Shown here: piece by piece, positions 1 to 61,614 of the stretch
Numbering within the stretch: position 1 is the first letter of the stretch
How the letters are laid out: every line of letters begins with the position of its first letter
Virus record (IMG/VR): IMGVR_UViG_3300021957_006329
Location: 1-61,614 of that record
DNA: 61,614 nt
Strand: one strand, 5' to 3'
Source of the DNA: a virus
Program-made: the position numbers and the translations under genes
The notes under the pieces: generated by a model
The model's database searches: none
What the model saw: only the letters and a program-made list of their open reading frames with translations
Told to the model about the DNA's origin: nothing

Positions 1-48
1 CACATCATCTTGACCTGATTGCAGCAACTAGATAACAGATCAAATAAG

Positions 49-77
49 TTGCAGCATTTTGCAACAGACACTATCAT
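49..77 (+). promoter_or_regulatory. sigma70-type promoter, leaderless geometry
   Basis: TTGCAG, a 17-nt spacer and TATCAT, ending 6 nt before the ATG at 84. The expected transcription start falls on that ATG. Confidence 0.6.
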
Positions 78-83
78 ACAATT

Positions 84-230
84 ATGGACAGAAAGACAGC
101 ATTACAACATTTGATCTGGAGAGAAGACAATTTGAGACTCTTCAAACCAAAACTTTTCAATCGAGCTCGACTGGATCGGCTCAAGAGAGAGCTCGATGAG
201 CTCGGAGGCACGACTCACGACGAACAATAA
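84..230 (+). CDS. hypothetical small basic protein (48 aa)
   Basis: I do not recognise this gene. The reading frame runs from ATG 84 to TAA 230 and encodes a highly charged, Arg/Lys- and Glu/Asp-rich helix-forming protein with no membrane segment. There is no Shine-Dalgarno sequence. Instead a TTGCAG-N17-TATCAT promoter ends 6 nt before the ATG, a geometry shared by many genes here, and this supports the start. The next gene, at 268, has its own copy of the same promoter arrangement. Probably an early accessory gene. Confidence 0.6.
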   Translation: MDRKTALQHLIWREDNLRLFKPKLFNRARLDRLKRELDELGGTTHDEQ

Positions 231-231
231 G

Positions 232-260
232 TTGCGCTTCAGAGCAGCAGACACTATCAT
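232..260 (+). promoter_or_regulatory. sigma70-type promoter, leaderless geometry
   Basis: TTGCGC, a 17-nt spacer and TATCAT, ending 7 nt before ATG 268. The stretch CAGACACTATCATA is repeated from the promoter of the gene at 84. Confidence 0.6.
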
Positions 261-267
261 ATAAACA

Positions 268-423
268 ATGAAGATAAGATCAACAATACGCGCCAAAGGC
301 ACTCAGCCTCATCCACGCAAGAACAAGACACTGCCACGCAAGCACAAGCATCGTGGATGGGCGTACGACCTAGGATTCAGCACAGGCGTTGTGGCCGGCA
401 CGATCAAAAACACAATCAGTTAA
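268..423 (+). CDS. hypothetical small basic protein (51 aa)
   Basis: Not recognised. ATG 268 to TAA 421-423. The N-terminal half is strongly basic, with an alternating Pro/Arg/Lys/His stretch, followed by a small Gly/Ala/Val segment (GFSTGVVAGT). It could bind nucleic acid, but nothing specific shows that. Its promoter repeats that of the preceding gene, so the two small genes are probably expressed together early in infection. Confidence 0.55.
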   Translation: MKIRSTIRAKGTQPHPRKNKTLPRKHKHRGWAYDLGFSTGVVAGTIKNTIS

Positions 424-436
424 CCAAGGAGAATAT

Positions 437-631
437 ATGTACACAATATTGAGAGGCAAAACCGCAGTGATCGACTGCGACACATTACCAACAGCGATCA
501 GGTTCGTTCAGAGTCTGGAGAGTGGATTGAACAGACACAAGAGTCATTCACCATACACCATCGTCAAGACCAGCAACTTGAGTCCGGACATCAACACCAA
601 TCATTCGCCTCGAATGACAGCAGCAGAATAA
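437..631 (+). CDS. hypothetical protein (64 aa)
   Basis: Not recognised. I chose ATG 437 over the in-frame ATG at 389 because AGGAGA lies 5 nt upstream (427-432) and because the longer frame would overlap the gene ending at 423. The product is short and soluble, with a beta-rich N-terminus (MYTILRGKTAVIDC). It is one of the few genes here with a classical ribosome binding site and lies 13 nt downstream of the preceding stop, so it is probably co-transcribed with it. Confidence 0.6.
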   Translation: MYTILRGKTAVIDCDTLPTAIRFVQSLESGLNRHKSHSPYTIVKTSNLSPDINTNHSPRMTAAE

Positions 632-634
632 AAG

Positions 635-663
635 TTGACCATCACAACGATATAGAATACAAT
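635..663 (+). promoter_or_regulatory. sigma70-type promoter with normal leader
   Basis: TTGACC, a 17-nt spacer and TACAAT. The expected start near 670 leaves a leader of about 40 nt carrying AAAGGAAAG before ATG 712. In this it differs from the leaderless promoters elsewhere in the window. Confidence 0.6.
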
Positions 664-711
664 ATAAGAATAATCAGGCAATCAAGCCATCAATCAAACA
701 AAAGGAAAGTT

Positions 712-1059
712 ATGAAGAAGTCTCGCAAAACCAAACATTTTTACTCACTCAACAACGCCGCTGGCGCACCAGTCAACATCGACCTGAACAACTACAAAGT
801 GACTTGTGTCAAGACTGGCAAGAGCAAAAGCTTCTATCACAAATACCTGTTCAATCTGATCAGTCGCAAGTACGAAGGCAACATCGATCTGTTCCGCACC
901 ACATATCAGAGCAGAGAAGCGGCTCCTTCTCGCGAGGATCGACGCAAGCAACAACTCCAAGAAAGAATCAACAAACTGTTCGTTCAGATCAGCAACCTCA
1001 AAGGAGAGTTGGCAGAGATCGACAGCGGAGTGCAACACTTTCCTCTGGCCAACAAATAA
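712..1059 (+). CDS. hypothetical protein (115 aa)
   Basis: Not recognised. The ATG at 712 follows a good ribosome binding site (AAAGGAAAG, 701-709). The basic N-terminal half has a possible HKYLFNL-type helix. The C-terminal 40 residues are a predicted coiled coil rich in Glu, Gln, Lys and Leu (ERINKLFVQISNLKGEL), so the protein may form dimers. The gene has its own sigma70-type promoter and is followed by a strong terminator, making it a single-gene early unit. Confidence 0.65.
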   Translation: MKKSRKTKHFYSLNNAAGAPVNIDLNNYKVTCVKTGKSKSFYHKYLFNLISRKYEGNIDLFRTTYQSREAAPSREDRRKQQLQERINKLFVQISNLKGELAEIDSGVQHFPLANK

Positions 1060-1082
1060 CTTTCTTCCATAACTGATCCTGT

Positions 1083-1123
1083 GAGGGGCTGGTGAAATCC
1101 AAGTAACCAGCCTCTCCTTTTTT
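1083..1123 (+). terminator. intrinsic terminator
   Basis: GAGGGGCTGGT (1083-1093) pairs with ACCAGCCTCTC (1106-1116), with one G-U pair and a 12-nt loop, followed by a run of six T. It lies 24 nt after the stop at 1059. Confidence 0.85.
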
Positions 1124-1135
1124 CACCTTTTATAG

Positions 1136-1164
1136 TCGACAAAATCATCAACAGTTCATACAAT
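1136..1164 (+). promoter_or_regulatory. sigma70-type promoter, leaderless geometry
   Basis: TCGACA, a 17-nt spacer and TACAAT, ending 6 nt before ATG 1171. Confidence 0.55.
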
Positions 1165-1170
1165 TATATC

Positions 1171-1635
1171 ATGAAGACAATCACATTACTACTCACGGCA
1201 ATCATCATAGGATTGAACGCACATGCTGATGACACATTTGTACCATCACATCGACTAGCAGCTGAGCTCAGGTTTGAAGCCCACAGAGCAGGTGAATCGT
1301 TTGAGGATCACACACCAGCGTTACCATCACTGACAGCTGACACCAGACAATTGTACAAGGATCGTACTCAAGCCAACACCGATCGACGAGTCGGTGCCAT
1401 GCTGGCCAAGTATGAACAACAGTATGTCAAACACACTCAACAAGATCAGACAATTGATCAGACAATCGCTGAACAGATCAATCAACTGCAACAGACAATT
1501 GACGACCAGAACAAATTGGCCCAACAACAACAAGATTCAAATCTGGCTCGAGCTGCCATTGGTGGTGGCGGATTGTTAGCAGGTGCAGCGAGCGCAGGGT
1601 TGTTTTTCAGAAGGCGCAAGCAGCTAGCTAGCTGA
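1171..1635 (+). CDS. exported coiled-coil protein with C-terminal membrane anchor
   Basis: The family is not recognised. The N-terminus is a clear signal peptide: Lys at position 2, a hydrophobic core (ITLLLTAIIIGL) and a likely cleavage after AHA near residue 19. The middle is hydrophilic and helical, with a Gln-rich coiled coil at about residues 85-125. The C-terminus has a Gly/Ala-rich membrane segment (GGGGLLAGAASAGLFF) followed by RRRK. This resembles bacterial tripartite C-terminal sorting signals, but no motif identifies a class. The protein probably sits in the host envelope, and a role in superinfection exclusion or spanin-like lysis is possible but unproven. It is transcribed from its own promoter. 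Confidence 0.65.
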   Translation: MKTITLLLTAIIIGLNAHADDTFVPSHRLAAELRFEAHRAGESFEDHTPALPSLTADTRQLYKDRTQANTDRRVGAMLAKYEQQYVKHTQQDQTIDQTIAEQINQLQQTIDDQNKLAQQQQDSNLARAAIGGGGLLAGAASAGLFFRRRKQLAS

Positions 1636-1641
1636 CCAACA

Positions 1642-1717
1642 GCTGAGACACTGACACTGTCTCAGAAGCCCCTCCGCTGAGTCACCGGGTGTGAAACTAT
1701 GTGATAGATGCGGAGGG
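1642..1717 (+). terminator. two tandem hairpins, possible terminator region
   Basis: CTGAGACA (1643-1650) pairs with TGTCTCAG (1658-1665). CCCTCCGC (1670-1677) pairs with GCGGAGGG (1710-1717) around a 32-nt loop. Only a short T run follows directly, but AT-rich sequence with runs of T lies at 1746-1771. This 220-nt stretch between genes holds nothing else recognisable. Confidence 0.45.
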
Positions 1718-1846
1718 TTTGGTGTGTTGAAATAAGTGCATGGGAAAATTTTTTGCGCAATTTTTTTTATATTTTGTACATTAGGTTTTGCCTCCCCCAC
1801 GACCTGAGCGGAGCGAATTAATACATTGCATCTCAGAATTTCGTAC

Positions 1847-1854
1847 ACTAAATA
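1847..1854 (+). promoter_or_regulatory. late promoter box ACTAAATA
   Basis: A T4-type late box ending 5 nt before ATG 1860. Confidence 0.6.
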
Positions 1855-1859
1855 ACCAC

Positions 1860-2213
1860 ATGGAACAGCATGTCGAATACATTGGATACCTCGCAGGATT
1901 GTTGAGTCTGATCACGTGGTTACCACAATTACAGACCGTGTGGATCAGGCGAGATCACCAGACACTCGATCCACGTGGGGCCTGGCCACTCAGCCTGTCA
2001 CTCATCAGCTGGGGTGTGTACGGCACGATCACTCACAACTGGTGGTTGCTCATCGGGTGCATCATCGGATTGACCATGACTCTCAGCATGATCTATCGGA
2101 TTCGAACACTCAGAAAACAGCATGCCGACAGAAACGACCCATTGTCCGCTCACGCCGGCTACAAACTCACACATGTGGAACGTCGACGTGGCTGGAGCCA
2201 ACCGGACTGGTGA
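1860..2213 (+). CDS. SemiSWEET/PQ-loop family membrane protein
   Basis: 117 aa with three predicted membrane helices at about residues 5-20, 43-60 and 63-85, the triple-helix unit of SemiSWEET and PQ-loop transporters. Helix 1 carries the family Pro-Gln signature in TWLPQLQTVW, and helix 2 (SLSLISWGVYG) has the small-residue and aromatic pattern of the family. In bacteria these proteins form homodimers that move small sugars across the inner membrane. The hydrophilic C-terminal tail of about 30 residues is longer than usual. The start at 1860 is fixed by a late box 5 nt upstream; an in-frame ATG at 1788 would lengthen it without family support. Transport of a sugar is inferred from the family only. 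Confidence 0.75.
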   Translation: MEQHVEYIGYLAGLLSLITWLPQLQTVWIRRDHQTLDPRGAWPLSLSLISWGVYGTITHNWWLLIGCIIGLTMTLSMIYRIRTLRKQHADRNDPLSAHAGYKLTHVERRRGWSQPDW

Positions 2214-2285
2214 AACACCATGACAGGCGGCAGGCTTGTGTTGCTACGCAACGTTACCGACGACCGGTGACCAATGAGAGTATAA

Positions 2286-3047
2286 ATGAAAATTGCACAT
2301 ATCATCAATGTATTTGAAATACACGAAAAACACAAGGCAAATTATTTGCACATAGCACAACCTGTCACAATTCAAAGCATGATAGATGCTAGAAATAATT
2401 CAAACGAGGGGCTTGGGGTGGATTTGTATGCAGTAACGGATAGGAATGAAACGGTGGATATGCCCGACGAGTTTACCATGACGAAGGATTTGCAGAGGTG
2501 TTGTTATGATGTTATTGACACTTTACCGAAAACGAAGTCGTTTCCACTTATTGGTGATATTTTGGAAAGTTTATATCATGCGTCTGATGCAGATTATTTT
2601 ATTTATACAAACACTGACATTGGGTTGTTTCCAAATTTTTACGATTTCGTTGAAGAAAAAATAAATGAAGGATTCGATGCTCTTTGTATCAATCGTAGAG
2701 ATATGCCAAAGAAAGTGACTGGTGAAATAATTGATGAACATAATTTTCAAAAAGTATTTGATTTGAAGGGTATATTTCATCCTGGGAAAGATTGTTTTGT
2801 TTTTAAGAGAAGTTTGGTTAGTCGGATGAAATTGGGAAATGTGTTTCTCGGGGCCCCTCCGGTGGGTGGTTTCTTGTTAGACAATATTAAAAGAAATGCG
2901 ACTAATTTTACTTTGATCAACGGCACGAGTATCGCGGTTCCACGACTGGTTACATTTCATCTTGGTCGCGACCGCGATTGGAAGAGGCGGAAGAATGAAT
3001 ATTGGGTGGAAAACAGGCGACAAGCAAAGCTTTGCGGCTTTGGATGA
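2286..3047 (+). CDS. putative glycosyltransferase-like protein (GT-A type)
   Basis: 253 aa. The segment YFIYTNTDIGLFPNFY (about residues 99-114) looks like the nucleotide-sugar and metal-binding strand of GT-A glycosyltransferases, with an N-T-D in place of the usual D-x-D. Further hydrophobic strands flank it. No membrane segment or signal is present. The start codon overlaps a TATAAATG sequence, and GAGAG lies just upstream. It opens the sulfotransferase and sugar gene run that follows, which supports a role in glycan assembly. The exact family and substrate are not known to me. Confidence 0.5.
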   Translation: MKIAHIINVFEIHEKHKANYLHIAQPVTIQSMIDARNNSNEGLGVDLYAVTDRNETVDMPDEFTMTKDLQRCCYDVIDTLPKTKSFPLIGDILESLYHASDADYFIYTNTDIGLFPNFYDFVEEKINEGFDALCINRRDMPKKVTGEIIDEHNFQKVFDLKGIFHPGKDCFVFKRSLVSRMKLGNVFLGAPPVGGFLLDNIKRNATNFTLINGTSIAVPRLVTFHLGRDRDWKRRKNEYWVENRRQAKLCGFG

Positions 3048-3095
3048 AATGAAAATCACTTTAGGGGATACTACGGGTAGAAAAAAGAATTAATT

Positions 3096-3103
3096 TATAA
3101 ATA
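3096..3103 (+). promoter_or_regulatory. late promoter TATAAATA
   Basis: Exact T4-type late box, 7 nt before ATG 3111, ahead of the first sulfotransferase gene. Confidence 0.7.
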
Positions 3104-3110
3104 TTATTAA

Positions 3111-3764
3111 ATGATCAACCATGAACATAAATTTATTTTCATACATGTACCACGGACAAGTGGTAGCAGTATTGAACTGCAGTTCGGTTACAACGATTTA
3201 GACCCCAGGAGGTCCGCGGCACGCGGCTGCAAACATGCCGGGAACTTACACCAGAAACATTGGACGTTGAAACAATGGAAGCAACATCTGGATGCATCTA
3301 CATTTGAGGGATATTTCAAGTTCACAATTGTTAGAAACCCATGGGATCGTATGATAAGCAAATATTGTGCCCCTGGTGATTTCGGTCCAATTGGATTACT
3401 CGCAGGTAAATCGCTGAAATATTTTCTAAACAGATATCATCATCTATCAAATCTGAATAATATAGGTCGATGTAACAGGTGGTTGAACTGGGAACATGGA
3501 GAGACTCTAGTCGATTATTTTGACCCGGAGCAGATGGACTATGTTGGTCGATTTGAAACTCGGGAAGAAAGCTTGGATTATATATCACAAAAAATAAATT
3601 TTCCACTGGACCGTAATGTTCAATTCCGGGAATGTCAAGCTAATATCAAACGTAAGAATGTGGGTCATCACTACACCAAATACTACGATGATGAGACTCG
3701 TGAAATAGTTGCACGACGTTACGCACAGGACATCGAGTTGTTCGGGTACGAATTTGGTAAATAA
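3111..3764 (+). CDS. sulfotransferase (Sulfotransfer_2-like), paralogue 1
   Basis: 217 aa. The N-terminus HKFIFIHVPRTSGSSIE is the PAPS 5'-phosphosulfate-binding loop of the heparan/carbohydrate sulfotransferase family. FTIVRNPWDRMISKY, at about residue 75, is the 3'-phosphate-binding motif. The C-terminus ends with the block HYTKYYDDETREIV and DIELFGYEF, which all five neighbouring genes share. Such enzymes move sulfate from PAPS to a sugar hydroxyl. Cellular homologues are often Golgi proteins, but this one is soluble. It is the first of five tandem paralogues and the most diverged from copies 2 and 3 in the middle. The acceptor is unknown but probably a phage- or host-made glycan. Confidence 0.85.
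   Translation: MINHEHKFIFIHVPRTSGSSIELQFGYNDLDPRRSAARGCKHAGNLHQKHWTLKQWKQHLDASTFEGYFKFTIVRNPWDRMISKYCAPGDFGPIGLLAGKSLKYFLNRYHHLSNLNNIGRCNRWLNWEHGETLVDYFDPEQMDYVGRFETREESLDYISQKINFPLDRNVQFRECQANIKRKNVGHHYTKYYDDETREIVARRYAQDIELFGYEFGK
3756..3763 (+). promoter_or_regulatory. late-like box GGTAAATA
   Basis: The box overlaps the stop codon of paralogue 1 and ends 6 nt before ATG 3770. The AAATA-ctaac-ATG pattern matches the boxes of paralogues 3 and 4. Confidence 0.4.
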
Positions 3765-3769
3765 CTAAC

Positions 3770-4399
3770 ATGAGATGTTCATTCAAACATAAATTTATAT
3801 TTATACATGTACCGAAAACCGCTGGTTCGAGTATCGATACACGGTTGAATGGTTTTAATGATTTAAAATCACTATACAAACACGAAGGTATTCCATTCGT
3901 CAAAAATGTTACAATGAGCCGGGAATATATACAAACTATACCTGCTCACATTAGTTCTCGCGAGTTGAAAGCGGTGCTAGGGCAAAAGTATGACAACTAT
4001 TTTAAATTTGCGTTTGTGAGGGACCCATGGGATTGGAAGCTATCGACATACAAATATATACTCAAAAACCGGAAACATCCGGCACATGAAACATATAAAA
4101 AATTCAAAAGCTTCCATAACTATATAATCGCAACACCACACCGACCACGACAACAGTCTGATTACATATACTCTACAGATGACAAACCACTGGTTGATTA
4201 TGTAGGTCGATTCGAACAGCTGCAAAAAGACTTCACCGATATTTGTAAAATTATTGGTTTACATAATAGTAAACTTCCACACAAAAACAAAACAAACCAT
4301 AAACACTACACCGAATATTACAATGATGAAACAAAACAAATTGTTACGGAACGATACGCACGTGACATCGAGTTGTTCGGGTACGAATTTGGTAAATAG
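3770..4399 (+). CDS. sulfotransferase (Sulfotransfer_2-like), paralogue 2
   Basis: 209 aa, starting 5 nt after paralogue 1. It has the PAPS loop FIFIHVPKTAGSSID, the 3'-phosphate motif FAFVRDPWDWKLSTY and the common C-terminal block ending DIELFGYEF. Three segments are base-for-base identical to paralogue 3: 3962-4041, 4117-4234 and 4355-4442. The stretches between them are well diverged. That mosaic pattern points to recent gene conversion or partial duplication. The N-terminal and linker regions that differ are the likely acceptor-specificity parts. The function follows from the family; the acceptor is unknown. Confidence 0.87.
   Translation: MRCSFKHKFIFIHVPKTAGSSIDTRLNGFNDLKSLYKHEGIPFVKNVTMSREYIQTIPAHISSRELKAVLGQKYDNYFKFAFVRDPWDWKLSTYKYILKNRKHPAHETYKKFKSFHNYIIATPHRPRQQSDYIYSTDDKPLVDYVGRFEQLQKDFTDICKIIGLHNSKLPHKNKTNHKHYTEYYNDETKQIVTERYARDIELFGYEFGK
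3962..4041 (+). repeat. 80-bp direct repeat, copy 1 (copy 2 at 4651-4730)
   Basis: Identical 80 bp inside paralogues 2 and 3, covering the region up to and including the RDPWDWK 3'-phosphate motif. Confidence 0.95.
4117..4234 (+). repeat. 118-bp direct repeat, copy 1 (copy 2 at 4806-4923)
   Basis: Identical 118 bp inside paralogues 2 and 3. It encodes the region from NYIIATPHRPRQQ to RFEQLQKDF. Confidence 0.95.
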
Positions 4400-4442
4400 T
4401 GTTCACTATATAACCAAAATAATGTATAAATACTAACATGAT
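4355..4442 (+). repeat. 88-bp direct repeat spanning gene end, promoter and next start, copy 1
   Basis: Identical to 5044-5131. The unit holds the last codons of one sulfotransferase, the 38-nt spacer with a TATAAATA late box, and the first codon of the next gene. Confidence 0.95.
4425..4432 (+). promoter_or_regulatory. late promoter TATAAATA
   Basis: Exact late box ending 5 nt before ATG 4438, inside the duplicated 88-bp unit. Confidence 0.75.
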
Positions 4443-5088
4443 CTTTTCGCAAAAGCATAAGTATATTTTTGTACATATACCAAAAACCGCCGGTACCAGT
4501 GTCAGTCGACTATTACGACCATCAGCTACACAGGGTAATCAATTTGATATCAATTATTTGAAGTTATTGTGTAAACATGAAGGTGTTTCGTATGTTAGAC
4601 CGACCAATTCGGTTTTTATAAAAACAGGACCTAATCATATATCTGCTGGGGAGTTGAAAGCGGTGCTAGGGCAAAAGTATGACAACTATTTTAAATTTGC
4701 GTTTGTGAGGGACCCATGGGATTGGAAGCTCTCAAATTATAAATATGTACTCAAATGTCATGGTCATAGAGCACATAAACTTTATGCATCATATAAGAAT
4801 TTTCGTAACTATATAATCGCAACACCACACCGACCACGACAACAGTCTGATTACATATACTCTACAGATGACAAACCACTGGTTGATTATGTAGGTCGAT
4901 TCGAACAGCTGCAAAAAGACTTCGATACAGTCTGCGACGAAATAGGTATACCACAACAACAACTCCCGCACAAAAATGCTACAAAACACAAACACTACAC
5001 CGAATTTTATGATGAAGAAACACGAGAAATTGTTGCGGAACAGTACGCACGTGACATCGAGTTGTTCGGGTACGAATTTGGTAAATAG
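4438..5088 (+). CDS. sulfotransferase (Sulfotransfer_2-like), paralogue 3
   Basis: 216 aa. It has the PAPS loop IFVHIPKTAGTSVSR, the 3'-phosphate motif FAFVRDPWDWKLSNY and the common tail HYTEFYDEETREIV with DIELFGYEF. It shares three perfectly identical DNA blocks with paralogue 2, and its downstream spacer repeats the one upstream of it. The region after the PAPS loop is unique. Its own TATAAATA box lies 5 nt before the ATG, so each copy can be transcribed separately late in infection. Confidence 0.87.
   Translation: MIFSQKHKYIFVHIPKTAGTSVSRLLRPSATQGNQFDINYLKLLCKHEGVSYVRPTNSVFIKTGPNHISAGELKAVLGQKYDNYFKFAFVRDPWDWKLSNYKYVLKCHGHRAHKLYASYKNFRNYIIATPHRPRQQSDYIYSTDDKPLVDYVGRFEQLQKDFDTVCDEIGIPQQQLPHKNATKHKHYTEFYDEETREIVAEQYARDIELFGYEFGK
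4651..4730 (+). repeat. 80-bp direct repeat, copy 2
   Basis: Identical to 3962-4041. Confidence 0.95.
4806..4923 (+). repeat. 118-bp direct repeat, copy 2
   Basis: Identical to 4117-4234. Confidence 0.95.
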
Positions 5089-5131
5089 TGTTCACTATAT
5101 AACCAAAATAATGTATAAATACTAACATGAT
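5044..5131 (+). repeat. 88-bp direct repeat, copy 2
   Basis: Identical to 4355-4442, including the TATAAATA box and the first bases of the following gene. Confidence 0.95.
5114..5121 (+). promoter_or_regulatory. late promoter TATAAATA
   Basis: Exact late box ending 5 nt before ATG 5127, a duplicated copy of the box at 4425. Confidence 0.75.
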
Positions 5132-5759
5132 AATATCACATAAACATAAGTATATTTTTGTAAAAACAGCAAAAGTTGCAGGGACATCAGTTGAAATTTT
5201 TTTCCAGCAAATGTCATTTGAAGGCGCACCTCAACATAGTTGTGCGATGATAGACAATGAGGATGGTATAGTAGGTTCTCGTGGTGATCTTTTCTCTCAA
5301 GGACTCAAAGGAGTTGAATGGAAGAATCATCATACATTACCTAGAATTAAAAAATTACTCGGTAATGATAAAATGTTTAATGAGTATTTTAAATTTAGCG
5401 TCACAAGAAATCCATGGGATCGTGTTGTTTCTAAATTGCATCATAAAAAATCTCTTGCTACATACGGTACGAATCCGTTGGCCGCGGGTGGACCGAAACC
5501 AATAGTAGATTATTTTGGAGATTTTATAGACGATGTACACTTTATAAGGTTTGAAAATTTACAGGAAGATGTTGAATATGTTTGTGAGAAACTAGGTCTT
5601 GATTATGACATGAATAATCTTGGTACATACAAAAGCGATCACCGGGAACATGCGAGACACAAACACTACACCGAATACTACGATGATGAAACTCGTGACA
5701 TTGTTGCAAAAAAATATGCAAAAGATATTGAGTATTTCGGTTATAAATTTAGAGAATGA
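5127..5759 (+). CDS. sulfotransferase (Sulfotransfer_2-like), paralogue 4
   Basis: 210 aa. The PAPS loop is YIFVKTAKVAGTSVEIF, a variant with AKVAGTS in place of PKTAGTS. The 3'-phosphate motif is FSVTRNPWDRVVSKL, and the common tail ends DIEYFGYKF. The middle, about residues 40-75, is unlike the other copies. It lies behind the duplicated spacer and late promoter but shares no long identical DNA with copies 2 and 3 beyond its first bases, so it is an older paralogue. Its base composition is more AT-rich than paralogues 1-3. Confidence 0.84.
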   Translation: MIISHKHKYIFVKTAKVAGTSVEIFFQQMSFEGAPQHSCAMIDNEDGIVGSRGDLFSQGLKGVEWKNHHTLPRIKKLLGNDKMFNEYFKFSVTRNPWDRVVSKLHHKKSLATYGTNPLAAGGPKPIVDYFGDFIDDVHFIRFENLQEDVEYVCEKLGLDYDMNNLGTYKSDHREHARHKHYTEYYDDETRDIVAKKYAKDIEYFGYKFRE

Positions 5760-5762
5760 GAA

Positions 5763-6365
5763 ATGATTAGTCATAAGCATAAATGTATTTTCCTACATAT
5801 CCCTAGATGTGGAGGTACTTCAATTGAAATAACTTTATGTGGGAAAAATTGGTTTAATGTAGATAGAACAACAAAACATCTTATCGGTTCAACTGCAAAA
5901 AAAATATACGAACCTTACTGGGATGATTATTTTAAATTTTCTTTTGTAAGAAATCCGTGGGCCAGAACAACCTCTCTTGGAAAATATTCCAGATTTTTTG
6001 GAGTTTCATTACAAAAAGGTAAGATTAATTTTGGAAGATATTTTGACAAATTTTACCCATTAGAAATAGATCACAGAAGTAAAAGCCATGAGGATTCATT
6101 TGACCCCATTGAAAATGCAATTTACCTTAATATTCTTAATGTGAAACTTGACTTTATTGGAAAATTTGAAAATTTACAACAAGACTTTAACATTGTTTGT
6201 GATCAAATAGGTATCTCTCATCAAAAGCTTGTTCATGCTGAAAAATCTACCGATAAAAATTACAATAAACACTACACCGAATATTACGACGATGAAACTC
6301 GGCAAATCGTTGCGGAAAAATACGCAAAAGATATTGAGCATTTCGGTTACAAATTTGGAGAATAA
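5763..6365 (+). CDS. sulfotransferase (Sulfotransfer_2-like), paralogue 5
   Basis: 200 aa, starting 3 nt after paralogue 4 and so probably translated from the same message. The PAPS loop is CIFLHIPRCGGTSIEI and the 3'-phosphate motif FSFVRNPWARTTSLG, with Ala in place of the usual Asp. The tail HYTEYYDDETRQIV and DIEHFGYKF is shared. GGAG near its stop codon may serve as the ribosome binding site of the next gene. Last of the five-gene array. Confidence 0.84.
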   Translation: MISHKHKCIFLHIPRCGGTSIEITLCGKNWFNVDRTTKHLIGSTAKKIYEPYWDDYFKFSFVRNPWARTTSLGKYSRFFGVSLQKGKINFGRYFDKFYPLEIDHRSKSHEDSFDPIENAIYLNILNVKLDFIGKFENLQQDFNIVCDQIGISHQKLVHAEKSTDKNYNKHYTEYYDDETRQIVAEKYAKDIEHFGYKFGE

Positions 6366-6370
6366 GATAA

Positions 6371-6934
6371 ATTAAAATCACTTTATTAGGTAATTGCCAA
6401 ACTATGGCATTGACATTTTATTTGCAGCAATTAAATAAAGATTTTGATGTTCAATGGATTCAATTGCATGGCGAATTAGGAAAGAAAATAGCATCAGAAG
6501 CAAATCACTGGGGCAAAAAGATAACGAAAATAAGTTCTATAGAAACTGGCATAGACAGGTTACAACAGTCAGATTATGTAATATTTCAACATTTAAGACT
6601 CAACACTAGCCCTCATTACAATTTAAAACAACTCAAAAAACATGTCACCAGAGGAAAATTAATTTCTATAAGTTCATTTTTTTACGATCCCAATGACCCA
6701 GACCAAAAATACCTCAAGAGTATGATAAGAAAAGCCGAAAGATTGAATATAGATATTCCTGCTCATAAAATCATAGAAAAACATGGTTCTAAAATTAAAA
6801 TTCAGAAAATAAACCACCCGCAGGTTTTTTATTTTCTAGAACTTGTGCGTGAAATTTGTGCAAAAACAGGCTGGAATTATTATTCCGACGAACAATACAA
6901 TCAATATTTAAAAGAAGGATATCCTTTTGGTTAA
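6371..6934 (+). CDS. WcbI-like polysaccharide biosynthesis protein, apparent AUU start
   Basis: The frame is open from 6371 and reads IKITLLGNCQTMALTFYL. This is the conserved N-terminal strand and GNCQ loop of the WcbI family, which acts in capsule polysaccharide synthesis. The only upstream start candidate in this frame is ATT 6371, since TAA lies just before it. ATG 6404 would cut off the GNCQ motif. A GGAG lies 10 nt before the ATT. So either AUU is the start or the gene has lost its ATG. The rest shows alternating strands and helices with no membrane segment. Length is about 187 aa. A second family member is at 42773-43687. The function is inferred from the family. Confidence 0.65.
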   Translation: MKITLLGNCQTMALTFYLQQLNKDFDVQWIQLHGELGKKIASEANHWGKKITKISSIETGIDRLQQSDYVIFQHLRLNTSPHYNLKQLKKHVTRGKLISISSFFYDPNDPDQKYLKSMIRKAERLNIDIPAHKIIEKHGSKIKIQKINHPQVFYFLELVREICAKTGWNYYSDEQYNQYLKEGYPFG

Positions 6935-6948
6935 CTATATATATTAGC

Positions 6949-7605
6949 ATGAGCATAAATTTATACACGTCCTATTATATTGATCAGGTTTCGATACGAC
7001 AACAAGAAATTGAATTGTGTATAAAGAAAAACTTGAATAACGATGCAGTTGATAAAATTTACATACTTGCTGAACCTGGTTCATGGGATATGAGGGATGG
7101 TAATCATGCGATATGTGATTCGAAATTAACTATCATCACACATGATCAACCCACATACAGTCACTTTTTTGAAATAAGCAACTCTCTGACCGGGGAGGAT
7201 GATATCAATATAGTCGTGAATAGTGACATTTACCTAGGGGATAACATACAGGATATATCATCTTTAGTTGACCATGATACTGTCGCATGTATATCCAGGT
7301 GGGAAAGTGAAGATGAGTTACAGGACCGGCCCCGCGGGGATAGCCAAGACACATGGGCATGGCGAGGTCGGATTAAAACCCCAGATAGTTGTAACTTTAA
7401 TCTAGGTGTCCCGGGATGCGACAACCGGATTGCATGGGAGTTAGCCAATGTAGGTTATCAATTGATAAATCCATGTCAAACGGTTAAAACATTTCATGTA
7501 CATGATTCAAAGATCCGGAACTATAGTGTTGCTAAAGCAATATCCCCTCCGCACCTATTTGTACCATATGGTAAGATTACACAATTGCCCGGGGAGGGTG
7601 AATAG
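6949..7605 (+). CDS. glycosyltransferase-like protein with SQDTW motif
   Basis: 218 aa. ATG 6949 was chosen because the longer frame from 6856 overlaps the WcbI gene. INIVVNSDIYLGDNI resembles a GT-A donor-site strand. Further on come the motifs SRWE, SQDTWAW, GVPGCDNRIAWEL, NPCQTVKTFHVH and IRNY. The same SQDTW...NP...IKTLHMH order is seen in the protein at 40976-41845, so the two are related. They lack a classical family name known to me. The context between a WcbI-like gene and rfbB supports a role in glycan assembly. Confidence 0.6.
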   Translation: MSINLYTSYYIDQVSIRQQEIELCIKKNLNNDAVDKIYILAEPGSWDMRDGNHAICDSKLTIITHDQPTYSHFFEISNSLTGEDDINIVVNSDIYLGDNIQDISSLVDHDTVACISRWESEDELQDRPRGDSQDTWAWRGRIKTPDSCNFNLGVPGCDNRIAWELANVGYQLINPCQTVKTFHVHDSKIRNYSVAKAISPPHLFVPYGKITQLPGEGE

Positions 7606-7626
7606 AATAATTTAAAATTTAGTATT

Positions 7627-8559
7627 ATGAAAAATATATTGGTAACGGGTGGGCTAGGTTTTATTGGAAGTAATTTCATAAAACATATATTCAACAAGTA
7701 TGACTATCATATTCACAATGTTGATCTTAAAACATATGCTGCGAGCTATGATAATATAAATGAAGAGATCAAGAAATCTGGAAGATACACACTGTCTATT
7801 TGTGATATCAATGACACAAATCGTGTTCGAAACTTAATCCATAAAAATAATATAAATTACATTGTTAATTTTGCGGCTGAAAGCCATGTAGATAACAGCA
7901 TAAACAATTCGACTCCATTCATTCACACCAACATCAACGGCACACACTCATTATTAACATTGCTACATGATTGTCCAAGTGTCGAGAGATACCTTCAAGT
8001 GTCCACAGACGAAGTGTACGGGAGTTTAAGCGAAGAAGATGAGGCTTTTACCGAAAACAATCCATTGCAAGCAAATAGTCCTTATTCTGCAAGTAAGGCT
8101 AGCGCAGATTTATTGTGTCGCAGTTTTTATGAGACTTTCAATTGTCCTATTTTAATTACTCGCTGTTCCAACAATTATGGTCCAAATCAACACGAAGAGA
8201 AATTGATTCCATTGATGATAAAAAATGTCAAGTCCGGTAAAAAACTTCCGGTTTATGGTGATGGGAGAAACATTCGCGACTGGATTCATGTCTCAGATCA
8301 TTGCTCTGGTATCGATGCAGTTTTACATGGAGGTAAAATTGGTGAAGTTTACAATATTGGGGGTAAGAATGAAGTCCGGAACATTGATATTGTCAAAACA
8401 ATTCTCGAACTACTAGGTAAAAATGAAGATCAAATTGAATTTGTGAAAGATCGATTGGGTCATGATTGGCGTTATGCAATTGATAATGGTAAAATTCAAA
8501 ATGAATTGAATTGGTTCCCTAGTGTATCCTTTAAGGATGGATTGAAAGAATTAATATGA
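7627..8559 (+). CDS. rfbB: dTDP-glucose 4,6-dehydratase
   Basis: 310 aa, a short-chain dehydrogenase of the extended type. The NAD-binding loop GGLGFIGSN is at residues 8-16. STDEVYG carries the catalytic Thr-Asp-Glu, and YSASKAS is the Tyr-x-x-x-Lys active site. NNYGPNQ, near residue 180, is typical of RmlB. The enzyme turns dTDP-glucose into dTDP-4-keto-6-deoxyglucose, precursor of rhamnose and of amino-deoxy sugars. The other rml genes are not in this window, so the final sugar is unknown or uses host enzymes. The protein is about 30 residues shorter than most RfbB, at the C-terminus. Confidence 0.9.
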   Translation: MKNILVTGGLGFIGSNFIKHIFNKYDYHIHNVDLKTYAASYDNINEEIKKSGRYTLSICDINDTNRVRNLIHKNNINYIVNFAAESHVDNSINNSTPFIHTNINGTHSLLTLLHDCPSVERYLQVSTDEVYGSLSEEDEAFTENNPLQANSPYSASKASADLLCRSFYETFNCPILITRCSNNYGPNQHEEKLIPLMIKNVKSGKKLPVYGDGRNIRDWIHVSDHCSGIDAVLHGGKIGEVYNIGGKNEVRNIDIVKTILELLGKNEDQIEFVKDRLGHDWRYAIDNGKIQNELNWFPSVSFKDGLKELI

Positions 8560-8596
8560 ATATTGAAATAAGATGTTTCAAACTGCATATATAGGT

Positions 8597-8604
8597 TATA
8601 AATA
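8597..8604 (+). promoter_or_regulatory. late promoter TATAAATA
   Basis: Exact late box ending 5 nt before ATG 8610. Confidence 0.75.
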
Positions 8605-8609
8605 GACGT

Positions 8610-8804
8610 ATGAATGAGAAATTAACCATAGGCTTTTTCTTGTTAGGTTGTGTGATAGTAACAGCCGTGATCATGGGGTTCAATCGTATCGAGCGGTTAG
8701 AAGACATCATTATCAAACAACAAGACACAATTGAACAACAAGACAAAGCGATCAGCATGCAACGGCTGGAGAATCAAGTGTTGCGCATGAACCTGGGTAG
8801 ATAG
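8610..8804 (+). CDS. small membrane protein with coiled coil (64 aa)
   Basis: One N-terminal membrane helix (residues 6-24, LTIGFFLLGCVIVTAVIMG) is followed by a Gln/Glu/Leu coiled coil of about 40 residues. The topology resembles small inner-membrane phage proteins, but no family is recognised. The start is fixed by a TATAAATA box 5 nt upstream, and there is no Shine-Dalgarno sequence. The next gene begins 5 nt after the stop. Confidence 0.65.
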   Translation: MNEKLTIGFFLLGCVIVTAVIMGFNRIERLEDIIIKQQDTIEQQDKAISMQRLENQVLRMNLGR

Positions 8805-8809
8805 TCACC

Positions 8810-9103
8810 ATGAAACATCTGGGGCAATTGTTGAGCAAGTTGCGTGGGTTGAACATTTTCAACTCGTTACCCACCGGGCAAGAACAGGTGCACTGGTTAG
8901 AGCATCTGGACGAGACTGTGGAGCTGTTGCGACAGGATCGAGAGGAGATCCTCGAGTGGATCTCCCATGAGGTGAAACGTGCAGAATTCAATGCTCACAA
9001 GTACCGGGGTATGGAAGATGTGGGTTATTACACCGACAAGGTTAAACTGTTCAAACGATTACAACAACATCTAGAACTATTGTTGACACCTGGTTCGTTA
9101 TGA
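8810..9103 (+). CDS. hypothetical helical protein (97 aa)
   Basis: Not recognised. It is almost entirely predicted helix, with Leu and Glu heptads (WLEHLDETVELLRQDREEIL) and no membrane segment. It starts 5 nt after the small membrane protein gene, suggesting a shared late transcript and possibly a shared complex. Confidence 0.6.
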   Translation: MKHLGQLLSKLRGLNIFNSLPTGQEQVHWLEHLDETVELLRQDREEILEWISHEVKRAEFNAHKYRGMEDVGYYTDKVKLFKRLQQHLELLLTPGSL

Positions 9104-9134
9104 TACTATAGGTGTTGATTTGTTGGACGTATCG

Positions 9135-9142
9135 ATTAAATA
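9135..9142 (+). promoter_or_regulatory. late-like box ATTAAATA
   Basis: Ends 8 nt before ATG 9151. One mismatch from TATAAATA and wider spacing than most. Confidence 0.4.
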
Positions 9143-9150
9143 GACACAAC

Positions 9151-9456
9151 ATGAACAGCGAACAACTAGAGGCTCATGCGGTAGATGCTATAAAACCTTA
9201 CACACAGGACATATATGTTGGACCTGACATCGAGACAGAGTGCATGGATCAAATATTGAATCCAACCACAGACGAACTCATGTACTTGCGACCGGTAACA
9301 AATACCGGTCGGCGTGTGATTGTGGCCAAGCTCAAGCATGTGGATGATTTGAAATCTATTAGCAAAGAGTTGATACCCATGTGTTTTGCTATCGGTCATT
9401 GTGTGAGCAACCCACGCCTCGAATGTGTGGTTAAATGGTACAATCTGGGTGAGTAA
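9151..9456 (+). CDS. hypothetical protein (101 aa)
   Basis: Not recognised. I chose ATG 9151 over the in-frame start at 9112 because an ATTAAATA box lies just upstream of it. Mixed alpha/beta protein with no membrane segment. The segment MYLRPVTNTGRRVIVAKL suggests paired beta strands. It overlaps the start of the next gene. Confidence 0.6.
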   Translation: MNSEQLEAHAVDAIKPYTQDIYVGPDIETECMDQILNPTTDELMYLRPVTNTGRRVIVAKLKHVDDLKSISKELIPMCFAIGHCVSNPRLECVVKWYNLGE

Positions 9457-9757
9457 AGCCTGGATCAAGCAGGCTAGTGTAGGTTATCAATCTCAGCGAT
9501 TGGACTCACTACTGGGTGGTGAAGATCATTGTTACAATGTGTGGCATGAACCCACCGGTGTTGTGTTGATGTACAAAAAACCACCAGGAGAAGACCTTGT
9601 ATATCGTGGGCAATTGGCCGTGGGGCCCAACTTCGAAAAATATTATACTGATTCTAGAATATCCAAATTAGCACCATTTGTAGCGGAGTTGATAGAGTCT
9701 CGTCGCAACTACATGAAACCTAAAAAAAAGCGTCGCAAGACTAAAAACGTCTCATGA
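9425..9757 (+). CDS. hypothetical protein with basic C-terminus (110 aa)
   Basis: Not recognised. The frame starts with ATG 9425, but a GTG at 9449 that overlaps the end of the upstream gene (GTGAGTAA) is an equally good start. The central part is beta-rich (CYNVWHEPTGVVLMYK). The last 20 residues hold a run of Lys/Arg (KPKKKRRK), which could bind nucleic acid. The 3' end overlaps the convergent minus-strand gene by 17 nt. Confidence 0.55.
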   Translation: MWLNGTIWVSKAWIKQASVGYQSQRLDSLLGGEDHCYNVWHEPTGVVLMYKKPPGEDLVYRGQLAVGPNFEKYYTDSRISKLAPFVAELIESRRNYMKPKKKRRKTKNVS

Positions 9758-10055
9758 TCTCACTCACTATTCTGTTCAAATTACCGGCCCAAAATTTGCG
9801 CGCTCTTATGTGATATGGTCTAGTGTCACTGATCAGCACTCCGGATTCTAGGTCCGGAGCCACAATATCATCGACAAAGTCAAAAGCTCCGCGGAGCTTC
9901 AAGTAGTTGTAGCAAGTGTCCTTGATATGATCATCCACCTGTATCACCACATCCACCTGTTTGAACACCTGAGCATACAAAGTCACATCTCGAAAACAGC
10001 TGGTGCTAGAAGGTGGAAATACCAGATTACCATCTATCAATAAAACCCTGCTCAT
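9741..10055 (-). CDS. hypothetical protein (104 aa)
   Basis: Not firmly recognised. It begins MSRVLLIDGNLVF, a hydrophobic strand followed by an acidic loop, and later has VVIQVDDHIKD and GVLISDTRP. This alternation of strands and acidic loops recalls Rossmann-like folds such as HAD or PIN, but the catalytic pattern is incomplete. It has its own late box, and its promoter region is shared back to back with the APS-kinase-like gene on the other strand. Confidence 0.55.
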   Translation of the reverse strand: MSRVLLIDGNLVFPPSSTSCFRDVTLYAQVFKQVDVVIQVDDHIKDTCYNYLKLRGAFDFVDDIVAPDLESGVLISDTRPYHIRARKFWAGNLNRIVSEIMRRF

Positions 10056-10064
10056 AACCTATTA

Positions 10065-10072
10065 TATTTATA
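10065..10072 (-). promoter_or_regulatory. late promoter TATAAATA (minus)
   Basis: Exact box on the minus strand, 9 nt before ATG 10055. It is divergent from the plus box at 10081. Confidence 0.6.
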
Positions 10073-10080
10073 CAATTATA

Positions 10081-10088
10081 TATAAATA
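10081..10088 (+). promoter_or_regulatory. late promoter TATAAATA
   Basis: Exact late box ending 5 nt before ATG 10094. Confidence 0.75.
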
Positions 10089-10093
10089 CTGTA

Positions 10094-10930
10094 ATGAAAA
10101 GAAAAATTCTAATAATGGGTTTACCGGGTAGTGGAAAGACCACACTGGCTGAATTGTTGGTGCCTAGAATAGGCGCGGCATGGTTTAATGCAGATGCTGT
10201 CCGGCAAGAGATTAGTTCAGATCTTGGTTTCGAAGAAAAGGATCGATTAGAACATGCGCGGAGGATGGGTAAGATGGTAGAGTTTGCAAGTAAGTATGGT
10301 ACATTTGCTGTCGCTGACTTTGTATGTCCCACCAAAAAGGCTCGTGAGCTGTTTGATGCAGATTTTACAATCTGGGTCGATCGGATCGAAGAAGGAAGAT
10401 TCAAAGACACAAACAAGATGTTTGAAAAACCGGAAGGGGCTGATCTAGTGCTACGTGACGGTACACCACAAGAGTGGTTGGAGCAAACAATGGAGCTACT
10501 TCAACCAGAGATGTGGGACAATCAAGCACCTACCGCTCTTTTGATTGGTAGATATCAACCTTTTCATCTAGGTCATAAGACGTTGGTAGAAGAGGCTTTG
10601 AGACGTAGTGGTCAGGTATGCATAGCCCTGCGAGACGTTGGAGGAATAGATGATTCTAACCCGTATAACTTTGAACAGGTGAAAAGGGAAATTCTAGAGT
10701 CATGCTCGGAGTTCGGTAACAAAATCAAGGTTATTGAGATACCAAACATATCGGATGTTTTTTATGGTCGTGGAGTTGGTTACAATATTGAAATGTTGGA
10801 ACTAGACAAAGAAATACAGGAAATATCTGCAACTAAGATACGCAAAGGTGATATTGATCAAAATGGTAACAAGTTAAAGAACACCGGTGGGAAGAACCCA
10901 TTCACTGGTATCGGTATTCAACCAGATTAA
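10094..10930 (+). CDS. APS-kinase-like / nucleotidyltransferase fusion protein
   Basis: 278 aa in two domains. Domain 1 (1-135) has the Walker A loop GLPGSGKTT (9-17), then FNADAVRQEI and DLGFEEKDRLEHARRMG. This last stretch closely follows the APS kinase pattern (DLGFsxxDRxENIRRxG), so phosphorylation of adenylylsulfate to PAPS is a reasonable prediction. Domain 2 (about 147-255) has GRYQPFHLGH (152-161) and ISATKIR (244-250), the two signature motifs of the HxGH nucleotidyltransferase superfamily that includes NMN adenylyltransferase and ATP sulfurylase. The pairing resembles PAPS synthetase in layout, but the second domain is closer to the NMNAT type. A polynucleotide or nicotinamide-related kinase role is the main alternative. 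Confidence 0.75.
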   Translation: MKRKILIMGLPGSGKTTLAELLVPRIGAAWFNADAVRQEISSDLGFEEKDRLEHARRMGKMVEFASKYGTFAVADFVCPTKKARELFDADFTIWVDRIEEGRFKDTNKMFEKPEGADLVLRDGTPQEWLEQTMELLQPEMWDNQAPTALLIGRYQPFHLGHKTLVEEALRRSGQVCIALRDVGGIDDSNPYNFEQVKREILESCSEFGNKIKVIEIPNISDVFYGRGVGYNIEMLELDKEIQEISATKIRKGDIDQNGNKLKNTGGKNPFTGIGIQPD

Positions 10931-11139
10931 TTGTAACCTGGGTATGTGCAACGAGGTTTTACATTATTAGCCTCTACATACGCATCCAAGAGAGCACGTT
11001 CTTGTAAGTAGCTACTCCTAGAATATGCGAATATATAATATTTGTTAGCGACAATTATACAAGCTAAGCTAGTTATGTCATACAACCATACTATGGTAAC
11101 AAAAGGTAACACTGTAAACACCCATACGATAATTTTCAT
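10927..11139 (-). CDS. small membrane-anchored protein (70 aa)
   Basis: Not recognised. It has an N-terminal membrane helix (IIVWVFTVLPFVTIVWLY), probably extending into ITSLACIIVA, then a basic hydrophilic tail. The stop overlaps the stop of the convergent plus gene (TTAA, 10927-10930). A strong minus-strand promoter, TTGAAT-N17-TATAAT, ends 6 nt before the ATG, and this is the main evidence that the gene is real. Confidence 0.6.
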   Translation of the reverse strand: MKIIVWVFTVLPFVTIVWLYDITSLACIIVANKYYIFAYSRSSYLQERALLDAYVEANNVKPRCTYPGYN

Positions 11140-11145
11140 ATCTAT

Positions 11146-11174
11146 ATTATAGTATATTGTTGAAAATTATTCAA
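11146..11174 (-). promoter_or_regulatory. sigma70-type promoter (minus), leaderless geometry
   Basis: TTGAAT, a 17-nt spacer and TATAAT, ending 6 nt before ATG 11139. The -35 region overlaps that of the divergent plus promoter. Confidence 0.75.
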
Positions 11175-11188
11175 TAGTAATATATAAT
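11160..11188 (+). promoter_or_regulatory. sigma70-type promoter, leaderless geometry
   Basis: TTGAAA, a 17-nt spacer and TATAAT, ending 7 nt before ATG 11196. Confidence 0.75.
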
Positions 11189-11195
11189 AACTATT

Positions 11196-11483
11196 ATGAA
11201 TGAAGCAATCAAAACAGCAATCAAGGGGGTATATTATGAGTTTTGTGGTAAACGTATGCAAGCAATTGCAGATCTAGACATACTGTTACAGCAAACAGTA
11301 GGGGTGGGAGACCATACAGACATATGTAAGGATATCAAAAATAAATATGAAGAGATTGACAAATATAATAGTCTGTTAGATACCATGAACGAGCAACATC
11401 ATGACATCACCATGGGAGAAACAGACCAACGGAAAGCTCAAGAACCTGCGAAAGATTGCGGGGATGACTGTGGATGTGATTAA
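11196..11483 (+). CDS. hypothetical protein with C-terminal Cys cluster (95 aa)
   Basis: Not recognised. It is mostly helical and acidic, ending with CGDDCGCD, a three-Cys cluster that could hold a metal or disulfide. It has a strong sigma70-type promoter with the predicted +1 next to the ATG, so it is probably an early gene. Confidence 0.65.
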   Translation: MNEAIKTAIKGVYYEFCGKRMQAIADLDILLQQTVGVGDHTDICKDIKNKYEEIDKYNSLLDTMNEQHHDITMGETDQRKAQEPAKDCGDDCGCD

Positions 11484-11498
11484 AAGTTAATGTTCTAG

Positions 11499-11506
11499 CA
11501 TAAATA
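11499..11506 (+). promoter_or_regulatory. late-like box CATAAATA
   Basis: Ends 8 nt before ATG 11515. Confidence 0.5.
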
Positions 11507-11514
11507 TACTTGAT

Positions 11515-12450
11515 ATGAACGAAGATGTAAACAATATTTTTTCCGGTTACAAGAAGATGCTCAATGAAAATGTACCTGCACCCGCGGCACCTGCGGCACC
11601 TGCGGCACCTGCTGCTGACGCTAGCCAAGCAATAGCCCAAGCGGAACAATTGTTATCTAATGGACCTGGACAAGATGCTGCTACATTACAGCAACAAGTG
11701 CAAGCGCTCACAACAGCGCAACAGGCGATCGCGCAACAAGTAGAACAACTCAATTTGCAGCGCGACAAGGTCGCTGATCAAGCAGCCAAAGGAATGGCTG
11801 TTCCAATGGACCCTAGCGGTCAAACACAAGTTGAAGCTCAAATTCAAAAATTGAACGACGGTATGACACAGTTGAGCCAATTAGCTCAAACTATAATAGG
11901 ACCCGCCCAACAAATGGGAGTTGATGTAAGTCCGTTGATGGAGTCATTAAATGAACTGTTTCAAGTGCTACAAGAATGTGCTAATTGGTATGTCAAGTGC
12001 TTGATACCGGAAAACGATGGAGCTTCTCTCACCAAGAGACATCAGCTCAAGTGTATGATTTTTGAAAATACAATTCCAACTGTAGAGGCTAGCCGGGAAG
12101 ATCGAGTCAAATCACAAAATGATATTATGAAACAAGATTTAGAAGATGAAGAGCCAGAATATTCAGCTCTTGATATGCTGGGTTTAGAGCCGGATGATTT
12201 TGGTCATGAAGATCCAGATCAAGCTGCTATGGATCGAATGGACGCTGAAGATGATACAGTTGACCTGGCCAACCATGACAGACCATCCAACGGACCAGAA
12301 GATGGTTTGATGGATGATATACATGCACTGGAACGTTTGTTAGATGATGAAACCAAAGCTGTGATGGATGATGAAGATGGAGCGGTTTCCCGGAGGGAAG
12401 CTCGTGAAATCGCCAAAGATATCATCAAGCAAATGATAGATAGACTTTAA
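11515..12450 (+). CDS. hypothetical acidic protein with Ala/Pro linker (311 aa)
   Basis: Not recognised. Residues 1-20 are a short helical head. An Ala/Pro repeat follows, with PAAPAAPAAP at about 22-33. Next comes a Gln/Ala-rich coiled coil (about 45-130) and a conserved-looking core with LIPENDGASLTKRHQLKCMI near 160-180. The C-terminal 120 residues are very acidic. The late box and this build would suit a virion-associated or scaffold-type protein, but there is no direct evidence. Confidence 0.6.
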   Translation: MNEDVNNIFSGYKKMLNENVPAPAAPAAPAAPAADASQAIAQAEQLLSNGPGQDAATLQQQVQALTTAQQAIAQQVEQLNLQRDKVADQAAKGMAVPMDPSGQTQVEAQIQKLNDGMTQLSQLAQTIIGPAQQMGVDVSPLMESLNELFQVLQECANWYVKCLIPENDGASLTKRHQLKCMIFENTIPTVEASREDRVKSQNDIMKQDLEDEEPEYSALDMLGLEPDDFGHEDPDQAAMDRMDAEDDTVDLANHDRPSNGPEDGLMDDIHALERLLDDETKAVMDDEDGAVSRREAREIAKDIIKQMIDRL

Positions 12451-12452
12451 TG

Positions 12453-12481
12453 TTGCCTATAATATAGTGTTATCATACTAT
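12453..12481 (+). promoter_or_regulatory. sigma70-type promoter, leaderless geometry
   Basis: TTGCCT, a 17-nt spacer and TACTAT, ending 6 nt before ATG 12488. The -10 is weak; the call rests on the spacing. Confidence 0.5.
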
Positions 12482-12487
12482 AATTGT

Positions 12488-12805
12488 ATGAGCACAACAC
12501 AATTACACATCACACTAGAACAAATGAACGAGTGGGCCTCGATCAATGGACGCGCACCTAGTACTAAATACAAAGACATACAATATTTCATCAGCACCAT
12601 GGAAGTGGTACCACCTAAACAATTGATGAAACAATTGAGAAGACTAGTTGTTGATGAAGGTGTGGATCCAGAAGATATCATTACATGGATAATGGACGAA
12701 GAGAAAGATGAGCAGCATGCATACAACATCAGATTATCTGAAATATTCAAACTTGTTTACACACCGGTGGTTGTAGACAATTGTGTGTTAGATGGTTTAA
12801 TCTAG
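12488..12805 (+). CDS. hypothetical protein (105 aa)
   Basis: Not recognised. I chose ATG 12488 over an upstream GTG because a promoter-like TTGCCT-N17-TACTAT ends 6 nt before it. It is a helical, acidic protein (MNEWASINGRAPSTKY, MDEEKDEQHAYNIRLSEIF). It could be a small regulatory protein, but nothing specific is seen. Its 3' end overlaps the convergent gene by 9 nt. Confidence 0.6.
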   Translation: MSTTQLHITLEQMNEWASINGRAPSTKYKDIQYFISTMEVVPPKQLMKQLRRLVVDEGVDPEDIITWIMDEEKDEQHAYNIRLSEIFKLVYTPVVVDNCVLDGLI

Positions 12806-13123
12806 ATGTTCAAGCTGAGAGAAGGGTACATCAAATAGTGTAGATTCATCACTCAATTCTATTGTTGCTGTCATGTCCTTTTCATCTACATCTACCACAT
12901 TCACCACATCTCCAGTTTCTATATAAGTGGCTTGATCACCGGACATGAACCCGGAGAGCTCTTCTTCAAAAAAACTAGCATACGACAAGCGAGTGTTCGG
13001 ATTACCTCTCCTGGCTAGTTTAGGAGTGAACTGGTCAATCCCGGTACTCATTCTACCATGACTGTGACCTTCTTTGTATAGGTTGTACATACTAGTGTCA
13101 TCATTTGTGTAATCTGCTGTCAT
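12797..13123 (-). CDS. hypothetical protein (108 aa)
   Basis: Not recognised. The N-terminal half is polar and likely flexible. The C-terminal 50 residues (TYIETGDVVNVVDVDEKDM onwards) look like a small beta-barrel of SH3/KOW type. An exact TATAAATA box 6 nt before the ATG marks it as a late gene. Confidence 0.6.
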   Translation of the reverse strand: MTADYTNDDTSMYNLYKEGHSHGRMSTGIDQFTPKLARRGNPNTRLSYASFFEEELSGFMSGDQATYIETGDVVNVVDVDEKDMTATIELSDESTLFDVPFSQLEHLD

Positions 13124-13129
13124 GTTAAT

Positions 13130-13137
13130 TATTTATA
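13130..13137 (-). promoter_or_regulatory. late promoter TATAAATA (minus)
   Basis: Exact box ending 6 nt before ATG 13123. Confidence 0.7.
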
Positions 13138-13179
13138 TTTAAAGCTGTACATTCAACCGGTTATTGTATATAATAACGT

Positions 13180-13542
13180 ATGGCCAGAAAAACAAAAAAG
13201 CTCAAGTGTATAGTTACAGGTAGAGAGTTGGTATTATCTAAAGATTATTATCAATCCAAATTAGACAAATGTGACGGTGATGAGGATGTATTACACGCCA
13301 GTTACATATGCAAAGAAGCAAAAGATTTACTCAAGAGAGGTTACGATGTTGGTAAAACTAGAGATCTTTTAGGTATTGATGACCCGGAGTTGGGGGAAGT
13401 AGACTCAAAATTAGTCGAAGAAATTCAAAACGAATCTCGTCTAAGACATCGGAATATACCACGTTTCAACATAAATAACTACACGTCAGCCAAAACAGAT
13501 CCTGACGTGACTGAATTTTTAAACCGAGTATTGAAACAATAA
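13180..13542 (+). CDS. hypothetical protein (120 aa)
   Basis: Not recognised. It has a basic N-terminus (MARKTKKLKCIVTGRELV) and two Cys at about residues 10 and 31 that do not form a full zinc site. The remainder is helical. A TATAAT-like sequence ends 5 nt before the ATG, without a good -35. It starts a two-gene run with the gene at 13544. Confidence 0.6.
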   Translation: MARKTKKLKCIVTGRELVLSKDYYQSKLDKCDGDEDVLHASYICKEAKDLLKRGYDVGKTRDLLGIDDPELGEVDSKLVEEIQNESRLRHRNIPRFNINNYTSAKTDPDVTEFLNRVLKQ

Positions 13543-13543
13543 A

Positions 13544-13759
13544 ATGTATACAGCAGCAACAACAGGAAATCATATAAGAATAATAGATGCGAAGACAGGG
13601 GCCACGAAGAAAATGATCCGATTCGCCGGCAAGCTGATACAAGGGCCTGTTGTAGCTGGTAGTGAGATGAGTATCACAGTCCGGATGAACCCATCTCTAA
13701 CATATGTACTTATATACAGCGTACCACACGGTGGGTTGAGAAGACGAGTACGTATATAG
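13544..13759 (+). CDS. hypothetical beta-rich protein (71 aa)
   Basis: Not recognised with certainty. The product is almost all beta strand, with the repeated pattern of one or two beta-propeller blades (NHIRIIDAKTGATKKMI, SMSITVRM). It starts 1 nt after the preceding stop, so translation is probably coupled. Small proteins of this shape occur in many phages, but their role is unclear to me. Confidence 0.55.
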   Translation: MYTAATTGNHIRIIDAKTGATKKMIRFAGKLIQGPVVAGSEMSITVRMNPSLTYVLIYSVPHGGLRRRVRI

Positions 13760-13820
13760 GAATAACTTTTATCTAAATTTTAATTGAATTATCGCTAGGG
13801 TTGATATAATATAATGTGTA

Positions 13821-16265
13821 ATGAACGTCACTAAACGAAACGGCAAACTTGAGGTATTCAACGAGGACAAGATATTGGCCTGTATCAGGCGCGCTTGTGG
13901 TGAAGATGAAGAGCTAGTGCAGAAAATATATTGGAATATGAAACTCAATTTATATGACGGTGTGAAGACGCGAGAAATTGATGAATCTGTTATAAAGTCA
14001 GCCCGGACATTGATTGAGAAAGACCCCAATTGTAAAAACATTGCTGCAAAATTGTTGTTGTCTACCGTGTACAAAGAGGTGTTTGGTGAGGGAGCGGATA
14101 GTGATGCTTTCAATTTGCAGTACAAAAAAACATTCATAGTCAATTTGAAACGTCTCATAAAAGAAAAAATAGTCAATAAAGAACTGGCTAAATTTGATCT
14201 ACAACGATTGTCTGAAGCGTTAGATATAAACAGAGATCATAATTTTGAATATCTTGGATTACAAACCGTATATGATAGATATCTCATGCATATCAACGAT
14301 ATTAGAATGGAGACCCCACAAGCATTTTGGATGCGAGTTGCCATGGGACTATCACTTAAGGAAGCTCCCGGTACTCGAGAAGACTGGGCGATCAAATTCT
14401 ACAAACAGCTTAGTAGTTTTGATTTCATGTGCAGCACACCCACGCTTTTCAATAGCGGTGGTACATTCAATCAATTGAGTAGCTGCTTCCTAAACACCTT
14501 CGAAGATAGTATCAATGGTATATTCGACGGTTTACACCAAGAAGCATTGAAGAATAAATATGCTGGTGGGTTGGGTATGGATCTCACCAACTTTCGCGCG
14601 TGTAACAGTTACATTAGAGGTACCAATGGTTACACTCAAGGTGCGGTGTATTTTTGGAAGCTGTATGGTGACATGCTCACAGCTGTAAATCAAGGTGGTA
14701 AGCGACGAGGGGCAGGATGCGCATACATGGAAACTTGGCATGCAGATATAGAAGACTTCATTCAATTGAGAAAAAACACCGGGGATGATAGGAAACGTAC
14801 TCATGACATGAACACTGCCAATTGGATTCCGGATCTTTTCATGAAATGTGTACAAAATAATGAACCATGGTTTCTGTTTAGCCCTAACGAAGTTCCGGAG
14901 TTACATGATTTGTGTGGTAAGGAATTTGAGAAGAAGTATAAAGAATATGTGAAGAAAGGTAAACGTGGGGAGTTGAGAATATTCCGCGAAGTAAATGCTA
15001 AAGATCTGTGGAAACGAATGCTCCGGAGCTTGTTTGAAACTGGACATCCATGGATCACATTCAAAGATCCTAGCAATGTTCGTTACAGCAATCAACATAC
15101 TGGTGTGGTACATAGTAGCAATTTATGTACAGAAATATTGTTACATACCAAACCGACCCGGTATCATGAAAACAGTCGCAAAATTAAAGAACATGGAGAA
15201 ACAGCTGTGTGTAACTTGGGTAGTATCAACCTAAAAAACCATTTAAAAGCGGATGGTCATGGGAATGTTACCATAGATTACAAAAAACTTAAAAACACTG
15301 TCTCCTTAGGTCTACGTATGTTAGACAATGTGATAAACATAAACTTTTATCCAACAGAGGAAACAAGGAAGAGTAATCTAACTCACCGACCAGTTGGCAT
15401 GGGTAGCATGGGATGGCATGACATGTACTACGCACTTGATGTAGAATTTGATAGTGATGCAGCAACAAAATTGAGTAGCGATGTATATGAATATATATCG
15501 CATGCTTCAATTGAAGCAAGTTGCGAACTGGCGAAAGAACGTGGCAAGTATGACAGTTACGAGGGTTCATTATGGTCTAAAAATATATTCCCGATGGACA
15601 CATACAAGGATGTTATGAAAACGAGAGAACATCGTGCGATGAGCCGGTCTCGCGGAGATGTTAATTGGGATGCCCTACGCGAGAAAGTGGCAAAGCATGG
15701 CATGAGGAACAGCAACACCATGGCTATCGCGCCAACCGCGACCATATCATCAATCATAGGTGCTAGCCCTAGTATAGAACCTTACTTCAGTGTGTTGTAT
15801 GTTTACAGTACACTGAGCGGGGAATTCACAATGATCAATGAACATTTTGTCAATGATATGAAAAGGTTAGGGAGATGGAATGAAACGTTGGTAGATGAGC
15901 TGAAAAGAACTGATGGTGATGTTTCTAATATCGCAGCTGTACCAAGTGAGATTAAAACTAAATATAAAACTGCATTTCAGCAAGATCAGATGAAAATGAT
16001 TGAACAGGCAGGAGCTCGACAGCGGTGGATCGATCAAGGACAAAGCTTGAATTTATACAATAATGAAACGAGTTTAAAATATTTAAATGACCTATATTTT
16101 CATGCTTGGAACACCGGATTGAAAACTACATATTATCTACGAAACAAAGGCGCTAGTACTATAGAAAAAAGTACGGTATCTAAGGTTAGTGACCCGGACA
16201 CGCCAGAGATTGAAAATATCTCAGCATGTAGTATCACAGATCCCGGGTGTGAGAGTTGTCAATAG
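13821..16265 (+). CDS. nrdA: ribonucleoside-diphosphate reductase, large subunit (class I)
   Basis: 814 aa. An N-terminal ATP-cone domain (about 1-90, starting VTKRNGKLEVFNEDKI) provides allosteric control. The catalytic barrel follows. SSCFL near residue 218, LCTEI and VCNLGSINL supply the active-site cysteines and NLC/CNLGS motifs. TTYYLR carries the adjacent radical-transfer tyrosines, and the tail DPGCESCQ provides the redox Cys pair. With NrdB it reduces ribonucleotides to deoxynucleotides for phage DNA synthesis. TTGAAT and overlapping TATAAT boxes lie upstream, but with non-ideal spacing (15 or 20 nt). The downstream gene overlaps its stop codon. Confidence 0.95.
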   Translation: MNVTKRNGKLEVFNEDKILACIRRACGEDEELVQKIYWNMKLNLYDGVKTREIDESVIKSARTLIEKDPNCKNIAAKLLLSTVYKEVFGEGADSDAFNLQYKKTFIVNLKRLIKEKIVNKELAKFDLQRLSEALDINRDHNFEYLGLQTVYDRYLMHINDIRMETPQAFWMRVAMGLSLKEAPGTREDWAIKFYKQLSSFDFMCSTPTLFNSGGTFNQLSSCFLNTFEDSINGIFDGLHQEALKNKYAGGLGMDLTNFRACNSYIRGTNGYTQGAVYFWKLYGDMLTAVNQGGKRRGAGCAYMETWHADIEDFIQLRKNTGDDRKRTHDMNTANWIPDLFMKCVQNNEPWFLFSPNEVPELHDLCGKEFEKKYKEYVKKGKRGELRIFREVNAKDLWKRMLRSLFETGHPWITFKDPSNVRYSNQHTGVVHSSNLCTEILLHTKPTRYHENSRKIKEHGETAVCNLGSINLKNHLKADGHGNVTIDYKKLKNTVSLGLRMLDNVININFYPTEETRKSNLTHRPVGMGSMGWHDMYYALDVEFDSDAATKLSSDVYEYISHASIEASCELAKERGKYDSYEGSLWSKNIFPMDTYKDVMKTREHRAMSRSRGDVNWDALREKVAKHGMRNSNTMAIAPTATISSIIGASPSIEPYFSVLYVYSTLSGEFTMINEHFVNDMKRLGRWNETLVDELKRTDGDVSNIAAVPSEIKTKYKTAFQQDQMKMIEQAGARQRWIDQGQSLNLYNNETSLKYLNDLYFHAWNTGLKTTYYLRNKGASTIEKSTVSKVSDPDTPEIENISACSITDPGCESCQ

Positions 16266-16933
16266 TGATACCTAAACTACTGATTATTGGTTGGGGTGGC
16301 TCTGCGCAAACATATTTGTTGAGAACATTCAACAAATACACGATTACTAATCATTGGAATGATGTAGATACTGTCAAACACTGCACATATAATTATTTCA
16401 TTAACTATAATGGGTATGGTATCACAAAAGAGTTATTAGATAAAATACCTATAATATATGTATACTGTAATCCAGTAGATGCTATAAACAGCTTTTTCCG
16501 ACGCGGGTTCGCGAAGCAACAACATTACAAGTTGACCTGGGACCAAGGAAATACTCCACGATCTTTGAATTGGAATACCGATAAAGGATATACATATCCA
16601 CAAAAAAGTGACAATATTTTAAACTACATGCTTAGAGTTTCTCGCACCAAGCAGGATATTTTTGGTTTTAAAAATCATCTAGAGCAGTGGCTGTCTGCGA
16701 AGAAACTACTTCCAATGGAACTCGCTGATGTTATAGCGAATAAGGAACAGCTTTCAAACATATTGAATATACCAATAAATATATTCAACGAGATCAAGGT
16801 TAAGCCACGAAATACATATGAACCACTACCGAGTCATATAAATGCATATCATGAATATATGGATATGTATCACAAAGAATATACTGATATTCAGGGCATA
16901 GCTAAAAAACGTTTAACGAAGTTATTAAATTAA
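16265..16933 (+). CDS. divergent P-loop / sulfotransferase-like protein
   Basis: 222 aa from GTG 16265, which overlaps the nrdA stop (TAGTG). The N-terminus LLIIGWGGSAQTYLLRTF resembles a sulfotransferase PAPS loop, and IIYVYCNPVDAINSFFRR resembles the 3'-phosphate motif (RNPxDxxxS...R). The order and spacing fit a small cytosolic sulfotransferase fold, but identity to the five-gene array is low and key Lys/Arg residues are changed. Its place between nrdA and nrdB is odd, since these are normally adjacent or separated by homing genes. The prediction is tentative. Confidence 0.5.
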   Translation: MIPKLLIIGWGGSAQTYLLRTFNKYTITNHWNDVDTVKHCTYNYFINYNGYGITKELLDKIPIIYVYCNPVDAINSFFRRGFAKQQHYKLTWDQGNTPRSLNWNTDKGYTYPQKSDNILNYMLRVSRTKQDIFGFKNHLEQWLSAKKLLPMELADVIANKEQLSNILNIPINIFNEIKVKPRNTYEPLPSHINAYHEYMDMYHKEYTDIQGIAKKRLTKLLN

Positions 16934-16993
16934 TACGTAAAGATGAGAATTTTTAAAATGTACCTCATATTAAAATAATAAATTTTAATTATC

Positions 16994-17001
16994 AATAAAT
17001 A
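16994..17001 (+). promoter_or_regulatory. late promoter box AATAAATA
   Basis: Ends 5 nt before ATG 17007 of nrdB. Confidence 0.6.
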
Positions 17002-17006
17002 ACAAT

Positions 17007-18011
17007 ATGTCAACAAAAACAGGAAAAGTATTAGAGGGAGACTCTGCTGGAGTTAATCAAATTCTCCCACATGTGAATAAATGGGCTTGGGATTTGTACA
17101 AGCAAGGTAAAAACAACAACTGGACTCCTGAGGAAGTTCCCATGACTAAAGATATTCAAAACTGGAAACAGGAGGGAGTAATCAGCGCGGATGAAAAACT
17201 ATTGATCAAAAGATGTTTAGGGTTCTTCGCGGGTAGTGAGAGTCTTGTTGGTAACAACTTGTTCACATTGTTCAAGTATGTGACTGACCCGGAGTGCCGG
17301 CAATACATGGCGAGACAAATGTATGAAGAGTGTTTGCACAATGATACGATAGTTTATATATGTGACAGCTTGGACCTTGATATCGATGAGGTATACCAAG
17401 CATACAATACCATACCTAGCATTAAAGCGAAAGATGATTACTTGATGAGTGTAACCAAAGCGTTGGCTGGTGATATTGATACATCCACTGTAGCTGGTCA
17501 ACGTGAGTTGATCAAAGGAGCATTTATATACTGGATTGTATGTGAAGGTACATTTTTCTTTAGTGGGTTTGCAATGTTACTAGCACTCTCTAAAAAAATA
17601 CCCGGTATATGCGAGCAAATACAATACACTTTAAGAGACGAGAGTATACATATAAAATTTGGAACTACATTGCTGAACATAATTAGAGAGCAATACCCGG
17701 ATGCATGGGATAAAGAACTAGAGATAGAGTTAATTGAAAAATTAAAAGCTGCTGTGGAACTAGAGATCCAATACGCTAAAGATGTGCTACCACGTGGTAT
17801 CTTAGGTTTGAATGCTGACATGTTTGTTGATTACATGCAACACATTGCGAACAGGAGATTGGAAGCATTGAATATGGATTTTAAATATGATAGTGATAAA
17901 AACCCATTCCCATGGTTGAGTGAAACTATCGACCTACAAAAGCAGAAAAATTTCTTCGAAACTAAAGTTACAGATTACCAAAATAGTGGAGCTTTAGACG
18001 ACGATTTCTAA
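17007..18011 (+). CDS. nrdB: ribonucleoside-diphosphate reductase, small subunit (R2c-like)
   Basis: 334 aa, the metal-containing radical subunit that partners NrdA. The ligand motifs are visible: FFAGSESLVGNN with Glu78, EECLH with Glu108 and His111, EGTFFFSGF, and RDESIHIKFG. The residue four after His111, where class Ia enzymes have the radical Tyr, is Ile115, and the first ligand is Glu rather than Asp. Both features match the class Ic (Chlamydia-type, Mn/Fe) group rather than the T4 or E. coli type. The product is the full family length, so it is not a decayed gene. Confidence 0.93.
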   Translation: MSTKTGKVLEGDSAGVNQILPHVNKWAWDLYKQGKNNNWTPEEVPMTKDIQNWKQEGVISADEKLLIKRCLGFFAGSESLVGNNLFTLFKYVTDPECRQYMARQMYEECLHNDTIVYICDSLDLDIDEVYQAYNTIPSIKAKDDYLMSVTKALAGDIDTSTVAGQRELIKGAFIYWIVCEGTFFFSGFAMLLALSKKIPGICEQIQYTLRDESIHIKFGTTLLNIIREQYPDAWDKELEIELIEKLKAAVELEIQYAKDVLPRGILGLNADMFVDYMQHIANRRLEALNMDFKYDSDKNPFPWLSETIDLQKQKNFFETKVTDYQNSGALDDDF

Positions 18012-18016
18012 AAAAA

Positions 18017-18093
18017 TACCCCCATGTTACCTAAATACCAGTAGCTGGGTGCATTATATATGTAACAAAGGGGTGGGTCGCGGGAATTTTTTT
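18017..18093. terminator. structured region between convergent genes, possible bidirectional terminator
   Basis: TGTTAC (18025-18030) pairs with GTAACA (18062-18067). Outside it CCCC can pair with GGGG, and inside it CCAG-TAG-CTGG forms a small hairpin. A run of seven T ends at 18093. It lies between nrdB and the convergent repeat-protein gene. Confidence 0.45.
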
Positions 18094-18811
18094 AATGACC
18101 TCCGTGTGCACCATGGTGAGTTGCTCGATTGTCTTGATGGTTTCTACCATACACATCTGCTGCTGCCCTGGATATTACTTTTTGTAACCGGGGCCAATCT
18201 CCGGAACGAGTGTCACCGTTTGGGTTGCTGTCCAGAATCCCGGCTTCCACTGTACGTCTTTGCAGATCATAATTGAGATCCCTGTTGAACTCTTCCCAAC
18301 TATCTGATCGAAACCCTCCGCTATGACCACCATGCGGTCCATGATATGTACCTCGATCATCTTGATGCGCGCGTCCGTAACAATCTGCGAATGCTCTGGC
18401 TAGTACATCCAACAATCTAGGCCAATCTCCGGAACGAGTGTCTCCATTAGAATTACTGTCAAAAATACCTTCCTCCGCGGTTCTACGTATCAGGCATGTT
18501 TTCATACGATGATAAAAATCATTCCATGATTCTTGTGGGAAGCTAGTCAAGTGAGACGCGATTGGAAGTTGTGGGATGTAAGGTTTCCCATGCGGGCACG
18601 GACTATGGTATGTGCCTCTGTCAGCTGAGTGATTGGGAGCAAATGTATCCGCACTTGCACGTGATATGACTCGATTGAGCCGCGGCCAATCTCCGGAACG
18701 AGTGTCACCGTTTGGGTTGCTATCTAATATACCCTCTTCTACTAATCGATAGTTCAGACGGTCTCCCATATGTCGGTTGAATCCATCCCATGATGTGTCT
18801 GTGAATCCCAT
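18092..18811 (-). CDS. triple-repeat protein (NGDTRSGDWPRL repeats)
   Basis: 239 aa built from three repeats of about 75 residues. Each contains a W-x-x-F-x-x-x-x helix, then EEGI(L/F)DSN, the invariant NGDTRSGDWPRL, and RAxADxxxxxHxxDRGTYH. His-rich Gly linkers separate the last units. At DNA level the first and third repeats share 38 identical bases. I do not recognise the family. The start at 18811 is chosen because a TATAAATA box ends 5 nt upstream; an earlier ATG at 18832 would put that box inside the gene. The late promoter and repeats suggest a virion or surface-binding role, but that is a guess. Confidence 0.7.
   Translation of the reverse strand: MGFTDTSWDGFNRHMGDRLNYRLVEEGILDSNPNGDTRSGDWPRLNRVISRASADTFAPNHSADRGTYHSPCPHGKPYIPQLPIASHLTSFPQESWNDFYHRMKTCLIRRTAEEGIFDSNSNGDTRSGDWPRLLDVLARAFADCYGRAHQDDRGTYHGPHGGHSGGFRSDSWEEFNRDLNYDLQRRTVEAGILDSNPNGDTRSGDWPRLQKVISRAAADVYGRNHQDNRATHHGAHGGH
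18192..18229 (-). repeat. 38-bp repeat inside the triple-repeat gene, copy 1
   Basis: Identical to 18684-18721. It encodes part of the NGDTRSGDWPRL motif. The middle repeat is diverged at the same place. Confidence 0.9.
18684..18721 (-). repeat. 38-bp repeat inside the triple-repeat gene, copy 2
   Basis: Identical to 18192-18229. Confidence 0.9.
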
Positions 18812-18816
18812 TCGTA

Positions 18817-18824
18817 TATTTATA
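18817..18824 (-). promoter_or_regulatory. late promoter TATAAATA (minus)
   Basis: Exact box ending 5 nt before the chosen ATG at 18811. It nearly abuts the divergent plus promoter at 18826. Confidence 0.7.
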
Positions 18825-18825
18825 A

Positions 18826-18854
18826 TTGACATCTCGATTGATCAAGTGTATTAT
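18826..18854 (+). promoter_or_regulatory. sigma70-type promoter, leaderless geometry
   Basis: Consensus TTGACA, a 17-nt spacer and TATTAT, ending 6 nt before ATG 18861. Confidence 0.75.
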
Positions 18855-18860
18855 CATTGA

Positions 18861-19055
18861 ATGAAAAAAATTCATAAACCTACAGAATGGACAATTGATT
18901 TTACTGAAGAAGATTTGAAAGAGTATTATACAAACAAATGGATATGGAAATGGGTCGAACAATTTCATCCGGAAGCGTTTACCAAGGCTAGAGAATATGT
19001 TGAGAAAAATTGGAGCAAAATAAACGTTGAAAAGACCGGTGAAGAGCCTATATAA
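18861..19055 (+). CDS. hypothetical protein (64 aa)
   Basis: Not recognised. It is a small charged protein rich in Trp, Lys and Glu (FTEEDLKEYYTNKWIWKW), all helix, with no membrane segment. It has the best sigma70-type promoter in the window, with +1 predicted at the ATG. Its end overlaps the promoter of the following beta-barrel gene. Confidence 0.65.
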   Translation: MKKIHKPTEWTIDFTEEDLKEYYTNKWIWKWVEQFHPEAFTKAREYVEKNWSKINVEKTGEEPI

Positions 19056-19056
19056 T
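19027..19056 (+). promoter_or_regulatory. sigma70-type promoter, leaderless geometry
   Basis: TTGAAA, an 18-nt spacer and TATAAT, ending 6 nt before ATG 19063. Confidence 0.65.
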
Positions 19057-19062
19057 AACTGT

Positions 19063-19743
19063 ATGAAGACAAATATTGTCAAACTTCTAGCCGTAGTAGC
19101 AACAGCTGCTTTGGCCCTTAGTGTTAACGCCGCAAATAATGCACCCGGAGACTCCTTAGTCACCGGGTCTCTGAGCACAGGTTTTGCTACAGAGAACAAC
19201 TACAGAGGCTCCGACCTGGGTGATGACACCCTTCGCGCCGGAGCTGAAATCCATGGAGGGGTAGCTGGTCTAAACGCCTTTGGTGGTGTTGTGACCACAC
19301 AATCTATAGATGGTGGTGCAGACCAGTATTATATTTCAGCTGGAGTAGCTAGCAAGCTATTCGAACTTGATCTATCCACTGGGTTTTTGCACACTGAAGG
19401 TGTTCCTGGTGAAGCTACTGGTGAATTATTTGCTAGACTCACAGCAAGCAAATTGCTCAACCTATCAGCTATTGTCTATTATGAACTCGATGATGAGCTA
19501 TGGACAACTGAAATTGGAGTGAGCGAGACGTTTGATTTGGATCTAGTGTCCGTGACTGGTCGTGCCTCCGTTGGAAACACAGAAGTTTCTAACAGCAATG
19601 ACAGAACCTACTATGTTGTAGGGGCGGACATCCGGAGAGAATTAGTGTCTGATGTTGATCTGGTTGCTGGTGTGGATTATATCGATGCCGACGATCGCGA
19701 GGACGATACATGTTTCCATGTTGGTTTGCAGGTCAAATTCTAA
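19063..19743 (+). CDS. outer-membrane beta-barrel protein, TorF/porin-like
   Basis: 226 aa. It has a clear signal peptide (KLLAVVATAALALSVNA, cleavage near residue 22). The remaining 200 residues form alternating amphipathic strands with Gly and aromatic residues at strand ends (LSTGFATENNYRGSDLG). The protein ends in Phe (VGLQVKF), the signature recognised by the host BAM assembly machinery. The N-terminal strand pattern resembles the TorF family of putative porins. It would act in the host outer membrane as a porin or by masking a receptor. Its own promoter and a strong terminator make it a single-gene unit. Its GC content is higher than its neighbours, which hints at acquisition from a bacterium. 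Confidence 0.75.
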   Translation: MKTNIVKLLAVVATAALALSVNAANNAPGDSLVTGSLSTGFATENNYRGSDLGDDTLRAGAEIHGGVAGLNAFGGVVTTQSIDGGADQYYISAGVASKLFELDLSTGFLHTEGVPGEATGELFARLTASKLLNLSAIVYYELDDELWTTEIGVSETFDLDLVSVTGRASVGNTEVSNSNDRTYYVVGADIRRELVSDVDLVAGVDYIDADDREDDTCFHVGLQVKF

Positions 19744-19775
19744 TTCTCTAATCTAGTAGTAATAGTAAATGTGTT

Positions 19776-19804
19776 GAGCCCCGGGAGACCGGGGCTCTTT
19801 TTTT
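19776..19804 (+). terminator. intrinsic terminator
   Basis: GAGCCCCGG (19776-19784), loop GAGA, CCGGGGCTC (19789-19797), then seven T. It lies 32 nt after the beta-barrel gene. Confidence 0.93.
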
Positions 19805-19827
19805 GTGATTATATAAACTACCACGAG

Positions 19828-19835
19828 ACTAAATA
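19828..19835 (+). promoter_or_regulatory. late promoter box ACTAAATA
   Basis: Ends 5 nt before ATG 19841. Confidence 0.6.
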
Positions 19836-19840
19836 ACTAT

Positions 19841-20248
19841 ATGAAGCATAAGAGTGTAAAGCCAGTTGTTGGAGAAAGTTTAGAGGTACCTAAATTCAAG
19901 CCTCAAATTCCAGAGTACATGTTGGATGGTATGGATAATCATAACAAATTTCTTCTGGAGCAAATATCGTGCATGAAGCAACAAAACGAGTGGCAGACAG
20001 ACATGGTATATAAAATATACAACTATACAAAGACTATCAATGGTAAGGTTATAGAGCTCGAACATTTCAGACAGCGTCTCAACATGGAGTTGGAACTGGA
20101 TCAAAAATGGGACGAACGACAGAAAGAAACCGCCAAGTGGAAAAAATGGCTGATCTTAGGATTCATCATGTTGGGTTACCCTATATACCTATCCATATTC
20201 AATCACATTGGATTGGCTCGTATATTTGAAAATTTACTCAAACTTTAA
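19841..20248 (+). CDS. hypothetical tail-anchored membrane protein (135 aa)
   Basis: Not recognised. The hydrophilic helical domain (about 1-100) includes a likely coiled coil. One membrane helix follows near the C-terminus (LILGFIMLGYPIYLSIF), with a short amphipathic end. It is the first of four closely spaced genes that each carry a late-type box just before the start; the next encodes a larger membrane protein, so the two may form a complex. Confidence 0.65.
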   Translation: MKHKSVKPVVGESLEVPKFKPQIPEYMLDGMDNHNKFLLEQISCMKQQNEWQTDMVYKIYNYTKTINGKVIELEHFRQRLNMELELDQKWDERQKETAKWKKWLILGFIMLGYPIYLSIFNHIGLARIFENLLKL

Positions 20249-20250
20249 TT

Positions 20251-20258
20251 AATAGATA
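20251..20258 (+). promoter_or_regulatory. weak late-like box AATAGATA
   Basis: Ends 5 nt before ATG 20264. Two changes from the consensus; supported by the spacing only. Confidence 0.35.
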
Positions 20259-20263
20259 TTGAT

Positions 20264-21538
20264 ATGTTAGAACATGCAAATCAGAAACTTTTCATCACGT
20301 TCTTAGGATTAAGCGCGCTGTTCATAGCTGGATGTGCAGCATTTTTTAGTGTTCGAGGCATATCATTATTGTTCGCTGGTAGTATGATACCGGTGGCTAT
20401 CATGGCCACTAGTTTAGAAATCGGTAAACTGATGGCAGCCAGCTTTTTGTACAGACAGTGGAACCGGTGTAAACTGTTGATGAAATTTTATTTATCGTTA
20501 GCTACTGTGCTCTTGATAGGTATAACATCGTTGGGTATATATGGATATTTGAGTGATGCCTTTGACAAAACAATGACCCAGGTTAGTTTGTATGAATCCA
20601 ACATTGTTCAAATAGAAAAACAAAACGTTACATACGAAAAAGAGATCGCTAAGATCGAGGGAGCATCCAATGCTGTTGATGACAAAGCCAATGAGAGTAT
20701 TGAGCAATATCAAAAAATATATGATGACTATGTAGGTGATCAACGCAAAAGGCAAACAGAGTTGCGCAGTCAAATCAAATCACTCGATGATGCAGTTGCA
20801 GCAGTTGAAGCAGAAAAAGGGGGTTTGTTCAGTAACAAAACTAGCAAGTTGAAAGCGCTCAAAGAGTCACAAATCGCGGAACGTGAAGGTATCAACAGAA
20901 GCTTGACCGAAATTGATGGTAATATTGATGTTGAGTACAAGAGATTCTTGAACAAGGTGGAGAAGCTACGAGAAACCACGGAGCAGGTACCAGACAATGT
21001 GGAAGATGTTAACAGTATATATGTTAAGATACGTGAAGGTGAACAGGAGATACTCAAGCTCCGAGAGAGTATCAGAGACACAGACATTGGTAGTTTCAAG
21101 TTTATAGCCAGATCATTTGATATGGAATTGGAAGATGTGGTAAAATGGTTCATTTTGATTATCTGCGCGGTGTTTGACCCGCTTGCTGTTGTATTGATTG
21201 TTGGACTGAACATGATGATTGCAGGTACTTGGGACCGGGTTAGAGTAGAAAAAAAAACTACACAGGTAACCACTACGACAACTACAACTAGTAAACCACC
21301 GGTAAATACAACCACAACAACTGCAACCACCACAACTAGGGATCCTAGCAAGGTACATGTACAATGGCGCGCGGATACTGATCTAGTAAATACGGTGACA
21401 ACAACTCCTCCTCAAGTGATTGAAAAAATAGTTGAAGTAGAAAAAATAGTTGAAGTCCCAGTTGAGAGAGATCATCCGGAAGTACTCAAGTTACGGAACG
21501 AACAACCACTTGAATCTAAAACTAACAAAAATAAATAA
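20264..21538 (+). CDS. multi-pass membrane protein with coiled coil and Thr-rich tail (424 aa)
   Basis: Not recognised. Three membrane helices lie in the first 95 residues (FITFLGLSALFIAGCAAF; LLFAGSMIPVAIMATS; LATVLLIGITSLGIYGYL). A long coiled coil spans about 105-285, followed by a fourth helix (FILIICAVFDPLAVVLIVGL). A Thr-rich, low-complexity linker follows (TTTTTTTSKPPVNTTTTT), then VEKIVEVEKIVEVPVE. The layout, a membrane anchor with a long cytoplasmic stalk, would suit a scaffold at the inner membrane. A long antisense reading frame over it is an artefact of Thr codon runs. Confidence 0.65.
   Translation: MLEHANQKLFITFLGLSALFIAGCAAFFSVRGISLLFAGSMIPVAIMATSLEIGKLMAASFLYRQWNRCKLLMKFYLSLATVLLIGITSLGIYGYLSDAFDKTMTQVSLYESNIVQIEKQNVTYEKEIAKIEGASNAVDDKANESIEQYQKIYDDYVGDQRKRQTELRSQIKSLDDAVAAVEAEKGGLFSNKTSKLKALKESQIAEREGINRSLTEIDGNIDVEYKRFLNKVEKLRETTEQVPDNVEDVNSIYVKIREGEQEILKLRESIRDTDIGSFKFIARSFDMELEDVVKWFILIICAVFDPLAVVLIVGLNMMIAGTWDRVRVEKKTTQVTTTTTTTSKPPVNTTTTTATTTTRDPSKVHVQWRADTDLVNTVTTTPPQVIEKIVEVEKIVEVPVERDHPEVLKLRNEQPLESKTNKNK
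21530..21537 (+). promoter_or_regulatory. late promoter box AATAAATA
   Basis: Overlaps the preceding stop and ends 5 nt before ATG 21543. Confidence 0.55.
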
Positions 21539-21542
21539 CTAC

Positions 21543-21899
21543 ATGAGCAAGGGAAGTAAGCAACGACCAACAGATTTGAAAAAATATACAGAAAATTTTG
21601 AGAAGGTTTTTAATAAAAACACGATGAGTGGTATGGACATTCATATAAATGAAGCCGGGGCAATAGAAATCAACAACGCATCTGGTGAATCCACACGTGA
21701 GAGAAAGATACGGGTCATCAAGGAATATACTGATCAGAACGGTATAGAGATGGTGATAGTTAATGTAGATGATGCACTATCCAACAAGACCATGACCAAA
21801 AACAAACTCAGAGCTCTCAAGCATGAGATTATCAATCAACAAAAAGAAACAATACAAGCGCTAGAATCAATTGAATCTGATAACCAACAAGCTAAATAA
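21543..21899 (+). CDS. hypothetical protein (118 aa)
   Basis: Not recognised. I chose ATG 21543, 5 nt after an AATAAATA box, over a longer frame that overlaps the membrane-protein gene. The product is soluble, with a central beta hairpin (IEINNASGESTRERKIRVIK) and a helical C-terminus rich in Gln and Glu. Third gene of the 19.8-22.3 kb set. Confidence 0.6.
   Translation: MSKGSKQRPTDLKKYTENFEKVFNKNTMSGMDIHINEAGAIEINNASGESTRERKIRVIKEYTDQNGIEMVIVNVDDALSNKTMTKNKLRALKHEIINQQKETIQALESIESDNQQAK
21891..21898 (+). promoter_or_regulatory. late promoter box GCTAAATA
   Basis: Overlaps the stop codon of the preceding gene and ends 5 nt before ATG 21904. Confidence 0.5.
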
Positions 21900-21903
21900 T
21901 TTA

Positions 21904-22350
21904 ATGATATCATCACAACTGAGCAAACAACTTCATGAAGCACTAGCAAAATTGAGAGCCTGTACCGAACCTACACAGGATATGGACAGTGTCAATTACC
22001 ATTCAGAATATAACAGTGAATGTACTGAAGATTTAGATCATGAGTTGGACCATCCCGACCAATTAACTTTCGACTACGAAAGTTTATCACATCAAACCTG
22101 GCCAGACGTTCAAGACATGTGTTATGCCAAGTCGAGTAGTTACAAGAAATTTTATCAAGATATTGCTGATGCTGCTAAATCATGGACTGACAAACCTAGT
22201 GACCGGAAAAAAATATCACAAGCGATAGAATATGTGTTAGAAACTGCGAAAACTGCTCCATTGGTCAACAACACTCTCAACAACAAGCTCAGACATGATG
22301 AGATGATGAGAATTGTGTCTAAGCTAGTAAGTTATCTGAACAGCAATTAA
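21904..22350 (+). CDS. hypothetical protein (148 aa)
   Basis: Not recognised. The start ATG 21904 lies 5 nt after a late-type box. The N-terminal third is acidic, and the rest is helical with no membrane segment. The stop overlaps that of the convergent baseplate gene (TTAA, 22347-22350). Last gene of the four-gene set. Confidence 0.6.
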   Translation: MISSQLSKQLHEALAKLRACTEPTQDMDSVNYHSEYNSECTEDLDHELDHPDQLTFDYESLSHQTWPDVQDMCYAKSSSYKKFYQDIADAAKSWTDKPSDRKKISQAIEYVLETAKTAPLVNNTLNNKLRHDEMMRIVSKLVSYLNSN

Positions 22351-24941
22351 CGCTTTGGCGGAGCACCGTATGTACCTTTTGCTACAGACTTAGCATCCCC
22401 GCACTTCTTTTCATGACGTACTGGTTCGGCTGGTACTCTACCCTTTTTATAGTCATTATTTTTCTTACCTTTGGTCCGGACATCATGATGCTCTCGGTGC
22501 AATGTTAATGGTAAGTTTCTAAACAAATGGCTATGTGACCAAACACCGACACAGTTAGGGTCACTTGCAAAAGCTGGTCCAAAGTTTGCTTTCACTGGAA
22601 TTGGTAACGGGTTGAACACTGGACAACATGCCCCTATCAATACCCGACCTGGGGGTATCCATGCTACCACACGATTGGCTAGAGTGGTTCCAGTTACATC
22701 TGTCTCTTCTGTTTGTTGGATTTCACATGGGGCTGTCACATGATTCAAACTGACTTCACCTTCAACATGCATACCACCACCAACTACTACATTTGTCTTC
22801 ACTCCTAAATTTCCATCAATTAACACCTGCTCATCTTGTGTTTTGTCATCTTTATTTCTAGCGCGGAGGCATAAAATATCAGCTGAGATGTTCAGTCTCC
22901 TACCACCATCTATGTTGGTCTCGAATTCTGAACCTATGTTCACTTGATTACCTGATATGTTGGTTATGGTTCCACCAATATCCACAGGCCCGTAACTCTT
23001 CATACTCAAACCACCAGCACCGACTTGAACATTGTATCTGTTACATACATTGAGTGTGTAATTACCTCCTGGTAGTTCATCTACATGTACATATTCTATC
23101 ATCGGGCTTTCCTCTTGATTGGTAAACACACCTTCTTTATGAACGACAATCTCATTATTATGTATCTTACCTACCTTATCTACACGAATATTACCAAAAT
23201 CATTCATCACTAGACCTATAGTCTCTATTTTATGTTTGGTGATATCAACAATTTCATTACCCCCTATTCCCATCTTGGCTTCAGCCTCACTTAACTTTTC
23301 TATATTTGCCTTTATGTATGTATCTAAATCATTTTTCAGACTTTCAGTTGACCAGCTACCGTCCATTGTACTAGGGCTCTTTCCACTACCCTTACAACAC
23401 GGGCATGTATCTCCAAATATCTTACCACTTGCACCGGCTTTTTTAAATTGAGCTTTAGGTTGCTGACCTTTGGGTTTACATTCTTGATATTTATCTGCCC
23501 CATCATCTTGCCCGGTGCTGCTCATGGACCCACCTAGCATAGCCTTCTCTCCTGGGCCCCAAGTCATGCCTTTGTCCCCGGCTCGTATTTGTGTTACTTC
23601 AGTACTGTTAAATTTGTTGTTCAGGTGCCAGTATTTCTCTTGAGTACCATGACCACCTGGTTTTGTAACTTTGGCCGCGCACACCGGGCAAGCGCTATGC
23701 GAACCGCTTTTTTTCTGCTGACCGCTTGTTAGTTTCCGGTTGTTATCTTTGATGGCATCCGTGCGTTGTATTTCAAACAATTGTTTATAATCTGCAATAA
23801 CCGATCCAATCTCATACCACTGCTTTATGTATTCTTCCTTCATGTTTCCAACCTTGCGGAAGCTATCTCCGCGGATTATACTGTCAACATCATGCTCAAC
23901 ATATAGGTTTTGATAACCACGTACGGTTAGATATTGATCCTCCAACACCAATTTTTGGTCGTTATGTGTGGCTAGCTCGGTTGTTGTATGGTTATTAAAC
24001 TCTTTGAATGATCCACTGTAATGTGTGAATTTCATTATCTCTTTATTGTCACTGTTGATAATCTCAATCACACCGCCTTTTTGATTTAACACGTATTTGT
24101 TACGATATTGCTCTGTGTTATGGTCGTATGTATCATCGTCTGTTTTGGATTTATTTTCGTATGTTCCGGGGTAATCGATACCAACATCTTTATCTTCACC
24201 TAGTGTGTCATATATACCTTTCCATTCTTCTTGACCATGAACAGTGGCCCAGAAAACCGGGCTGGTAGGATCACCTTCACGGAAGAATACCCACACATGA
24301 GCACCTACATTAGGTATTGAGAAGCTACCCTTGGCGCAGTTACTGTAACTACTTGGTGTGTAATTGTAGCTATATTTGTTGATCCTGAGTTCCGGCCATT
24401 GCGTTACATTGTGTTTGTTACTCCCGCCTTTCTCACTAAACCCTAGACCCATCTTACCAGCTTTGTCATAATTACCGGCGCCACCGTTGTCGTTCCATGC
24501 GTCGGTAAGTTTTAAATCTTCAACTTCATATATACGTGCCGGTTTTTCACCTATACCATCTTTATTCAACGCGAATTTAGTCTCTGGGTCTTTAACTTTA
24601 CCGGATGGATCAAGCACCGGATCTGTTTCTTCTAATCGATTACTGTCAGAGATGCTCCCGGTTTTATCATGCGCGTTATATCTACCGCTGCCGGTCGCAC
24701 CGGTTATTGGCATGGCACATTCACTCCATGGTAATATGTCTTTAACATCCTCTATGATGTCATTCAAACTAGAAGTTAAATTCTCACCAAGGAATTTGAA
24801 TCTTTTGTCCCGGGGTACTTTGTTCCATTTGTCATACACTGTGATGGATACATGAGGTACATAAATTTTGCAACGACCACGACGATCCGGATCGTTGTTT
24901 TGTACCACTATACCTAGATAATTACCGTAATATTTTTTCAT
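22347..24941 (-). CDS. baseplate hub protein, gp5-like (tail-spike/OB-fold)
   Basis: 864 aa. The N-terminus YYGNYLGIVVQNNDPDRRGR and KIYVPHVS is the OB-fold start typical of T4-like gp5 hub proteins in marine phages. A segment near residue 215-245 (GAHVWVFFREGDPTSPVFW) is the conserved Gp5/VgrG-type core. The C-terminal half has regular beta repeats as in gp5 spikes (SMKSYGPVDIGG). A Cys-rich insert holds CPVC and CPCC pairs that could bind zinc. I do not see a clear lysozyme catalytic motif. It overlaps the upstream gene by ATGA, so the two are translated together. Structural role in cell puncturing, late expressed. Confidence 0.8.
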   Translation of the reverse strand: MKKYYGNYLGIVVQNNDPDRRGRCKIYVPHVSITVYDKWNKVPRDKRFKFLGENLTSSLNDIIEDVKDILPWSECAMPITGATGSGRYNAHDKTGSISDSNRLEETDPVLDPSGKVKDPETKFALNKDGIGEKPARIYEVEDLKLTDAWNDNGGAGNYDKAGKMGLGFSEKGGSNKHNVTQWPELRINKYSYNYTPSSYSNCAKGSFSIPNVGAHVWVFFREGDPTSPVFWATVHGQEEWKGIYDTLGEDKDVGIDYPGTYENKSKTDDDTYDHNTEQYRNKYVLNQKGGVIEIINSDNKEIMKFTHYSGSFKEFNNHTTTELATHNDQKLVLEDQYLTVRGYQNLYVEHDVDSIIRGDSFRKVGNMKEEYIKQWYEIGSVIADYKQLFEIQRTDAIKDNNRKLTSGQQKKSGSHSACPVCAAKVTKPGGHGTQEKYWHLNNKFNSTEVTQIRAGDKGMTWGPGEKAMLGGSMSSTGQDDGADKYQECKPKGQQPKAQFKKAGASGKIFGDTCPCCKGSGKSPSTMDGSWSTESLKNDLDTYIKANIEKLSEAEAKMGIGGNEIVDITKHKIETIGLVMNDFGNIRVDKVGKIHNNEIVVHKEGVFTNQEESPMIEYVHVDELPGGNYTLNVCNRYNVQVGAGGLSMKSYGPVDIGGTITNISGNQVNIGSEFETNIDGGRRLNISADILCLRARNKDDKTQDEQVLIDGNLGVKTNVVVGGGMHVEGEVSLNHVTAPCEIQQTEETDVTGTTLANRVVAWIPPGRVLIGACCPVFNPLPIPVKANFGPAFASDPNCVGVWSHSHLFRNLPLTLHREHHDVRTKGKKNNDYKKGRVPAEPVRHEKKCGDAKSVAKGTYGAPPKR

Positions 24942-25798
24942 CTATCATCAACAAAATCGCGGACCTTGCCGGTCAACCCTGCACGACCTAGAGCTTCTGT
25001 CTTCATGTCTCTCCTAGCCTGTGTGCATTGCTGATCTATGAATCGTTGTAATGCATTTTTATCACCTTTGAGTATCTGCCGGGCGACTGGTGGTAATTTT
25101 TTGAATATATCATTGAGCACTTTGTCTTGTGCTTTTTTAGTATTACCAATATCATTCATCTTCTTCTTGTTACTTTTGATCTTATTTAACAAGCCTTGTA
25201 GCTGATCGTCTAGTCCTGCCCGGTCTGCAACCATAGCAGCACCCGCCAGCGCTGCTTTTTTTCCTAGATCTTTCAAATCACTAGCACCAAAACCGTCTTT
25301 GAGCAAGCTTTCCGCAGCATTTTTTCCAACACCACCTAATGTTTTCGCGAATTGACCTGGTGTCATCTCCCCCTTGAGTATTGCTTGGATTGATTTACTC
25401 ATCTCATCACACACCTTGTCACCGGCCCGGTCAATTGTCCGGTCGATCTGTCTAGCTTGGTTTCGCGGACTCCGGATCTTTTTGATGTTGTCAGTGGTGG
25501 TGTCTTGTAAAATTTTACTCTTTTCATCTAACTCAGCTTGTGCCGGGTTTTTTTGTTTGAACTTGCCCAGATCTAGGCCCAAATCATTGGCTGCGGCATC
25601 CTCGTTACCATCATCCTCTCCAATACCAGCCGCGGCTGATTCTGCTGCATATTCATCAAACTGCAATCCTTGACTCTGCATGTATGCAAGGAATGAATCC
25701 TGTTGATTGTCACGACTACTGGAACCTAGCACAGTGTCACCAATCAAATCAGTTGGTGTGTTTGCAGGTTCGTCGGCCGCTCCTAGTAGTTCGTCCAT
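24938..25798 (-). CDS. putative baseplate-associated protein (286 aa)
   Basis: Not recognised. ATG 25798 overlaps the upstream stop by one base (TGATG). The N-terminal 90 residues are Ala/Asp/Gly-rich and probably flexible. The middle has helices (ARQIDRTIDRAGDKVCDEM), and an Ala-rich helical C-terminus follows. Its tight coupling between a virion protein and the gp5-like hub gene suggests a baseplate or hub assembly part. Confidence 0.6.
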   Translation of the reverse strand: MDELLGAADEPANTPTDLIGDTVLGSSSRDNQQDSFLAYMQSQGLQFDEYAAESAAAGIGEDDGNEDAAANDLGLDLGKFKQKNPAQAELDEKSKILQDTTTDNIKKIRSPRNQARQIDRTIDRAGDKVCDEMSKSIQAILKGEMTPGQFAKTLGGVGKNAAESLLKDGFGASDLKDLGKKAALAGAAMVADRAGLDDQLQGLLNKIKSNKKKMNDIGNTKKAQDKVLNDIFKKLPPVARQILKGDKNALQRFIDQQCTQARRDMKTEALGRAGLTGKVRDFVDDR

Positions 25799-27183
25799 CA
25801 ATCTAGATCTTGATATGAATGTTTGTTCAAGGCGGAGTCATCTAGGTAACCGGTTGTGGGATCATAACCGGTGTCTAGATCTATGGTACCGAACAGCGGT
25901 ACACCGTACCAGTGACATGCGCCTGCGACCGCGCCGGATACTCCGTTCATTTTCTTGACTGCCAAATAGATTGTCGGGACGTTGTTGTAAAAATTCCATC
26001 TGATCTCTCCCACTTGTGCCGCGAAGTTTTTTGGTCCTTTAACACTCAGTGTACTTTGATAATTCGTATTTTCATCAGTTAAATCCACATTATCCGGATG
26101 TTTGGCTCCGAGTACGATAGGTGATTTGAATACCACTCGTGGGTCTTCAGCATCTGAAGAGTCTTGGAAGTCAGCTGCATCATAATTTGAGTTTACGCTA
26201 GTGTTGATCAACATGCTATCGCTAGACGCGAACTCTACATCATCCAGTGATGGGGAGCTGGCTCTTGTAGTCAGTATCTTGTTTTGATTGTGAATTGTCT
26301 CACCTAGTGTAGCCTCTACAACATTCACCGCGTCATTTACCTTTTTTAATGTCAGTGTATTATGCACCTTTATATCATCCACACTAGGACTAGCTGCAGT
26401 TGTTGTTAAAAATTTCTGACCGGTGCTGCTAACATCAGACTCAGTATCAAATGTTCCGGTAGTTGCAGCGACCACATTGGTCAAGGTGGATACACTCACT
26501 CCGCTGTCTGGTGAGAGACCACCGGTGTTACTCACTGTAACTACATTATGATATTTTGCGGGGTCGGTGGTCAATGAACCGTCTCCACCTATCAGAGAAC
26601 CGATTCCAATACTGAAGTTTAACTTACCGTTTGCATCGATAGTTACTACCCTGCCAACGTTGGCCGGGGCAGTGACTGCTGCGTTTGCTACAAGGCTAGC
26701 TAATGACATTCCGGTCGCTCCAGTTTGTTTAATAAACCCGCTGCTATTCGCGACTAGTAAACCAAAGGGAATAGGCGACCCACCGGCGGCTGTTATGCGG
26801 CCCGGGTACACAGATTGACCCACTTGTATATCGCTATTGAACTCTCCAGATTCTAGTGTGATACTGCTCATGGTCACATTACCAGAGAATATACAATCTC
26901 CAGTGACTGTCAATGTTGTTGAAACATTTACTTTACCCATGTTGATTGTCACTCCAGGGCTACCAATTGTTAATTCATTTGCAGCATCCTCTAGATCACT
27001 AGGTTGTTGCAATGTGAAGCGTTGGAGTTCACGAGTGGTGACAGCCATGGTTGTCTTGGCTGATAAATCTAGTTTGTTAGTAACAGCTATTGGTAAATAG
27101 TCAGATTTAGTCAGATATATATCTGCCAACGGATCATAGGTGACTTTAGGTAGTTCACTAATCTTAATTCTTTTGTTTGCCAT
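25798..27183 (-). CDS. virion structural protein, fibre-like (462 aa)
   Basis: The N-terminus (KRIKISELPKV, then DIYLTKSDYLPIAV) resembles that of the structural protein at 50998-51912 (RNIKDLPQADAITSGDYFLI), a conserved head that may attach fibre proteins to the baseplate. The rest is Thr/Ser/Val-rich beta-helix-like repeats (TLTVTGDCIFSGNVTMSS). ATG 27183 is used; the TTG two codons earlier is less likely. An ATTAAATA box lies 9 nt upstream. Probably a tail fibre or baseplate decoration protein. Confidence 0.65.
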   Translation of the reverse strand: MANKRIKISELPKVTYDPLADIYLTKSDYLPIAVTNKLDLSAKTTMAVTTRELQRFTLQQPSDLEDAANELTIGSPGVTINMGKVNVSTTLTVTGDCIFSGNVTMSSITLESGEFNSDIQVGQSVYPGRITAAGGSPIPFGLLVANSSGFIKQTGATGMSLASLVANAAVTAPANVGRVVTIDANGKLNFSIGIGSLIGGDGSLTTDPAKYHNVVTVSNTGGLSPDSGVSVSTLTNVVAATTGTFDTESDVSSTGQKFLTTTAASPSVDDIKVHNTLTLKKVNDAVNVVEATLGETIHNQNKILTTRASSPSLDDVEFASSDSMLINTSVNSNYDAADFQDSSDAEDPRVVFKSPIVLGAKHPDNVDLTDENTNYQSTLSVKGPKNFAAQVGEIRWNFYNNVPTIYLAVKKMNGVSGAVAGACHWYGVPLFGTIDLDTGYDPTTGYLDDSALNKHSYQDLD

Positions 27184-27192
27184 GGTCAATAT

Positions 27193-27200
27193 TATTTAAT
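27193..27200 (-). promoter_or_regulatory. late-like box ATTAAATA (minus)
   Basis: 9 nt before ATG 27183; one mismatch and wider spacing. Confidence 0.4.
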
Positions 27201-27227
27201 ACAGCGTTAATGTTTAACAACTCCAGA

Positions 27228-30200
27228 TCATTGCAGTACATATGGTAAATACGCGGGTAATGTTACTCCGGATGGGTCTACTATGATTTGATCAGCCACC
27301 GGACCATCATATACTAGTTGATCTGCTTCCGGTTCTGTAAAGTCTAAAAGTTCATTTGTCCACTGGATATTGTTCGCTTTAGTATCTCCAGGTATGACTT
27401 TGGGTAACAACTGTGTAATTTTGTTAGATAAATAATTTTGTAGTGGTATCGACCTAACAGATGAATTTCTAACCACAATATTAAATATGTTTGATTTCCG
27501 GGGCGGGGTGGAATGGTTGAATACCTTTTCAATTGTATCTATATAATTTCTACTTCTAGTGGGGCACTCCCAAAACATCTCGGTAACCGGGTTTTTAGAT
27601 CTCATTATATTTAATATATGGTTACGTTTCAACCGGCAGGTGTAAATGTTAAAGTTATTTATATATGTATTTTTACAGGTGTATGATTTTGGTCTAGAAA
27701 GTTTATTTACAAGTAGTGTATCATTCAAGTATGATGTCGCGCCTGCCACAATCGATTGTTTAAACATTTTTGTGAATCTATATTTATCAACTGGAAAATT
27801 GTACACATGATTTGTTACATCTAAAGTACCATCTATCCATATCTCTACACACCCTTTGTCATTGTCTATGACAATGTTAAAGTTATGAAAGTCAGTGTAT
27901 CTATTACTGTTGAGTTTTGTCAAATCGATTTTTAAATTCACTAAATCTGGTTGCTGTTGTTTGAACAGCGGATCTAACAACATTTTCAAGTTTAAATTAT
28001 GTTTAGGGTATCTATTGTAATTAAGCATTGTATGTTCATAATGATTCACAAGCTGTGGTCTCAGGTCAGCCGAATCTATACTGAAGTTAGGAAACTCTCG
28101 TTGGTCAATTTGATTACCAGTCTCAACATCAAATATGTTACCATACATTAAGGTTACACCTTCTGTACCTATAAAATCAAAACCTTCAGTGATGAACTCA
28201 TATTCACCGTCTATCACTCTACCAGCTGTGTTGTCTGACTCTATATTGAACCGGTCTTGAGTTTGCTCACCAAATCTCAAATTACCTTCCATGAACGGGT
28301 ATATTATCTGAGTTGTATCGTCAAATGTAGATAAATCATCATACACCGGGTCTAGTGGGTTAGTGAAACGATCTCGTGTAAATTGATTACCGTCTTGTGT
28401 CCATGGGCTAGCCTTACGATAATCTTCATGGTCCGGATCGTTTGTAGGGTGGTTCACGGGTCCGATGTCATATGTTATTACTTCCTCACCAGCCACTTTG
28501 CCTAACACCATTACACGTTCTTGAACCTCATTATCGACCATGTCACGTGTTAGCACTAGCGATAATATTTCTTGTTCTTCTATTTCACGAGTCACTAGCA
28601 GTTTTCTGTCTTTATTGTACTTAGATAATATATTCTCTTGATGTGCTAACCAGATATTTTCATTTCTATCGATTGCGTAGTCTGCTATTCTCAAGGGTAC
28701 AGTTGAGTCAGACAGATTGTTATCTGTTAAATGACCTGGTATCAATTCAAGAGTTTTAGTATCATATACATATATAACGTCATGCTTCACCTGCAAACCG
28801 GTGATAGTACTAGTGGCTCCACGTACAAGCTGCCATATGTACCTGTTACCTACCTTCACAATATCAGAATACCCTACATATACAGAGCGGTGATGTTGAT
28901 ATGGCGCTGGGTCATTTTTGATACATATTTTTGTTGGTGGGCCGGACTCAGATATGTCCCGTCCGTAGTTGTAATCAACGTTATTTGACCCTAGTTGCTC
29001 CGGGATGGGGATGCTGACCAGACATGACTTATCTAATGTTTTCAAGGCCTTGCTTACCATATCGAATGTATGTATCTGATAATCTTGTGCCTCGGTTCCT
29101 GTATGTGATAATATGTATATCAACTGCTCATCATAAGCAGTGTCGATCACGGTAATGTCTTGTGACAATAATGTAGATAGGTTATAAACGGATGTTATAA
29201 CCCCGTCATGAGATGCTTCTATAATGGTACCATTTTCCGAGAGTATGAATAGATTCTCCGGTAACTCACGTATTATTAGCGATACAAACAGTGATGGACT
29301 TTCTGTATCATCAATGAAGCTATCATTTGTTATGTAATTGTACAATTTGTATGAGTTGTCATATACACGCAAACTAGAATTTTGTTGAACACCACCAACT
29401 GCGGCTCCATCAGATCCAAAAATGAACAAGAATGGGCTAGTATCATTAGTGTTAAACAGACCAAACCCGTTGGTTGTGTAGTTACCTAAAACTTGATGGC
29501 CAAAGGGTGCTCTGAACTCCTTTATATTTAGATCGAAATTTATACTGATTGCATCAAAGTCCGGTAATTTAGTCAATTGTGTGGCCCGGGCGATACTCTC
29601 ACCAGTGAGTTCTATAGTACCATCAGCATCTCCAAGCTGCTGTCCACCTATTGTTTGATATGTGTCAAATCCTTTTTGTATATGAGAGGGGTCAAGTTCT
29701 GACAATATGTTGTTTAGATCTTTGTTAGTCAATCTATAGTATGCATAAAAACATCCCGGTTCCAAAGTCAATTTGCTAGGTCTATCTATGACCGTATCTG
29801 TTGTGTTATATACATCAAATTGATTACTATCATACCTAGCATGAGAGAAGATGTTTGAACTGGTCAGAGCTTGTACATAACCAACCTCATCAGGCTTGTA
29901 GTATCTATCCATCCATACAGGCTCAACATCTGGGTCATCCCCTCCAGATAACCAAGTACATAACCATGTACCTAACTGCTGGTCTGTTGGGTCTCCCCAC
30001 CTTGTATACTTACCATAACCAGCGTTCTTCTTGTATATCTTATCTGAATCACCTGGAGATGTACCGGCGATCGCACCGCTAGAATGTAAGTTTGTGTCAT
30101 TGATATTGACACGATTATACGGAGTTATATCCTGAGGGGTGTTGAAATAGTTCATCCCCGGGGCGAATGTATACTCCTTACTACTGGATGTATATTCCAA

Positions 30201-31460
30201 TGATATGTTGCTACTACCACCGGTTTGATTTGAACCTGTAAAAACCTTGTTATAGTCTCTATGATATTCATTCGATTGACCCGGGAAGATATTGTTACTA
30301 GAGTTAATATTACTAGGTGTCTGTAAATTTTTAAGACCGAAAAAGTTGACCGGGAACGACTCCCCAGTAAGGAAGTAGTACTCGGAATGGACTAGAGTGT
30401 TCACTTGTTGAGAAGATGTCTTATCTTTATCTATTTCTAGTTGATTGTAGTTGATATCCTTTTTGTAATTGAACACATGGGATTGTATAACATTCTTAGA
30501 AATGTTAGTTTCATATCGCGGCCTTGTCCTGAGTGTTGTATCCGGTGTTAATTCAAGAACATTAGGAGATTGCGTTTCAGTGTCCCCATCACCATCTGGG
30601 TCTAACATGTCTTCTAGTCGGATGGGAAGGCTAGCTGGATTCGTTTGTCTATCCTCATCACTCAACAGCTTCAACACGTGCGTACTAGCGTTCAATTGCT
30701 TGTAGAAACGGATGAGACCTTCTCTACTCCTAGTGTATTGAAACTTAATCTTATTACCACCACTAGCTTCAATCTCAACCGGGTTGTTTTCTAGTGATGG
30801 TTCTATAGTTATTTTCACAAACTTTAGTGTTTCTCCCTCTTCATCTTTGTGAGATAGGTACCATCTATCATCCCCGGTTTGATGATATATATAACAGTTT
30901 ATACTGTCAATATACATTATATTAAAATAATAATTTTGAGGTAATGTCTTTTTTGTTTTAAGGTCAATAAACTTCTCAGCATTAATATTTTTGTAGAGGT
31001 CTGTAGAATCTGAATCTACCGCGCTGTCTATTGTTAAATATGTTGAAATTGTATCTTGCCCGTCCGCGCTCAATGCAGAAGTTGCGGAAGTTGCGGTGAT
31101 CTCAGAACCGGAAGTCGCGCTTGCTGCGGTCAAACATGTATCTTGGTTGGCTGTTAATGCGCTCAACGGGTCACTAGTCAACCGGTGAAATGCTAAAAAT
31201 GTAGTATCTATACTAGGATACGTAAAGGGTATGGGTTGTATTTCAAAAAACTCAACAGTATTGGTAGGTTGAGTTAAATAAAAATTCGATGATTTATTAA
31301 ATGAGTAATCTCTAACATCTTGTAGGAAGTTGTGATAAGAGTATGAATAACCTTGTTCATATGTAATTGTATTCCGGAGAGTTTTTATTGTAGGGTCCAG
31401 TCTATATTCTGCTTCTAGTGCCGGCATTACAACAATACCATCTATAGTAAATGATTGCAT
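27228..31460 (-). CDS. large virion structural protein (1410 aa)
   Basis: The family is not recognised. It is the largest gene in the window. The chain is Thr/Ser/Asn/Asp-rich and beta-structured, with a low-complexity Ala/Thr/Ser stretch near residue 110-130. The central region resembles repeated beta-propeller-like strands (LFILSENGTIIEASHDG). Towards the C-terminus FHNFNIVIDNDKGCVEIWID looks like a LamG/concanavalin-type sugar-binding domain. Its place among tail and baseplate genes supports a tail fibre or baseplate wedge role. The start ATG 31460 follows the upstream stop by 10 nt, with a CCTAAATA box overlapping that stop. Confidence 0.7.
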   Translation of the reverse strand: MQSFTIDGIVVMPALEAEYRLDPTIKTLRNTITYEQGYSYSYHNFLQDVRDYSFNKSSNFYLTQPTNTVEFFEIQPIPFTYPSIDTTFLAFHRLTSDPLSALTANQDTCLTAASATSGSEITATSATSALSADGQDTISTYLTIDSAVDSDSTDLYKNINAEKFIDLKTKKTLPQNYYFNIMYIDSINCYIYHQTGDDRWYLSHKDEEGETLKFVKITIEPSLENNPVEIEASGGNKIKFQYTRSREGLIRFYKQLNASTHVLKLLSDEDRQTNPASLPIRLEDMLDPDGDGDTETQSPNVLELTPDTTLRTRPRYETNISKNVIQSHVFNYKKDINYNQLEIDKDKTSSQQVNTLVHSEYYFLTGESFPVNFFGLKNLQTPSNINSSNNIFPGQSNEYHRDYNKVFTGSNQTGGSSNISLEYTSSSKEYTFAPGMNYFNTPQDITPYNRVNINDTNLHSSGAIAGTSPGDSDKIYKKNAGYGKYTRWGDPTDQQLGTWLCTWLSGGDDPDVEPVWMDRYYKPDEVGYVQALTSSNIFSHARYDSNQFDVYNTTDTVIDRPSKLTLEPGCFYAYYRLTNKDLNNILSELDPSHIQKGFDTYQTIGGQQLGDADGTIELTGESIARATQLTKLPDFDAISINFDLNIKEFRAPFGHQVLGNYTTNGFGLFNTNDTSPFLFIFGSDGAAVGGVQQNSSLRVYDNSYKLYNYITNDSFIDDTESPSLFVSLIIRELPENLFILSENGTIIEASHDGVITSVYNLSTLLSQDITVIDTAYDEQLIYILSHTGTEAQDYQIHTFDMVSKALKTLDKSCLVSIPIPEQLGSNNVDYNYGRDISESGPPTKICIKNDPAPYQHHRSVYVGYSDIVKVGNRYIWQLVRGATSTITGLQVKHDVIYVYDTKTLELIPGHLTDNNLSDSTVPLRIADYAIDRNENIWLAHQENILSKYNKDRKLLVTREIEEQEILSLVLTRDMVDNEVQERVMVLGKVAGEEVITYDIGPVNHPTNDPDHEDYRKASPWTQDGNQFTRDRFTNPLDPVYDDLSTFDDTTQIIYPFMEGNLRFGEQTQDRFNIESDNTAGRVIDGEYEFITEGFDFIGTEGVTLMYGNIFDVETGNQIDQREFPNFSIDSADLRPQLVNHYEHTMLNYNRYPKHNLNLKMLLDPLFKQQQPDLVNLKIDLTKLNSNRYTDFHNFNIVIDNDKGCVEIWIDGTLDVTNHVYNFPVDKYRFTKMFKQSIVAGATSYLNDTLLVNKLSRPKSYTCKNTYINNFNIYTCRLKRNHILNIMRSKNPVTEMFWECPTRSRNYIDTIEKVFNHSTPPRKSNIFNIVVRNSSVRSIPLQNYLSNKITQLLPKVIPGDTKANNIQWTNELLDFTEPEADQLVYDGPVADQIIVDPSGVTLPAYLPYVLQ

Positions 31461-31467
31461 CAGTTAA

Positions 31468-31475
31468 TATTTAGG
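31468..31475 (-). promoter_or_regulatory. late-like box CCTAAATA (minus)
   Basis: Ends 7 nt before ATG 31460 and overlaps the upstream stop codon. Confidence 0.4.
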
Positions 31476-32169
31476 TTTCTGTACCGCATAGTTCACTTGT
31501 TTCTGTACCGCATAGTTCACTTGTTTCTGTACCGCATAGTTCACTTGTTTCTGTACCGGTGGTTGCTGTCGTTATTGTTATAAGAGAGTCAGTATCACCA
31601 TATGCAAATTCTGATGCGAGGTACCACCCGGCCGGGCCTTGTAAGATTATATCCAATGAGCCAGAAGCGCTAATTGCAGGAGCAGTAAAATATATATTGT
31701 TATTATTTAACACCACCCATGAATCAATTTGTATTCCGGAAAATGGGGGATTTTCTGTTGATAATCTATTATCATATTTATCATTAAAATAACTATATTC
31801 CTGGGCAGATGTACCAAACATTTCAGTCGTGCTACCACTCAGGTAAAGATTTGTCATGTTGTACATGTTGTAACCTTCGATGTATATGTCAAAAGGTTCA
31901 AGTGTATCTGCTCGTAACAATTTACGTTTTTTAGTATTATCTAATGTCACATATGTAACACTAGGCGCTCCGCGGAGACTACCCGTTCGATTACCAGCGA
32001 AACTACCACGTCTATCATTAGGGTTACCGGCGACTACATCTTCTATATATGCTTGGTCTTTAGTTGGGTTCAGCTGTCTGATGTTACGTTCTTCATTTTC
32101 TATACCCCAATCAGTTATATCTTTAGCGTTTCTTCCCATGTTATTCGTTGTTTGTGGTTTTGTAATCAT
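31471..32169 (-). CDS. putative virion protein with C-terminal tandem repeat (232 aa)
   Basis: Not recognised. The polar N-terminus includes TYVTLDNTKKRKLL, and a beta-rich middle may form a jelly-roll or Ig-like domain (SLDIILQGPAGWYLASEF). The C-terminus ends in three and a half copies of GTETSELC. Two starts are possible. ATG 32169 has a GAGGGTGGA ribosome site but overlaps the upstream gene by 29 nt. ATG 32139 lies directly after that gene's stop. The gene sits between two structural genes. Confidence 0.6.
   Translation of the reverse strand: MITKPQTTNNMGRNAKDITDWGIENEERNIRQLNPTKDQAYIEDVVAGNPNDRRGSFAGNRTGSLRGAPSVTYVTLDNTKKRKLLRADTLEPFDIYIEGYNMYNMTNLYLSGSTTEMFGTSAQEYSYFNDKYDNRLSTENPPFSGIQIDSWVVLNNNNIYFTAPAISASGSLDIILQGPAGWYLASEFAYGDTDSLITITTATTGTETSELCGTETSELCGTETSELCGTET
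31476..31558 (-). repeat. 24-bp tandem repeat (three full units plus a partial one)
   Basis: Perfect units at 31476-31499, 31500-31523 and 31524-31547, then 11 bp of a fourth. Each unit encodes eight residues (GTETSELC in rotation) at the C-terminus of the protein. The perfect identity implies recent slippage. Confidence 0.97.
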
Positions 32170-32890
32170 TCAAATTTCCACCCTCAAGATCATCGATTGA
32201 TGAAACTGACACAAAGTTTGTTTCAATATCAAAAACTGTACCTACTCCGGTCTGTGGTGGTTTGGTGAATAGCCATCCTTTGATTGTAAAGCCAGTACTG
32301 GCAGAGACTCTATAAGGTTGTGTAGCTGTTAGATCTTTTGGGTAATCTAGAGTTATATTACCGTTCCACAACACTTCAGACCTCAACTCTTGAATAGGTG
32401 CATCTTTATCTAAGAATGGATCTAGATACTTATCACCTTGAGGAATTTTCCATGACAATATAATATATGGGTTACAATATGGCGCGAAGTTGGTTATTAA
32501 CTGATCCATATCTTGTTGATACTTGGTCATGATGTCCATTGTAATTTCCAAGTTCACAGGGTTGACCGGGGGTACTTTGTCATACATGTTTGAAACATTA
32601 TCTATAGAATATCTTTGAGGGTATTGAAAACCTTCAATTTTGTTAAAGACTCGACCAGGATCCCGGGTGATGCTAACCAAGCTCACAGCGACAACAGGTA
32701 GCTGTATGTGCTGGCTCTTGTTTATTAGATCATGAACCACTCGTTGCTTGTGCGCATATACATATCTCGCTTCAAAACTTTTCTCCGGTTCTCGTTTTTG
32801 ATTGAATCTTTTTACAACTCCTTCATCAAATGCAGATAGAAATTGTGTTATTAGATCCTTTATTTCAAAATTATATGTATGATACCTCAC
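32141..32890 (-). CDS. putative tail completion/sheath stabiliser protein (249 aa)
   Basis: The sequence pattern (NFEIKDLITQFLSAFDEGVV, YAHKQRVVHDLINKSQ, LPVVAVSLVSITRDPGRVFN) resembles proteins that marine T4-like phages carry as tail tube terminator or gp15-like sheath stabiliser. This is from memory and not certain. It starts at GTG 32890, where an AATAAATA box ends 5 nt upstream, the same geometry as ATG starts. No membrane segment. The position next to other virion genes fits a neck or tail role. Confidence 0.6.
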   Translation of the reverse strand: MRYHTYNFEIKDLITQFLSAFDEGVVKRFNQKREPEKSFEARYVYAHKQRVVHDLINKSQHIQLPVVAVSLVSITRDPGRVFNKIEGFQYPQRYSIDNVSNMYDKVPPVNPVNLEITMDIMTKYQQDMDQLITNFAPYCNPYIILSWKIPQGDKYLDPFLDKDAPIQELRSEVLWNGNITLDYPKDLTATQPYRVSASTGFTIKGWLFTKPPQTGVGTVFDIETNFVSVSSIDDLEGGNLNDYKTTNNE

Positions 32891-32895
32891 ATAAT

Positions 32896-32903
32896 TATTT
32901 ATT
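32896..32903 (-). promoter_or_regulatory. late promoter box AATAAATA (minus)
   Basis: Ends 5 nt before the GTG start at 32890, and so supports that start. Confidence 0.6.
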
Positions 32904-34506
32904 ACGCGAACCTCTGTATGAAATGTTTTGGTAGTTTATGTTTACATTTAGTTATAATCTTTCCGGAAAGCCCGTCCATTATATATGTGGTGGACCAATC
33001 ATCTGCAGATCTCGTCGCGCGGCCACACGCTTGTACTAGAGTGTTGAGCATTTTATTCTGGTACCACTCACTATTATGGTCAAATAATCTCTTTATACGC
33101 TTGTCTAATAATGGTAGATACGGTAACTTCAATATGATTTGAAATCTAGCAAGATCATCTTTTAGATCAACCCCATACGTCAACGAGGGTGACACTAGTA
33201 CTGTTGGCCTATCTAGAGTTTGATGCTGTTGTAATATATCCTCGTTTGATGTACCACTCTCTCTAAATAACAACCGATCGCTACATATTGTATCTTTTAT
33301 ATATTGCGCGATCTCATGAGTATGTGTATGTATTACACCTTTTTGATTTTTGTGATGATCTAATATACTTTCTATATCGTCTACAATTTTAGGTAAGTAT
33401 TTACTCATTGTCTTTCTACTTAATGGGTATTTAGTGGAAACATATATAGGTGACTTTTTAGCATCAAATCCGGATTCAATCTCTATATGCTCATACTCTT
33501 CTATACCTAATGTCTTTGCAAAACTCTTAGGGTCAATTATAGTAGCGCTCATGAGCAATTTTTTTTCTCCGAAACCTAAAATATTTTGTGCCAACTTATT
33601 TACATATAATGGTGTGAGCATCACCTTATTGTAATCCTTTTCAACAATATACTCACACTCGTAAAAATTGTTCGCGCATATAGTCACATGTGACAATAGC
33701 TGATTTATGAATCTATACTTGGTTTGTGAACCACTAGTCCAGGTGCTTTTTTTCTGTAATGTACGTTGCAAGAACAGTCTCTGCTCTTGCAACATTTGTA
33801 CTAGATCATCTAACCATGCATACACTGCTAACGGTTCGTCTGTAGTTAATTTTTTTATAGATATGTTATGTCGTTTCAACTTCTCATATTCTATTTTACA
33901 GCTACATTGTGATACAAGCTCATCTTCTAACTCGCTAGCCTCATCACATATCAAAAACTCTCTAGATTTTACATGTCCCGGGAGATTCATGAACATTTTG
34001 TAATTTGTAACACCGAACTGACCTACAAGTAAATCACGTCGATTGTTATGATAATTACATTTATGGTTGATTCTATGATTGTGTAATATTTTCCTAGGTA
34101 TTACGGCAGATTCAATTTCTACATCCATAGTATTATCCAATGTGCTCATGTAGTTGCTCTTACCTTTGAGCGTTTCACTATTGAAAAGCTTCACATATTG
34201 GTCCTGCAATGCCTTTGTTATTGTCAGTACGAGACCACCATGAGGTTCAACCGGAGTAGTATCCGCATAGTTACCGTGCTGATCAACATCAAATGCAGAA
34301 TAATTATATATGTTTTCATATTTGGAATCCGACACTCCTCTCGCGCTGTTACTGAGTGTGCTAGCAAAGAAGCTTTTTCCGGACCCTGTAGGAGCTGTTA
34401 GTATCACAGTTGATGTACTCTCAAAAGCGTTTTGTAGTTTTACTAATGCCTTTGATTGTAAATCGGTAGGTTGGTAATTCTTCGGAAAGTGTTGTCTTAA
34501 ATCCAC
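32902..34506 (-). CDS. DinG/XPD-like superfamily 2 helicase
   Basis: 534 aa. The Walker A motif is APTGSGKS (about residues 39-46). ICDEAS stands in for the DEAH box, LLMSATI is motif III, and QACGRATRS is motif VI with its Arg fingers. VSPSLTYGVDLKDDLARF matches the DinG/XPD motif V region. Between Walker A and the DEAS box only one Cys is seen, so the four-Cys iron-sulfur cluster typical of XPD/DinG seems to be missing. Such enzymes unwind DNA 5'-3', acting in replication or repair. The start is GTG 34506, fixed by a sigma70-type promoter whose -10 ends 6 nt upstream. Confidence 0.85.
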   Translation of the reverse strand: MDLRQHFPKNYQPTDLQSKALVKLQNAFESTSTVILTAPTGSGKSFFASTLSNSARGVSDSKYENIYNYSAFDVDQHGNYADTTPVEPHGGLVLTITKALQDQYVKLFNSETLKGKSNYMSTLDNTMDVEIESAVIPRKILHNHRINHKCNYHNNRRDLLVGQFGVTNYKMFMNLPGHVKSREFLICDEASELEDELVSQCSCKIEYEKLKRHNISIKKLTTDEPLAVYAWLDDLVQMLQEQRLFLQRTLQKKSTWTSGSQTKYRFINQLLSHVTICANNFYECEYIVEKDYNKVMLTPLYVNKLAQNILGFGEKKLLMSATIIDPKSFAKTLGIEEYEHIEIESGFDAKKSPIYVSTKYPLSRKTMSKYLPKIVDDIESILDHHKNQKGVIHTHTHEIAQYIKDTICSDRLLFRESGTSNEDILQQHQTLDRPTVLVSPSLTYGVDLKDDLARFQIILKLPYLPLLDKRIKRLFDHNSEWYQNKMLNTLVQACGRATRSADDWSTTYIMDGLSGKIITKCKHKLPKHFIQRFA

Positions 34507-34512
34507 AACAAT

Positions 34513-34541
34513 ATTGTATGAACATATATAGGATTATTCAA
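34513..34541 (-). promoter_or_regulatory. sigma70-type promoter (minus), leaderless geometry
   Basis: TTGAAT, a 17-nt spacer and TACAAT, ending 6 nt before the GTG at 34506. Confidence 0.65.
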
Positions 34542-34884
34542 CACCTATAATACGTACATGTTTGTTAAAGAACCGATTTGTTTTTTCTGGTATATGTTTC
34601 GTTATGTTGTCGATTGTGTCTTCGCGACCATGACATAGTGTGTATATTGTATAATCTAAGTTTACAGTCACTGTGGGTGCGTCGTAATTAAATTCAAACG
34701 GGTATGGTATTTCATAGTTTTTAGGTTCGTTTTTTTGATTCAACATCAACAAGCAAATACATGCATTCTTTTGTGACACCAGCAGTAGTTTACCGGTTTT
34801 GATACTCTTATTACCGCATATAATTCTAACGTTACGTTGTAATAAATCGGTGAATGTATGTTCTATTTTTTCGCGTGTTAACAT
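34534..34884 (-). CDS. hypothetical protein (116 aa)
   Basis: Not recognised. A small, mostly beta protein (VRIICGNKSIKTGKLLLVSQ) with a basic N-terminus, possibly an Sm/SH3-like barrel. ATG 34884 lies one codon after the upstream stop, so translation is probably coupled. The promoter of the helicase gene lies across its 3' end. Confidence 0.6.
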   Translation of the reverse strand: MLTREKIEHTFTDLLQRNVRIICGNKSIKTGKLLLVSQKNACICLLMLNQKNEPKNYEIPYPFEFNYDAPTVTVNLDYTIYTLCHGREDTIDNITKHIPEKTNRFFNKHVRIIGVE

Positions 34885-34887
34885 ATG

Positions 34888-35262
34888 TCAGGATGCCATA
34901 AAGGCGATTTTATCTTGCTGGGACATGGTTACAAAGGTTTCGTTGAACACTCCCCAGAATGTATCATCACCAGGGTATGTTGTTATGATATTCACACTTT
35001 CCGCGCTAACCATGCGGAAATCTTGCATGAGAATGTCCCATACTAAGCTCAAACCTTTACCTGACACATTGTAAGGGAACCCGGAACCGGATGGGGGCAT
35101 GTAATTTAGAACAGTCCGACCATTAGTACTGTTGAGTATGGTACTGTCCATGGTGCATAACATTCTTCGAGTCGGTGTGACACCGGGGCGTAATCTACGG
35201 CGGTTGAATTTTATATCCAGTACATTGGACTGTAACAGACCGTTTAGCTGGCCAGGGCTCAT
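34888..35262 (-). CDS. conserved hypothetical protein of marine T4-like phages (124 aa)
   Basis: The sequence (LDIKFNRRRLRPGVTPTRRM, TNGRTVLNYMPPSG, LVWDILMQDFRMV) is of a type I associate with T4-like marine phages, but without a known function. It has a basic patch at the N-terminus (RRRLRP) and no membrane segment. The start overlaps the upstream gene by ATGA. Confidence 0.6.
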   Translation of the reverse strand: MSPGQLNGLLQSNVLDIKFNRRRLRPGVTPTRRMLCTMDSTILNSTNGRTVLNYMPPSGSGFPYNVSGKGLSLVWDILMQDFRMVSAESVNIITTYPGDDTFWGVFNETFVTMSQQDKIAFMAS

Positions 35263-35696
35263 ACTACAGCATCTTCGCCGAGCTTTTCAAGCTTACCGAA
35301 GATTCGCTGTGCGTTGATGAACTGTCCTTTCTTGACTGTGATGTATTCTTTACCGGATTTCACTATTAAATTGCTCACCGGTATCCCCATGTTGTTCGGA
35401 AACGTTACATAATCTCCGGTGGTTGTAGTTAGTGCACTTTTGCCTTGTAGTATTACTTTACCAATTCTCCAGGCTTTAGGGTTTCCGTTAAGTGGTACTA
35501 CGATACCATCTCTAATAATCTCTTCTCCAGTTTCGAACCGGTCAGCGAATTCAATCAACACTATATCGTCTTCTAGAGACTCTACGGCGTAACCGATTAG
35601 TGTCGAATCTAATGAATCTTCATGCGCGGAGGATAAGTCAATTAAACTCTTGGTCGGTTCAATCGTGTCAATGTTAGCTTTTTGTTGGTTGGTCAT
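35259..35696 (-). CDS. GroES-like co-chaperonin (gp31-type)
   Basis: 145 aa. After a 30-residue polar lead the chain follows the GroES fold. AVESLEDDIVLIEFADRF is the first strand pair, IIRDGIVVP the mobile-loop region, GKVILQGKSA and GDYVTFPNNMGIPV the conserved GxVxxxG and GDxVxF strands, and GQFINAQRIFGKLE the final strand. In T4, gp31 replaces host GroES so that GroEL can fold the capsid protein. Identity is modest, so the call is likely but not certain. Located in a tightly coupled minus-strand run with the gp62-like gene. Confidence 0.6.
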   Translation of the reverse strand: MTNQQKANIDTIEPTKSLIDLSSAHEDSLDSTLIGYAVESLEDDIVLIEFADRFETGEEIIRDGIVVPLNGNPKAWRIGKVILQGKSALTTTTGDYVTFPNNMGIPVSNLIVKSGKEYITVKKGQFINAQRIFGKLEKLGEDAVV

Positions 35697-36069
35697 ATTT
35701 TGATAAATCTAAATTTAGTTGTTCTTTATAAAGATTTATCTCCCTTTTGGATAATTCAAGGTTTTTAGCCAACTTTGATACTATCTGTGAGTCTTTATTT
35801 TCAGTTTTATGTTTTTTTATATAATTGATTCTAGTGAAACGTTCCCGTGGTACAATATAATGTAAAAATTTATAATGGTCTGATTTGCTCTCAAACACTT
35901 GATACATTGTGTTAACCGTAGTGTTTATCACATTACATGTTTGTTTGTTCAGCATGCTGCACCATCTGTTAATTAAAAATGGCTGGTAATCGCTTTGCTG
36001 ATCAATCGCTTTAATTGATGCGGATTTTTTAGTGAATAATATATTTGATAGATAGTTAAATATGTTCAC
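35674..36069 (-). CDS. putative clamp-loader small subunit (gp62-like)
   Basis: 131 aa. DYQPFLINRWCSM, then YKFLHYIVPRERF and INYIKKHK, follow the pattern of the gp62 / clamp loader subunit A family of T4-like marine phages (YxPFIVNRxLS, YDFLLxxIRPKKRFxKW). This subunit works with gp44 to load the sliding clamp on DNA. The partner gene is not in the window. GTG 36069 overlaps the upstream stop (GTGA). The N-terminus is slightly longer and more hydrophobic than usual. Confidence 0.6.
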   Translation of the reverse strand: MNIFNYLSNILFTKKSASIKAIDQQSDYQPFLINRWCSMLNKQTCNVINTTVNTMYQVFESKSDHYKFLHYIVPRERFTRINYIKKHKTENKDSQIVSKLAKNLELSKREINLYKEQLNLDLSKYDQPTKS

Positions 36070-36659
36070 TTAACTATTGTTTTTGTTGTGGCTAGAAACA
36101 TATCATCATTCATTTGATAGAACATGTCAACAACCTCTTTCATGAACTGTGTAGCTTGTCTGTTGTCTAGACCGGTTGAGTACGCATGACTAGGGGCTTT
36201 GTCTCCAGCAGTGATGTTTATTCCGGTATGACCTAAACTTACATTATCTCTTACATATGTTATGCTCACGCTGCATTTACCTTTGCTCTGTTTGACACCA
36301 CCCTGTTCATGATCTTTATGCACGATGATATCGTCCCCATCCACTTCGATTGGAGCATGTAAATAGTTAGAGCTGAGCAGGTTGGCTATGTTGGTGTTGA
36401 ACAGTCGTTGCCAAGCTACTGCACCAAAGGCATCATTCAAGCATGGGATTTCCCATAGAAAGTTTATCGCATCATCGCTATATATAAATTCATTCTTTAT
36501 GATATCTTCACTGTCAATCATTCCATCCGCTTCTACTAGCATGGGGCTCCTGAAGGCGATAATATTACCAATCGGTAATGTCTTTTCTCTAAAAAATTTA
36601 TATGCGAATCTATTATGCAGTAGCTCTCCGTCGTAATTTTCAATACTATTAACAATCAT
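36066..36659 (-). CDS. DUF366-family protein
   Basis: 197 aa. It follows the DUF366 (COG2029) pattern along its whole length: YDGELL, IIAFRSPMLVEADGMIDSED, the FLWEIP helix, AVAWQRLF, CSVSITYV, HTGINIT and GLDNRQATQF. The family was described in archaea without a firm function. I recall links of DUF366 proteins to 7-deazaguanine phage DNA modification, which fits FolE/QueD/QueE in this genome, but I cannot check this here. It is expressed from a sigma70-type promoter with +1 at the ATG, like folE and queD. Confidence 0.72.
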   Translation of the reverse strand: MIVNSIENYDGELLHNRFAYKFFREKTLPIGNIIAFRSPMLVEADGMIDSEDIIKNEFIYSDDAINFLWEIPCLNDAFGAVAWQRLFNTNIANLLSSNYLHAPIEVDGDDIIVHKDHEQGGVKQSKGKCSVSITYVRDNVSLGHTGINITAGDKAPSHAYSTGLDNRQATQFMKEVVDMFYQMNDDMFLATTKTIVK

Positions 36660-36665
36660 ACATAT

Positions 36666-36694
36666 ATTATAACTGATTAACGCGGTGTTTTCAA
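36666..36694 (-). promoter_or_regulatory. sigma70-type promoter (minus), leaderless geometry
   Basis: TTGAAA, a 17-nt spacer and TATAAT, ending 6 nt before ATG 36659. Confidence 0.75.
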
Positions 36695-36697
36695 GTG

Positions 36698-37528
36698 TTA
36701 ATCATGTAAATGTACATCTGCTAAAGACAGCATCTCCTCATATTTTTGAGAGGATTGGTTATATAATTGATGTATTAATTGATGTAATGGGTTTGCATCA
36801 ATAGGCATGCATGAGCCTTTACTCCGGATAAAATTTAATTTAGGTCCATGAAAATGCTTGATCCTAGCTTGGCTGTCTGACAAGGTACCATTATTCATGT
36901 AAGGTGTCCAGTTCCAATACCGGCGTTGGAGTCTGGTGATTGTATTCACCGGATAAAAATTGTTGAGAGCTGCTTGATCATAAGGATTAAATGTAGCAAT
37001 CCCTGTGTTATATACATACTCCATAAATGATGAGTATGTGTTTTGCATATATTCAACATTCATTACCATTACTCCCGTGTTGTAGTGTCGTTGTGCATCA
37101 CCTTCAAAACTACATGCGAATCTAGGAATACCGTCAGTAGTTAGCATCACCGGATTCCATTTGTCTGTAAAGATCACATCAACATCCGTATATAGTACGT
37201 GTGTGGGGTTGATATCTAAGGAACGTACTATGTTTGGTATTTCAACTCTCAACCATGCTCCTTTCGCTATTCCATGATTGAATGTATCACTCATATCCTG
37301 ATTAATACTATCAACAAGTAATGTTTGATTACAGTCTAACATTGTAACATTTTTTGATACTAACCAATCATACATATCACTCTTCTCCCCGGTGTATAAA
37401 CACCAGGTCTTTAAATTAGTGTTCACCCGGCAACTGTTAATTGCTATTTTGAGATGATCTTTGTATATAGATGTTTTTAAGCTATCTAAATTTACGCCGA
37501 AAAAATTATGATGTAAGGTTATTTCCAT
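36698..37528 (-). CDS. glycosyltransferase, GT8-like
   Basis: 276 aa with a GT-A fold. VLYTDVDVIF (about residues 111-120) is the DxD metal/donor motif. YNTGVMVMNVEYM, YDQAALNNF and HFHGPK follow in the order seen in GT8-type transferases (glycogenin/galactosyltransferase relatives). No membrane segment. It lies last in a minus-strand run of twelve glycan genes and overlaps the upstream gene by 23 nt. The donor sugar is unknown. Confidence 0.75.
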   Translation of the reverse strand: MEITLHHNFFGVNLDSLKTSIYKDHLKIAINSCRVNTNLKTWCLYTGEKSDMYDWLVSKNVTMLDCNQTLLVDSINQDMSDTFNHGIAKGAWLRVEIPNIVRSLDINPTHVLYTDVDVIFTDKWNPVMLTTDGIPRFACSFEGDAQRHYNTGVMVMNVEYMQNTYSSFMEYVYNTGIATFNPYDQAALNNFYPVNTITRLQRRYWNWTPYMNNGTLSDSQARIKHFHGPKLNFIRSKGSCMPIDANPLHQLIHQLYNQSSQKYEEMLSLADVHLHD

Positions 37529-38300
37529 TTGTCCATTTAAATTTTATATCAAACTCTTTATTATTACTGTAATTCCAATCACCAATGTTTAGTAACGCTC
37601 TAGCCTTTTCGCACCCTATACCGGTATTGTTAAGGTCAGCAAAATCTTTAATGTTTAAATTAAGCGATGCAACGTCCTGTTCGCACTTTTGTTTGTAGTG
37701 ATCTCGACCTATATCGTGATAGTGTAAGTAAACTAAATCTGTAGATTTATAATTTTTGTTATCACTAATACCGCTATGATTACCATGATCGGTTTTTTTG
37801 AATGTCTTACTATAGTAAAATTTTTTACAGGAACGTTCTGATTTCCATCTCCATCTCCATTTTATGATCTCCTTGAAAGGGTCTTTATTATAAATTTTAT
37901 GTGGTACTGAAAATAATGAACCGGTCGTTTTGTACATACTACCATCTCGTGGTAGGTTGTGTAAATACTCTTTAATACACCCAGCATTGTTGATTACATT
38001 ATCATTAATATGTAAGACTAAAAACTCATCACCGTCGATTGGGATTAATATACTATCTTGGTTTTGATACCTCTTCATTAATGTTGTCAAGTATGTACCT
38101 TTTGAACTATAGTCACCGTGTTGGTAGATATTTATTCCATATTTTTTTTTATATCGCTGCAGTATTTCCCATGTACCATCAGTCGATCCATTATCTACTA
38201 CATGTATTAAAAACCACTTAGAGATGCTCGCATGGTGTTGTAACCACTTTTCAATAAAAACAATTTCATTTTTAACATAACTAAAAAATCTTATACACAT
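37506..38300 (-). CDS. glycosyltransferase, GT2/GT92-like
   Basis: 264 aa. It begins [22 protein letters not shown], typical of the Glyco_tranf_2_4 / GT92 group. VVDNGSTDGTWEIL is the donor-binding loop, and LIPIDGDEFL carries the DxD motif. A conserved basic WRWRWKSERSC region follows. The C-terminus is small. It overlaps the upstream gene by 10 nt, so is translated in the same run. Confidence 0.8.
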   Translation of the reverse strand: MCIRFFSYVKNEIVFIEKWLQHHASISKWFLIHVVDNGSTDGTWEILQRYKKKYGINIYQHGDYSSKGTYLTTLMKRYQNQDSILIPIDGDEFLVLHINDNVINNAGCIKEYLHNLPRDGSMYKTTGSLFSVPHKIYNKDPFKEIIKWRWRWKSERSCKKFYYSKTFKKTDHGNHSGISDNKNYKSTDLVYLHYHDIGRDHYKQKCEQDVASLNLNIKDFADLNNTGIGCEKARALLNIGDWNYSNNKEFDIKFKWTNGNNLTS

Positions 38301-39034
38301 TGAATGATTTCTAGTTCCTTAATTATCATTTGATCCCATGCAGACAAGTTAGAAAAATCCACACCATACATTGCTATCTTAGCTCCACTATATTTATTTT
38401 TGATATATAATGCAGTGGCCGCTTCTACCCCAGGTATCCTACCAGTAGAAGGGTCATAGTGAGAGGTGTAATACTTTATATCCATTGTTTTAAAGCTTCT
38501 ATAATCACCATACACCCATGTTTTCTTGAGCACTTTTTGCTTATTATAAGCATCCCGGGTATATATCATAATATTATTATTTCCGGTATGTTGGGTGCAA
38601 TATTTACCCATATTATAATCTACTACATACATCCCATGTCCTTGAGCCTTGGCTGTATTATAATCGCCGAGAATAGGATATACATTATCAAACATTGATA
38701 GTTTTCGATTGTCAGTAGATTTAATACTACCAGTTATAAGAACTGTTGTTTCTGGGTTTAAATCAGTATATTTTGAACAATTCTCGATAGTTGTATCTAT
38801 TTTAGTACCGAATCGTTGATCCCATCTTTTCAAGACAGTGCTAATATTATCAAATCTACTAGTATATCTATTCTCCTGAGGGACTGCTTCCGGAAGTTCT
38901 TTAACTATATCACTTTTAGATTTTGTATATTTAGTATTTTTTTTGTAATTTAACTTCGTATATAGTTCATCTAAAACTTGCTGTTTTAGCTTCTCTTCAG
39001 CATCAGTTAACTTATCAGAATTATTTGCAGTCAT
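38291..39034 (-). CDS. hypothetical glycan-related protein, sialyltransferase-like C-terminus
   Basis: 247 aa. ATG 39034 is used; a TTG two codons earlier is possible. The first 80 residues are charged and helical. The C-terminal half has [11 protein letters not shown], then [19 protein letters not shown] and [12 protein letters not shown], a pattern like the S-x-G...A-L-Y...I-x-x-x-G-x-D-F of sialyltransferase-type GTs (GT29/GT42). The similarity is short, so the call is tentative. The gene lies between gmd and a GT2-like gene. Confidence 0.45.
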
Positions 39035-40025
39035 TGTCAACCATTTCCTCTACTAACTGTTCAAAGGTTGTGACTGGATACCAACCTAATTGTGAGTTTG
39101 CTTTAGTTGCATCACCGAGTAATTCTTCAACTTCTGCTGGTCGGAAATATTTGGAATCTATAAAAATTAAATCATTACCCGTGTTTGTATCATAACCAAT
39201 CTCATTTACACCGGTGCCTTTCCATTTTATATTATAACCTCTACATGCAAATGCACGTTCAATAAACTCTCTAACAGAATAAAATTTATTTGTTGCCAGT
39301 ACATAATCATGAGGTTCTTCTTGTTGAAGCATTAACCACATACCATGTACATAATCTCTCGCATGGCCCCAGTCTCTTTTAGAGTCAATATTACCCATCA
39401 CCAGGCGGTCAGACTCACCTTTAATTATTTTGTTAAGACCTAGAGTTATTTTCCTAGTCACAAATGTTTCACCTCTTCTAGGACTTTCATGATTAAAAAG
39501 TATACCGGTGCATGCAAACATGTTGTATGACTCTCTGTAATTTTTTGTTATCCAGTAACCGTACATTTTCGCGCAACCATATGGAGATCTAGGGTAGAAT
39601 GGTGTGGTTTCTTTTTGCGGTACCTCTTGAACTAAACCATATAACTCGCTAGTACTAGCTTGATATATTTTAGTTTTATTTTCCAAACCGAGTATCCTCA
39701 CAGCTTCTAGTACCCGGAGGGTGCCCATCCCATCAACATCCGCAGTGTATTCCGGAATTTCAAAACTCACCTTCACATGACTTTGAGCACCTAGATTGTA
39801 AATTTCTGTAGGTTGTGTTTTTTGTATGATGTTTATAATGTTTGTTGAGTCTGTTAAATCACCATGGTGTAATGAAATCCTATCATATATATGATCTATC
39901 CGGTGAGTGTTTATCAACGACGATCTACGCACAATCCCATGCACTTCATATCCTTTATCTAATAGTAATTCTGCTAGATATGAACCATCTTGACCAGTTA
40001 TTCCTGTAATTAGTGCTATTCCCAT
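39021..40025 (-). CDS. gmd: GDP-mannose 4,6-dehydratase
   Basis: 334 aa. The NADP-binding loop is [10 protein letters not shown] (residues 8-17), followed by RRSS. STSELYG and YGCAK supply the catalytic Thr, Glu and Tyr-x-x-x-Lys. [17 protein letters not shown] is the signature of Gmd. It converts GDP-mannose to GDP-4-keto-6-deoxymannose, the substrate of the enzyme encoded just upstream at 40036. Length is near the family norm. A late-like AGTAAATA box lies 7 nt before the ATG. Confidence 0.95.
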
Positions 40026-40032
40026 GTTACAT

Positions 40033-40040
40033 TATTTACT
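40033..40040 (-). promoter_or_regulatory. late-like box AGTAAATA (minus)
   Basis: Ends 7 nt before ATG 40025 of gmd; it overlaps the end of the upstream gene. Confidence 0.4.
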
Positions 40041-40974
40041 TACGTATGTTTGGATATCTACTTAAGAAATGTTCGACTGTAGATGATATACCGGGTTCTA
40101 ACTCGGTGAATTGCCCGGGGCGCGACCACTCCGGGAGGATATTGAGTAGCTTTGTATTGTCTGCTGTTTTTTTATACTGTCCATCACTAAACTTATCGTC
40201 AAATACCAATGCATGTTCATAATCAAAAGCCCGGGCGATATATGTGGCAGCTTGCCCAATTGAATATTCAGCAGAAGGGCTCACTATTATATTTTCTTGA
40301 TTTATGATGGGTATGAGCTGTAAAATTATATGAGCAAGATCATCGGCATGTATGAACTGTCTTAGTGGTTTACCGGTACCTCTTACTTCGAATTTTCCTC
40401 CGGAGTTCTTAGCTAAATAACATTTGTGTATGAGAGCTGGTATCACATGCGCATCTTCTAAGTGGTAATTGTCGTTGTTACCATAAATGTTGGTTGGTAT
40501 GATACAGTTGTAGTTTGTATTGTACTGACTATTGTATGCACGGCAATGCACATCGAGCATGCGTTTTGCATATGCATATGCATCGTTTGATTCATGCGGT
40601 TCTCCAGCATGTAACATGTCTTCATTTATAGGATATATTGTATCATCCGGAAATATACATGTTGATAACATACCTATAAATTTAGATACTCTGTGATGTG
40701 AACATGCTTTGATAATATTATAATTCATTAACATATTATCTTCAAACAACTGAGTTTTAAAATTCATGTTTTTGTACAAACCACCTACATTAGCCGCTAA
40801 ATGTACCACACAGTCCGGTTGAGATATCTTCACAATATCGGTTAATTTATTAAAGTTTCTGAGATCACAATCTTTAGATGATAGATATTCTATATCGTAA
40901 TCGGCATACATATTTGAAATATCATTGATTGCGGAACCTACTAGGCCCGAGCCACCGGTTATAAGTATTTTCAT
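40036..40974 (-). CDS. fcl: GDP-L-fucose synthase
   Basis: 312 aa from ATG 40974; a longer frame would overlap the upstream gene. The NADP loop is ITGGSGLVGSA, HLAANVGG follows, and YAYAKRM is the Tyr-x-x-x-Lys site. FGxx-type GKPLRQFIHADDLA is the conserved region before the C-terminal substrate domain. It epimerises and reduces GDP-4-keto-6-deoxymannose to GDP-fucose. Together with gmd this is a complete two-step route from GDP-mannose, so a fucosylated or related glycan is a likely end product. Confidence 0.93.
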   Translation of the reverse strand: MKILITGGSGLVGSAINDISNMYADYDIEYLSSKDCDLRNFNKLTDIVKISQPDCVVHLAANVGGLYKNMNFKTQLFEDNMLMNYNIIKACSHHRVSKFIGMLSTCIFPDDTIYPINEDMLHAGEPHESNDAYAYAKRMLDVHCRAYNSQYNTNYNCIIPTNIYGNNDNYHLEDAHVIPALIHKCYLAKNSGGKFEVRGTGKPLRQFIHADDLAHIILQLIPIINQENIIVSPSAEYSIGQAATYIARAFDYEHALVFDDKFSDGQYKKTADNTKLLNILPEWSRPGQFTELEPGISSTVEHFLSRYPNIRK

Positions 40975-40975
40975 A

Positions 40976-41845
40976 TTAGTATATATCTTGTAACTTACAA
41001 CTCTCAACGTACCCAGCGTTGGCGATGTTATAAGTTTGTGTTCTAGAGTTTTGCATGTGCATGTGAAGTGTTTTTATATCCACACAAGGGTTGTATATTG
41101 AACGTTGGTAATGCTTGTACACTTCACTCAATTTGCTGTCGCATGCCACTTTTCCCATATGTATTAGCTCCAGTTCTGATGGTATCAATATTGGTGTTTT
41201 GAAGCACCAAGTATCTTGTGAATATTTGTTAGGTTGTTCATGTTCATGAAATATTGATATATCTGTTTCTGATACAAACTCCCATCGTGTCAGAGCCAGG
41301 AGATTGTTGTTCATATTGATCGATTGTAGTTTATGCACATCGTCTGTTACTACAATGTCTCCATTACATACACACCATAGCGCGCGGCTCTTCTGGGTGT
41401 TGCAGTATTCAAATAGTGTTTTGAAACTAGGTCTCCCATCATGTGGTACGATTGTCAATTTTTCATGAGGAGATATGAAATGTTCTATTTCGCCTCCGCA
41501 ATTATCCCACATAACGTGTACATGGTTAACATGTGGGTTGTTTAAATTTAGTTGCAACGCGAGTTTGTACTCTTCTACACGCTGTGGGTTTTTATCTACA
41601 TACAGACTAGTCAATATATTAACTGATATATCATTATGATGTTTATGATATGCATTTGTTACATGTTTTTCAATTTCTTTATAATTTATGTCTTTTAATC
41701 GTATATGCCGGCCTTCAAATCTCCCGTTTGTTACCCAATGTTGCTCAGCTTTAGTAACATCATAGCCAAACGCCTGCTTCAAATCCGGGTATGAATTTAA
41801 ATAATCTATAAAATCAATTCTACCTATGTCCGGGTACTTTATCAA
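40976..41845 (-). CDS. glycosyltransferase-like protein with YPDL module and SQDTW motif
   Basis: 289 aa. The N-terminal 45 residues are one YPDL...HWxxxGRxEGR module (FIDYLNSYPDLKQAFG, then HWVTNGRFEGR), shared with the proteins at 43732 and 46062. The remainder has VHVMWDNCGGE, VCNGDIVVTDD, ALTRWE, SQDTWCF and IKTLHMH, and is related to the protein at 6949-7605. GT-A-like function is inferred. The only start available near the upstream stop is TTG 41845; no in-frame ATG exists until deep in the gene. Confidence 0.6.
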   Translation of the reverse strand: MIKYPDIGRIDFIDYLNSYPDLKQAFGYDVTKAEQHWVTNGRFEGRHIRLKDINYKEIEKHVTNAYHKHHNDISVNILTSLYVDKNPQRVEEYKLALQLNLNNPHVNHVHVMWDNCGGEIEHFISPHEKLTIVPHDGRPSFKTLFEYCNTQKSRALWCVCNGDIVVTDDVHKLQSINMNNNLLALTRWEFVSETDISIFHEHEQPNKYSQDTWCFKTPILIPSELELIHMGKVACDSKLSEVYKHYQRSIYNPCVDIKTLHMHMQNSRTQTYNIANAGYVESCKLQDIY

Positions 41846-41847
41846 TT

Positions 41848-42768
41848 TTAGTCTTTCATTATTCCATTTCCATAGTAACGAGACACATCCGGGCGGATAT
41901 CTTTAGGTATTTTGAAAATTCCGGAAGATGGTTTTTGCATTTCCGGGGTAATATTAAACAATATATTTATACCACTACCTATTGTTATTTTAGTAACATC
42001 ACCTATTATCCTGTCTGATACTATCGGAGCTAATGCCCCGCATGCGAGTATTACAACATCATATGTATCTATTATTTTGTTTATCTCATTAACGACGCGG
42101 TCTGTAGTGACCATATGATTCACATCCGGACCGGAGTTTCCAAAGCATGAGGGATATTCTACATATCCGATGCTAGATATATTATGATTATTATTTTTAA
42201 TATACTGCTCTTCACACGTTTTTCCCATATTACTTACAATTAAGACTCTCTTGTTATTACAAGCATTAACACAGAGTTTAAGTGACTCATCATACCAGTT
42301 ATTAATATCTTGAGTCATTGGTTCAAAAATCTTCGCGGTGTTGATTTCTAAATCCGGTTTGTGCCAGGTGTTCCAATTCCAGTTACCAACATGAGTTGCT
42401 ACATAACAATGTTTATACTCTTCTATAAATGTTTTCATGTTTGCATTACATTGTATACCAGAGTGCATGAGAACTAAAGGGAATGATGAGTTCTTTAATG
42501 CGGTTTTGTAACTATCGATCCATTGCTCCAATGCCGGAGAATTGACTATATCATCTAGGCCCTGTTCATCATTACCGTGTATATCAATTGTACTATCATA
42601 CAACCCGGCGGTATTGTACAGCCATCTACATGCCCACTTCATGTTTTTCCACGGATTATTCATCCATTGTATGCTATCTAATTTACCCTTTTCTTTCAAG
42701 TGATGAAGGTACAGTAGACCACCTTCTGAGCACCCGACCCGATTGAAGCTGTAATTATTATCTTTCAT
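41848..42768 (-). CDS. hypothetical glycan-cluster protein, possible GT-D fold
   Basis: 306 aa. The segment YDVVILACGALAPIVSDRI followed by KITIGSGINILF recalls the conserved core of GT-D (DUF1792-type) glycosyltransferases (xxISxGPxAxxLAxxL...DxG), but the match is partial. The N-terminal half holds Trp/Asn-rich stretches and no membrane segment. It is tightly packed between glycan genes (2 to 4 nt gaps). The function is not assigned. Confidence 0.45.
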   Translation of the reverse strand: MKDNNYSFNRVGCSEGGLLYLHHLKEKGKLDSIQWMNNPWKNMKWACRWLYNTAGLYDSTIDIHGNDEQGLDDIVNSPALEQWIDSYKTALKNSSFPLVLMHSGIQCNANMKTFIEEYKHCYVATHVGNWNWNTWHKPDLEINTAKIFEPMTQDINNWYDESLKLCVNACNNKRVLIVSNMGKTCEEQYIKNNNHNISSIGYVEYPSCFGNSGPDVNHMVTTDRVVNEINKIIDTYDVVILACGALAPIVSDRIIGDVTKITIGSGINILFNITPEMQKPSSGIFKIPKDIRPDVSRYYGNGIMKD

Positions 42769-42772
42769 ATAT

Positions 42773-43687
42773 TTAACAATTATTTTCTATGTCTAGATTT
42801 CTAAATGTAAAGCTGTCTAAATGGTTGGGGAATGTTTCAAATTGAATCTTTTGTTCAGTATACACCTGGTAATATGACTTAATTATATTCACATTACCAA
42901 TCACTTTATTAGTGTGAAGGCATGGTTGATAGTTCTTTATATCAAAATTAAGCTGTTGCTTTACTGAGCTGTACATTAAAGATCTAGTATCAGTGACTTG
43001 TATATTAATGATACCATCCCCTTCATAAAAAGGTTTATAATTATCTACAAGCTCTAACTCTACTAACTGGGAGAGGATATAATTGTAAATATAATTTGTA
43101 GGGTGATTGATAGAATAAAATAATAACTTATCACGCCAGTTATTTTTTATATACTGAGATATTGTAATGGGGATTGCTTCCGGATAATCACTTACTGCTA
43201 TATCTTCTCTATCCTTCAAGAGCTGTATCGTACCGGAAATATGATCTAGTAGTTCCCGGGTTTCAATATAGTCCGGGTTATTTACTACTTCGTCTTGAAA
43301 GGAATGTATATCCTTATTGTTTATATGATATTTTATCAGATTTAAATATTGATAGTCACACGGGGTAGTAACTAGCTCTCCATGGATAGTTTTAATGTAT
43401 ACCTGGTCTGGAAAATATACACCACAAAATATGGATGGTATTAAAATTAAATGTGAATCCTTTCTCTTGGTTTTAAGTATAAATTCCGTGTCTAGATATG
43501 ATTTCCCTCTATAACCAGGTTTAATAGGCTGCGTAATAATTATATCCGCTGCTTTAATTAGTTTAGTGAATTGGTCCTGAGTCATATCTGTCACATAACA
43601 CAGAACACAATTCCGTTTCATATTAGCAAACGTATTAGAGTTGGCTAACCTAGAAGTTTGGCAGTTTCCGTAAAATAATATGTTCAT
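42773..43687 (-). CDS. WcbI-like polysaccharide biosynthesis protein
   Basis: 304 aa. The N-terminus MNILFYGNCQTSRLAN has the GNCQ loop of the WcbI family. IIITQPIKPGYRG and LILIPSIFCGVYFPD are further conserved strands of that family. The protein is longer than the related one at 6371-6934. WcbI acts in capsule biosynthesis in Burkholderia; its exact reaction is not settled as far as I know. This gene, unlike most, has a leader of about 20 nt between its TATAAATA box and the ATG, with AAGG near the start. Confidence 0.7.
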   Translation of the reverse strand: MNILFYGNCQTSRLANSNTFANMKRNCVLCYVTDMTQDQFTKLIKAADIIITQPIKPGYRGKSYLDTEFILKTKRKDSHLILIPSIFCGVYFPDQVYIKTIHGELVTTPCDYQYLNLIKYHINNKDIHSFQDEVVNNPDYIETRELLDHISGTIQLLKDREDIAVSDYPEAIPITISQYIKNNWRDKLLFYSINHPTNYIYNYILSQLVELELVDNYKPFYEGDGIINIQVTDTRSLMYSSVKQQLNFDIKNYQPCLHTNKVIGNVNIIKSYYQVYTEQKIQFETFPNHLDSFTFRNLDIENNC

Positions 43688-43707
43688 TTGGCCTTAGTTA
43701 CTATTAA

Positions 43708-43715
43708 TATTTATA
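43708..43715 (-). promoter_or_regulatory. late promoter TATAAATA (minus)
   Basis: Exact box, 20 nt before ATG 43687. It is one of the few late boxes with room for a leader. Confidence 0.6.
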
Positions 43716-43731
43716 TAAGGTTTTATATAAA

Positions 43732-46065
43732 TCACTCATGTATGTTTAGGTTATATTGCTTTAATAAAAACTGTTTTTTAGTGTTTACATTTTTTGTTCG
43801 ACCGTATGATCTGTTATTTATAAGGTAAAATGCTAATGGTTTAGAGTTGCCCTTAGCTATGTTTAAGTTCATGTCAATACACTTCAACCATAAAGCATAA
43901 TCTGCAACACTACCATACATTTCCTCATTAAAATATCCAACAATTTCATGTATATCCCTCCGCCATACAGGGCAGGAATGACACGGGTTCCTGGTATCTT
44001 TTGTACTTTTATCCCATAAATCAGATATATGTAACGGTTGACCAATCTCACGTTCAGCAAACCATACATGATCTGAGTTTAGATATTTTGTTTTATAAAC
44101 GGGGAGATACTTACTACCTACATACACAGGTGCATATGTAACATCTACAGTAGGTGTACTATCCATATAGTTTATCATTTCCATCGAAAAATCTGGGTGG
44201 TGCCTATCATCTAGATTGGCGTTTGTAATATATCGCCCAATAGATTGTTTAATTGCTATCTCCCAGCACTTGTAAATTCCTGGATCCTTTTCCTTAGATA
44301 TATTGATTAATTTAACGTTATGATTTGTCTTTTCAAACTCTACTATCTTTTTTTGGGTTTCTTTTGAGTGTGAATCATATATATTAACAATAATTAACTC
44401 TAATTGTTCCGGATGTTTATAATTTTGATTTGTAAAGTCTTTACAGAAATCACTAAAATATTTATCGGCGTTATATAATGACGTTATCCAGGATAGTTTA
44501 ACAAGTGAGTTGTCATTTTCTAATTTCTTCAAATCGTAGCATATTTTCTGATTGAAAGTTCGCTGAGATATATGAGTTTTATCTAGTTTTTTGAGGTAAT
44601 CATTTGTTCGTTGAACTAGTTTGTTAAATTGTTCGACTGTTAAACATTCAATATCAGATATATCATCATAAAACATAGGATATTTGGCACCTATATACTG
44701 TTCAAAACTGGGATGTCTATTTAAAATCACCGGTGTTTCACACCGGATACACTCTAATAAAAGGTTGCTAGCCGTAACATCAAATGCATCCATATATAAT
44801 ATATTCTCTTTGAAGATTTTTACATATTCGTTATCCTCTAAGTGACCTACAAATGTAACATTTTTCATCGCCGGGGTGATTATATCAGTGAAGCAGCTAA
44901 AATCTTTTTTAACTAAAACATTTTTATTCAAACATACTGGTAATTTGATATCATTGAATGTTTTTAAATTTCTCATCCACCACCCTATATGATATATTTT
45001 TTTATTATTTGACCTGGTGTACGAGTTATAGTCAAATCTAGTGGTTATATTATCTGTGATGGGATGATTAGCGGATAATATTTTATTTTTTAAAAATGGA
45101 TATTTTTGTTGTATTTCAGGAGAGGTTAAATATTTTTTATGTGTCTGTGAGACTGTATATATGTATATACATTTGTCCATTAAGTCCATGTCACAATTAC
45201 CGTAATATGCATCATTACTTATAAGTACTTGATCTGTGTTTTGCGATAATAATCCGTTAAAGTTACCTGGATTATTAGCTATTTGTGTATTTAGTTCAGA
45301 TAGAGTTTTAGGGGTTGTATTTTTGTACTTGGATTCCCATTCAACAAATGGTGGGTTGTGTACAAATGTTATAAGCTTTACATCTTTATCTAAAATGGTG
45401 TGAATTATTTGCCGTCTCTTCTCTAAGTCCCGGCCCCAGGTGGTCAGTTCCTCTAGCCACGGATTGAAGTAAATATCATGTTGGTATTTACGTGTGAATA
45501 TACTTTGGTTTTTTAATTCTTGATATAAGCTAGTCATTACACCTTTCCAACCGTAAAGGTGTGTACCGAACCATTCTTGCGCGATAGAGCTATCCATTAA
45601 CATACTTGAATTGCCTAGCTCCCAATCCCTGTAACGCGGCAGCTTTGATATTGTTGTATTTACTACGGGCCTAGAACCATTTCGATTTTCATATCTACCG
45701 AATGTCATCCAATGCTGGAATGCACGAGATGTTGTATTGTACCCAGCTGCAACAACATCCGGGTACTGCTGCATATAATAGTTAGCATCAAAAATCTGTA
45801 CCGGAGGCTTCTTCACGATGTCCTCAGATAGTGATGCATCTTTATGACCGTGAATATTCTCTATAGCTGTAGCAAGATCTATATTGTTAGATTTCATTAA
45901 ACTATATATATCAACATCCGGGTATAACGATTTAAGATATTTTTCAGATGTTATTCTGTTCTCTTTTTGTCCATTAGTTATATAATGCTTTTGCAGACTA
46001 TTTACACTCAACCCATGTAGATCTTTATATGCAGCTGAATAGAAATGTGGGTCAAACAAGCTCAT
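43732..46065 (-). CDS. multidomain glycosyltransferase with YPDV modules
   Basis: 777 aa. Residues 1-130 carry YPDV-type modules: FDPHFYSAAYKDL...HYITNGQKENR, a degenerate middle copy, and FDANYYMQQYPDV...HWMTFGRYENR. Residues 170-480 look like a GT-B glycosyltransferase, with LITFVHNPPFVEWE, then HIGWWMRNLKTF and LLLECIRCETPVILN. Residues 530-777 are a GT2 domain (LSWITSLYNADKYFSDF, IGRYITNANLDDRHHPDF). Two catalytic domains in one chain suggest it adds two sugars in turn. It overlaps the upstream gene by ATGA. Confidence 0.8.
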   Translation of the reverse strand: MSLFDPHFYSAAYKDLHGLSVNSLQKHYITNGQKENRITSEKYLKSLYPDVDIYSLMKSNNIDLATAIENIHGHKDASLSEDIVKKPPVQIFDANYYMQQYPDVVAAGYNTTSRAFQHWMTFGRYENRNGSRPVVNTTISKLPRYRDWELGNSSMLMDSSIAQEWFGTHLYGWKGVMTSLYQELKNQSIFTRKYQHDIYFNPWLEELTTWGRDLEKRRQIIHTILDKDVKLITFVHNPPFVEWESKYKNTTPKTLSELNTQIANNPGNFNGLLSQNTDQVLISNDAYYGNCDMDLMDKCIYIYTVSQTHKKYLTSPEIQQKYPFLKNKILSANHPITDNITTRFDYNSYTRSNNKKIYHIGWWMRNLKTFNDIKLPVCLNKNVLVKKDFSCFTDIITPAMKNVTFVGHLEDNEYVKIFKENILYMDAFDVTASNLLLECIRCETPVILNRHPSFEQYIGAKYPMFYDDISDIECLTVEQFNKLVQRTNDYLKKLDKTHISQRTFNQKICYDLKKLENDNSLVKLSWITSLYNADKYFSDFCKDFTNQNYKHPEQLELIIVNIYDSHSKETQKKIVEFEKTNHNVKLINISKEKDPGIYKCWEIAIKQSIGRYITNANLDDRHHPDFSMEMINYMDSTPTVDVTYAPVYVGSKYLPVYKTKYLNSDHVWFAEREIGQPLHISDLWDKSTKDTRNPCHSCPVWRRDIHEIVGYFNEEMYGSVADYALWLKCIDMNLNIAKGNSKPLAFYLINNRSYGRTKNVNTKKQFLLKQYNLNIHE

Positions 46066-46790
46066 GAGGTAACATACACCTGGTTTTTATATATCGTTTG
46101 GTTATTATATTCAAAATTTTCTTTAGGTTTATTATCGTTTATATATTTGTTTAAACTATTTAAAAATGTTGAACATAGATTTAAATTATTATTTAATGTT
46201 AAGTACCACTCTTCTGCAGATATAAAATGTTCTTGCTCTATAGATAGATATGTTATATTTTCTCTAGAAAGTTGTAAACATTTCAACAGGTCAGAATCAT
46301 TTGTATAGTAAAAATAAATATGAAATTCAGGATATTGTCCGGAAATCTGGTTCAAATTATCAAACATAGCTGTATCATGTTCTCCAGGTTGGTAGTTAAT
46401 TATCAAAGCGAATCTATTATATACTGTAGAGCTCTCCTTTGTAAACTCTTTTTCTCCCGGGGATGAATCTGATGATACTGCGATTGGCTGTGGGGTTTCA
46501 GAAACCGCTGAGGAGTGGTTTATGGCTCTACCTTCAGCAAAGCCGTGTGTCATATAATGTAATTTTGCATGTAACTCATTATTAGGTACATCAGTATATT
46601 CTCTTTTGTAAAATGTAATGTCAAAGTCCGGGGCATTATTATCAAAATATTGGTCCATTACGTATTGATTTGGTACTCTGTTTTCTTTCTTTCCGGATGA
46701 GTCATAATGTGTCTGTAGTTTGTCATCCGGAAGGAATCTCAAATCTGGGTACAGTTTTCTATAAAATTTTATATCAACAATGTTACTCAT
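46062..46790 (-). CDS. YPDL-module protein of the glycan cluster (242 aa)
   Basis: ATG 46790 overlaps the upstream stop (ATGA), so I use it rather than the longer frame from 46814. Two modules occupy about residues 1-90 (VDIKFYRKLYPDL...HYDSSGKKENR and FDITFYKREYTDV...HYMTHGFAEGR). The C-terminal half, starting after a Ser/Pro-rich linker, has FALIINYQPGEHDTAMFDNL, an alpha/beta pattern I cannot name. It is coupled to the two-domain glycosyltransferase downstream and may form a complex with it. Confidence 0.6.
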   Translation of the reverse strand: MSNIVDIKFYRKLYPDLRFLPDDKLQTHYDSSGKKENRVPNQYVMDQYFDNNAPDFDITFYKREYTDVPNNELHAKLHYMTHGFAEGRAINHSSAVSETPQPIAVSSDSSPGEKEFTKESSTVYNRFALIINYQPGEHDTAMFDNLNQISGQYPEFHIYFYYTNDSDLLKCLQLSRENITYLSIEQEHFISAEEWYLTLNNNLNLCSTFLNSLNKYINDNKPKENFEYNNQTIYKNQVYVTS

Positions 46791-47761
46791 AACAACCAAA
46801 ACGCGCGTTCCCATGCATGTGCTAATGTACCGTCTGATTTTATAGGTTCCTCTTCAAATAATTTATCGTGTTCTCTCAAGTCTAAACTATTCTTAATATG
46901 TTCACAGTAATTTGATGTACACCAGAACATTGTACCTGCATGGAACTTATATACTTTCATGTTATTAATATTTAGCTTTATTTTAGTGTCTAGAAACTTC
47001 AGATTTTTATAGTTTATATTTGTTGATATATGCTTTTCTCGGATCTCAAATTTACTTACACTGGTTATGCCAGTGTCGGTATTATTTAAACAGTTGTTGT
47101 ACTTACTATAATTCTCCGGTTTTAATAATCTTTCTAGATAAAACTCGCGCCAATTGTCATGTAAATATGTGGTTTTTTTAGTGTGTATTTTACATATCAT
47201 ATCATAACTCTTATACCAAGAGTTGGATATAAAATTTAAGAATGATCTAACATCTCTACCCCTATTTTGTGTCCAATTCAATATGATATTTACATTATAC
47301 TCTGCCCGGGTATTTTTAATCATTTGAACCGCGGTGTTAGTACTGTTTACATCACATAGATATACATACATATCGATACTGTCATTTACGTACTGGCTCA
47401 ATTTAACTACATGATTGTACATCTCTTGAAAAAACTCCGGGTAGTATACATAACATACAATTGCGATACGTATGTCTTTGCTATCAGTTATATTTTTAAT
47501 AGATACATCATTAAATACTCGCCCGGTGATATCTTTCGCATGTTTATGTAATTTTAACATATGTTTACAATCTGCTCCAGGTTTTATATATTTACATTTA
47601 CTATATACTTGAGACACCAATGATTTTACAGACTCATCAACATGGTCAGATATTATATAAATATCACCGGTATATAACGGGTTATTTTTTACATAGGTGT
47701 AAATAGTAACCACAGTCATATCATCATCATGATCATGTCTCAAATATACAGCTGAATTCAT
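46787..47761 (-). CDS. rhamnan synthesis F (RgpF)-like protein
   Basis: 324 aa. The C-terminal 200 residues match the RgpF pattern: NRGRDVRSFL, then ICKIHTKKT, WREFYLERLL, FHAGTMFWC and SDGTLAHAWERAF. RgpF-type proteins act in rhamnose-containing polysaccharide assembly in streptococci and in many O-antigen clusters. The N-terminal 80 residues are less conserved. Here rfbB at 7627 could supply the dTDP-sugar precursor. An AATAAATA box lies 6 nt before the ATG. Confidence 0.8.
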   Translation of the reverse strand: MNSAVYLRHDHDDDMTVVTIYTYVKNNPLYTGDIYIISDHVDESVKSLVSQVYSKCKYIKPGADCKHMLKLHKHAKDITGRVFNDVSIKNITDSKDIRIAIVCYVYYPEFFQEMYNHVVKLSQYVNDSIDMYVYLCDVNSTNTAVQMIKNTRAEYNVNIILNWTQNRGRDVRSFLNFISNSWYKSYDMICKIHTKKTTYLHDNWREFYLERLLKPENYSKYNNCLNNTDTGITSVSKFEIREKHISTNINYKNLKFLDTKIKLNINNMKVYKFHAGTMFWCTSNYCEHIKNSLDLREHDKLFEEEPIKSDGTLAHAWERAFWLL

Positions 47762-47766
47762 TTAAT

Positions 47767-48570
47767 TTATTTATTGGTTTTAAAGTTTAAAATCCATTGT
47801 TGCTTGTCTGTATCTAGTGCATCGAACCATGGTTTCAATTTGTATGTATAATCGTATTGTAATCGATATTTCGCCTGAGTGGAACGAGTGCGTGTTTGAC
47901 TCTCATGATGTATTGCAGAGACTTCATTTATATACCAGTTTATCCGACCGGAAATTATATATTTCATGTTGAGTTGTATATCTTCCCAACATTCAGTGAA
48001 TTGTGTATCAAAGCCGCCAATTTCATCGAAAGAATCCTTACTAGTCATCATGAACGCGGCAGTGTTACCAGTAATCGCGCCTGTGTCATGTCTCTTATTG
48101 TACTCTCCATATCCTCGATGTGTACATTGTAACAATCCGGAAGAGTCCACATACGCAATCTGACCAGCATGTTGTGTGGCTCCGTTCGCAAATTTCAAAT
48201 GACAACCTACGCTTCCGATATGTTTGTTTGACACGATCCAGTCATACATTGGATCGATACAATTTTCAGTGAGCTCCACATCATCATTACAAAATAGTAT
48301 GTACGGTTCTTCGACAAGGTGCTTCACTATGTCGTTGTTGTTTGCAGCAAAATGATACTCAGGTAGACTATACATCGCACAAGTAGGTTTATCAAACAGT
48401 GCTGCGAGGTTGGCTCGATTGATGTTGATGTTGACCTCGTCGCTGCCTGTGTCTCCAACATATATTTTGTAACTTGTGGTGATGGTGTGTTTGGCAATAC
48501 TATCAACACACTGTTTTAATAGTTGAGGGTTGTTCTTGGTCAAAATTATAATTGCAACTTGCTTGGGCAT
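47767..48570 (-). CDS. glycosyltransferase family 2 protein
   Basis: 267 aa from ATG 48570; the longer frame would run into the divergent phoH gene. VAIIILTKNNPQLLKQCVDS is the GT2 start. YILFCNDDVELT carries the DDxE-type DxD motif, followed by GSVGCHLKF, then GNTAAFMM and FDEIGGFDTQFTECWEDIQL, which holds the ED of the acceptor site. This is the rhamnosyltransferase-like branch of GT2. First gene of the minus-strand glycan run and divergent from phoH, with only 17 nt between the two start codons. Confidence 0.85.
   Translation of the reverse strand: MPKQVAIIILTKNNPQLLKQCVDSIAKHTITTSYKIYVGDTGSDEVNININRANLAALFDKPTCAMYSLPEYHFAANNNDIVKHLVEEPYILFCNDDVELTENCIDPMYDWIVSNKHIGSVGCHLKFANGATQHAGQIAYVDSSGLLQCTHRGYGEYNKRHDTGAITGNTAAFMMTSKDSFDEIGGFDTQFTECWEDIQLNMKYIISGRINWYINEVSAIHHESQTRTRSTQAKYRLQYDYTYKLKPWFDALDTDKQQWILNFKTNK
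47768..47775 (-). promoter_or_regulatory. late promoter box AATAAATA (minus)
   Basis: Ends 6 nt before ATG 47761 and overlaps the stop codon of the upstream gene. Confidence 0.55.
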
Positions 48571-48580
48571 GGTATAATTA
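48552..48580 (+). promoter_or_regulatory. possible promoter of phoH
   Basis: TTGCAA, then TATAAT after 15 nt (48573-48578) or TAATTA after 17 nt (48575-48580, 7 nt before ATG 48588). Neither is ideal. The region overlaps the start of the divergent gene. Confidence 0.4.
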
Positions 48581-48587
48581 CTTACAC

Positions 48588-49304
48588 ATGAAAAAGAAAA
48601 AATCTCTTCCGGAAAAACATCAGCTGGGTACATTGGCATGGGACCTGGACTTCAAAATAAATTATGAGTTTAAATCAAACGATATTCATAAAAGTTTTGT
48701 TGGTAGCATGTTATCTTCAGACTCTAAAATGCTGTTTGTTGATGGCCCCGCCGGGACAGCAAAGACATATCTCGCGGTTTACGGAGCGTTATGTTTGTTG
48801 AAGAAGCATGCAGTTGAAGAGATCGTGTACATTCGAAGTGTGGTGGAGAGTGCCAGTAACAAGTTAGGGAGTCTACCGGGGGAGGTTGATGATAAATTTT
48901 TACCATGGAGCATGCCGTTGATTGAGAAACTAGATGAGCTTGTGAATATACCCGCGAGGAAAGAGCTGATGGAGCGTGGCTTCATCAATTGTTTACCGGT
49001 GAATTTCGTTCGTGGGTTGACATTTCATGACACGTTTGTCATAGTGGATGAAGCTCAAAACATGACAAGTAGCGAGTTGATAACAATATTGACTAGGTTT
49101 GGAGAGAATACAAAATTTGTTGTTGTAGGTGATAGCAAGCAACGAGACATTGGCAATCGCTCCGGGTTCAAACCAGTGATGAATTGTTTTGACAATGAGG
49201 AGTCAGACGCTCATGGTATCTACAACTTTGTGTTTGGTGAAGATGAGATAGTCCGGAGTAAAATTTTGAGATTCATTGTGTCGCAGTTGGAGAATATTGA
49301 ATGA
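48588..49304 (+). CDS. phoH: PhoH-like ATPase
   Basis: 238 aa. Walker A is DGPAGTAKT (about residues 46-54), Walker B FVIVDEAQN, and the PhoH signature VNFVRGLTFHDTF and GDSKQRDIG follow. PhoH is a P-loop NTPase related to the helicase core, common in marine phages. Its true role is not settled; links to RNA metabolism and phosphate stress are reported for the family. ATG 48588 is used because the longer frame from 48552 overlaps the divergent gene. The downstream glycosyltransferase overlaps by ATGA, an unusual pairing. Confidence 0.92.
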   Translation: MKKKKSLPEKHQLGTLAWDLDFKINYEFKSNDIHKSFVGSMLSSDSKMLFVDGPAGTAKTYLAVYGALCLLKKHAVEEIVYIRSVVESASNKLGSLPGEVDDKFLPWSMPLIEKLDELVNIPARKELMERGFINCLPVNFVRGLTFHDTFVIVDEAQNMTSSELITILTRFGENTKFVVVGDSKQRDIGNRSGFKPVMNCFDNEESDAHGIYNFVFGEDEIVRSKILRFIVSQLENIE

Positions 49305-50206
49305 ACATTGTTCATATGTCCCGAACACCTCTTGCCGGTGCTCCGAAGATGCTTTGTCGTGCGTTGCAAAAATATGATCAACGTTCGAATAAATACAACT
49401 ATATACATATAACCCCGGAAACTGTAAATGCTGCAGAAACAAAGCATCATGTAATGAATGCGGATATTATACATTGGCATAATGAGGTTTACTTCCCTAT
49501 CTACAACGCAGTAAAAAATAAAAAACATGTGATACAGTATCATAGTGAACCTGGAATAAGTGGTGTAGGTCGAGCCCCGGTTCCTAGCAACTTTCGGGAG
49601 CTTGTTATTGCTCAGTACCATTCAGCATTGAATTATTTCAAACACTGTACACCTGTTAGAAATATTATAGATATTAATTTAGATGTAGATATTTCCACCT
49701 ATCGACAATCTGATGTAATTATATGTTCATCGCTATCCACACACCGGTTTGGTGTGTGGCAAACAAAAGATGTTGAGAGACATGCACATGTAATGAGACG
49801 AGTAACTGAACATTTCAAAGGTAAAGTAAGTATATATTACAAGAATTTGAACAACTTACCATGGTCAGAGGTGATGAGACATAAATACAACAGCGACATT
49901 GTGTTAGATGAGTGTGTAACCCCTAGTTATCATCTAAGTTCATTAGAGGGTCTAGCATGCGGGAAACCCACTATATGCTGGGTAGATGATCGTGTAGAGA
50001 GAGAGTTACTCAAGAGCTGTAAAAGTGATACAAACCCGTTCATAGGTACGTATATCGGATGGTTAGAGGACTTTCTTGTTGATTTGATCGAGAAAGGTCC
50101 GGAAAATCTCTTACAAATAGGTAAAAAATCATATGAATGGTATAACAAGTACTGGAATTCGCACGATATAGTTGCTGAATTTAATGCGATATATAATGAT
50201 ATATGA
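49301..50206 (+). CDS. glycosyltransferase, GT-B type
   Basis: 301 aa. The N-terminus IVHMSRTPLAGAPKMLCRAL is like the acceptor-side Gly-rich loop of GT4 enzymes. ADIIHWHNEVYF follows. The C-terminal part YHLSSLEGLACGKPTICW is the conserved E-x7-E-like donor site (SLEGLACGKP). No membrane segment. It starts within the last codon of phoH (ATGA) and is itself followed by an overlapping GT2-like gene, so phoH and two glycosyltransferases form one transcription unit. Confidence 0.8.
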   Translation: MNIVHMSRTPLAGAPKMLCRALQKYDQRSNKYNYIHITPETVNAAETKHHVMNADIIHWHNEVYFPIYNAVKNKKHVIQYHSEPGISGVGRAPVPSNFRELVIAQYHSALNYFKHCTPVRNIIDINLDVDISTYRQSDVIICSSLSTHRFGVWQTKDVERHAHVMRRVTEHFKGKVSIYYKNLNNLPWSEVMRHKYNSDIVLDECVTPSYHLSSLEGLACGKPTICWVDDRVERELLKSCKSDTNPFIGTYIGWLEDFLVDLIEKGPENLLQIGKKSYEWYNKYWNSHDIVAEFNAIYNDI

Positions 50207-50958
50207 AGATAGCTTTACTGTGCCCGACCCGAGAACGATTAGGTCATATCAAACGTTTGAAGAGATCAATCGAACGTACCGTACATAGTATTGATAATAT
50301 TGCATTATATATAGGTGTAGATTTTGATGATGTAAAGACATTAAAAGAAATACAGCTATTATGTCAATTCAATTCATGGGTTAAAATTATAAAATTACAA
50401 GAGTATGGTAAATGGCCAGGTTTAGGGGTTATTTGGAATGAATTAGCTGCTGTGGCGCCGGAAGAAATATTCGCGATGGTAGGTGATGATTTTATATTTA
50501 AAACCTATGGGTGGGATCATAAGATCTTAAAAGAGTTTATAAACGGACCGCGAGATAAAATTTTAATGGTGCATTGTAACGATGGTATACATGGTCCGGG
50601 AAATAAATATTCAAACTCATATGGTCTCAAACCCGGTCGTGTGTTAGCTGTGAATCCATTTATACATAGAAAATATTATGAGTTAAATGGTTATTACTTA
50701 CGTAACGAATTCAAACATCAATTTTTAGATACATGGCTAGACAATACTTTCCATACTATTGGTAGAAAAATATATCGACATGATATTATGATTCAACATT
50801 TGCATTTTTCCCAAATTAATATTGTGGATAATGTCACATTGAATTTAAGACAGCGCTCAGTATATAATACTGAAAAACTTTTGTTTGCGAAGATGGTACA
50901 GGATAGAGAGCTGGAAATTTCTAGGTTAAAAGAGTATATTACAAAGTTAAAAATATAA
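50203..50958 (+). CDS. glycosyltransferase, GT2-like
   Basis: 251 aa with a GT-A fold. IALLCPTRERLGHIKRLKRS is the N-terminal donor-side strand. ALYIGVDFDD and IFAMVGDDFIFKTYGWD supply the DxD-type motifs (GDD). The C-terminus HQFLDTWLDNTFHTIGRK completes the pattern. It overlaps the previous gene by ATGA. Acceptor and donor are not known. Confidence 0.75.
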   Translation: MKIALLCPTRERLGHIKRLKRSIERTVHSIDNIALYIGVDFDDVKTLKEIQLLCQFNSWVKIIKLQEYGKWPGLGVIWNELAAVAPEEIFAMVGDDFIFKTYGWDHKILKEFINGPRDKILMVHCNDGIHGPGNKYSNSYGLKPGRVLAVNPFIHRKYYELNGYYLRNEFKHQFLDTWLDNTFHTIGRKIYRHDIMIQHLHFSQINIVDNVTLNLRQRSVYNTEKLLFAKMVQDRELEISRLKEYITKLKI

Positions 50959-50984
50959 TTAAGCTGTATAACAGTATATCTCAT

Positions 50985-50992
50985 CATAAATA
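50985..50992 (+). promoter_or_regulatory. late promoter box CATAAATA
   Basis: Ends 5 nt before ATG 50998. Confidence 0.6.
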
Positions 50993-50997
50993 ATAAT

Positions 50998-51912
50998 ATG
51001 GCAGAAACACGCAACATAAAAGATCTACCTCAAGCAGATGCTATAACTAGCGGCGATTATTTTCTAATTGAAGCGCCGGCAGGAACTCAATTGTTATCAT
51101 TTGATAATTTTGTCATAGACCAAGACAACACCACTTTTGCTGTAGATCTACAAACCAACATGTCAACCTTGTCTACGCAAGTCACCGCGGTGTCATCTGA
51201 TCTAGATTTGACCGGAGCGAATGCTGCGAGTAAATTGTACATTGTGAACACGAGCCTCACCGAGAGAATAGATAGCATGATCGATGTGCTATATGGGGAG
51301 ACGTTTGAAACAACATTGCAAGAATTCCGGGATGCTAATGCGCTAGACCCGGAAACCGCAGAGACAAGAAATTATGGTAGTCATCTACAAGCATTGAGCG
51401 CCATGTTGTTCGATACGTTCTGGACTAGAATGAACAGCATCAGTTCCGCGGTGATGGGAACCGGATCGACATCTATAACATCAGAAGGAAGGAATTTAAT
51501 ATACACCAGTGGTGGGGAGTCCAATCCGGCAGACAATGACGGAGGTCTGTTAGGTGCTGTAATTGACACTGTTCGAAGCACAGTTGACGTGTATCTGGCC
51601 AATGTAACGGGTCAGTTTGACAACACAAATACAGACACTGTACAGTTCAGCGTGACCATGCCCAGCAGATACATTGTCAACAAGGGAAGTTTACAATTTA
51701 ATGTTGAACTAATGAATCAAGCTGCTATTGGAGATGCCGGAGACAATCCATACACCAACCCCGGAGTGTTCGCAGTGGCTAATTACAGTGAAGCACCAGC
51801 TGGTGGAGATGGAGTCACATACCAATGGTCAGTCAGAAGATGCGGTGGTGCACCATTCACAGATGCCACATATCCGATTAGATTGAACGGAAGAGTTGTA
51901 GCAGGAATTTAG
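50998..51912 (+). CDS. virion structural protein (304 aa)
   Basis: The N-terminus (RNIKDLPQADAITSGDYFLI) is like that of the fibre-like protein at 25798-27183, suggesting a shared attachment head. A helical part follows at about 35-150. The C-terminal half is beta-rich and Gly/Asn/Thr-rich, ending in a likely compact tip domain (YQWSVRRCGGAPFTDATY). It probably belongs to the tail fibre or baseplate, and is late expressed. The stop overlaps that of the convergent gene. Confidence 0.65.
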   Translation: MAETRNIKDLPQADAITSGDYFLIEAPAGTQLLSFDNFVIDQDNTTFAVDLQTNMSTLSTQVTAVSSDLDLTGANAASKLYIVNTSLTERIDSMIDVLYGETFETTLQEFRDANALDPETAETRNYGSHLQALSAMLFDTFWTRMNSISSAVMGTGSTSITSEGRNLIYTSGGESNPADNDGGLLGAVIDTVRSTVDVYLANVTGQFDNTNTDTVQFSVTMPSRYIVNKGSLQFNVELMNQAAIGDAGDNPYTNPGVFAVANYSEAPAGGDGVTYQWSVRRCGGAPFTDATYPIRLNGRVVAGI

Positions 51913-52121
51913 ATGTGAAACTTTAAAGCTTTGTTCATCTTTTCTAACAGAGCTTTGGGTCGTTGACCAGATTCCATCAATCGATTGTATTCAGCTTTGA
52001 ACGCGTTCACAAAATCTTCGCTTAGTTCGAAATTTCTAGGGTAGAACTGTCTTCGGACGGTTCTGATACTACTAACATTTTCTTGATACATCTCATCAAC
52101 ATTTTTCTTAAACTGGTCCAT
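51909..52121 (-). CDS. hypothetical protein (70 aa)
   Basis: Not recognised. ATG 52121 is used because a CATAAATA box ends 5 nt upstream; the longer frame begins with TTG. It is a short helical, basic protein (FVNAFKAEYNRLMESGQRPK). The box and start overlap nothing else. Its 3' end shares the TTAG stop overlap with the convergent structural gene. Confidence 0.6.
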   Translation of the reverse strand: MDQFKKNVDEMYQENVSSIRTVRRQFYPRNFELSEDFVNAFKAEYNRLMESGQRPKALLEKMNKALKFHI

Positions 52122-52126
52122 ATATT

Positions 52127-52134
52127 TATTTATG
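52127..52134 (-). promoter_or_regulatory. late promoter box CATAAATA (minus)
   Basis: Ends 5 nt before ATG 52121. Confidence 0.55.
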
Positions 52135-52138
52135 CTAA

Positions 52139-52825
52139 TCAAAGCTTTCCGTCTGGAAAAACGTCTGTAGGTTCAATACCAAACTTGGATAACTCTTGCC
52201 AGTCTATCTCACAATCTTCTTCTTTGTAAGCTTCACCATTATCAGTAACATACAAGCTTGCTTGTCGAATTCGTTCCCGTGGATTACCAGTTATTCGAAT
52301 CACTGCTGGTTTGTCATCGTCATGAAAGAATATACTACCATCTTGATGAGAGTAAGCCTCTACTTGTTTGAACAAGTTGTCTATTTCTGTTATGTACTCT
52401 TTATCTGTTTCCCTGAAACCATCTTCAACTATATCAACACTACCGTCTAGTGGTATATATATTATCAAGTCAACAAATCTCATGGCTTCTTTAACTATAG
52501 GGATACATGACTCAATAAAATCTTCGTCAATATCTGAATTTTGTTTATCATAGGCATGAATGGAATATACCAGGTTATCAATAGGACATCTATCAAATAC
52601 TACACATTCATTTTTTCTATATTTCATGTGCTGCTCAGTCATGAAATCTAGAATGTCTTGTTGTGTTTGTTTGGTTGTGTTGGCGCTGTGAGGTAAATTA
52701 TTTTCTATTACAATATCTCTGTATGTTTTTTTTGGGGTGGTGTATACATCCTTCCAGTTGTCTAGAAAATCATTTATAAATGTACTCTTACCCACACATG
52801 CGGTTCCTATTACAGCTACTCTCAT
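52139..52825 (-). CDS. P-loop nucleoside/nucleotide kinase-like protein
   Basis: 228 aa. Walker A is GTACVGKST (residues 7-15). VVFDRCPIDNLVYS carries the DRxPxD motif typical of deoxynucleoside monophosphate and thymidylate-type kinases and of NadR-like kinases. LIIYIPLDG is the following strand, with a lid helix near GNPRERIRQ. It probably phosphorylates a nucleoside or nucleotide for DNA synthesis; the substrate cannot be told. The C-terminal 40 residues are acidic and extra. A sigma70-type promoter ends 6 nt before the ATG. Confidence 0.75.
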   Translation of the reverse strand: MRVAVIGTACVGKSTFINDFLDNWKDVYTTPKKTYRDIVIENNLPHSANTTKQTQQDILDFMTEQHMKYRKNECVVFDRCPIDNLVYSIHAYDKQNSDIDEDFIESCIPIVKEAMRFVDLIIYIPLDGSVDIVEDGFRETDKEYITEIDNLFKQVEAYSHQDGSIFFHDDDKPAVIRITGNPRERIRQASLYVTDNGEAYKEEDCEIDWQELSKFGIEPTDVFPDGKL

Positions 52826-52831
52826 GTTTAT

Positions 52832-52860
52832 ATTTTATAGTAAAATTGTATGTAAATCAA
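52832..52860 (-). promoter_or_regulatory. sigma70-type promoter (minus), leaderless geometry
   Basis: TTGATT, a 17-nt spacer and TAAAAT, ending 6 nt before ATG 52825. It overlaps the end of the small gene at 52857. Confidence 0.6.
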
Positions 52861-52991
52861 CGTTTACTATCGTCTTGTGTGAATAATATTTTTACACCTT
52901 TAGGTATGTGAGTCTTCAACCATTTCCTGAATGCTTTACTAGGTGGAACGGTGTTTACTTTCACGAGGATACTCTTGTTTTCATCAACCAT
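52857..52991 (-). CDS. hypothetical small basic protein (44 aa)
   Basis: Reads MVDENKSILVKV to QDDSKR. Not recognised. It fills the gap between the metallopeptidase gene and the kinase gene and overlaps the end of the former by 8 nt, the packing usual in this genome. The product is amphipathic with a strand-helix-strand pattern. Its stop lies in the promoter of the kinase gene. Confidence 0.55.
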   Translation of the reverse strand: MVDENKSILVKVNTVPPSKAFRKWLKTHIPKGVKILFTQDDSKR

Positions 52992-53358
52992 ATATATCGC
53001 GATTTTCTCGTTGAAATTTTCTCATTATGACACCTGCTAGAGAGTTGGCTTCGTTCTCTATAGGACTACCATCGTCGCCACTCCCGGGAGATAATCTACC
53101 ATCTTCATGTTGTTTTGCGTGTACCAATTCATGAGCTATGCTTCTGAGTATGTCAACCAACGCTCTGCCTTTGGTCAGCACCTTGATCTCACGTGTCACA
53201 GGACTGTAACAACCAGTCGTCATGTCTTGTTCAGGTTCATCGACAAAACCAATTTTACATGGGGTCTGTATGTTTAAACCATGGTTACAAAAATCTATAA
53301 ACTTGTTTAAAACATCTCGGTTTTCATATAACGTTACAAAATTTTTGAACTTGTTCAC
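52984..53358 (-). CDS. zinc metallopeptidase-like protein (HExxH)
   Basis: 124 aa. SIAHELVHAKQHEDG holds the zinc-binding HExxH motif (HELVH), and ENEANSLAG about 25 residues later provides the likely third ligand, Glu. The order fits the SprT/IrrE-like gluzincin folds. It may act on virion or host proteins; related genes occur in T4-like marine phages. It starts at GTG 53358, where an AATAAATA box ends 5 nt upstream. Confidence 0.75.
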   Translation of the reverse strand: MNKFKNFVTLYENRDVLNKFIDFCNHGLNIQTPCKIGFVDEPEQDMTTGCYSPVTREIKVLTKGRALVDILRSIAHELVHAKQHEDGRLSPGSGDDGSPIENEANSLAGVIMRKFQRENRDIYG

Positions 53359-53362
53359 ATGT

Positions 53363-53674
53363 TTATTTATTCAAGTTGATCTCTTTTGTGAGCTTAACCT
53401 CCTGGGCTTGATTCACACCTACAATACTGTCATATAGCCAGCTGCATGCTGAACTAGCTAAACCTATAATTATGTGCTGTGTGTAATTCTCGTTTGTAAA
53501 ATGACTCAGCACGAATCCGGACCAAAAGCCTATACATAATGTACATGTTAAAAAATCATCAAGTATACTAGACTTAGATCTTAACCAAGATCTAGGTATA
53601 TTGAAGATACTACCATATACGATTATGGCAGTAGCGCCAGTACTAGCAACTAACTGCAACCAGTATGGTATCAC
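53363..53674 (-). CDS. small membrane protein, DUF1360-like (103 aa)
   Basis: Two or three membrane helices (LQLVASTGATAIIVYGSIF; LTCTLCIGFWSGFVLSHF; IIIGLASSACSWLYDSIV). The motif LTCTLCIGFW resembles the LTCxxCxxxW core of DUF1360 membrane proteins. The similarity is short. No known role. Its end overlaps the late box of the metallopeptidase gene. Confidence 0.55.
   Translation of the reverse strand: MIPYWLQLVASTGATAIIVYGSIFNIPRSWLRSKSSILDDFLTCTLCIGFWSGFVLSHFTNENYTQHIIIGLASSACSWLYDSIVGVNQAQEVKLTKEINLNK
53364..53371 (-). promoter_or_regulatory. late promoter box AATAAATA (minus)
   Basis: Ends 5 nt before the GTG start at 53358. Confidence 0.6.
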
Positions 53675-53677
53675 TGA

Positions 53678-53875
53678 TTACCTTTTTTGCTTTTTCTTCT
53701 CTAACTGGTCTATAGCTTGATTGAGCAATTTGGCTTGATCAATATCCATTCTCACCTTGTTACCGTGATCATCGGTTATTGATAATTGCTCATCATTCTC
53801 TAGATTTACTACTGGGCATTTAGCTTTGCCGCAACACAGCACAACACCACCGTTTAGTTGTCTTAACATTGTCAT
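53678..53875 (-). CDS. hypothetical protein (65 aa)
   Basis: Not recognised. ATG 53875 follows a TATAAATA box by 5 nt, so the longer frame from 53908 is rejected. The N-terminus LRQLNGGVVLCCGKAKCPVV has three Cys (CC...C) in a beta hairpin; the C-terminus is a basic helix. It could bind a metal, with no direct proof. Confidence 0.65.
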   Translation of the reverse strand: MTMLRQLNGGVVLCCGKAKCPVVNLENDEQLSITDDHGNKVRMDIDQAKLLNQAIDQLEKKKQKR

Positions 53876-53880
53876 GTAAT

Positions 53881-53888
53881 TATTTATA
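53881..53888 (-). promoter_or_regulatory. late promoter TATAAATA (minus)
   Basis: Exact box ending 5 nt before ATG 53875. It overlaps the stop of queE. Confidence 0.75.
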
Positions 53889-54663
53889 CTCCAGTGGTCT
53901 GATCCCAAGCACTTACATGCAATCTAGTTAAACCTGTGTAACCATATTTTTTACCCATCTCCATACAAAATTTGGTACGTTCATGATAATTTTCTTGTTT
54001 ATCTAAACCGGGCATCATCAACACACGTTTAGCCGGGATGCCGAATGGTAGGATAAAATCTCTTTCAATCTCTCTCAAACATTCTTCCGTACTTATAACA
54101 AATTTAAACCAATAATTTTTGTGTTGCATGATACGCTCTAGAGCCTTGTCATTTATACGACGATCTTTACTCATCCCACTATTAGCTAGTTTCACTGAAC
54201 AGTTGATTTGATTCAGTTTATCAAACAGATTATCTTCAATATAAATAGTACCGTTTGTTTCTATCTCGTTATATACAGATTTATCTTGATACATGGTTTT
54301 GTCGCAATGCGTGTCGTAAAACCATTGTAAGAAGTTAGATATCGCGCGTTGGTTTTTTGGAATTGTTGGTTCCCCTCCGGTCCATATCAAGTTGACACGA
54401 CCTTGTTTGATCCAATCTAATATATTCTCTTCTTTCCATCTGTCCACTAGATACTCAAATGACTTCTCTAAGCCTTTTCTCCATACATACTCGGTATCAC
54501 ACCACCATGTCGCTTCACCACTCTCTACCATACTCCCGTCTCTACCACCACACATCAAGTTACATGCTTTGAGTCGGATAAAATAAGCTGGAACACCGCT
54601 CGTGTGACCTTCGCCTTGTACGCTATAAAAATCTTCTGCTATGTTTAATGTATCTACTTTCAT
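53884..54663 (-). CDS. queE: 7-carboxy-7-deazaguanine synthase (radical SAM)
   Basis: 259 aa. FYSVQGEGHTSGVPAYFIRL is the QueE start. The radical-SAM cysteines are Cys34 and Cys38 (CNLMC) and Cys55 (TWWCDT), so a 14-residue insertion separates the second and third Cys compared with the usual CX3CX2C. WTGGEPTI is the Gly-rich SAM motif, and ETNGTIYI follows. It turns 6-carboxytetrahydropterin into 7-carboxy-7-deazaguanine (CDG). Encoded 3 nt after queD and so co-expressed with it. Confidence 0.92.
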   Translation of the reverse strand: MKVDTLNIAEDFYSVQGEGHTSGVPAYFIRLKACNLMCGGRDGSMVESGEATWWCDTEYVWRKGLEKSFEYLVDRWKEENILDWIKQGRVNLIWTGGEPTIPKNQRAISNFLQWFYDTHCDKTMYQDKSVYNEIETNGTIYIEDNLFDKLNQINCSVKLANSGMSKDRRINDKALERIMQHKNYWFKFVISTEECLREIERDFILPFGIPAKRVLMMPGLDKQENYHERTKFCMEMGKKYGYTGLTRLHVSAWDQTTGV

Positions 54664-54666
54664 ATT

Positions 54667-55296
54667 TTAAAAGAGCCATGAATTGGTTGTTTTGGCATAT
54701 TTAGGGTCAACCCATTTACCTACTACTTTACTTGTACCTGGAGTTGAATTATCTTGTGAGGGTTTTTCCGATTCAGTATTTGGTACTGGTTTAGGTTTTA
54801 CCTGTTTAACTTCTTGTTCAACTTCTTGGATTTGTTCTGTATCGAGTGTTGGTGCAGTCTTCGGGTAGGATTCATACACCGCGGAATTGTTTTCATGTTC
54901 AAAGACTTCTACTCTGACACACCTGGCTCTCATGTTGGTCAGTATTCCAGCAAAATTGTCCGCAGCTGCATGACACCATTCCGCGAATTTTTCAATACCC
55001 ACCCCATCCATAATTTTTAAATCACATAATCCATTTTTTTGTAAATCTACAAATTTATCCAAATGAGGGTCATGCTTAGATATACATGTAGTATGGTCAA
55101 ATTGATCTTGTAACAGTTTCTTCAATTCCTTCAAACCACCGAAGTCTACGACCCAGTTATTTTCATCTAATTCATCAGCTGCAAACCAGAATTTAGCAGT
55201 CAACCGGTAACCGTGTACATATTTACAATGACTCTTTGCTAGCGGTTGTCTGAATGCGCAGCTACCTAATTCTATAATTTTGGTACTATAATACAT
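54667..55296 (-). CDS. queD: 6-carboxytetrahydropterin synthase (QueD/PTPS family)
   Basis: 209 aa. The zinc site (SHCKYVHGYRL), the VDFGGLKELKKLL strand with its D-F-G, the FDHTT motif, and CVRVEVFEHENNSAVY near residue 140 follow the QueD family. The third zinc ligand position reads HGY rather than HGH. A Pro/Glu/Lys-rich tail of about 65 residues is extra. It converts dihydroneopterin triphosphate, made by FolE, into carboxytetrahydropterin. Expressed from a near-consensus sigma70-type promoter, leaderless, with queE downstream. Confidence 0.85.
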   Translation of the reverse strand: MYYSTKIIELGSCAFRQPLAKSHCKYVHGYRLTAKFWFAADELDENNWVVDFGGLKELKKLLQDQFDHTTCISKHDPHLDKFVDLQKNGLCDLKIMDGVGIEKFAEWCHAAADNFAGILTNMRARCVRVEVFEHENNSAVYESYPKTAPTLDTEQIQEVEQEVKQVKPKPVPNTESEKPSQDNSTPGTSKVVGKWVDPKYAKTTNSWLF

Positions 55297-55302
55297 ATAT
55301 AC

Positions 55303-55331
55303 ATTATAGTATAAATTTACACAGAAGTCAA
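55303..55331 (-). promoter_or_regulatory. sigma70-type promoter (minus), leaderless geometry
   Basis: TTGACT, a 17-nt spacer and TATAAT, ending 6 nt before ATG 55296. It drives queD-queE. Confidence 0.8.
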
Positions 55332-58300
55332 TTACCGATTACAAGTTTTCTTATTATATCAAAAGATTCTTCTAATCGCTTACGGCCGCGCCGGCGACGC
55401 CTCGTCATTTTATCTTTATCTGTTTCTTTGGATTGTTTGTAACTTTTCTTCGGTAACGCACTACCGAATTGACCAGGACCTGGGGCTTGTTTAGAAAAGA
55501 ATTTACCTCTTTTAGGACCAGAGTGGGTGCTGTTGGGTTGTTTTTGTGCACCGGGGTTGTATTTAATATCATGACTTGTTGGTTCATCTTCAACATCTTC
55601 TTTGAAATGTTTCAATTTGAACTGATATGATGGTGATAGTATATTCACTTTGTATCTTGTGTATATGTCTCTTGCAAGATATTGTAACACTGAATCGTAT
55701 TTATTAAGACCAGCTGGAGCCGTGTATTTTTCTCTAGAACCTCTCCAATATTTTGGAGGATTCTTTGGATCTGGGCGCTGGAAAAATTCACCTTCTGCAT
55801 TGCCCCATATAAGATCCGAGTGATCGGATAGACCAATCAACTGACCAGTCGGTCCTTTCCATGTGTTCACATTGTAATATTCCCCTAATTCTGTCCTTAT
55901 TTCCATCGCTTTGTTTTTGAATTGATCTCTGACGCTTTGTCTTTCTTTCTCATCTCTATAAGCAAAATTCTTACTCGGGCCCATGACTCTTGACCCATAG
56001 TCTGTATCTACAAATAATACTTTCAAATCCTGTTCGGTGAAGTCTGGCCAGAAGCCCCAACCAGCGAAGTGCTTAAAAGCATTTTTGGTTTGATCATTCG
56101 CTATTCTACCTAACACATCTAATATGTCTGCTTCTTGTACAACGTCTTTTGTTGGACTATTCAACATGGCGCTCGGACTAGGTTTCGCGAGTGTACATTT
56201 TGTGTAGCCGGTTATTAGTGATGTTATGTATCTCTCTAATTTTTCATCTGACATGCCTTCATCTACATCAGGTTCTCCTGGTTCACGTTCTGTAGATTTA
56301 ACCGGGTCTGGAACAGTTTCTGGTGAAGATGAGGGTGGTGATGATGTATCGCTAGGTGCTGGATAATCACTACCTACAAATTCAACATTATCATCTGGAT
56401 CTATATCTGAGTCATCAGGACCTCCTTTGATATCTGAAGCCCATTCCGGACGTTCATGGGCATGAGCATCCATCCCGGTGTAGTATTTCACATGATTTAA
56501 GATATTTTGTTTATCTATATCGTTGAGCTTAACACCGGTTTGTTTCTCAAATCTTCTAGCAGCTTTTTTGTATCCTATTTTGATTTTCCGGAACACTCTG
56601 TTCGCGGCGTTGTAACTTTTACCTAGTGTATCTCCTAGCCAATCTATAAAACCTTCATCCAAGCCATGTATTAAATTTTCTAGTTTGTTGTTTGTTGTTA
56701 AAGACTCTTGCAAGCTGTTACCTAACGCTAAAGGTGACCCACCCGAACTACCAGATGATGATCCGGAAGAACCAGTGTTTATATAACTACCAGAACTATG
56801 ACCAAGAGCAGGTGTTGAGGAACCAGAGTGACCAAGAGCAGGTGTTGAAGAGCCTAGATTTCCAATTGCAGTTATAGCTTGATTACGAGTGGCAGATATC
56901 GATAGACCAGATTGAACTAGACCATAACCTAAAGCGGCCATGCCTTGCCCGGATGGGATGTTGGGTGGTAACGGTGCTATATTTATAACCTCGGCGATGA
57001 AGTCATCATCTAAAAATATTTTAGGTATGTATGATCTAGGTATCTTACGGACTAGTTTCAATCGACTATCCCCATCTCCCGGGTCTGAACGTACTAGTGT
57101 ACCATAATGACCTCCTACTTTTATACGACGAGCTTGTTTGTTCATTACGGTGAACCTCTTTACCATGCGCTGAACAGTGGGGTGATACCATAAGTTTTTT
57201 GGAATTATCACTTTATCATTATCAGATTTTGAATACTGTGGTGTGTGACTATGTACATGAGTACCATAGTTGGGTGCAGATGTACTACCACTAGATGTAC
57301 TACCACCACTAGAGGTTGGAGACTTGTTATGACCACCAGACCCAGAACTACCGGTGGATATTTTCCGAGCGTAATTTTTGACTTCCGCTGGTGGCATGTT
57401 TCCCCCGGGAATGATAGCCGGAGGGTTCATGGCATCTTTTGCAGAACCACCACTATATTGCACCCCTGCTTGTGTACCTTTCGCGAACCGGCCATCTACA
57501 CCCCGTACATATTTACCGGCGGGTTGGTGCACTTTCGATGAACCGTCAGTATTTATACTGTCTATTTGTGGTGCGTTTGTGGTGGTGGTGGAATCTGCTT
57601 TGCTAGCGTATTGCGCTCCGGATTGGTTACCTTTTGCAAATCTTCCATCTGCCCCTCTCTTGGTACCTTCTTTAACGAAATTAGGTTGTACATTTTTATC
57701 TGTAGGTGCGGTCATGGGTCTGACATCCTTTTTATCACTAGGGACAATTGTTTTTACTTTAAGTTGTATGGGTTGTAAATCAGAGCCTTCAGTTGTAGAA
57801 CCAGGGGCAGTACCATATAATACCAAGTTCTGTTTACTAGCTTTATCGTAATGATCAAATTCAAAGTAGTATGGATTTCCTGCAGCTCTAGCAGTTGTGA
57901 TTTTACCAAATCGTCTCAAATTACCCTCTTCATCTTCATATAGATCTTCCGCGACAGGTAACACTGGAGCTCCTTTTTTAGCAACACCAGCCATGGATTT
58001 TAACCTTCCGGCTCCTCTCATTAAACCCGGGATAATACCTCTGCGCTTTTCTGAACCATGTGTACCTATACCTATCTTTGAGTACCCGGTTCCTCCTACA
58101 CCATCTAAACTCTTTTCTGGTTTTCTATTTTCTATATCATCTATATTAACCGGGCTTCCGTCCGGGTTCACCGGTGCACGTTGTTGCTGGTCTGGTTCAT
58201 CTCCAGTGGCTTTTAGTGTATCTTGTTGTTGTTGAGCTCGTCTCTGGTCTTCCAGGTCTCTTGTGACTTTCCGGATCTCATCATCTTCCTGTTTTCTAAA

Positions 58301-58360
58301 CGAACGGTTCTCGTTAAGAGGTGGTTTAACTATATGTTTAATTTTATTAAATTTTTTCAT
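55328..58360 (-). CDS. large hypothetical protein with low-complexity repeats (1010 aa)
   Basis: Not recognised. The N-terminal 110 residues are charged and Gln-rich. Two similar motifs, GADGRFAKGNQSGAQY and GVDGRFAKGTQAGVQY, lie near residues 235 and 285. Long Ser/Gly/Thr stretches follow, including three copies of a T-P-A-L-G-H/N-S type unit near 510-535. The C-terminal 350 residues look folded, with WGFWPDFTEQDLKVLFVDTDYG and a basic end (RRRRRGRKRL). Such a mix of disordered arms and folded core occurs in virion-internal or ejection proteins. It overlaps the upstream gene by ATGA. Confidence 0.65.
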   Translation of the reverse strand: MKKFNKIKHIVKPPLNENRSFRKQEDDEIRKVTRDLEDQRRAQQQQDTLKATGDEPDQQQRAPVNPDGSPVNIDDIENRKPEKSLDGVGGTGYSKIGIGTHGSEKRRGIIPGLMRGAGRLKSMAGVAKKGAPVLPVAEDLYEDEEGNLRRFGKITTARAAGNPYYFEFDHYDKASKQNLVLYGTAPGSTTEGSDLQPIQLKVKTIVPSDKKDVRPMTAPTDKNVQPNFVKEGTKRGADGRFAKGNQSGAQYASKADSTTTTNAPQIDSINTDGSSKVHQPAGKYVRGVDGRFAKGTQAGVQYSGGSAKDAMNPPAIIPGGNMPPAEVKNYARKISTGSSGSGGHNKSPTSSGGSTSSGSTSAPNYGTHVHSHTPQYSKSDNDKVIIPKNLWYHPTVQRMVKRFTVMNKQARRIKVGGHYGTLVRSDPGDGDSRLKLVRKIPRSYIPKIFLDDDFIAEVINIAPLPPNIPSGQGMAALGYGLVQSGLSISATRNQAITAIGNLGSSTPALGHSGSSTPALGHSSGSYINTGSSGSSSGSSGGSPLALGNSLQESLTTNNKLENLIHGLDEGFIDWLGDTLGKSYNAANRVFRKIKIGYKKAARRFEKQTGVKLNDIDKQNILNHVKYYTGMDAHAHERPEWASDIKGGPDDSDIDPDDNVEFVGSDYPAPSDTSSPPSSSPETVPDPVKSTEREPGEPDVDEGMSDEKLERYITSLITGYTKCTLAKPSPSAMLNSPTKDVVQEADILDVLGRIANDQTKNAFKHFAGWGFWPDFTEQDLKVLFVDTDYGSRVMGPSKNFAYRDEKERQSVRDQFKNKAMEIRTELGEYYNVNTWKGPTGQLIGLSDHSDLIWGNAEGEFFQRPDPKNPPKYWRGSREKYTAPAGLNKYDSVLQYLARDIYTRYKVNILSPSYQFKLKHFKEDVEDEPTSHDIKYNPGAQKQPNSTHSGPKRGKFFSKQAPGPGQFGSALPKKSYKQSKETDKDKMTRRRRRGRKRLEESFDIIRKLVIGN

Positions 58361-58776
58361 GACATTAAGAATAATTTACACATTTTAGCGAATTCATCTC
58401 TTTCCACACCTTGCTCTTTCATGAATGATTCCAGATGTTGTATGTCACTAGAATTTATGATATTGTACATGGATGATTCATCACAATCTCCTTTATTTTT
58501 ACCCATAATATAATCTAACGCGAACTGCTTGAACATTTCAAATGTTCTACCAGCTGCTGGTTCCACTTCATCTGGTTCCATATCAACAACACCATCGTCT
58601 TGCATGTCCGGTGCCATCAACATTATTCTCAGCATGCCTTCGTTTTCTTCTATGATGTAACCTTCATATGGGTAACTCTCCACTGGGTTAGATCTATCTA
58701 GAGGGTCTGTTTTCATTCGAACTCTCTTCAGTGTTGTGTTGTTGAGAGCTTGCTCTAATATGTTGTTAAACTTCAC
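58357..58776 (-). CDS. hypothetical protein (139 aa)
   Basis: Not recognised. The N-terminal part is beta-rich (YPYEGYIIEENEGMLRIMLM); an acidic stretch and a helical C-terminus follow. The start is GTG 58776, where an exact TATAAATA box ends 6 nt upstream. It is coupled by ATGA to the 1010-aa protein, which suggests a shared role. Confidence 0.6.
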   Translation of the reverse strand: MKFNNILEQALNNTTLKRVRMKTDPLDRSNPVESYPYEGYIIEENEGMLRIMLMAPDMQDDGVVDMEPDEVEPAAGRTFEMFKQFALDYIMGKNKGDCDESSMYNIINSSDIQHLESFMKEQGVERDEFAKMCKLFLMS

Positions 58777-58782
58777 TACAAT

Positions 58783-58790
58783 TATTTATA
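58783..58790 (-). promoter_or_regulatory. late promoter TATAAATA (minus)
   Basis: Exact box ending 6 nt before the GTG at 58776. Confidence 0.7.
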
Positions 58791-58799
58791 CATTTAACC

Positions 58800-58828
58800 T
58801 TGAATAACACTATAACATACTGTATAAT
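58800..58828 (+). promoter_or_regulatory. sigma70-type promoter of folE, leaderless geometry
   Basis: TTGAAT, a 17-nt spacer and TATAAT, ending 6 nt before ATG 58835. Confidence 0.8.
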
Positions 58829-58834
58829 CATGGT

Positions 58835-59479
58835 ATGGAAAATATAAAACTGCCGTTTGCTAATGGAAACCATCCACGAAGCGATGAAGAAAAACAACAG
58901 ATAATAGAAAACGCAGCTAAAGCATACGAGAAGTACATGGACGCTTTAGGTTTTGATTGGAGATCCGATCCAAATAGCGCAGATACACCCAGAAGGGTGG
59001 CCAAGGCATTTGTCAATGACCTGGCTGCCGGTTGTTATGATTCACCACCTAAAATTACAACATTTGATAATGTTGATCAGTACGATGGTTTGGTATTTCA
59101 AGGTAACATCAAAACAAATTCATTCTGCTCTCATCATCATTTACCATTCATAGGACAGACGCACGTAGCTTACATACCAGGTAAAGATGGTAAGGTTATA
59201 GGTTTGAGTAAATTGAACAGAATCGTCGAGTGGTTTTCCAGAAGACCTCAAGTACAGGAAAACTTGACCATGCAGATTCATAAGTATATTAATAAAGTTT
59301 GTGAAGATAATAACGGCGTGGCAGTTTTAGTTGAAGCTAATCATACATGTGCTGGTTTACGAGGTGTCAAACACGACAGTACCATGAAAACTGCTAGAAT
59401 GAGCGGTGCTTTTCTAGACCGGCAAGATATTAACACAAGACAAGAATTTTACGATTTTGTAAGAGATTTAAAGAGATGA
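58835..59479 (+). CDS. folE: GTP cyclohydrolase I
   Basis: 214 aa. SADTPRRVAKAF is the N-terminal family pattern. FCSHHHLPFIGQTHVAYIPG and the later HTCAGLRGV supply the zinc Cys and His ligands and the active-site region; GLSKLNRIVEWFSRRPQVQE is the conserved core helix. It turns GTP into dihydroneopterin triphosphate, the entry step for folate and for 7-deazaguanine synthesis. With queD and queE in the same genome the second is more likely. Leaderless sigma70-type promoter. Confidence 0.95.
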   Translation: MENIKLPFANGNHPRSDEEKQQIIENAAKAYEKYMDALGFDWRSDPNSADTPRRVAKAFVNDLAAGCYDSPPKITTFDNVDQYDGLVFQGNIKTNSFCSHHHLPFIGQTHVAYIPGKDGKVIGLSKLNRIVEWFSRRPQVQENLTMQIHKYINKVCEDNNGVAVLVEANHTCAGLRGVKHDSTMKTARMSGAFLDRQDINTRQEFYDFVRDLKR

Positions 59480-59616
59480 ATAAATTAACACAAGCTATAG
59501 AATGTTCCACAGGAACATGTGGTCATATGAGTCACCAATTATTAACGACAACAGGATTTTTTCTTCTGATTGCTATCGCAACGTTTGCTGCAGTTCACTA
59601 CTTTATCAAAGATTAG
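59476..59616 (+). CDS. small membrane protein (46 aa)
   Basis: The ATG overlaps the folE stop (ATGA). Residues 1-20 are hydrophilic with two Cys (ECSTGTC); a single membrane helix follows (TGFFLLIAIATFAAVHYF). Not recognised. Coupled to folE, and its last 11 nt overlap the convergent nucleotidyltransferase gene. Confidence 0.55.
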   Translation: MNKLTQAIECSTGTCGHMSHQLLTTTGFFLLIAIATFAAVHYFIKD

Positions 59617-60187
59617 CAAGTATGTTCTGTACTTGAACTGGGTCGATATGCTCCGGAATATCTGCTAATATAGCATCCGGATTGTCAAAATTGTTACGTA
59701 TGTTTGATGCGCTGTAAGGTGTACCGTCCGGTTTATCTAACACATCAACTGCTGTCAATTGTGGGTCGAGTATCTCTACATTTAAACCTTTACCTGTTGC
59801 CCATTTTTGAGCACCGCTCCAGCGCTTCCAATCGTTGTCTTTCTTACTGGCACCGAGTATCACTCGTTTACCCCCTAATGATTCTAATGCATCATATGCT
59901 GCTCCTACAGGACTGGGCATGCTGCTAATTTCTACTGACACGTTTGGTAAGTTAGTTACATACAGCTCAAAAATTTTCTTAGACATCTCAGGAGTTATTA
60001 TTTGACCTGTTTTAGTAGCTCGTTGACTTTTAGCTCCAGGAGCAGATATTAACACAACCACATCTTTAGCCATACCTGAGTATATACTCACCATCTGATA
60101 ATGACCTTTATGTGGTGGTTTGAAGCTACCAGGTACTAGAGCTATATCCGCATCTCGTGAGACATAATCTTTGAATGTACCAATCAT
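59606..60187 (-). CDS. HxGH-superfamily nucleotidyltransferase (cytidylyltransferase-like)
   Basis: 193 aa. IALVPGSFKPPHKGHYQMV has the HxGH motif (PHKGH), and YSASNIRNNF carries the ISxTxxR-like C-terminal motif (SASNIR). Between them LISAPGAKSQRATKTGQIIT looks like a phage-specific insert. These enzymes join a nucleoside monophosphate to a phosphorylated partner. It overlaps the upstream KxDG protein gene by ATGA, a pairing I associate with T4-like marine phages. Substrate unknown. Confidence 0.8.
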   Translation of the reverse strand: MIGTFKDYVSRDADIALVPGSFKPPHKGHYQMVSIYSGMAKDVVVLISAPGAKSQRATKTGQIITPEMSKKIFELYVTNLPNVSVEISSMPSPVGAAYDALESLGGKRVILGASKKDNDWKRWSGAQKWATGKGLNVEILDPQLTAVDVLDKPDGTPYSASNIRNNFDNPDAILADIPEHIDPVQVQNILANL

Positions 60188-61452
60188 CCAAACTTTTTGT
60201 TAGGGTCGAAATTCGCTTTGCTAAATTCTAGTCTATCAACTAATTTCACCGCATTACCTATATGATCTACCGCGACAAAACCTTCTGGTTTTGTTACTTG
60301 AAAGCTACCATCCTCTTGTTCAATAAAGCTGTCCATGGCTCTGAGATTGGATAATTTCAATACAAATATATTTTTTATCTTTATCAATTTTAAATACAGA
60401 TCATACATCATCTCAATATTGGTTCTGTTTGTTTCTAAAAATATGATACCCTCTTCCATAGCTTGTTTTTTTCGAATCTGCCCGGCTTCAGTTTTGAGCT
60501 TTTCAATAGCCTTTTCAGATTTATCAATGTATCTGTCTATAAATGAGTTTGCGAATTTTATTGGGTCCACTTCAAACTCTCCTTGCTGTCGAATCGCGCT
60601 ATTTACGTGAGCTTTCAACTCAATTTTCAAGTCCGATATTTTGTCATTTATGTTCACGAAATCAATTATATCTTTAATTTGCCAATAATGATTTTTACAT
60701 TCTCTTATATGATTGTTTATCTCTTGTGACTCCTTTGGTGTCAGTTGTACTTGCCCGCTCACGTCTTTGAATGTAGCATCATCAAACCAAACACTTGAAT
60801 GAGGTTGCAACCTATCGGCTTTGAAACCAAAACTAGCATTCATGTCATGTATGGTAGGCCCACCAGTATACATAGTATGAAACACTATGCCCATGTCTGT
60901 CGTGATCATTGTAGCAGCTAGTTCTGAATCACTAGGTACAGCGTACGTGATTGTATTAGGTTTAAACACTATGTGTTTGTCACCGTCTATTGTTGCTTCT
61001 CGTATAGAATCCTTGGTGTATAGCATATCACCTTGCAAAACGTAACCGTCTATTCCTATATTTTTTAAGCATTTAAAAGCTGTTTTGAGCTTTTTTCTCA
61101 ATTGGCTTTTATCTTGTTTAGAATCTCCTCTCTTGACATCGGCATGATTTCTATTGATGTCGGTTATTCTTTTGTTCATTTTAGGTATTTTACCAAACAC
61201 TGCTTTGGTACCTACAAAAAATTTACCATCTACCGGGTCGGTGCCGGCAAATATGGCTGGAGCACCATCCCATTTTGTGGTTATATCGACTGGTTCTGTT
61301 GCATGGCCTTGTAATGTATCTATCAAACCCATGAACATGCTGAATGCACGCTCCACACCAGCAGTACCATGATTTATTAGTTCATCCTCGACATGCTCTA
61401 GATGAGTGTTTTTACTCTCTACAAATAATAAGTAATCTTTGAAAGAATACAT
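60184..61452 (-). CDS. conserved phage protein with ligase-like KxDG motif (422 aa)
   Basis: TTKWDGAPAIFAGTDP (about residues 59-74) has the K-x-D-G signature of the DNA/RNA ligase and capping-enzyme family, where Lys takes AMP or GMP. GYVLQGDMLYT and HIVFKPNTITYAVP follow at distances that could match motifs III and IV. The C-terminal half is helical. I associate this protein with the DUF6267 group found in T4-like marine phages, whose function is not known to me. A TATAAATA box ends 5 nt before the ATG, so it is a late gene. Confidence 0.65.
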   Translation of the reverse strand: MYSFKDYLLFVESKNTHLEHVEDELINHGTAGVERAFSMFMGLIDTLQGHATEPVDITTKWDGAPAIFAGTDPVDGKFFVGTKAVFGKIPKMNKRITDINRNHADVKRGDSKQDKSQLRKKLKTAFKCLKNIGIDGYVLQGDMLYTKDSIREATIDGDKHIVFKPNTITYAVPSDSELAATMITTDMGIVFHTMYTGGPTIHDMNASFGFKADRLQPHSSVWFDDATFKDVSGQVQLTPKESQEINNHIRECKNHYWQIKDIIDFVNINDKISDLKIELKAHVNSAIRQQGEFEVDPIKFANSFIDRYIDKSEKAIEKLKTEAGQIRKKQAMEEGIIFLETNRTNIEMMYDLYLKLIKIKNIFVLKLSNLRAMDSFIEQEDGSFQVTKPEGFVAVDHIGNAVKLVDRLEFSKANFDPNKKFG

Positions 61453-61457
61453 ATCAT

Positions 61458-61465
61458 TATTTATA
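61458..61465 (-). promoter_or_regulatory. late promoter TATAAATA (minus)
   Basis: Exact box ending 5 nt before ATG 61452, overlapping the stop of the next gene. Confidence 0.75.
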
Positions 61466-61614
61466 CAAGACTTATACCTATACCTTTATTTCTTGTATCA
61501 ACACCAGCGTTTTGAACAACAATACTTGGATTTTTGTTTAGTTGTTTATATATTTCATTCAATTGACTACCAGCGTCTAAATTGTTATCAAAGTGTAAGA
61601 ATATTGCTTTCAGG
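61461..61614 (-). CDS. partial gene at window edge (C-terminal 50 aa)
   Basis: An open minus-strand frame enters from the right edge (LKAIFLHFDNNLDAGSQL) and ends at the TAA at 61461-61463, inside the late box of the gene below. Only the C-terminus is visible; it is not recognised. Confidence 0.55.
   Translation of the reverse strand, partial: LKAIFLHFDNNLDAGSQLNEIYKQLNKNPSIVVQNAGVDTRNKGIGISLV

Follow-up and report, generated by a model that had tools for sequence, protein, structure and literature searches.

The sulfotransferase array

The window analysed here is a complete IMG/VR virus record, a linear fragment of 61,614 bases. Five adjacent open reading frames, S1 to S5, occupy positions 3111-6365 of its + strand and are separated by intergenic gaps of 5, 38, 38 and 3 nt. 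S1 (3111-3764, +; 217 aa; PF03567 E-value 4.1e-16) carries the loop VPRTSGSS and the 3'-phosphate motif VRNPWDRMIS. The corresponding elements are VPKTAGSS and VRDPWDWKLS in S2 (3770-4399, +; 209 aa; 2.7e-16), IPKTAGTS and VRDPWDWKLS in S3 (4438-5088, +; 216 aa; 8.3e-17), TAKVAGTS and TRNPWDRVVS in S4 (5127-5759, +; 210 aa; 4.0e-12), and IPRCGGTS and VRNPWARTTS in S5 (5763-6365, +; 200 aa; 2.3e-12). All five lie above the curated cut-off of the Sulfotransfer_2 profile PF03567 (47-63 bits against 22) and match PHROG 3347 (2e-16 to 4e-28). ORF calls, Pfam and PHROG 3347 therefore confirm the array of five adjacent sulfotransferase genes proposed in an earlier sequence-only reading, which had suggested such an HMM search. 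A six-frame search of the whole record recovered the same places and no further PF03567 gene. The name Galactose-3-O-sulfotransferase is only the annotation of PHROG 3347.

The N-terminal 5'-phosphosulfate loop (P-K/R-x-x-G/S-T/S-S) is complete in S1, S2, S3 and S5. In S4 the Pro is missing while the Lys, Gly and Ser are retained, and the claim that each gene carries a PAPS loop thus holds for four copies and for a divergent fifth. The loop Lys is present in S2, S3 and S4, whereas S1 and S5 have Arg in its place. All five copies contain the R(N/D)PW motif, attributed to 3'-phosphate binding by the same reading, as well as the Arg and Ser of the motif R-x-P-(x5)-S. Across 81 aligned viral sequences (S3 numbering), R91 is found in 81, S99 in 79, E156 in 78 and H67 in 77; position 16 is K or R in 80 of the 81 (Arg in 14), and several C-terminal positions are also nearly invariant. 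S1-S5 keep the PAPS-binding Arg and Ser, the conserved His and Glu and the C-terminal block. H67, located between the two motifs, is a candidate catalytic residue of this family.

The C-terminal block was initially noted as a feature shared by the five genes. It is present in all of them but is not specific to the array: matches to the PF03567 profile extend to its final position (252/252) and bacterial relatives carry the same block patterns, so that it corresponds to the C-terminal signature of the family itself. Similarly, the linker regions differ between most pairs of copies, as had been observed, except that S2 and S3 share part of theirs letter for letter.

The AlphaFold (AF2) model of S3 (pLDDT 90.4, pTM 0.87) adopts a PAPS-sulfotransferase fold. 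Its best 50 PDB matches are all PAPS sulfotransferases (best E-value 6e-3, which is modest; probability up to 0.99), a result obtained for this one copy. Most named matches below 1e-3 in a viral structure library are phage and giant-virus sulfotransferases. By sequence search alone, the PDB gave no significant match. S3 shares its fold with heparan sulfate 6-O-sulfotransferase (5t03) and other solved PAPS sulfotransferases (probability up to 0.99), but with approximately 14% identity, a TM-score of about 0.5 and a different acceptor region. Profile, motifs and the predicted fold of S3 support the assignment of S1-S5 as PAPS-dependent Sulfotransfer_2 enzymes, and the conserved residues together with this fold make cofactor binding likely. 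The window copies resemble PF03567 and PHROG 3347 members in their near-full-length profile match, PAPS loop, 3'-phosphate motif, C-terminal signature and fold; they differ in being short (200-217 aa) and in forming a group of five adjacent genes.

Origin of the array

In a tree of 172 viral sulfotransferases, S2 and S3 group together (SH-aLRT 100) and are 70% identical at the amino acid level. S1 is closest to a sulfotransferase from a different virus (L001, 61-68%), the nearest relatives of S5 also belong to other viruses (L057/L030), and S4 has no close kin. A simple in situ five-fold duplication was therefore rejected, and the initial description of the five genes as paralogues fits the close S2/S3 pair but not S1 and S5, whose closest relatives lie in other viruses. 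In the tree, S2 and S3 are the only recent duplicates of the array.

These two genes share exact DNA tracts, all on the + strand and all at a single offset of 689 nt. An 80-nt tract covers the 3'-phosphate site (3962-4041 in S2, 4651-4730 in S3) and a 118-nt tract lies in the linker (4117-4234 in S2, 4806-4923 in S3). An 88-nt repeat spans the 3' end of S2, the 38-nt spacer and the start of S3 (4355-4442), with a copy over the end of S3, the spacer and the start of S4 (5044-5131). The exact S2/S3 tracts are separated by stretches with 50-70% synonymous differences, and identical codons are clustered beyond chance (permutation, about 0.002). S2 and S3 form a DNA mosaic, with recombination between them; their order carries the caveat that an assembly of short reads can make a join within the 118-nt tract. 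Since the 88-nt copies, each including a gene end, spacer and start codon, flank S3, recombination between them would insert or delete a complete gene.

Exact tracts of at least 50 nt, most of them close to the 3' end, connect otherwise diverged copies in 5 of the 232 pairs taken from one record and in 4 of the 14,333 taken from two records (counts from which overlapping-ORF artefacts, in L018, L022 twice and L007 once, were taken out by hand). A strong within-genome homogenisation of the whole C-terminal block, defined by alignment columns, was rejected because its mean effect is slight (codon identity 0.615 against 0.573), the long exact tracts being the sole conspicuous signal.

The S2/S3 mosaic, the divergent loop of S4 and the Arg replacing Lys in S1 and S5 would be expected if only some copies were active, the others serving as a recombination reservoir or representing decaying duplicates. 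We consider this very improbable: none of the five frames is interrupted, each copy retains the Arg/Ser, His and Glu residues, and a loop Arg also occurs in 14 of the 81 aligned sequences.

Genomic context

The array is surrounded by genes of sugar metabolism. Downstream, a gene at 7627-8559 (+) encodes an NDP-sugar 4,6-dehydratase/epimerase (PF16363, 1.9e-78; PF01370, 5.2e-61); a homologue is present at 18 of the 77 viral loci with sulfotransferases. The ORF at 6404-6934 (+) shows a weak, below cut-off similarity to the WcbI-like polysaccharide enzymes (PF18588, 0.0017). Two further ORFs resemble glycosyltransferases by eye only: one at 2286-3047 (+), with no Pfam or PHROG match, and one at 6856-7605 (+), which has a conserved counterpart (54%) in L001, a syntenic relative. 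A second glycan island is located at 36698-48639 (-) and includes GT2, GT8-like, GDP-mannose dehydratase, a second epimerase, WcbI and RgpF genes. Glycosyltransferases, methyltransferases and epimerases are the Pfam families most often assigned to 100 ORFs located near viral sulfotransferases; NeuB and WcbI are present as well. The ORFs of a comparison set, near PhoH, include PTPS, a sigma factor and GTP cyclohydrolase. The nucleotide-sugar and polysaccharide-type neighbours support a glycan context for the array and, with it, the carbohydrate setting assumed at the outset. The phage setting is likewise borne out by the IMG/VR record and by T4 gp15-like and gp5-like tail genes, which indicate a T4-like myovirus.

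The window also includes a QueD-like PTPS gene (54667-55296, -) and a GTP cyclohydrolase gene (58835-59479, +), which suggest 7-deazaguanine synthesis and possibly DNA modification. These QueD- and FolE-type genes, and the link between phage sulfotransferases and base modification mentioned where PMC10829341 cites Iyer 2013, would suit an acceptor other than a glycan, such as hypermodified DNA bases, protein tyrosines or a small molecule. We regard such an acceptor as quite improbable, because the immediate neighbours are nucleotide-sugar and polysaccharide-type genes and no TET/JBP or hydroxymethyl-base enzyme was found among the scanned proteins or the listed neighbour families.

Two repeats occur elsewhere in the window. 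A 38-nt exact direct repeat lies in one ORF region (18192-18229 and 18684-18721), with a third copy of 23 nt at 18420-18442, and 24-nt tandem repeats end a tail-region ORF (31475-31558).

Distribution of sulfotransferase sets in other viruses and bacteria

All 43 IMG/VR records holding a relative contain PF03567 matches (1-11 each) and 20 of them contain at least five, although split genes account for a few of the matches and the patterns used for searching, drawn from the C-terminal block, favour multi-copy records. By comparison, 5 of 44 PhoH-bearing viral records taken as a control have an above-cut-off match, with one copy each. In the multi-copy uncultured viruses (G001, G014, G037, G038, G042 and G088), up to 8-11 matches are found per record and are often clustered, and several such records share with the window the presence of exact DNA tracts common to diverged copies. 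However, their copies are usually interleaved with other genes, and the longest adjacent run seen outside the window is four (G088, 27019-29601). Multi-copy sets are thus not unique to the window, while its five strictly adjacent genes exceed the longest run seen elsewhere. An exact 40-mer search of IMG/VR found no close relatives of the array, and a megablast against phage records gave no match.

Of the 50,697 annotated phage records, 3 gave a sequence match. One public record, that of an uncultured 484-kb phage, carries an adjacent sulfotransferase pair (LR756508.1, 312825-314022). The same family or fold is present in cultured phages, all tailed: Stenotrophomonas phage DLP6, Synechococcus phage S-T4, Prochlorococcus phage P-SSM7 and Ralstonia phage phiRSL1, the last three known here from the listed protein alone. 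DLP6 has one recognisable copy, approximately 25-29% identical, beside replication genes and outside any sugar island, and structure-based matches include single, more distant sulfotransferases annotated in cultured cyanophages. Bacterial relatives are widespread (31-40% identity), with at most two adjacent copies in 80 loci. Phage sulfotransferases have been listed as auxiliary genes (PMC12285232, PMC8290583), with a function that "remains unclear" (PMC10580990). The original statement that a five-copy array is not known in phages was therefore too strong, given the single genes of cultured phages and the multi-copy sets common in uncultured relatives of the window, although we found no paper describing such arrays among the openly licensed literature searched.

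Turnover of the island

Locus L001 belongs to a 222-kb record and matches the gene order of the window on either flank (window 389-2213 and 8810-13542, approximately 31-81% amino acid identity). Between these flanks it carries four sulfotransferases together with other genes, and has in common with the window only homologues of S1 and of 6856-7605, in a changed order. In another record (G016, locus L298), the second glycan island of the window is largely conserved. A two-sulfotransferase cassette (L298, 12064-13269) lies there exactly between the orthologues of window genes 40976-41845 and 41848-42768, which in the window are 2 nt apart with no cassette between them. A 26-kb contig from another sample, 99.1% identical, confirms the second island of the window and stops short of the array. 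Comparison of these genomes shows the S1-S5 island to be hypervariable, its content turning over between related viruses.

Expression and PAPS supply

The motif TATAAATA, the T4 late-promoter consensus, occurs on the + strand 7 nt before S1 (3096-3103) and 5 nt before the start codons of S3 (4425-4432) and S4 (5114-5121). It is found 22 times in the window against 7.9 expected, and AATAAATA lies before gp15. Other TATAAATA copies (61458-61465, 58783-58790 and 10081-10088) are located 5-6 nt before non-sulfotransferase genes. A T4-type late promoter specific to sulfotransferases was rejected, since the motif is not enriched before them in relatives (10/173 against 63/855). The short spacing could correspond to near-leaderless late messages, or the 5-8 nt distance to the ATG could instead mirror translation initiation. 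Judging from these motifs, the island is probably expressed late.

The same enzymes and sugar context, and the distant relatives found in many bacteria, would equally fit a sulfation of surface glycans on the infected host (LPS, capsule), which might serve, for instance, to block superinfection or the re-adsorption of progeny. This seems to us rather unlikely: the late-promoter-like motifs before S1, S3 and S4 better fit the timing of virion production, and much of the sugar pathway is phage-encoded.

No canonical gene for PAPS synthesis (APS kinase plus ATP sulfurylase) could be recognised in the window, itself a fragment, by scans lacking a dedicated ATP sulfurylase model. A gene at 10094-10927 (+) encodes a fusion of APS-kinase-like and NMN-adenylyltransferase-like (NMNAT-like) domains (GRYQPFHLGH, ISATKIR; phrog_10255). 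Besides being conserved in this lineage of viruses, the fusion also occurs in certain 56-kb Stenotrophomonas, Xanthomonas and Clavibacter phages. Sulfotransferases accompany it in 11 of 12 records of its close clade and in 1 of 14 of the distant clade, so that its presence tracks the lineage rather than the sulfotransferases, and its candidacy as PAPS supplier was rejected. Elsewhere, a full-length APS kinase (7.5e-52) occurs in a viral record (G041:C1:126139-126567), with a sulfotransferase approximately 13 kb away.

A possible role in virion glycan sulfation

Taken jointly, these observations lead us to propose, with about as much confidence as doubt, that the array belongs to a recombining, probably late, hypervariable island of a marine T4-like myovirus, and that S1-S5 sulfate phage-made glycans, most likely on the virion. 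The five genes would be transcribed together with virion genes, probably late in infection, and the infected host would supply PAPS. The enzymes might each sulfate different hydroxyls of sugars built by the dehydratases and glycosyltransferases of the phage itself. The position- or sugar-specific sulfation and the masking of receptors suggested at first would be conceivable roles. The acceptor would most likely be a glycan on virion proteins, giving the particle a surface that is anionic and can readily be varied. The island would change by gain, loss and recombination of sulfotransferase cassettes, and for this reason the sulfation pattern could evolve quickly. A bolder and rather doubtful extension is that marine T4-like phages in general bear virions with a combinatorially sulfated glycan, an analogue of heparan-type sulfation codes, in which up to about ten sulfotransferases, with cassettes shuffled through homologous tracts, would render the surface chemistry virus-specific.

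The occurrence of multi-copy, hypervariable islands in uncultured marine phages suggests that sulfated glycans are a common and rapidly changing trait of viruses; glycan sulfation by viruses appears to be widespread and has hardly been studied. Islands of the S1-S5 type provide a concrete set of enzymes open to testing. If the glycans are indeed carried by virions, their sulfation would have a bearing on adsorption, on particle charge in seawater and on phage-host coevolution.

Follow-up and report, generated by a model that had tools for sequence, protein, structure and literature searches.

The window, i.e. the whole 61.6-kb stretch of DNA that we analyzed, is a virus record (IMGVR_UViG_3300021957_006329) carrying myovirus genes (baseplate, ribonucleotide reductase, PhoH, and helicase). 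Between positions 3111 and 6365 it harbors five consecutive genes of the Sulfotransfer_2 / PHROG 3347 family, hereafter ST1–ST5, and this array adjoins a weakly WcbI-like gene and a nucleotide-sugar dehydratase gene. A second glycan cluster lies on the minus strand of the same contig (36698–48639), with genes for GDP-mannose dehydratase, epimerase, WcbI, and several glycosyltransferases. An open reading frame between both ribonucleotide reductase genes (16256–16933) begins like a nucleotide-binding protein and has no match in Pfam. An Rfam search found nothing. The sulfotransferase (ST) genes and the features within them are as follows.

3111–3764, + strand: ST1; Sulfotransfer_2 (PF03567, 4e-16), PHROG 3347; 61% to G97609_98199 by blastp
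3729–3763, + strand: tail common to three genes; the 35-bp end of ST1, identical to 4364–4398 (ST2) and 5053–5087 (ST3)
3770–4399, + strand: ST2; Sulfotransfer_2 (PF03567, 2.7e-16); first member of the mosaic pair
3770–3961, + strand: diverged 5' segment of ST2; dS/dN 1.43/0.36 against ST3; includes the 5'-phosphosulfate loop
3962–4041, + strand: block 1 in ST2 (residues 65–91); 80 bp identical to 4651–4730; 3'-phosphate-binding motif FVRDPW
4042–4116, + strand: diverged segment between blocks 1 and 2; dS saturated, dN 0.43 (ST2 against ST3)
4117–4234, + strand: block 2 in ST2 (residues 117–155); 118 bp identical to 4806–4923; HRPRQ and VGRFEQL motifs
4235–4354, + strand: diverged segment between blocks 2 and 3; dS/dN 1.05/0.38 (ST2 against ST3)
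4355–4442, + strand: block 3, first copy; last bases of ST2 with its stop, the 38-bp spacer, and the initial 5 bases of ST3; same 88 bp as 5044–5131
4425–4432, + strand: late-promoter-like motif TATAAATA in block 3, ahead of ST3; further copies at 3096 (ST1) and 5114 (ST4)
4438–5088, + strand: ST3; Sulfotransfer_2 (PF03567, 8e-17); second member of the mosaic pair
4651–4730, + strand: block 1 in ST3 (residues 72–98); same 80 bp as 3962–4041
4806–4923, + strand: block 2 in ST3 (residues 124–162); same 118 bp as 4117–4234
5044–5131, + strand: block 3, second copy; last bases of ST3 with its stop, the 38-bp spacer, and the initial 5 bases of ST4
5127–5759, + strand: ST4; Sulfotransfer_2 (PF03567, 4e-12)
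5763–6365, + strand: ST5; Sulfotransfer_2 (PF03567, 2e-12)

All five products exceed the PF03567 gathering score (47–63 bits against a cut-off of 22). The AlphaFold model of ST3 (m4804f55b0435) has a mean pLDDT of 87, and its best PDB match is heparan sulfate 2-O-sulfotransferase (4ndz_B; VIA-align Z 10.9, rmsd 3.6, 179 residues); Foldseek matches of the model to the PDB are weak (best E 1.7e-3). The family profile aligns a KTGGTS loop and a RNPWDR..S motif with heparan sulfate 6-O-sulfotransferase 5t03. The 5'-phosphosulfate loop reads PKTAGTS in ST3 (residues 15–21), AKVAGTS in ST4, and PRCGGTS in ST5, and the 3'-phosphate motif of ST3 is FVRDPWDWKLS, of which R91 falls inside block 1. From these similarities, ST1–ST5 are predicted to be PAPS-dependent carbohydrate-type sulfotransferases. 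They are alike to PF03567 / PHROG 3347 phage sulfotransferases in family match (5 of 5) and to heparan sulfate 2-O-sulfotransferase in fold, over the 179 residues above, but differ in being short (~200–217 aa) and arranged in tandem.

Comparison of ST2 with ST3 reveals three exactly identical runs of 80, 118, and 88 bp, all at an offset of 689, and these are correct to the base in the preliminary description of this DNA. Its claim that strongly diverged stretches separate the blocks holds as well, with dS of ~0 within the blocks and from 1.05 to saturated outside them. When the same number of ST2/ST3 mismatches is shuffled, the longest run is at most 59 in two sets of 20,000 permutations. Only part of the 88-bp block 3 is coding sequence of a sulfotransferase, i.e. 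the last 14 codons, which are followed by the stop, the spacer, and the start of the next gene. Motifs conserved in the family coincide with block 1 and the tail, as would be seen if purifying selection on conserved protein parts had by itself, with no recombination, kept the DNA identical. The probability of this explanation is practically nil: it is refuted by the synonymous contrast, block 3 contains noncoding spacer, and the chance that independently encoded copies of the fixed peptides use the same codons lies between 10^-5 and 10^-16 (~10^-8.7, ~10^-15.6, and ~10^-5.3 for blocks 1, 2, and 3, respectively). Because the blocks lack synonymous differences and the stretches beside them are near saturation, the ST2/ST3 mosaic reflects recombination and not protein constraint. 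Identical tracts between paralogues within otherwise diverged genes, synonymous sites included, are the pattern by which interlocus gene conversion is recognized, and ST2 and ST3 show it.

It had also been proposed that the exchanges keep a cofactor-binding core and swap the acceptor region. This stands in part, as block 1 carries the 3'-phosphate motif. However, the 5'-phosphosulfate loop is outside every block, in a diverged segment (6 of 33 bases differ between ST2 and ST3), and therefore the cofactor site alone does not account for the blocks. Block 2 corresponds to no known cofactor loop, block 3 comprises the C-terminal helix, the promoter-like motif, and a start codon, and other arrays share other parts, i.e. 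the N-terminus and tail in locus L074 and only the tail in most others.

Analyses of related phage DNA reveal that this signature extends beyond the window. A scan with an alignment of the five proteins returned 77 loci, many with several ST genes, and the number of copies varies from 0 to 12 per related contig. Exact repeats of at least 35 bp that are separated by at least 200 bp were collected across 1.5 Mb of related loci, and 11 of 15 join two ST genes; such genes account for ~11% of the sequence scanned. For example, genes 1 and 4 of L074, which are not adjacent, have 95 bp in common at their starts and 133 bp (55 + 78 bp) at their ends, with a diverged middle between the shared parts (pS 0.3–0.97); a scan for a second assembly of this mosaic array returned the same contig only. 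In L062, L001, L021, and L058, the 3' ends of ST genes share 52–85 bp, and in L029 the 68 bp in common are inside the gene. The borders of the blocks vary between arrays. The recombination signature of ST2/ST3 is well supported and belongs to a pattern found across this family in marine phages.

Gene content and gene middles also differ between close relatives. Specifically, L070 and L076 are mostly 95–100% identical in neighboring DNA, and their ST gene is identical over the first 120 bp and then only 45–88% over the body. L068 and L070 come from different samples and are 100% identical across 5,890 bp, so the allele with the replaced middle did not arise from a single faulty assembly. L077 carries exactly one additional ST gene (5285–6035) that is absent from L076 (5940–6030) and joined at the tail stop codons; this difference is a natural insertion or deletion of one cassette. 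Between L017 and L046, the flanks are 97–100% (downstream) and ~93% (upstream) identical, the array bodies mostly 12–60%, with a 90-bp island at 96%, and the tails 66–82%. G014 (222 kb), the nearest relative that we found for the window, is collinear with it on the right side of the array and partly on the left (88% aa identity for the nrdA product and 81% for the neighboring adenylyltransferase-like gene), and at the same site it has an array of four genes in a different order, of which only one has a clear orthologue (61% aa to ST1). One further locus (L173, CAKZOO010000189), filed as a Flavobacteriaceae MAG, has an ST pair nearly the same as that of phage loci L005–L018; the contig thus probably comes from a phage and was binned with bacterial DNA.

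Collapsed ST genes are present in four places, where approximately the first 18–31 residues are fused to the last 7–25 residues of the tail and the middle is deleted.

L028 2620–2853: collapsed ST, in frame
L036 7149–7295 (L036/L135): collapsed ST, 49 aa, in frame
L063 8669–8833 (L063/L160): collapsed ST, 55 aa, in frame
L159 (G014 43261–43353): collapsed ST, out of frame

Tails alone, without a gene body, also occur at other places in related contigs, and together with the collapsed genes they fit repeated gain and loss.

The C-terminal tail is the most recurrent shared piece across arrays. The scans themselves relied on tail patterns, which biases how conserved the tail looks at the amino-acid level among the fetched sequences, and the results given here are therefore restricted to codons. 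Over the last 33 positions, where different phage contigs have an amino acid in common, they also share its codon more often than expected from codon usage, by a factor of 1.14 (bootstrap 1.10–1.18). The factor is 1.02 both at the N-terminus and in the tail of bacterial homologues, and 1.12 in the phage tails after leaving out pattern-matched genes. This modest excess fits a tail spread by recombination in the phage pool, with selection at the DNA level as another possibility. Concerted evolution of tails within contigs is unsupported (nearest-neighbor tests of 0.127 for tails and 0.116 for bodies); since tails in the same contig resemble each other no more than the bodies do, most tail sharing is pool-wide and not strictly within one array. 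We looked for tails fused to a body other than a sulfotransferase and found none. Next to the tail, the motif TATAAATA begins 13–15 bases 5' of ST1, ST3, and ST4, a spacing that we take to be one a T4-type late promoter might have; a DNA motif search finds it 22 times in the window, with 7.9 expected.

Given these observations, we consider it likely that the sulfotransferases of this marine T4-like phage occupy a hypervariable island in which ectopic homologous recombination operates. ST1–ST5 form a tandem array there, in which ST2 and ST3 are probably old sister copies that remain mutual closest kin even in their diverged segments and have exchanged DNA very recently. The event may have been patchy gene conversion, or conversion combined with unequal crossover at the gene junction. 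The homology for crossover would be provided by the conserved stretches, above all the 3' tail and the gene junction that follows it: exchange from tail to tail would add or remove exactly one gene, and exchange inside genes would yield chimeric genes whose middle is new. Which glycan positions are sulfated would then probably change fast. Recombination is probably carried out by the phage's own system; RecA-family genes are present in 8 of 10 contigs, and none is in the window, which is a 61.6-kb fragment. Phage recombination works between sequences that are 22% diverged (PMC2327257), and relatives of T4 have mosaic hypervariable regions (PMC2993671). Three observations strongly support the preliminary claim of recombination between paralogues: synonymous sites differ sharply between blocks and flanks, independent contigs show the same pattern, and close relatives have swapped segments.

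A different history, to which we give a low but appreciable probability, is that a recent tandem duplication produced identical ST2 and ST3 with the 38-bp spacer, and that diverged alleles from a related phage then replaced segments of one copy during co-infection, the blocks being the unreplaced remainder. Block 3 spans the whole spacer and the next start codon, as expected from tandem duplication, and replacement of a middle segment (L070/L076) and turnover of gene bodies (L017/L046) are directly seen. This scenario, however, requires a duplication plus three separate imports, and from a donor of the same subfamily, given that dN in the diverged segments of ST2/ST3 is 0.36–0.43 compared with 0.46–0.69 overall for other ST pairs. 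Searches found no donor. Viral contigs searched with ST3 and with the junction include no close relative carrying ST2/ST3, matches among phage GenBank records are only ~28% identical, and a scan with the downstream gene (6404–6931) returned no relatives. Because no such relative was found, import from another phage is not firmly told from transfer between paralogues. An assembly artefact, in which two strains or copies were misjoined at identical stretches, is very unlikely. The window is a single metagenomic contig, and assemblers err at such stretches, but each copy has three diverged segments of its own and an open frame, and misjoining could scramble the order of segments, not create identical blocks beside saturated divergence. 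Similar mosaics in independent contigs, and the replaced-middle allele shared by records of different samples, also speak against it.

That the array is diversified by a programmed system, one with its own dedicated enzyme and sites, is highly improbable. The recurrent tail with its excess codon identity between contigs and the retention of start and tail by collapsed genes would agree with such a system. Against it, neither reverse transcriptase (RVT_1, controls detected) nor tyrosine/serine recombinases (PF00589, PF00239) are found in the window or in four related contigs, all of which may be fragments, and GIY-YIG endonuclease is likewise absent from these sequences; no integrase or resolvase was found, positions 1–12000 of the window have no inverted repeats, and block borders differ from array to array. 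The suggestion that the mosaic is a way to make variants is borne out only insofar as it fits the swaps between relatives, with no sign of a dedicated or selected mechanism. It is doubtful that the array is a selected variant generator, in which tail and junction are kept alike in DNA as a recombination handle and ST bodies are traded like cassettes. If it were, phages could quickly alter the sulfation of virion or host glycans, and the collapsed start-plus-tail genes would be empty cassettes.

Ectopic homologous recombination, our preferred reading, has counterparts in known systems. As in ectopic gene conversion and unequal crossing-over of tandem paralogues, the array shows identical tracts with abrupt edges, gain and loss of units, and collapsed remnants, here in phage sulfotransferases, with transfer presumably from one paralogue to the other. 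Type I restriction offers a parallel in the shuffling of HsdS target-recognition domains, where conserved stretches are the homology for swapping variable specificity segments between paralogues. The ST array similarly may use conserved stretches as swap homology between paralogous copies but, unlike HsdS, is without inverted copies or an invertase, and by analogy the swapped parts might determine specificity. In T4-like phages, the textbook example of hypervariable genes is the tail fibers. In the present case, the changing part is a set of enzymes predicted to sulfate glycans. Phage homeologous recombination and mosaicism (lambda Red, PMC2327257; T4-type tail fibers, PMC2993671) likewise involve recombination of diverged sequences, conserved stretches joining variable ones, and hypervariable islands between conserved flanks; the units here, by contrast, are tandem glycan-sulfation enzymes, and exchange also takes place between copies in the same genome. 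No title or abstract in the open-paper literature was found on such ST arrays or their recombination. Recombination would let marine phages vary glycan chemistry, provided that acceptor choice changes with the swaps.

Repeats are also observed outside the ST genes. Related phages have exact repeats of 56–80 bp at L080 17172–17656 and L064 549–1373. In the window, a protein encoded on the minus strand (18092–18832) has three LDSNPNGDTRSGDWPRL-like repeats, with a 38-bp exact repeat, and its match to Cas7 is only sub-threshold and probably due to chance. Another open reading frame (31471–32169) ends, just 5' of its stop, in three to four 24-bp units (31475–31559; TETSELCG repeated).
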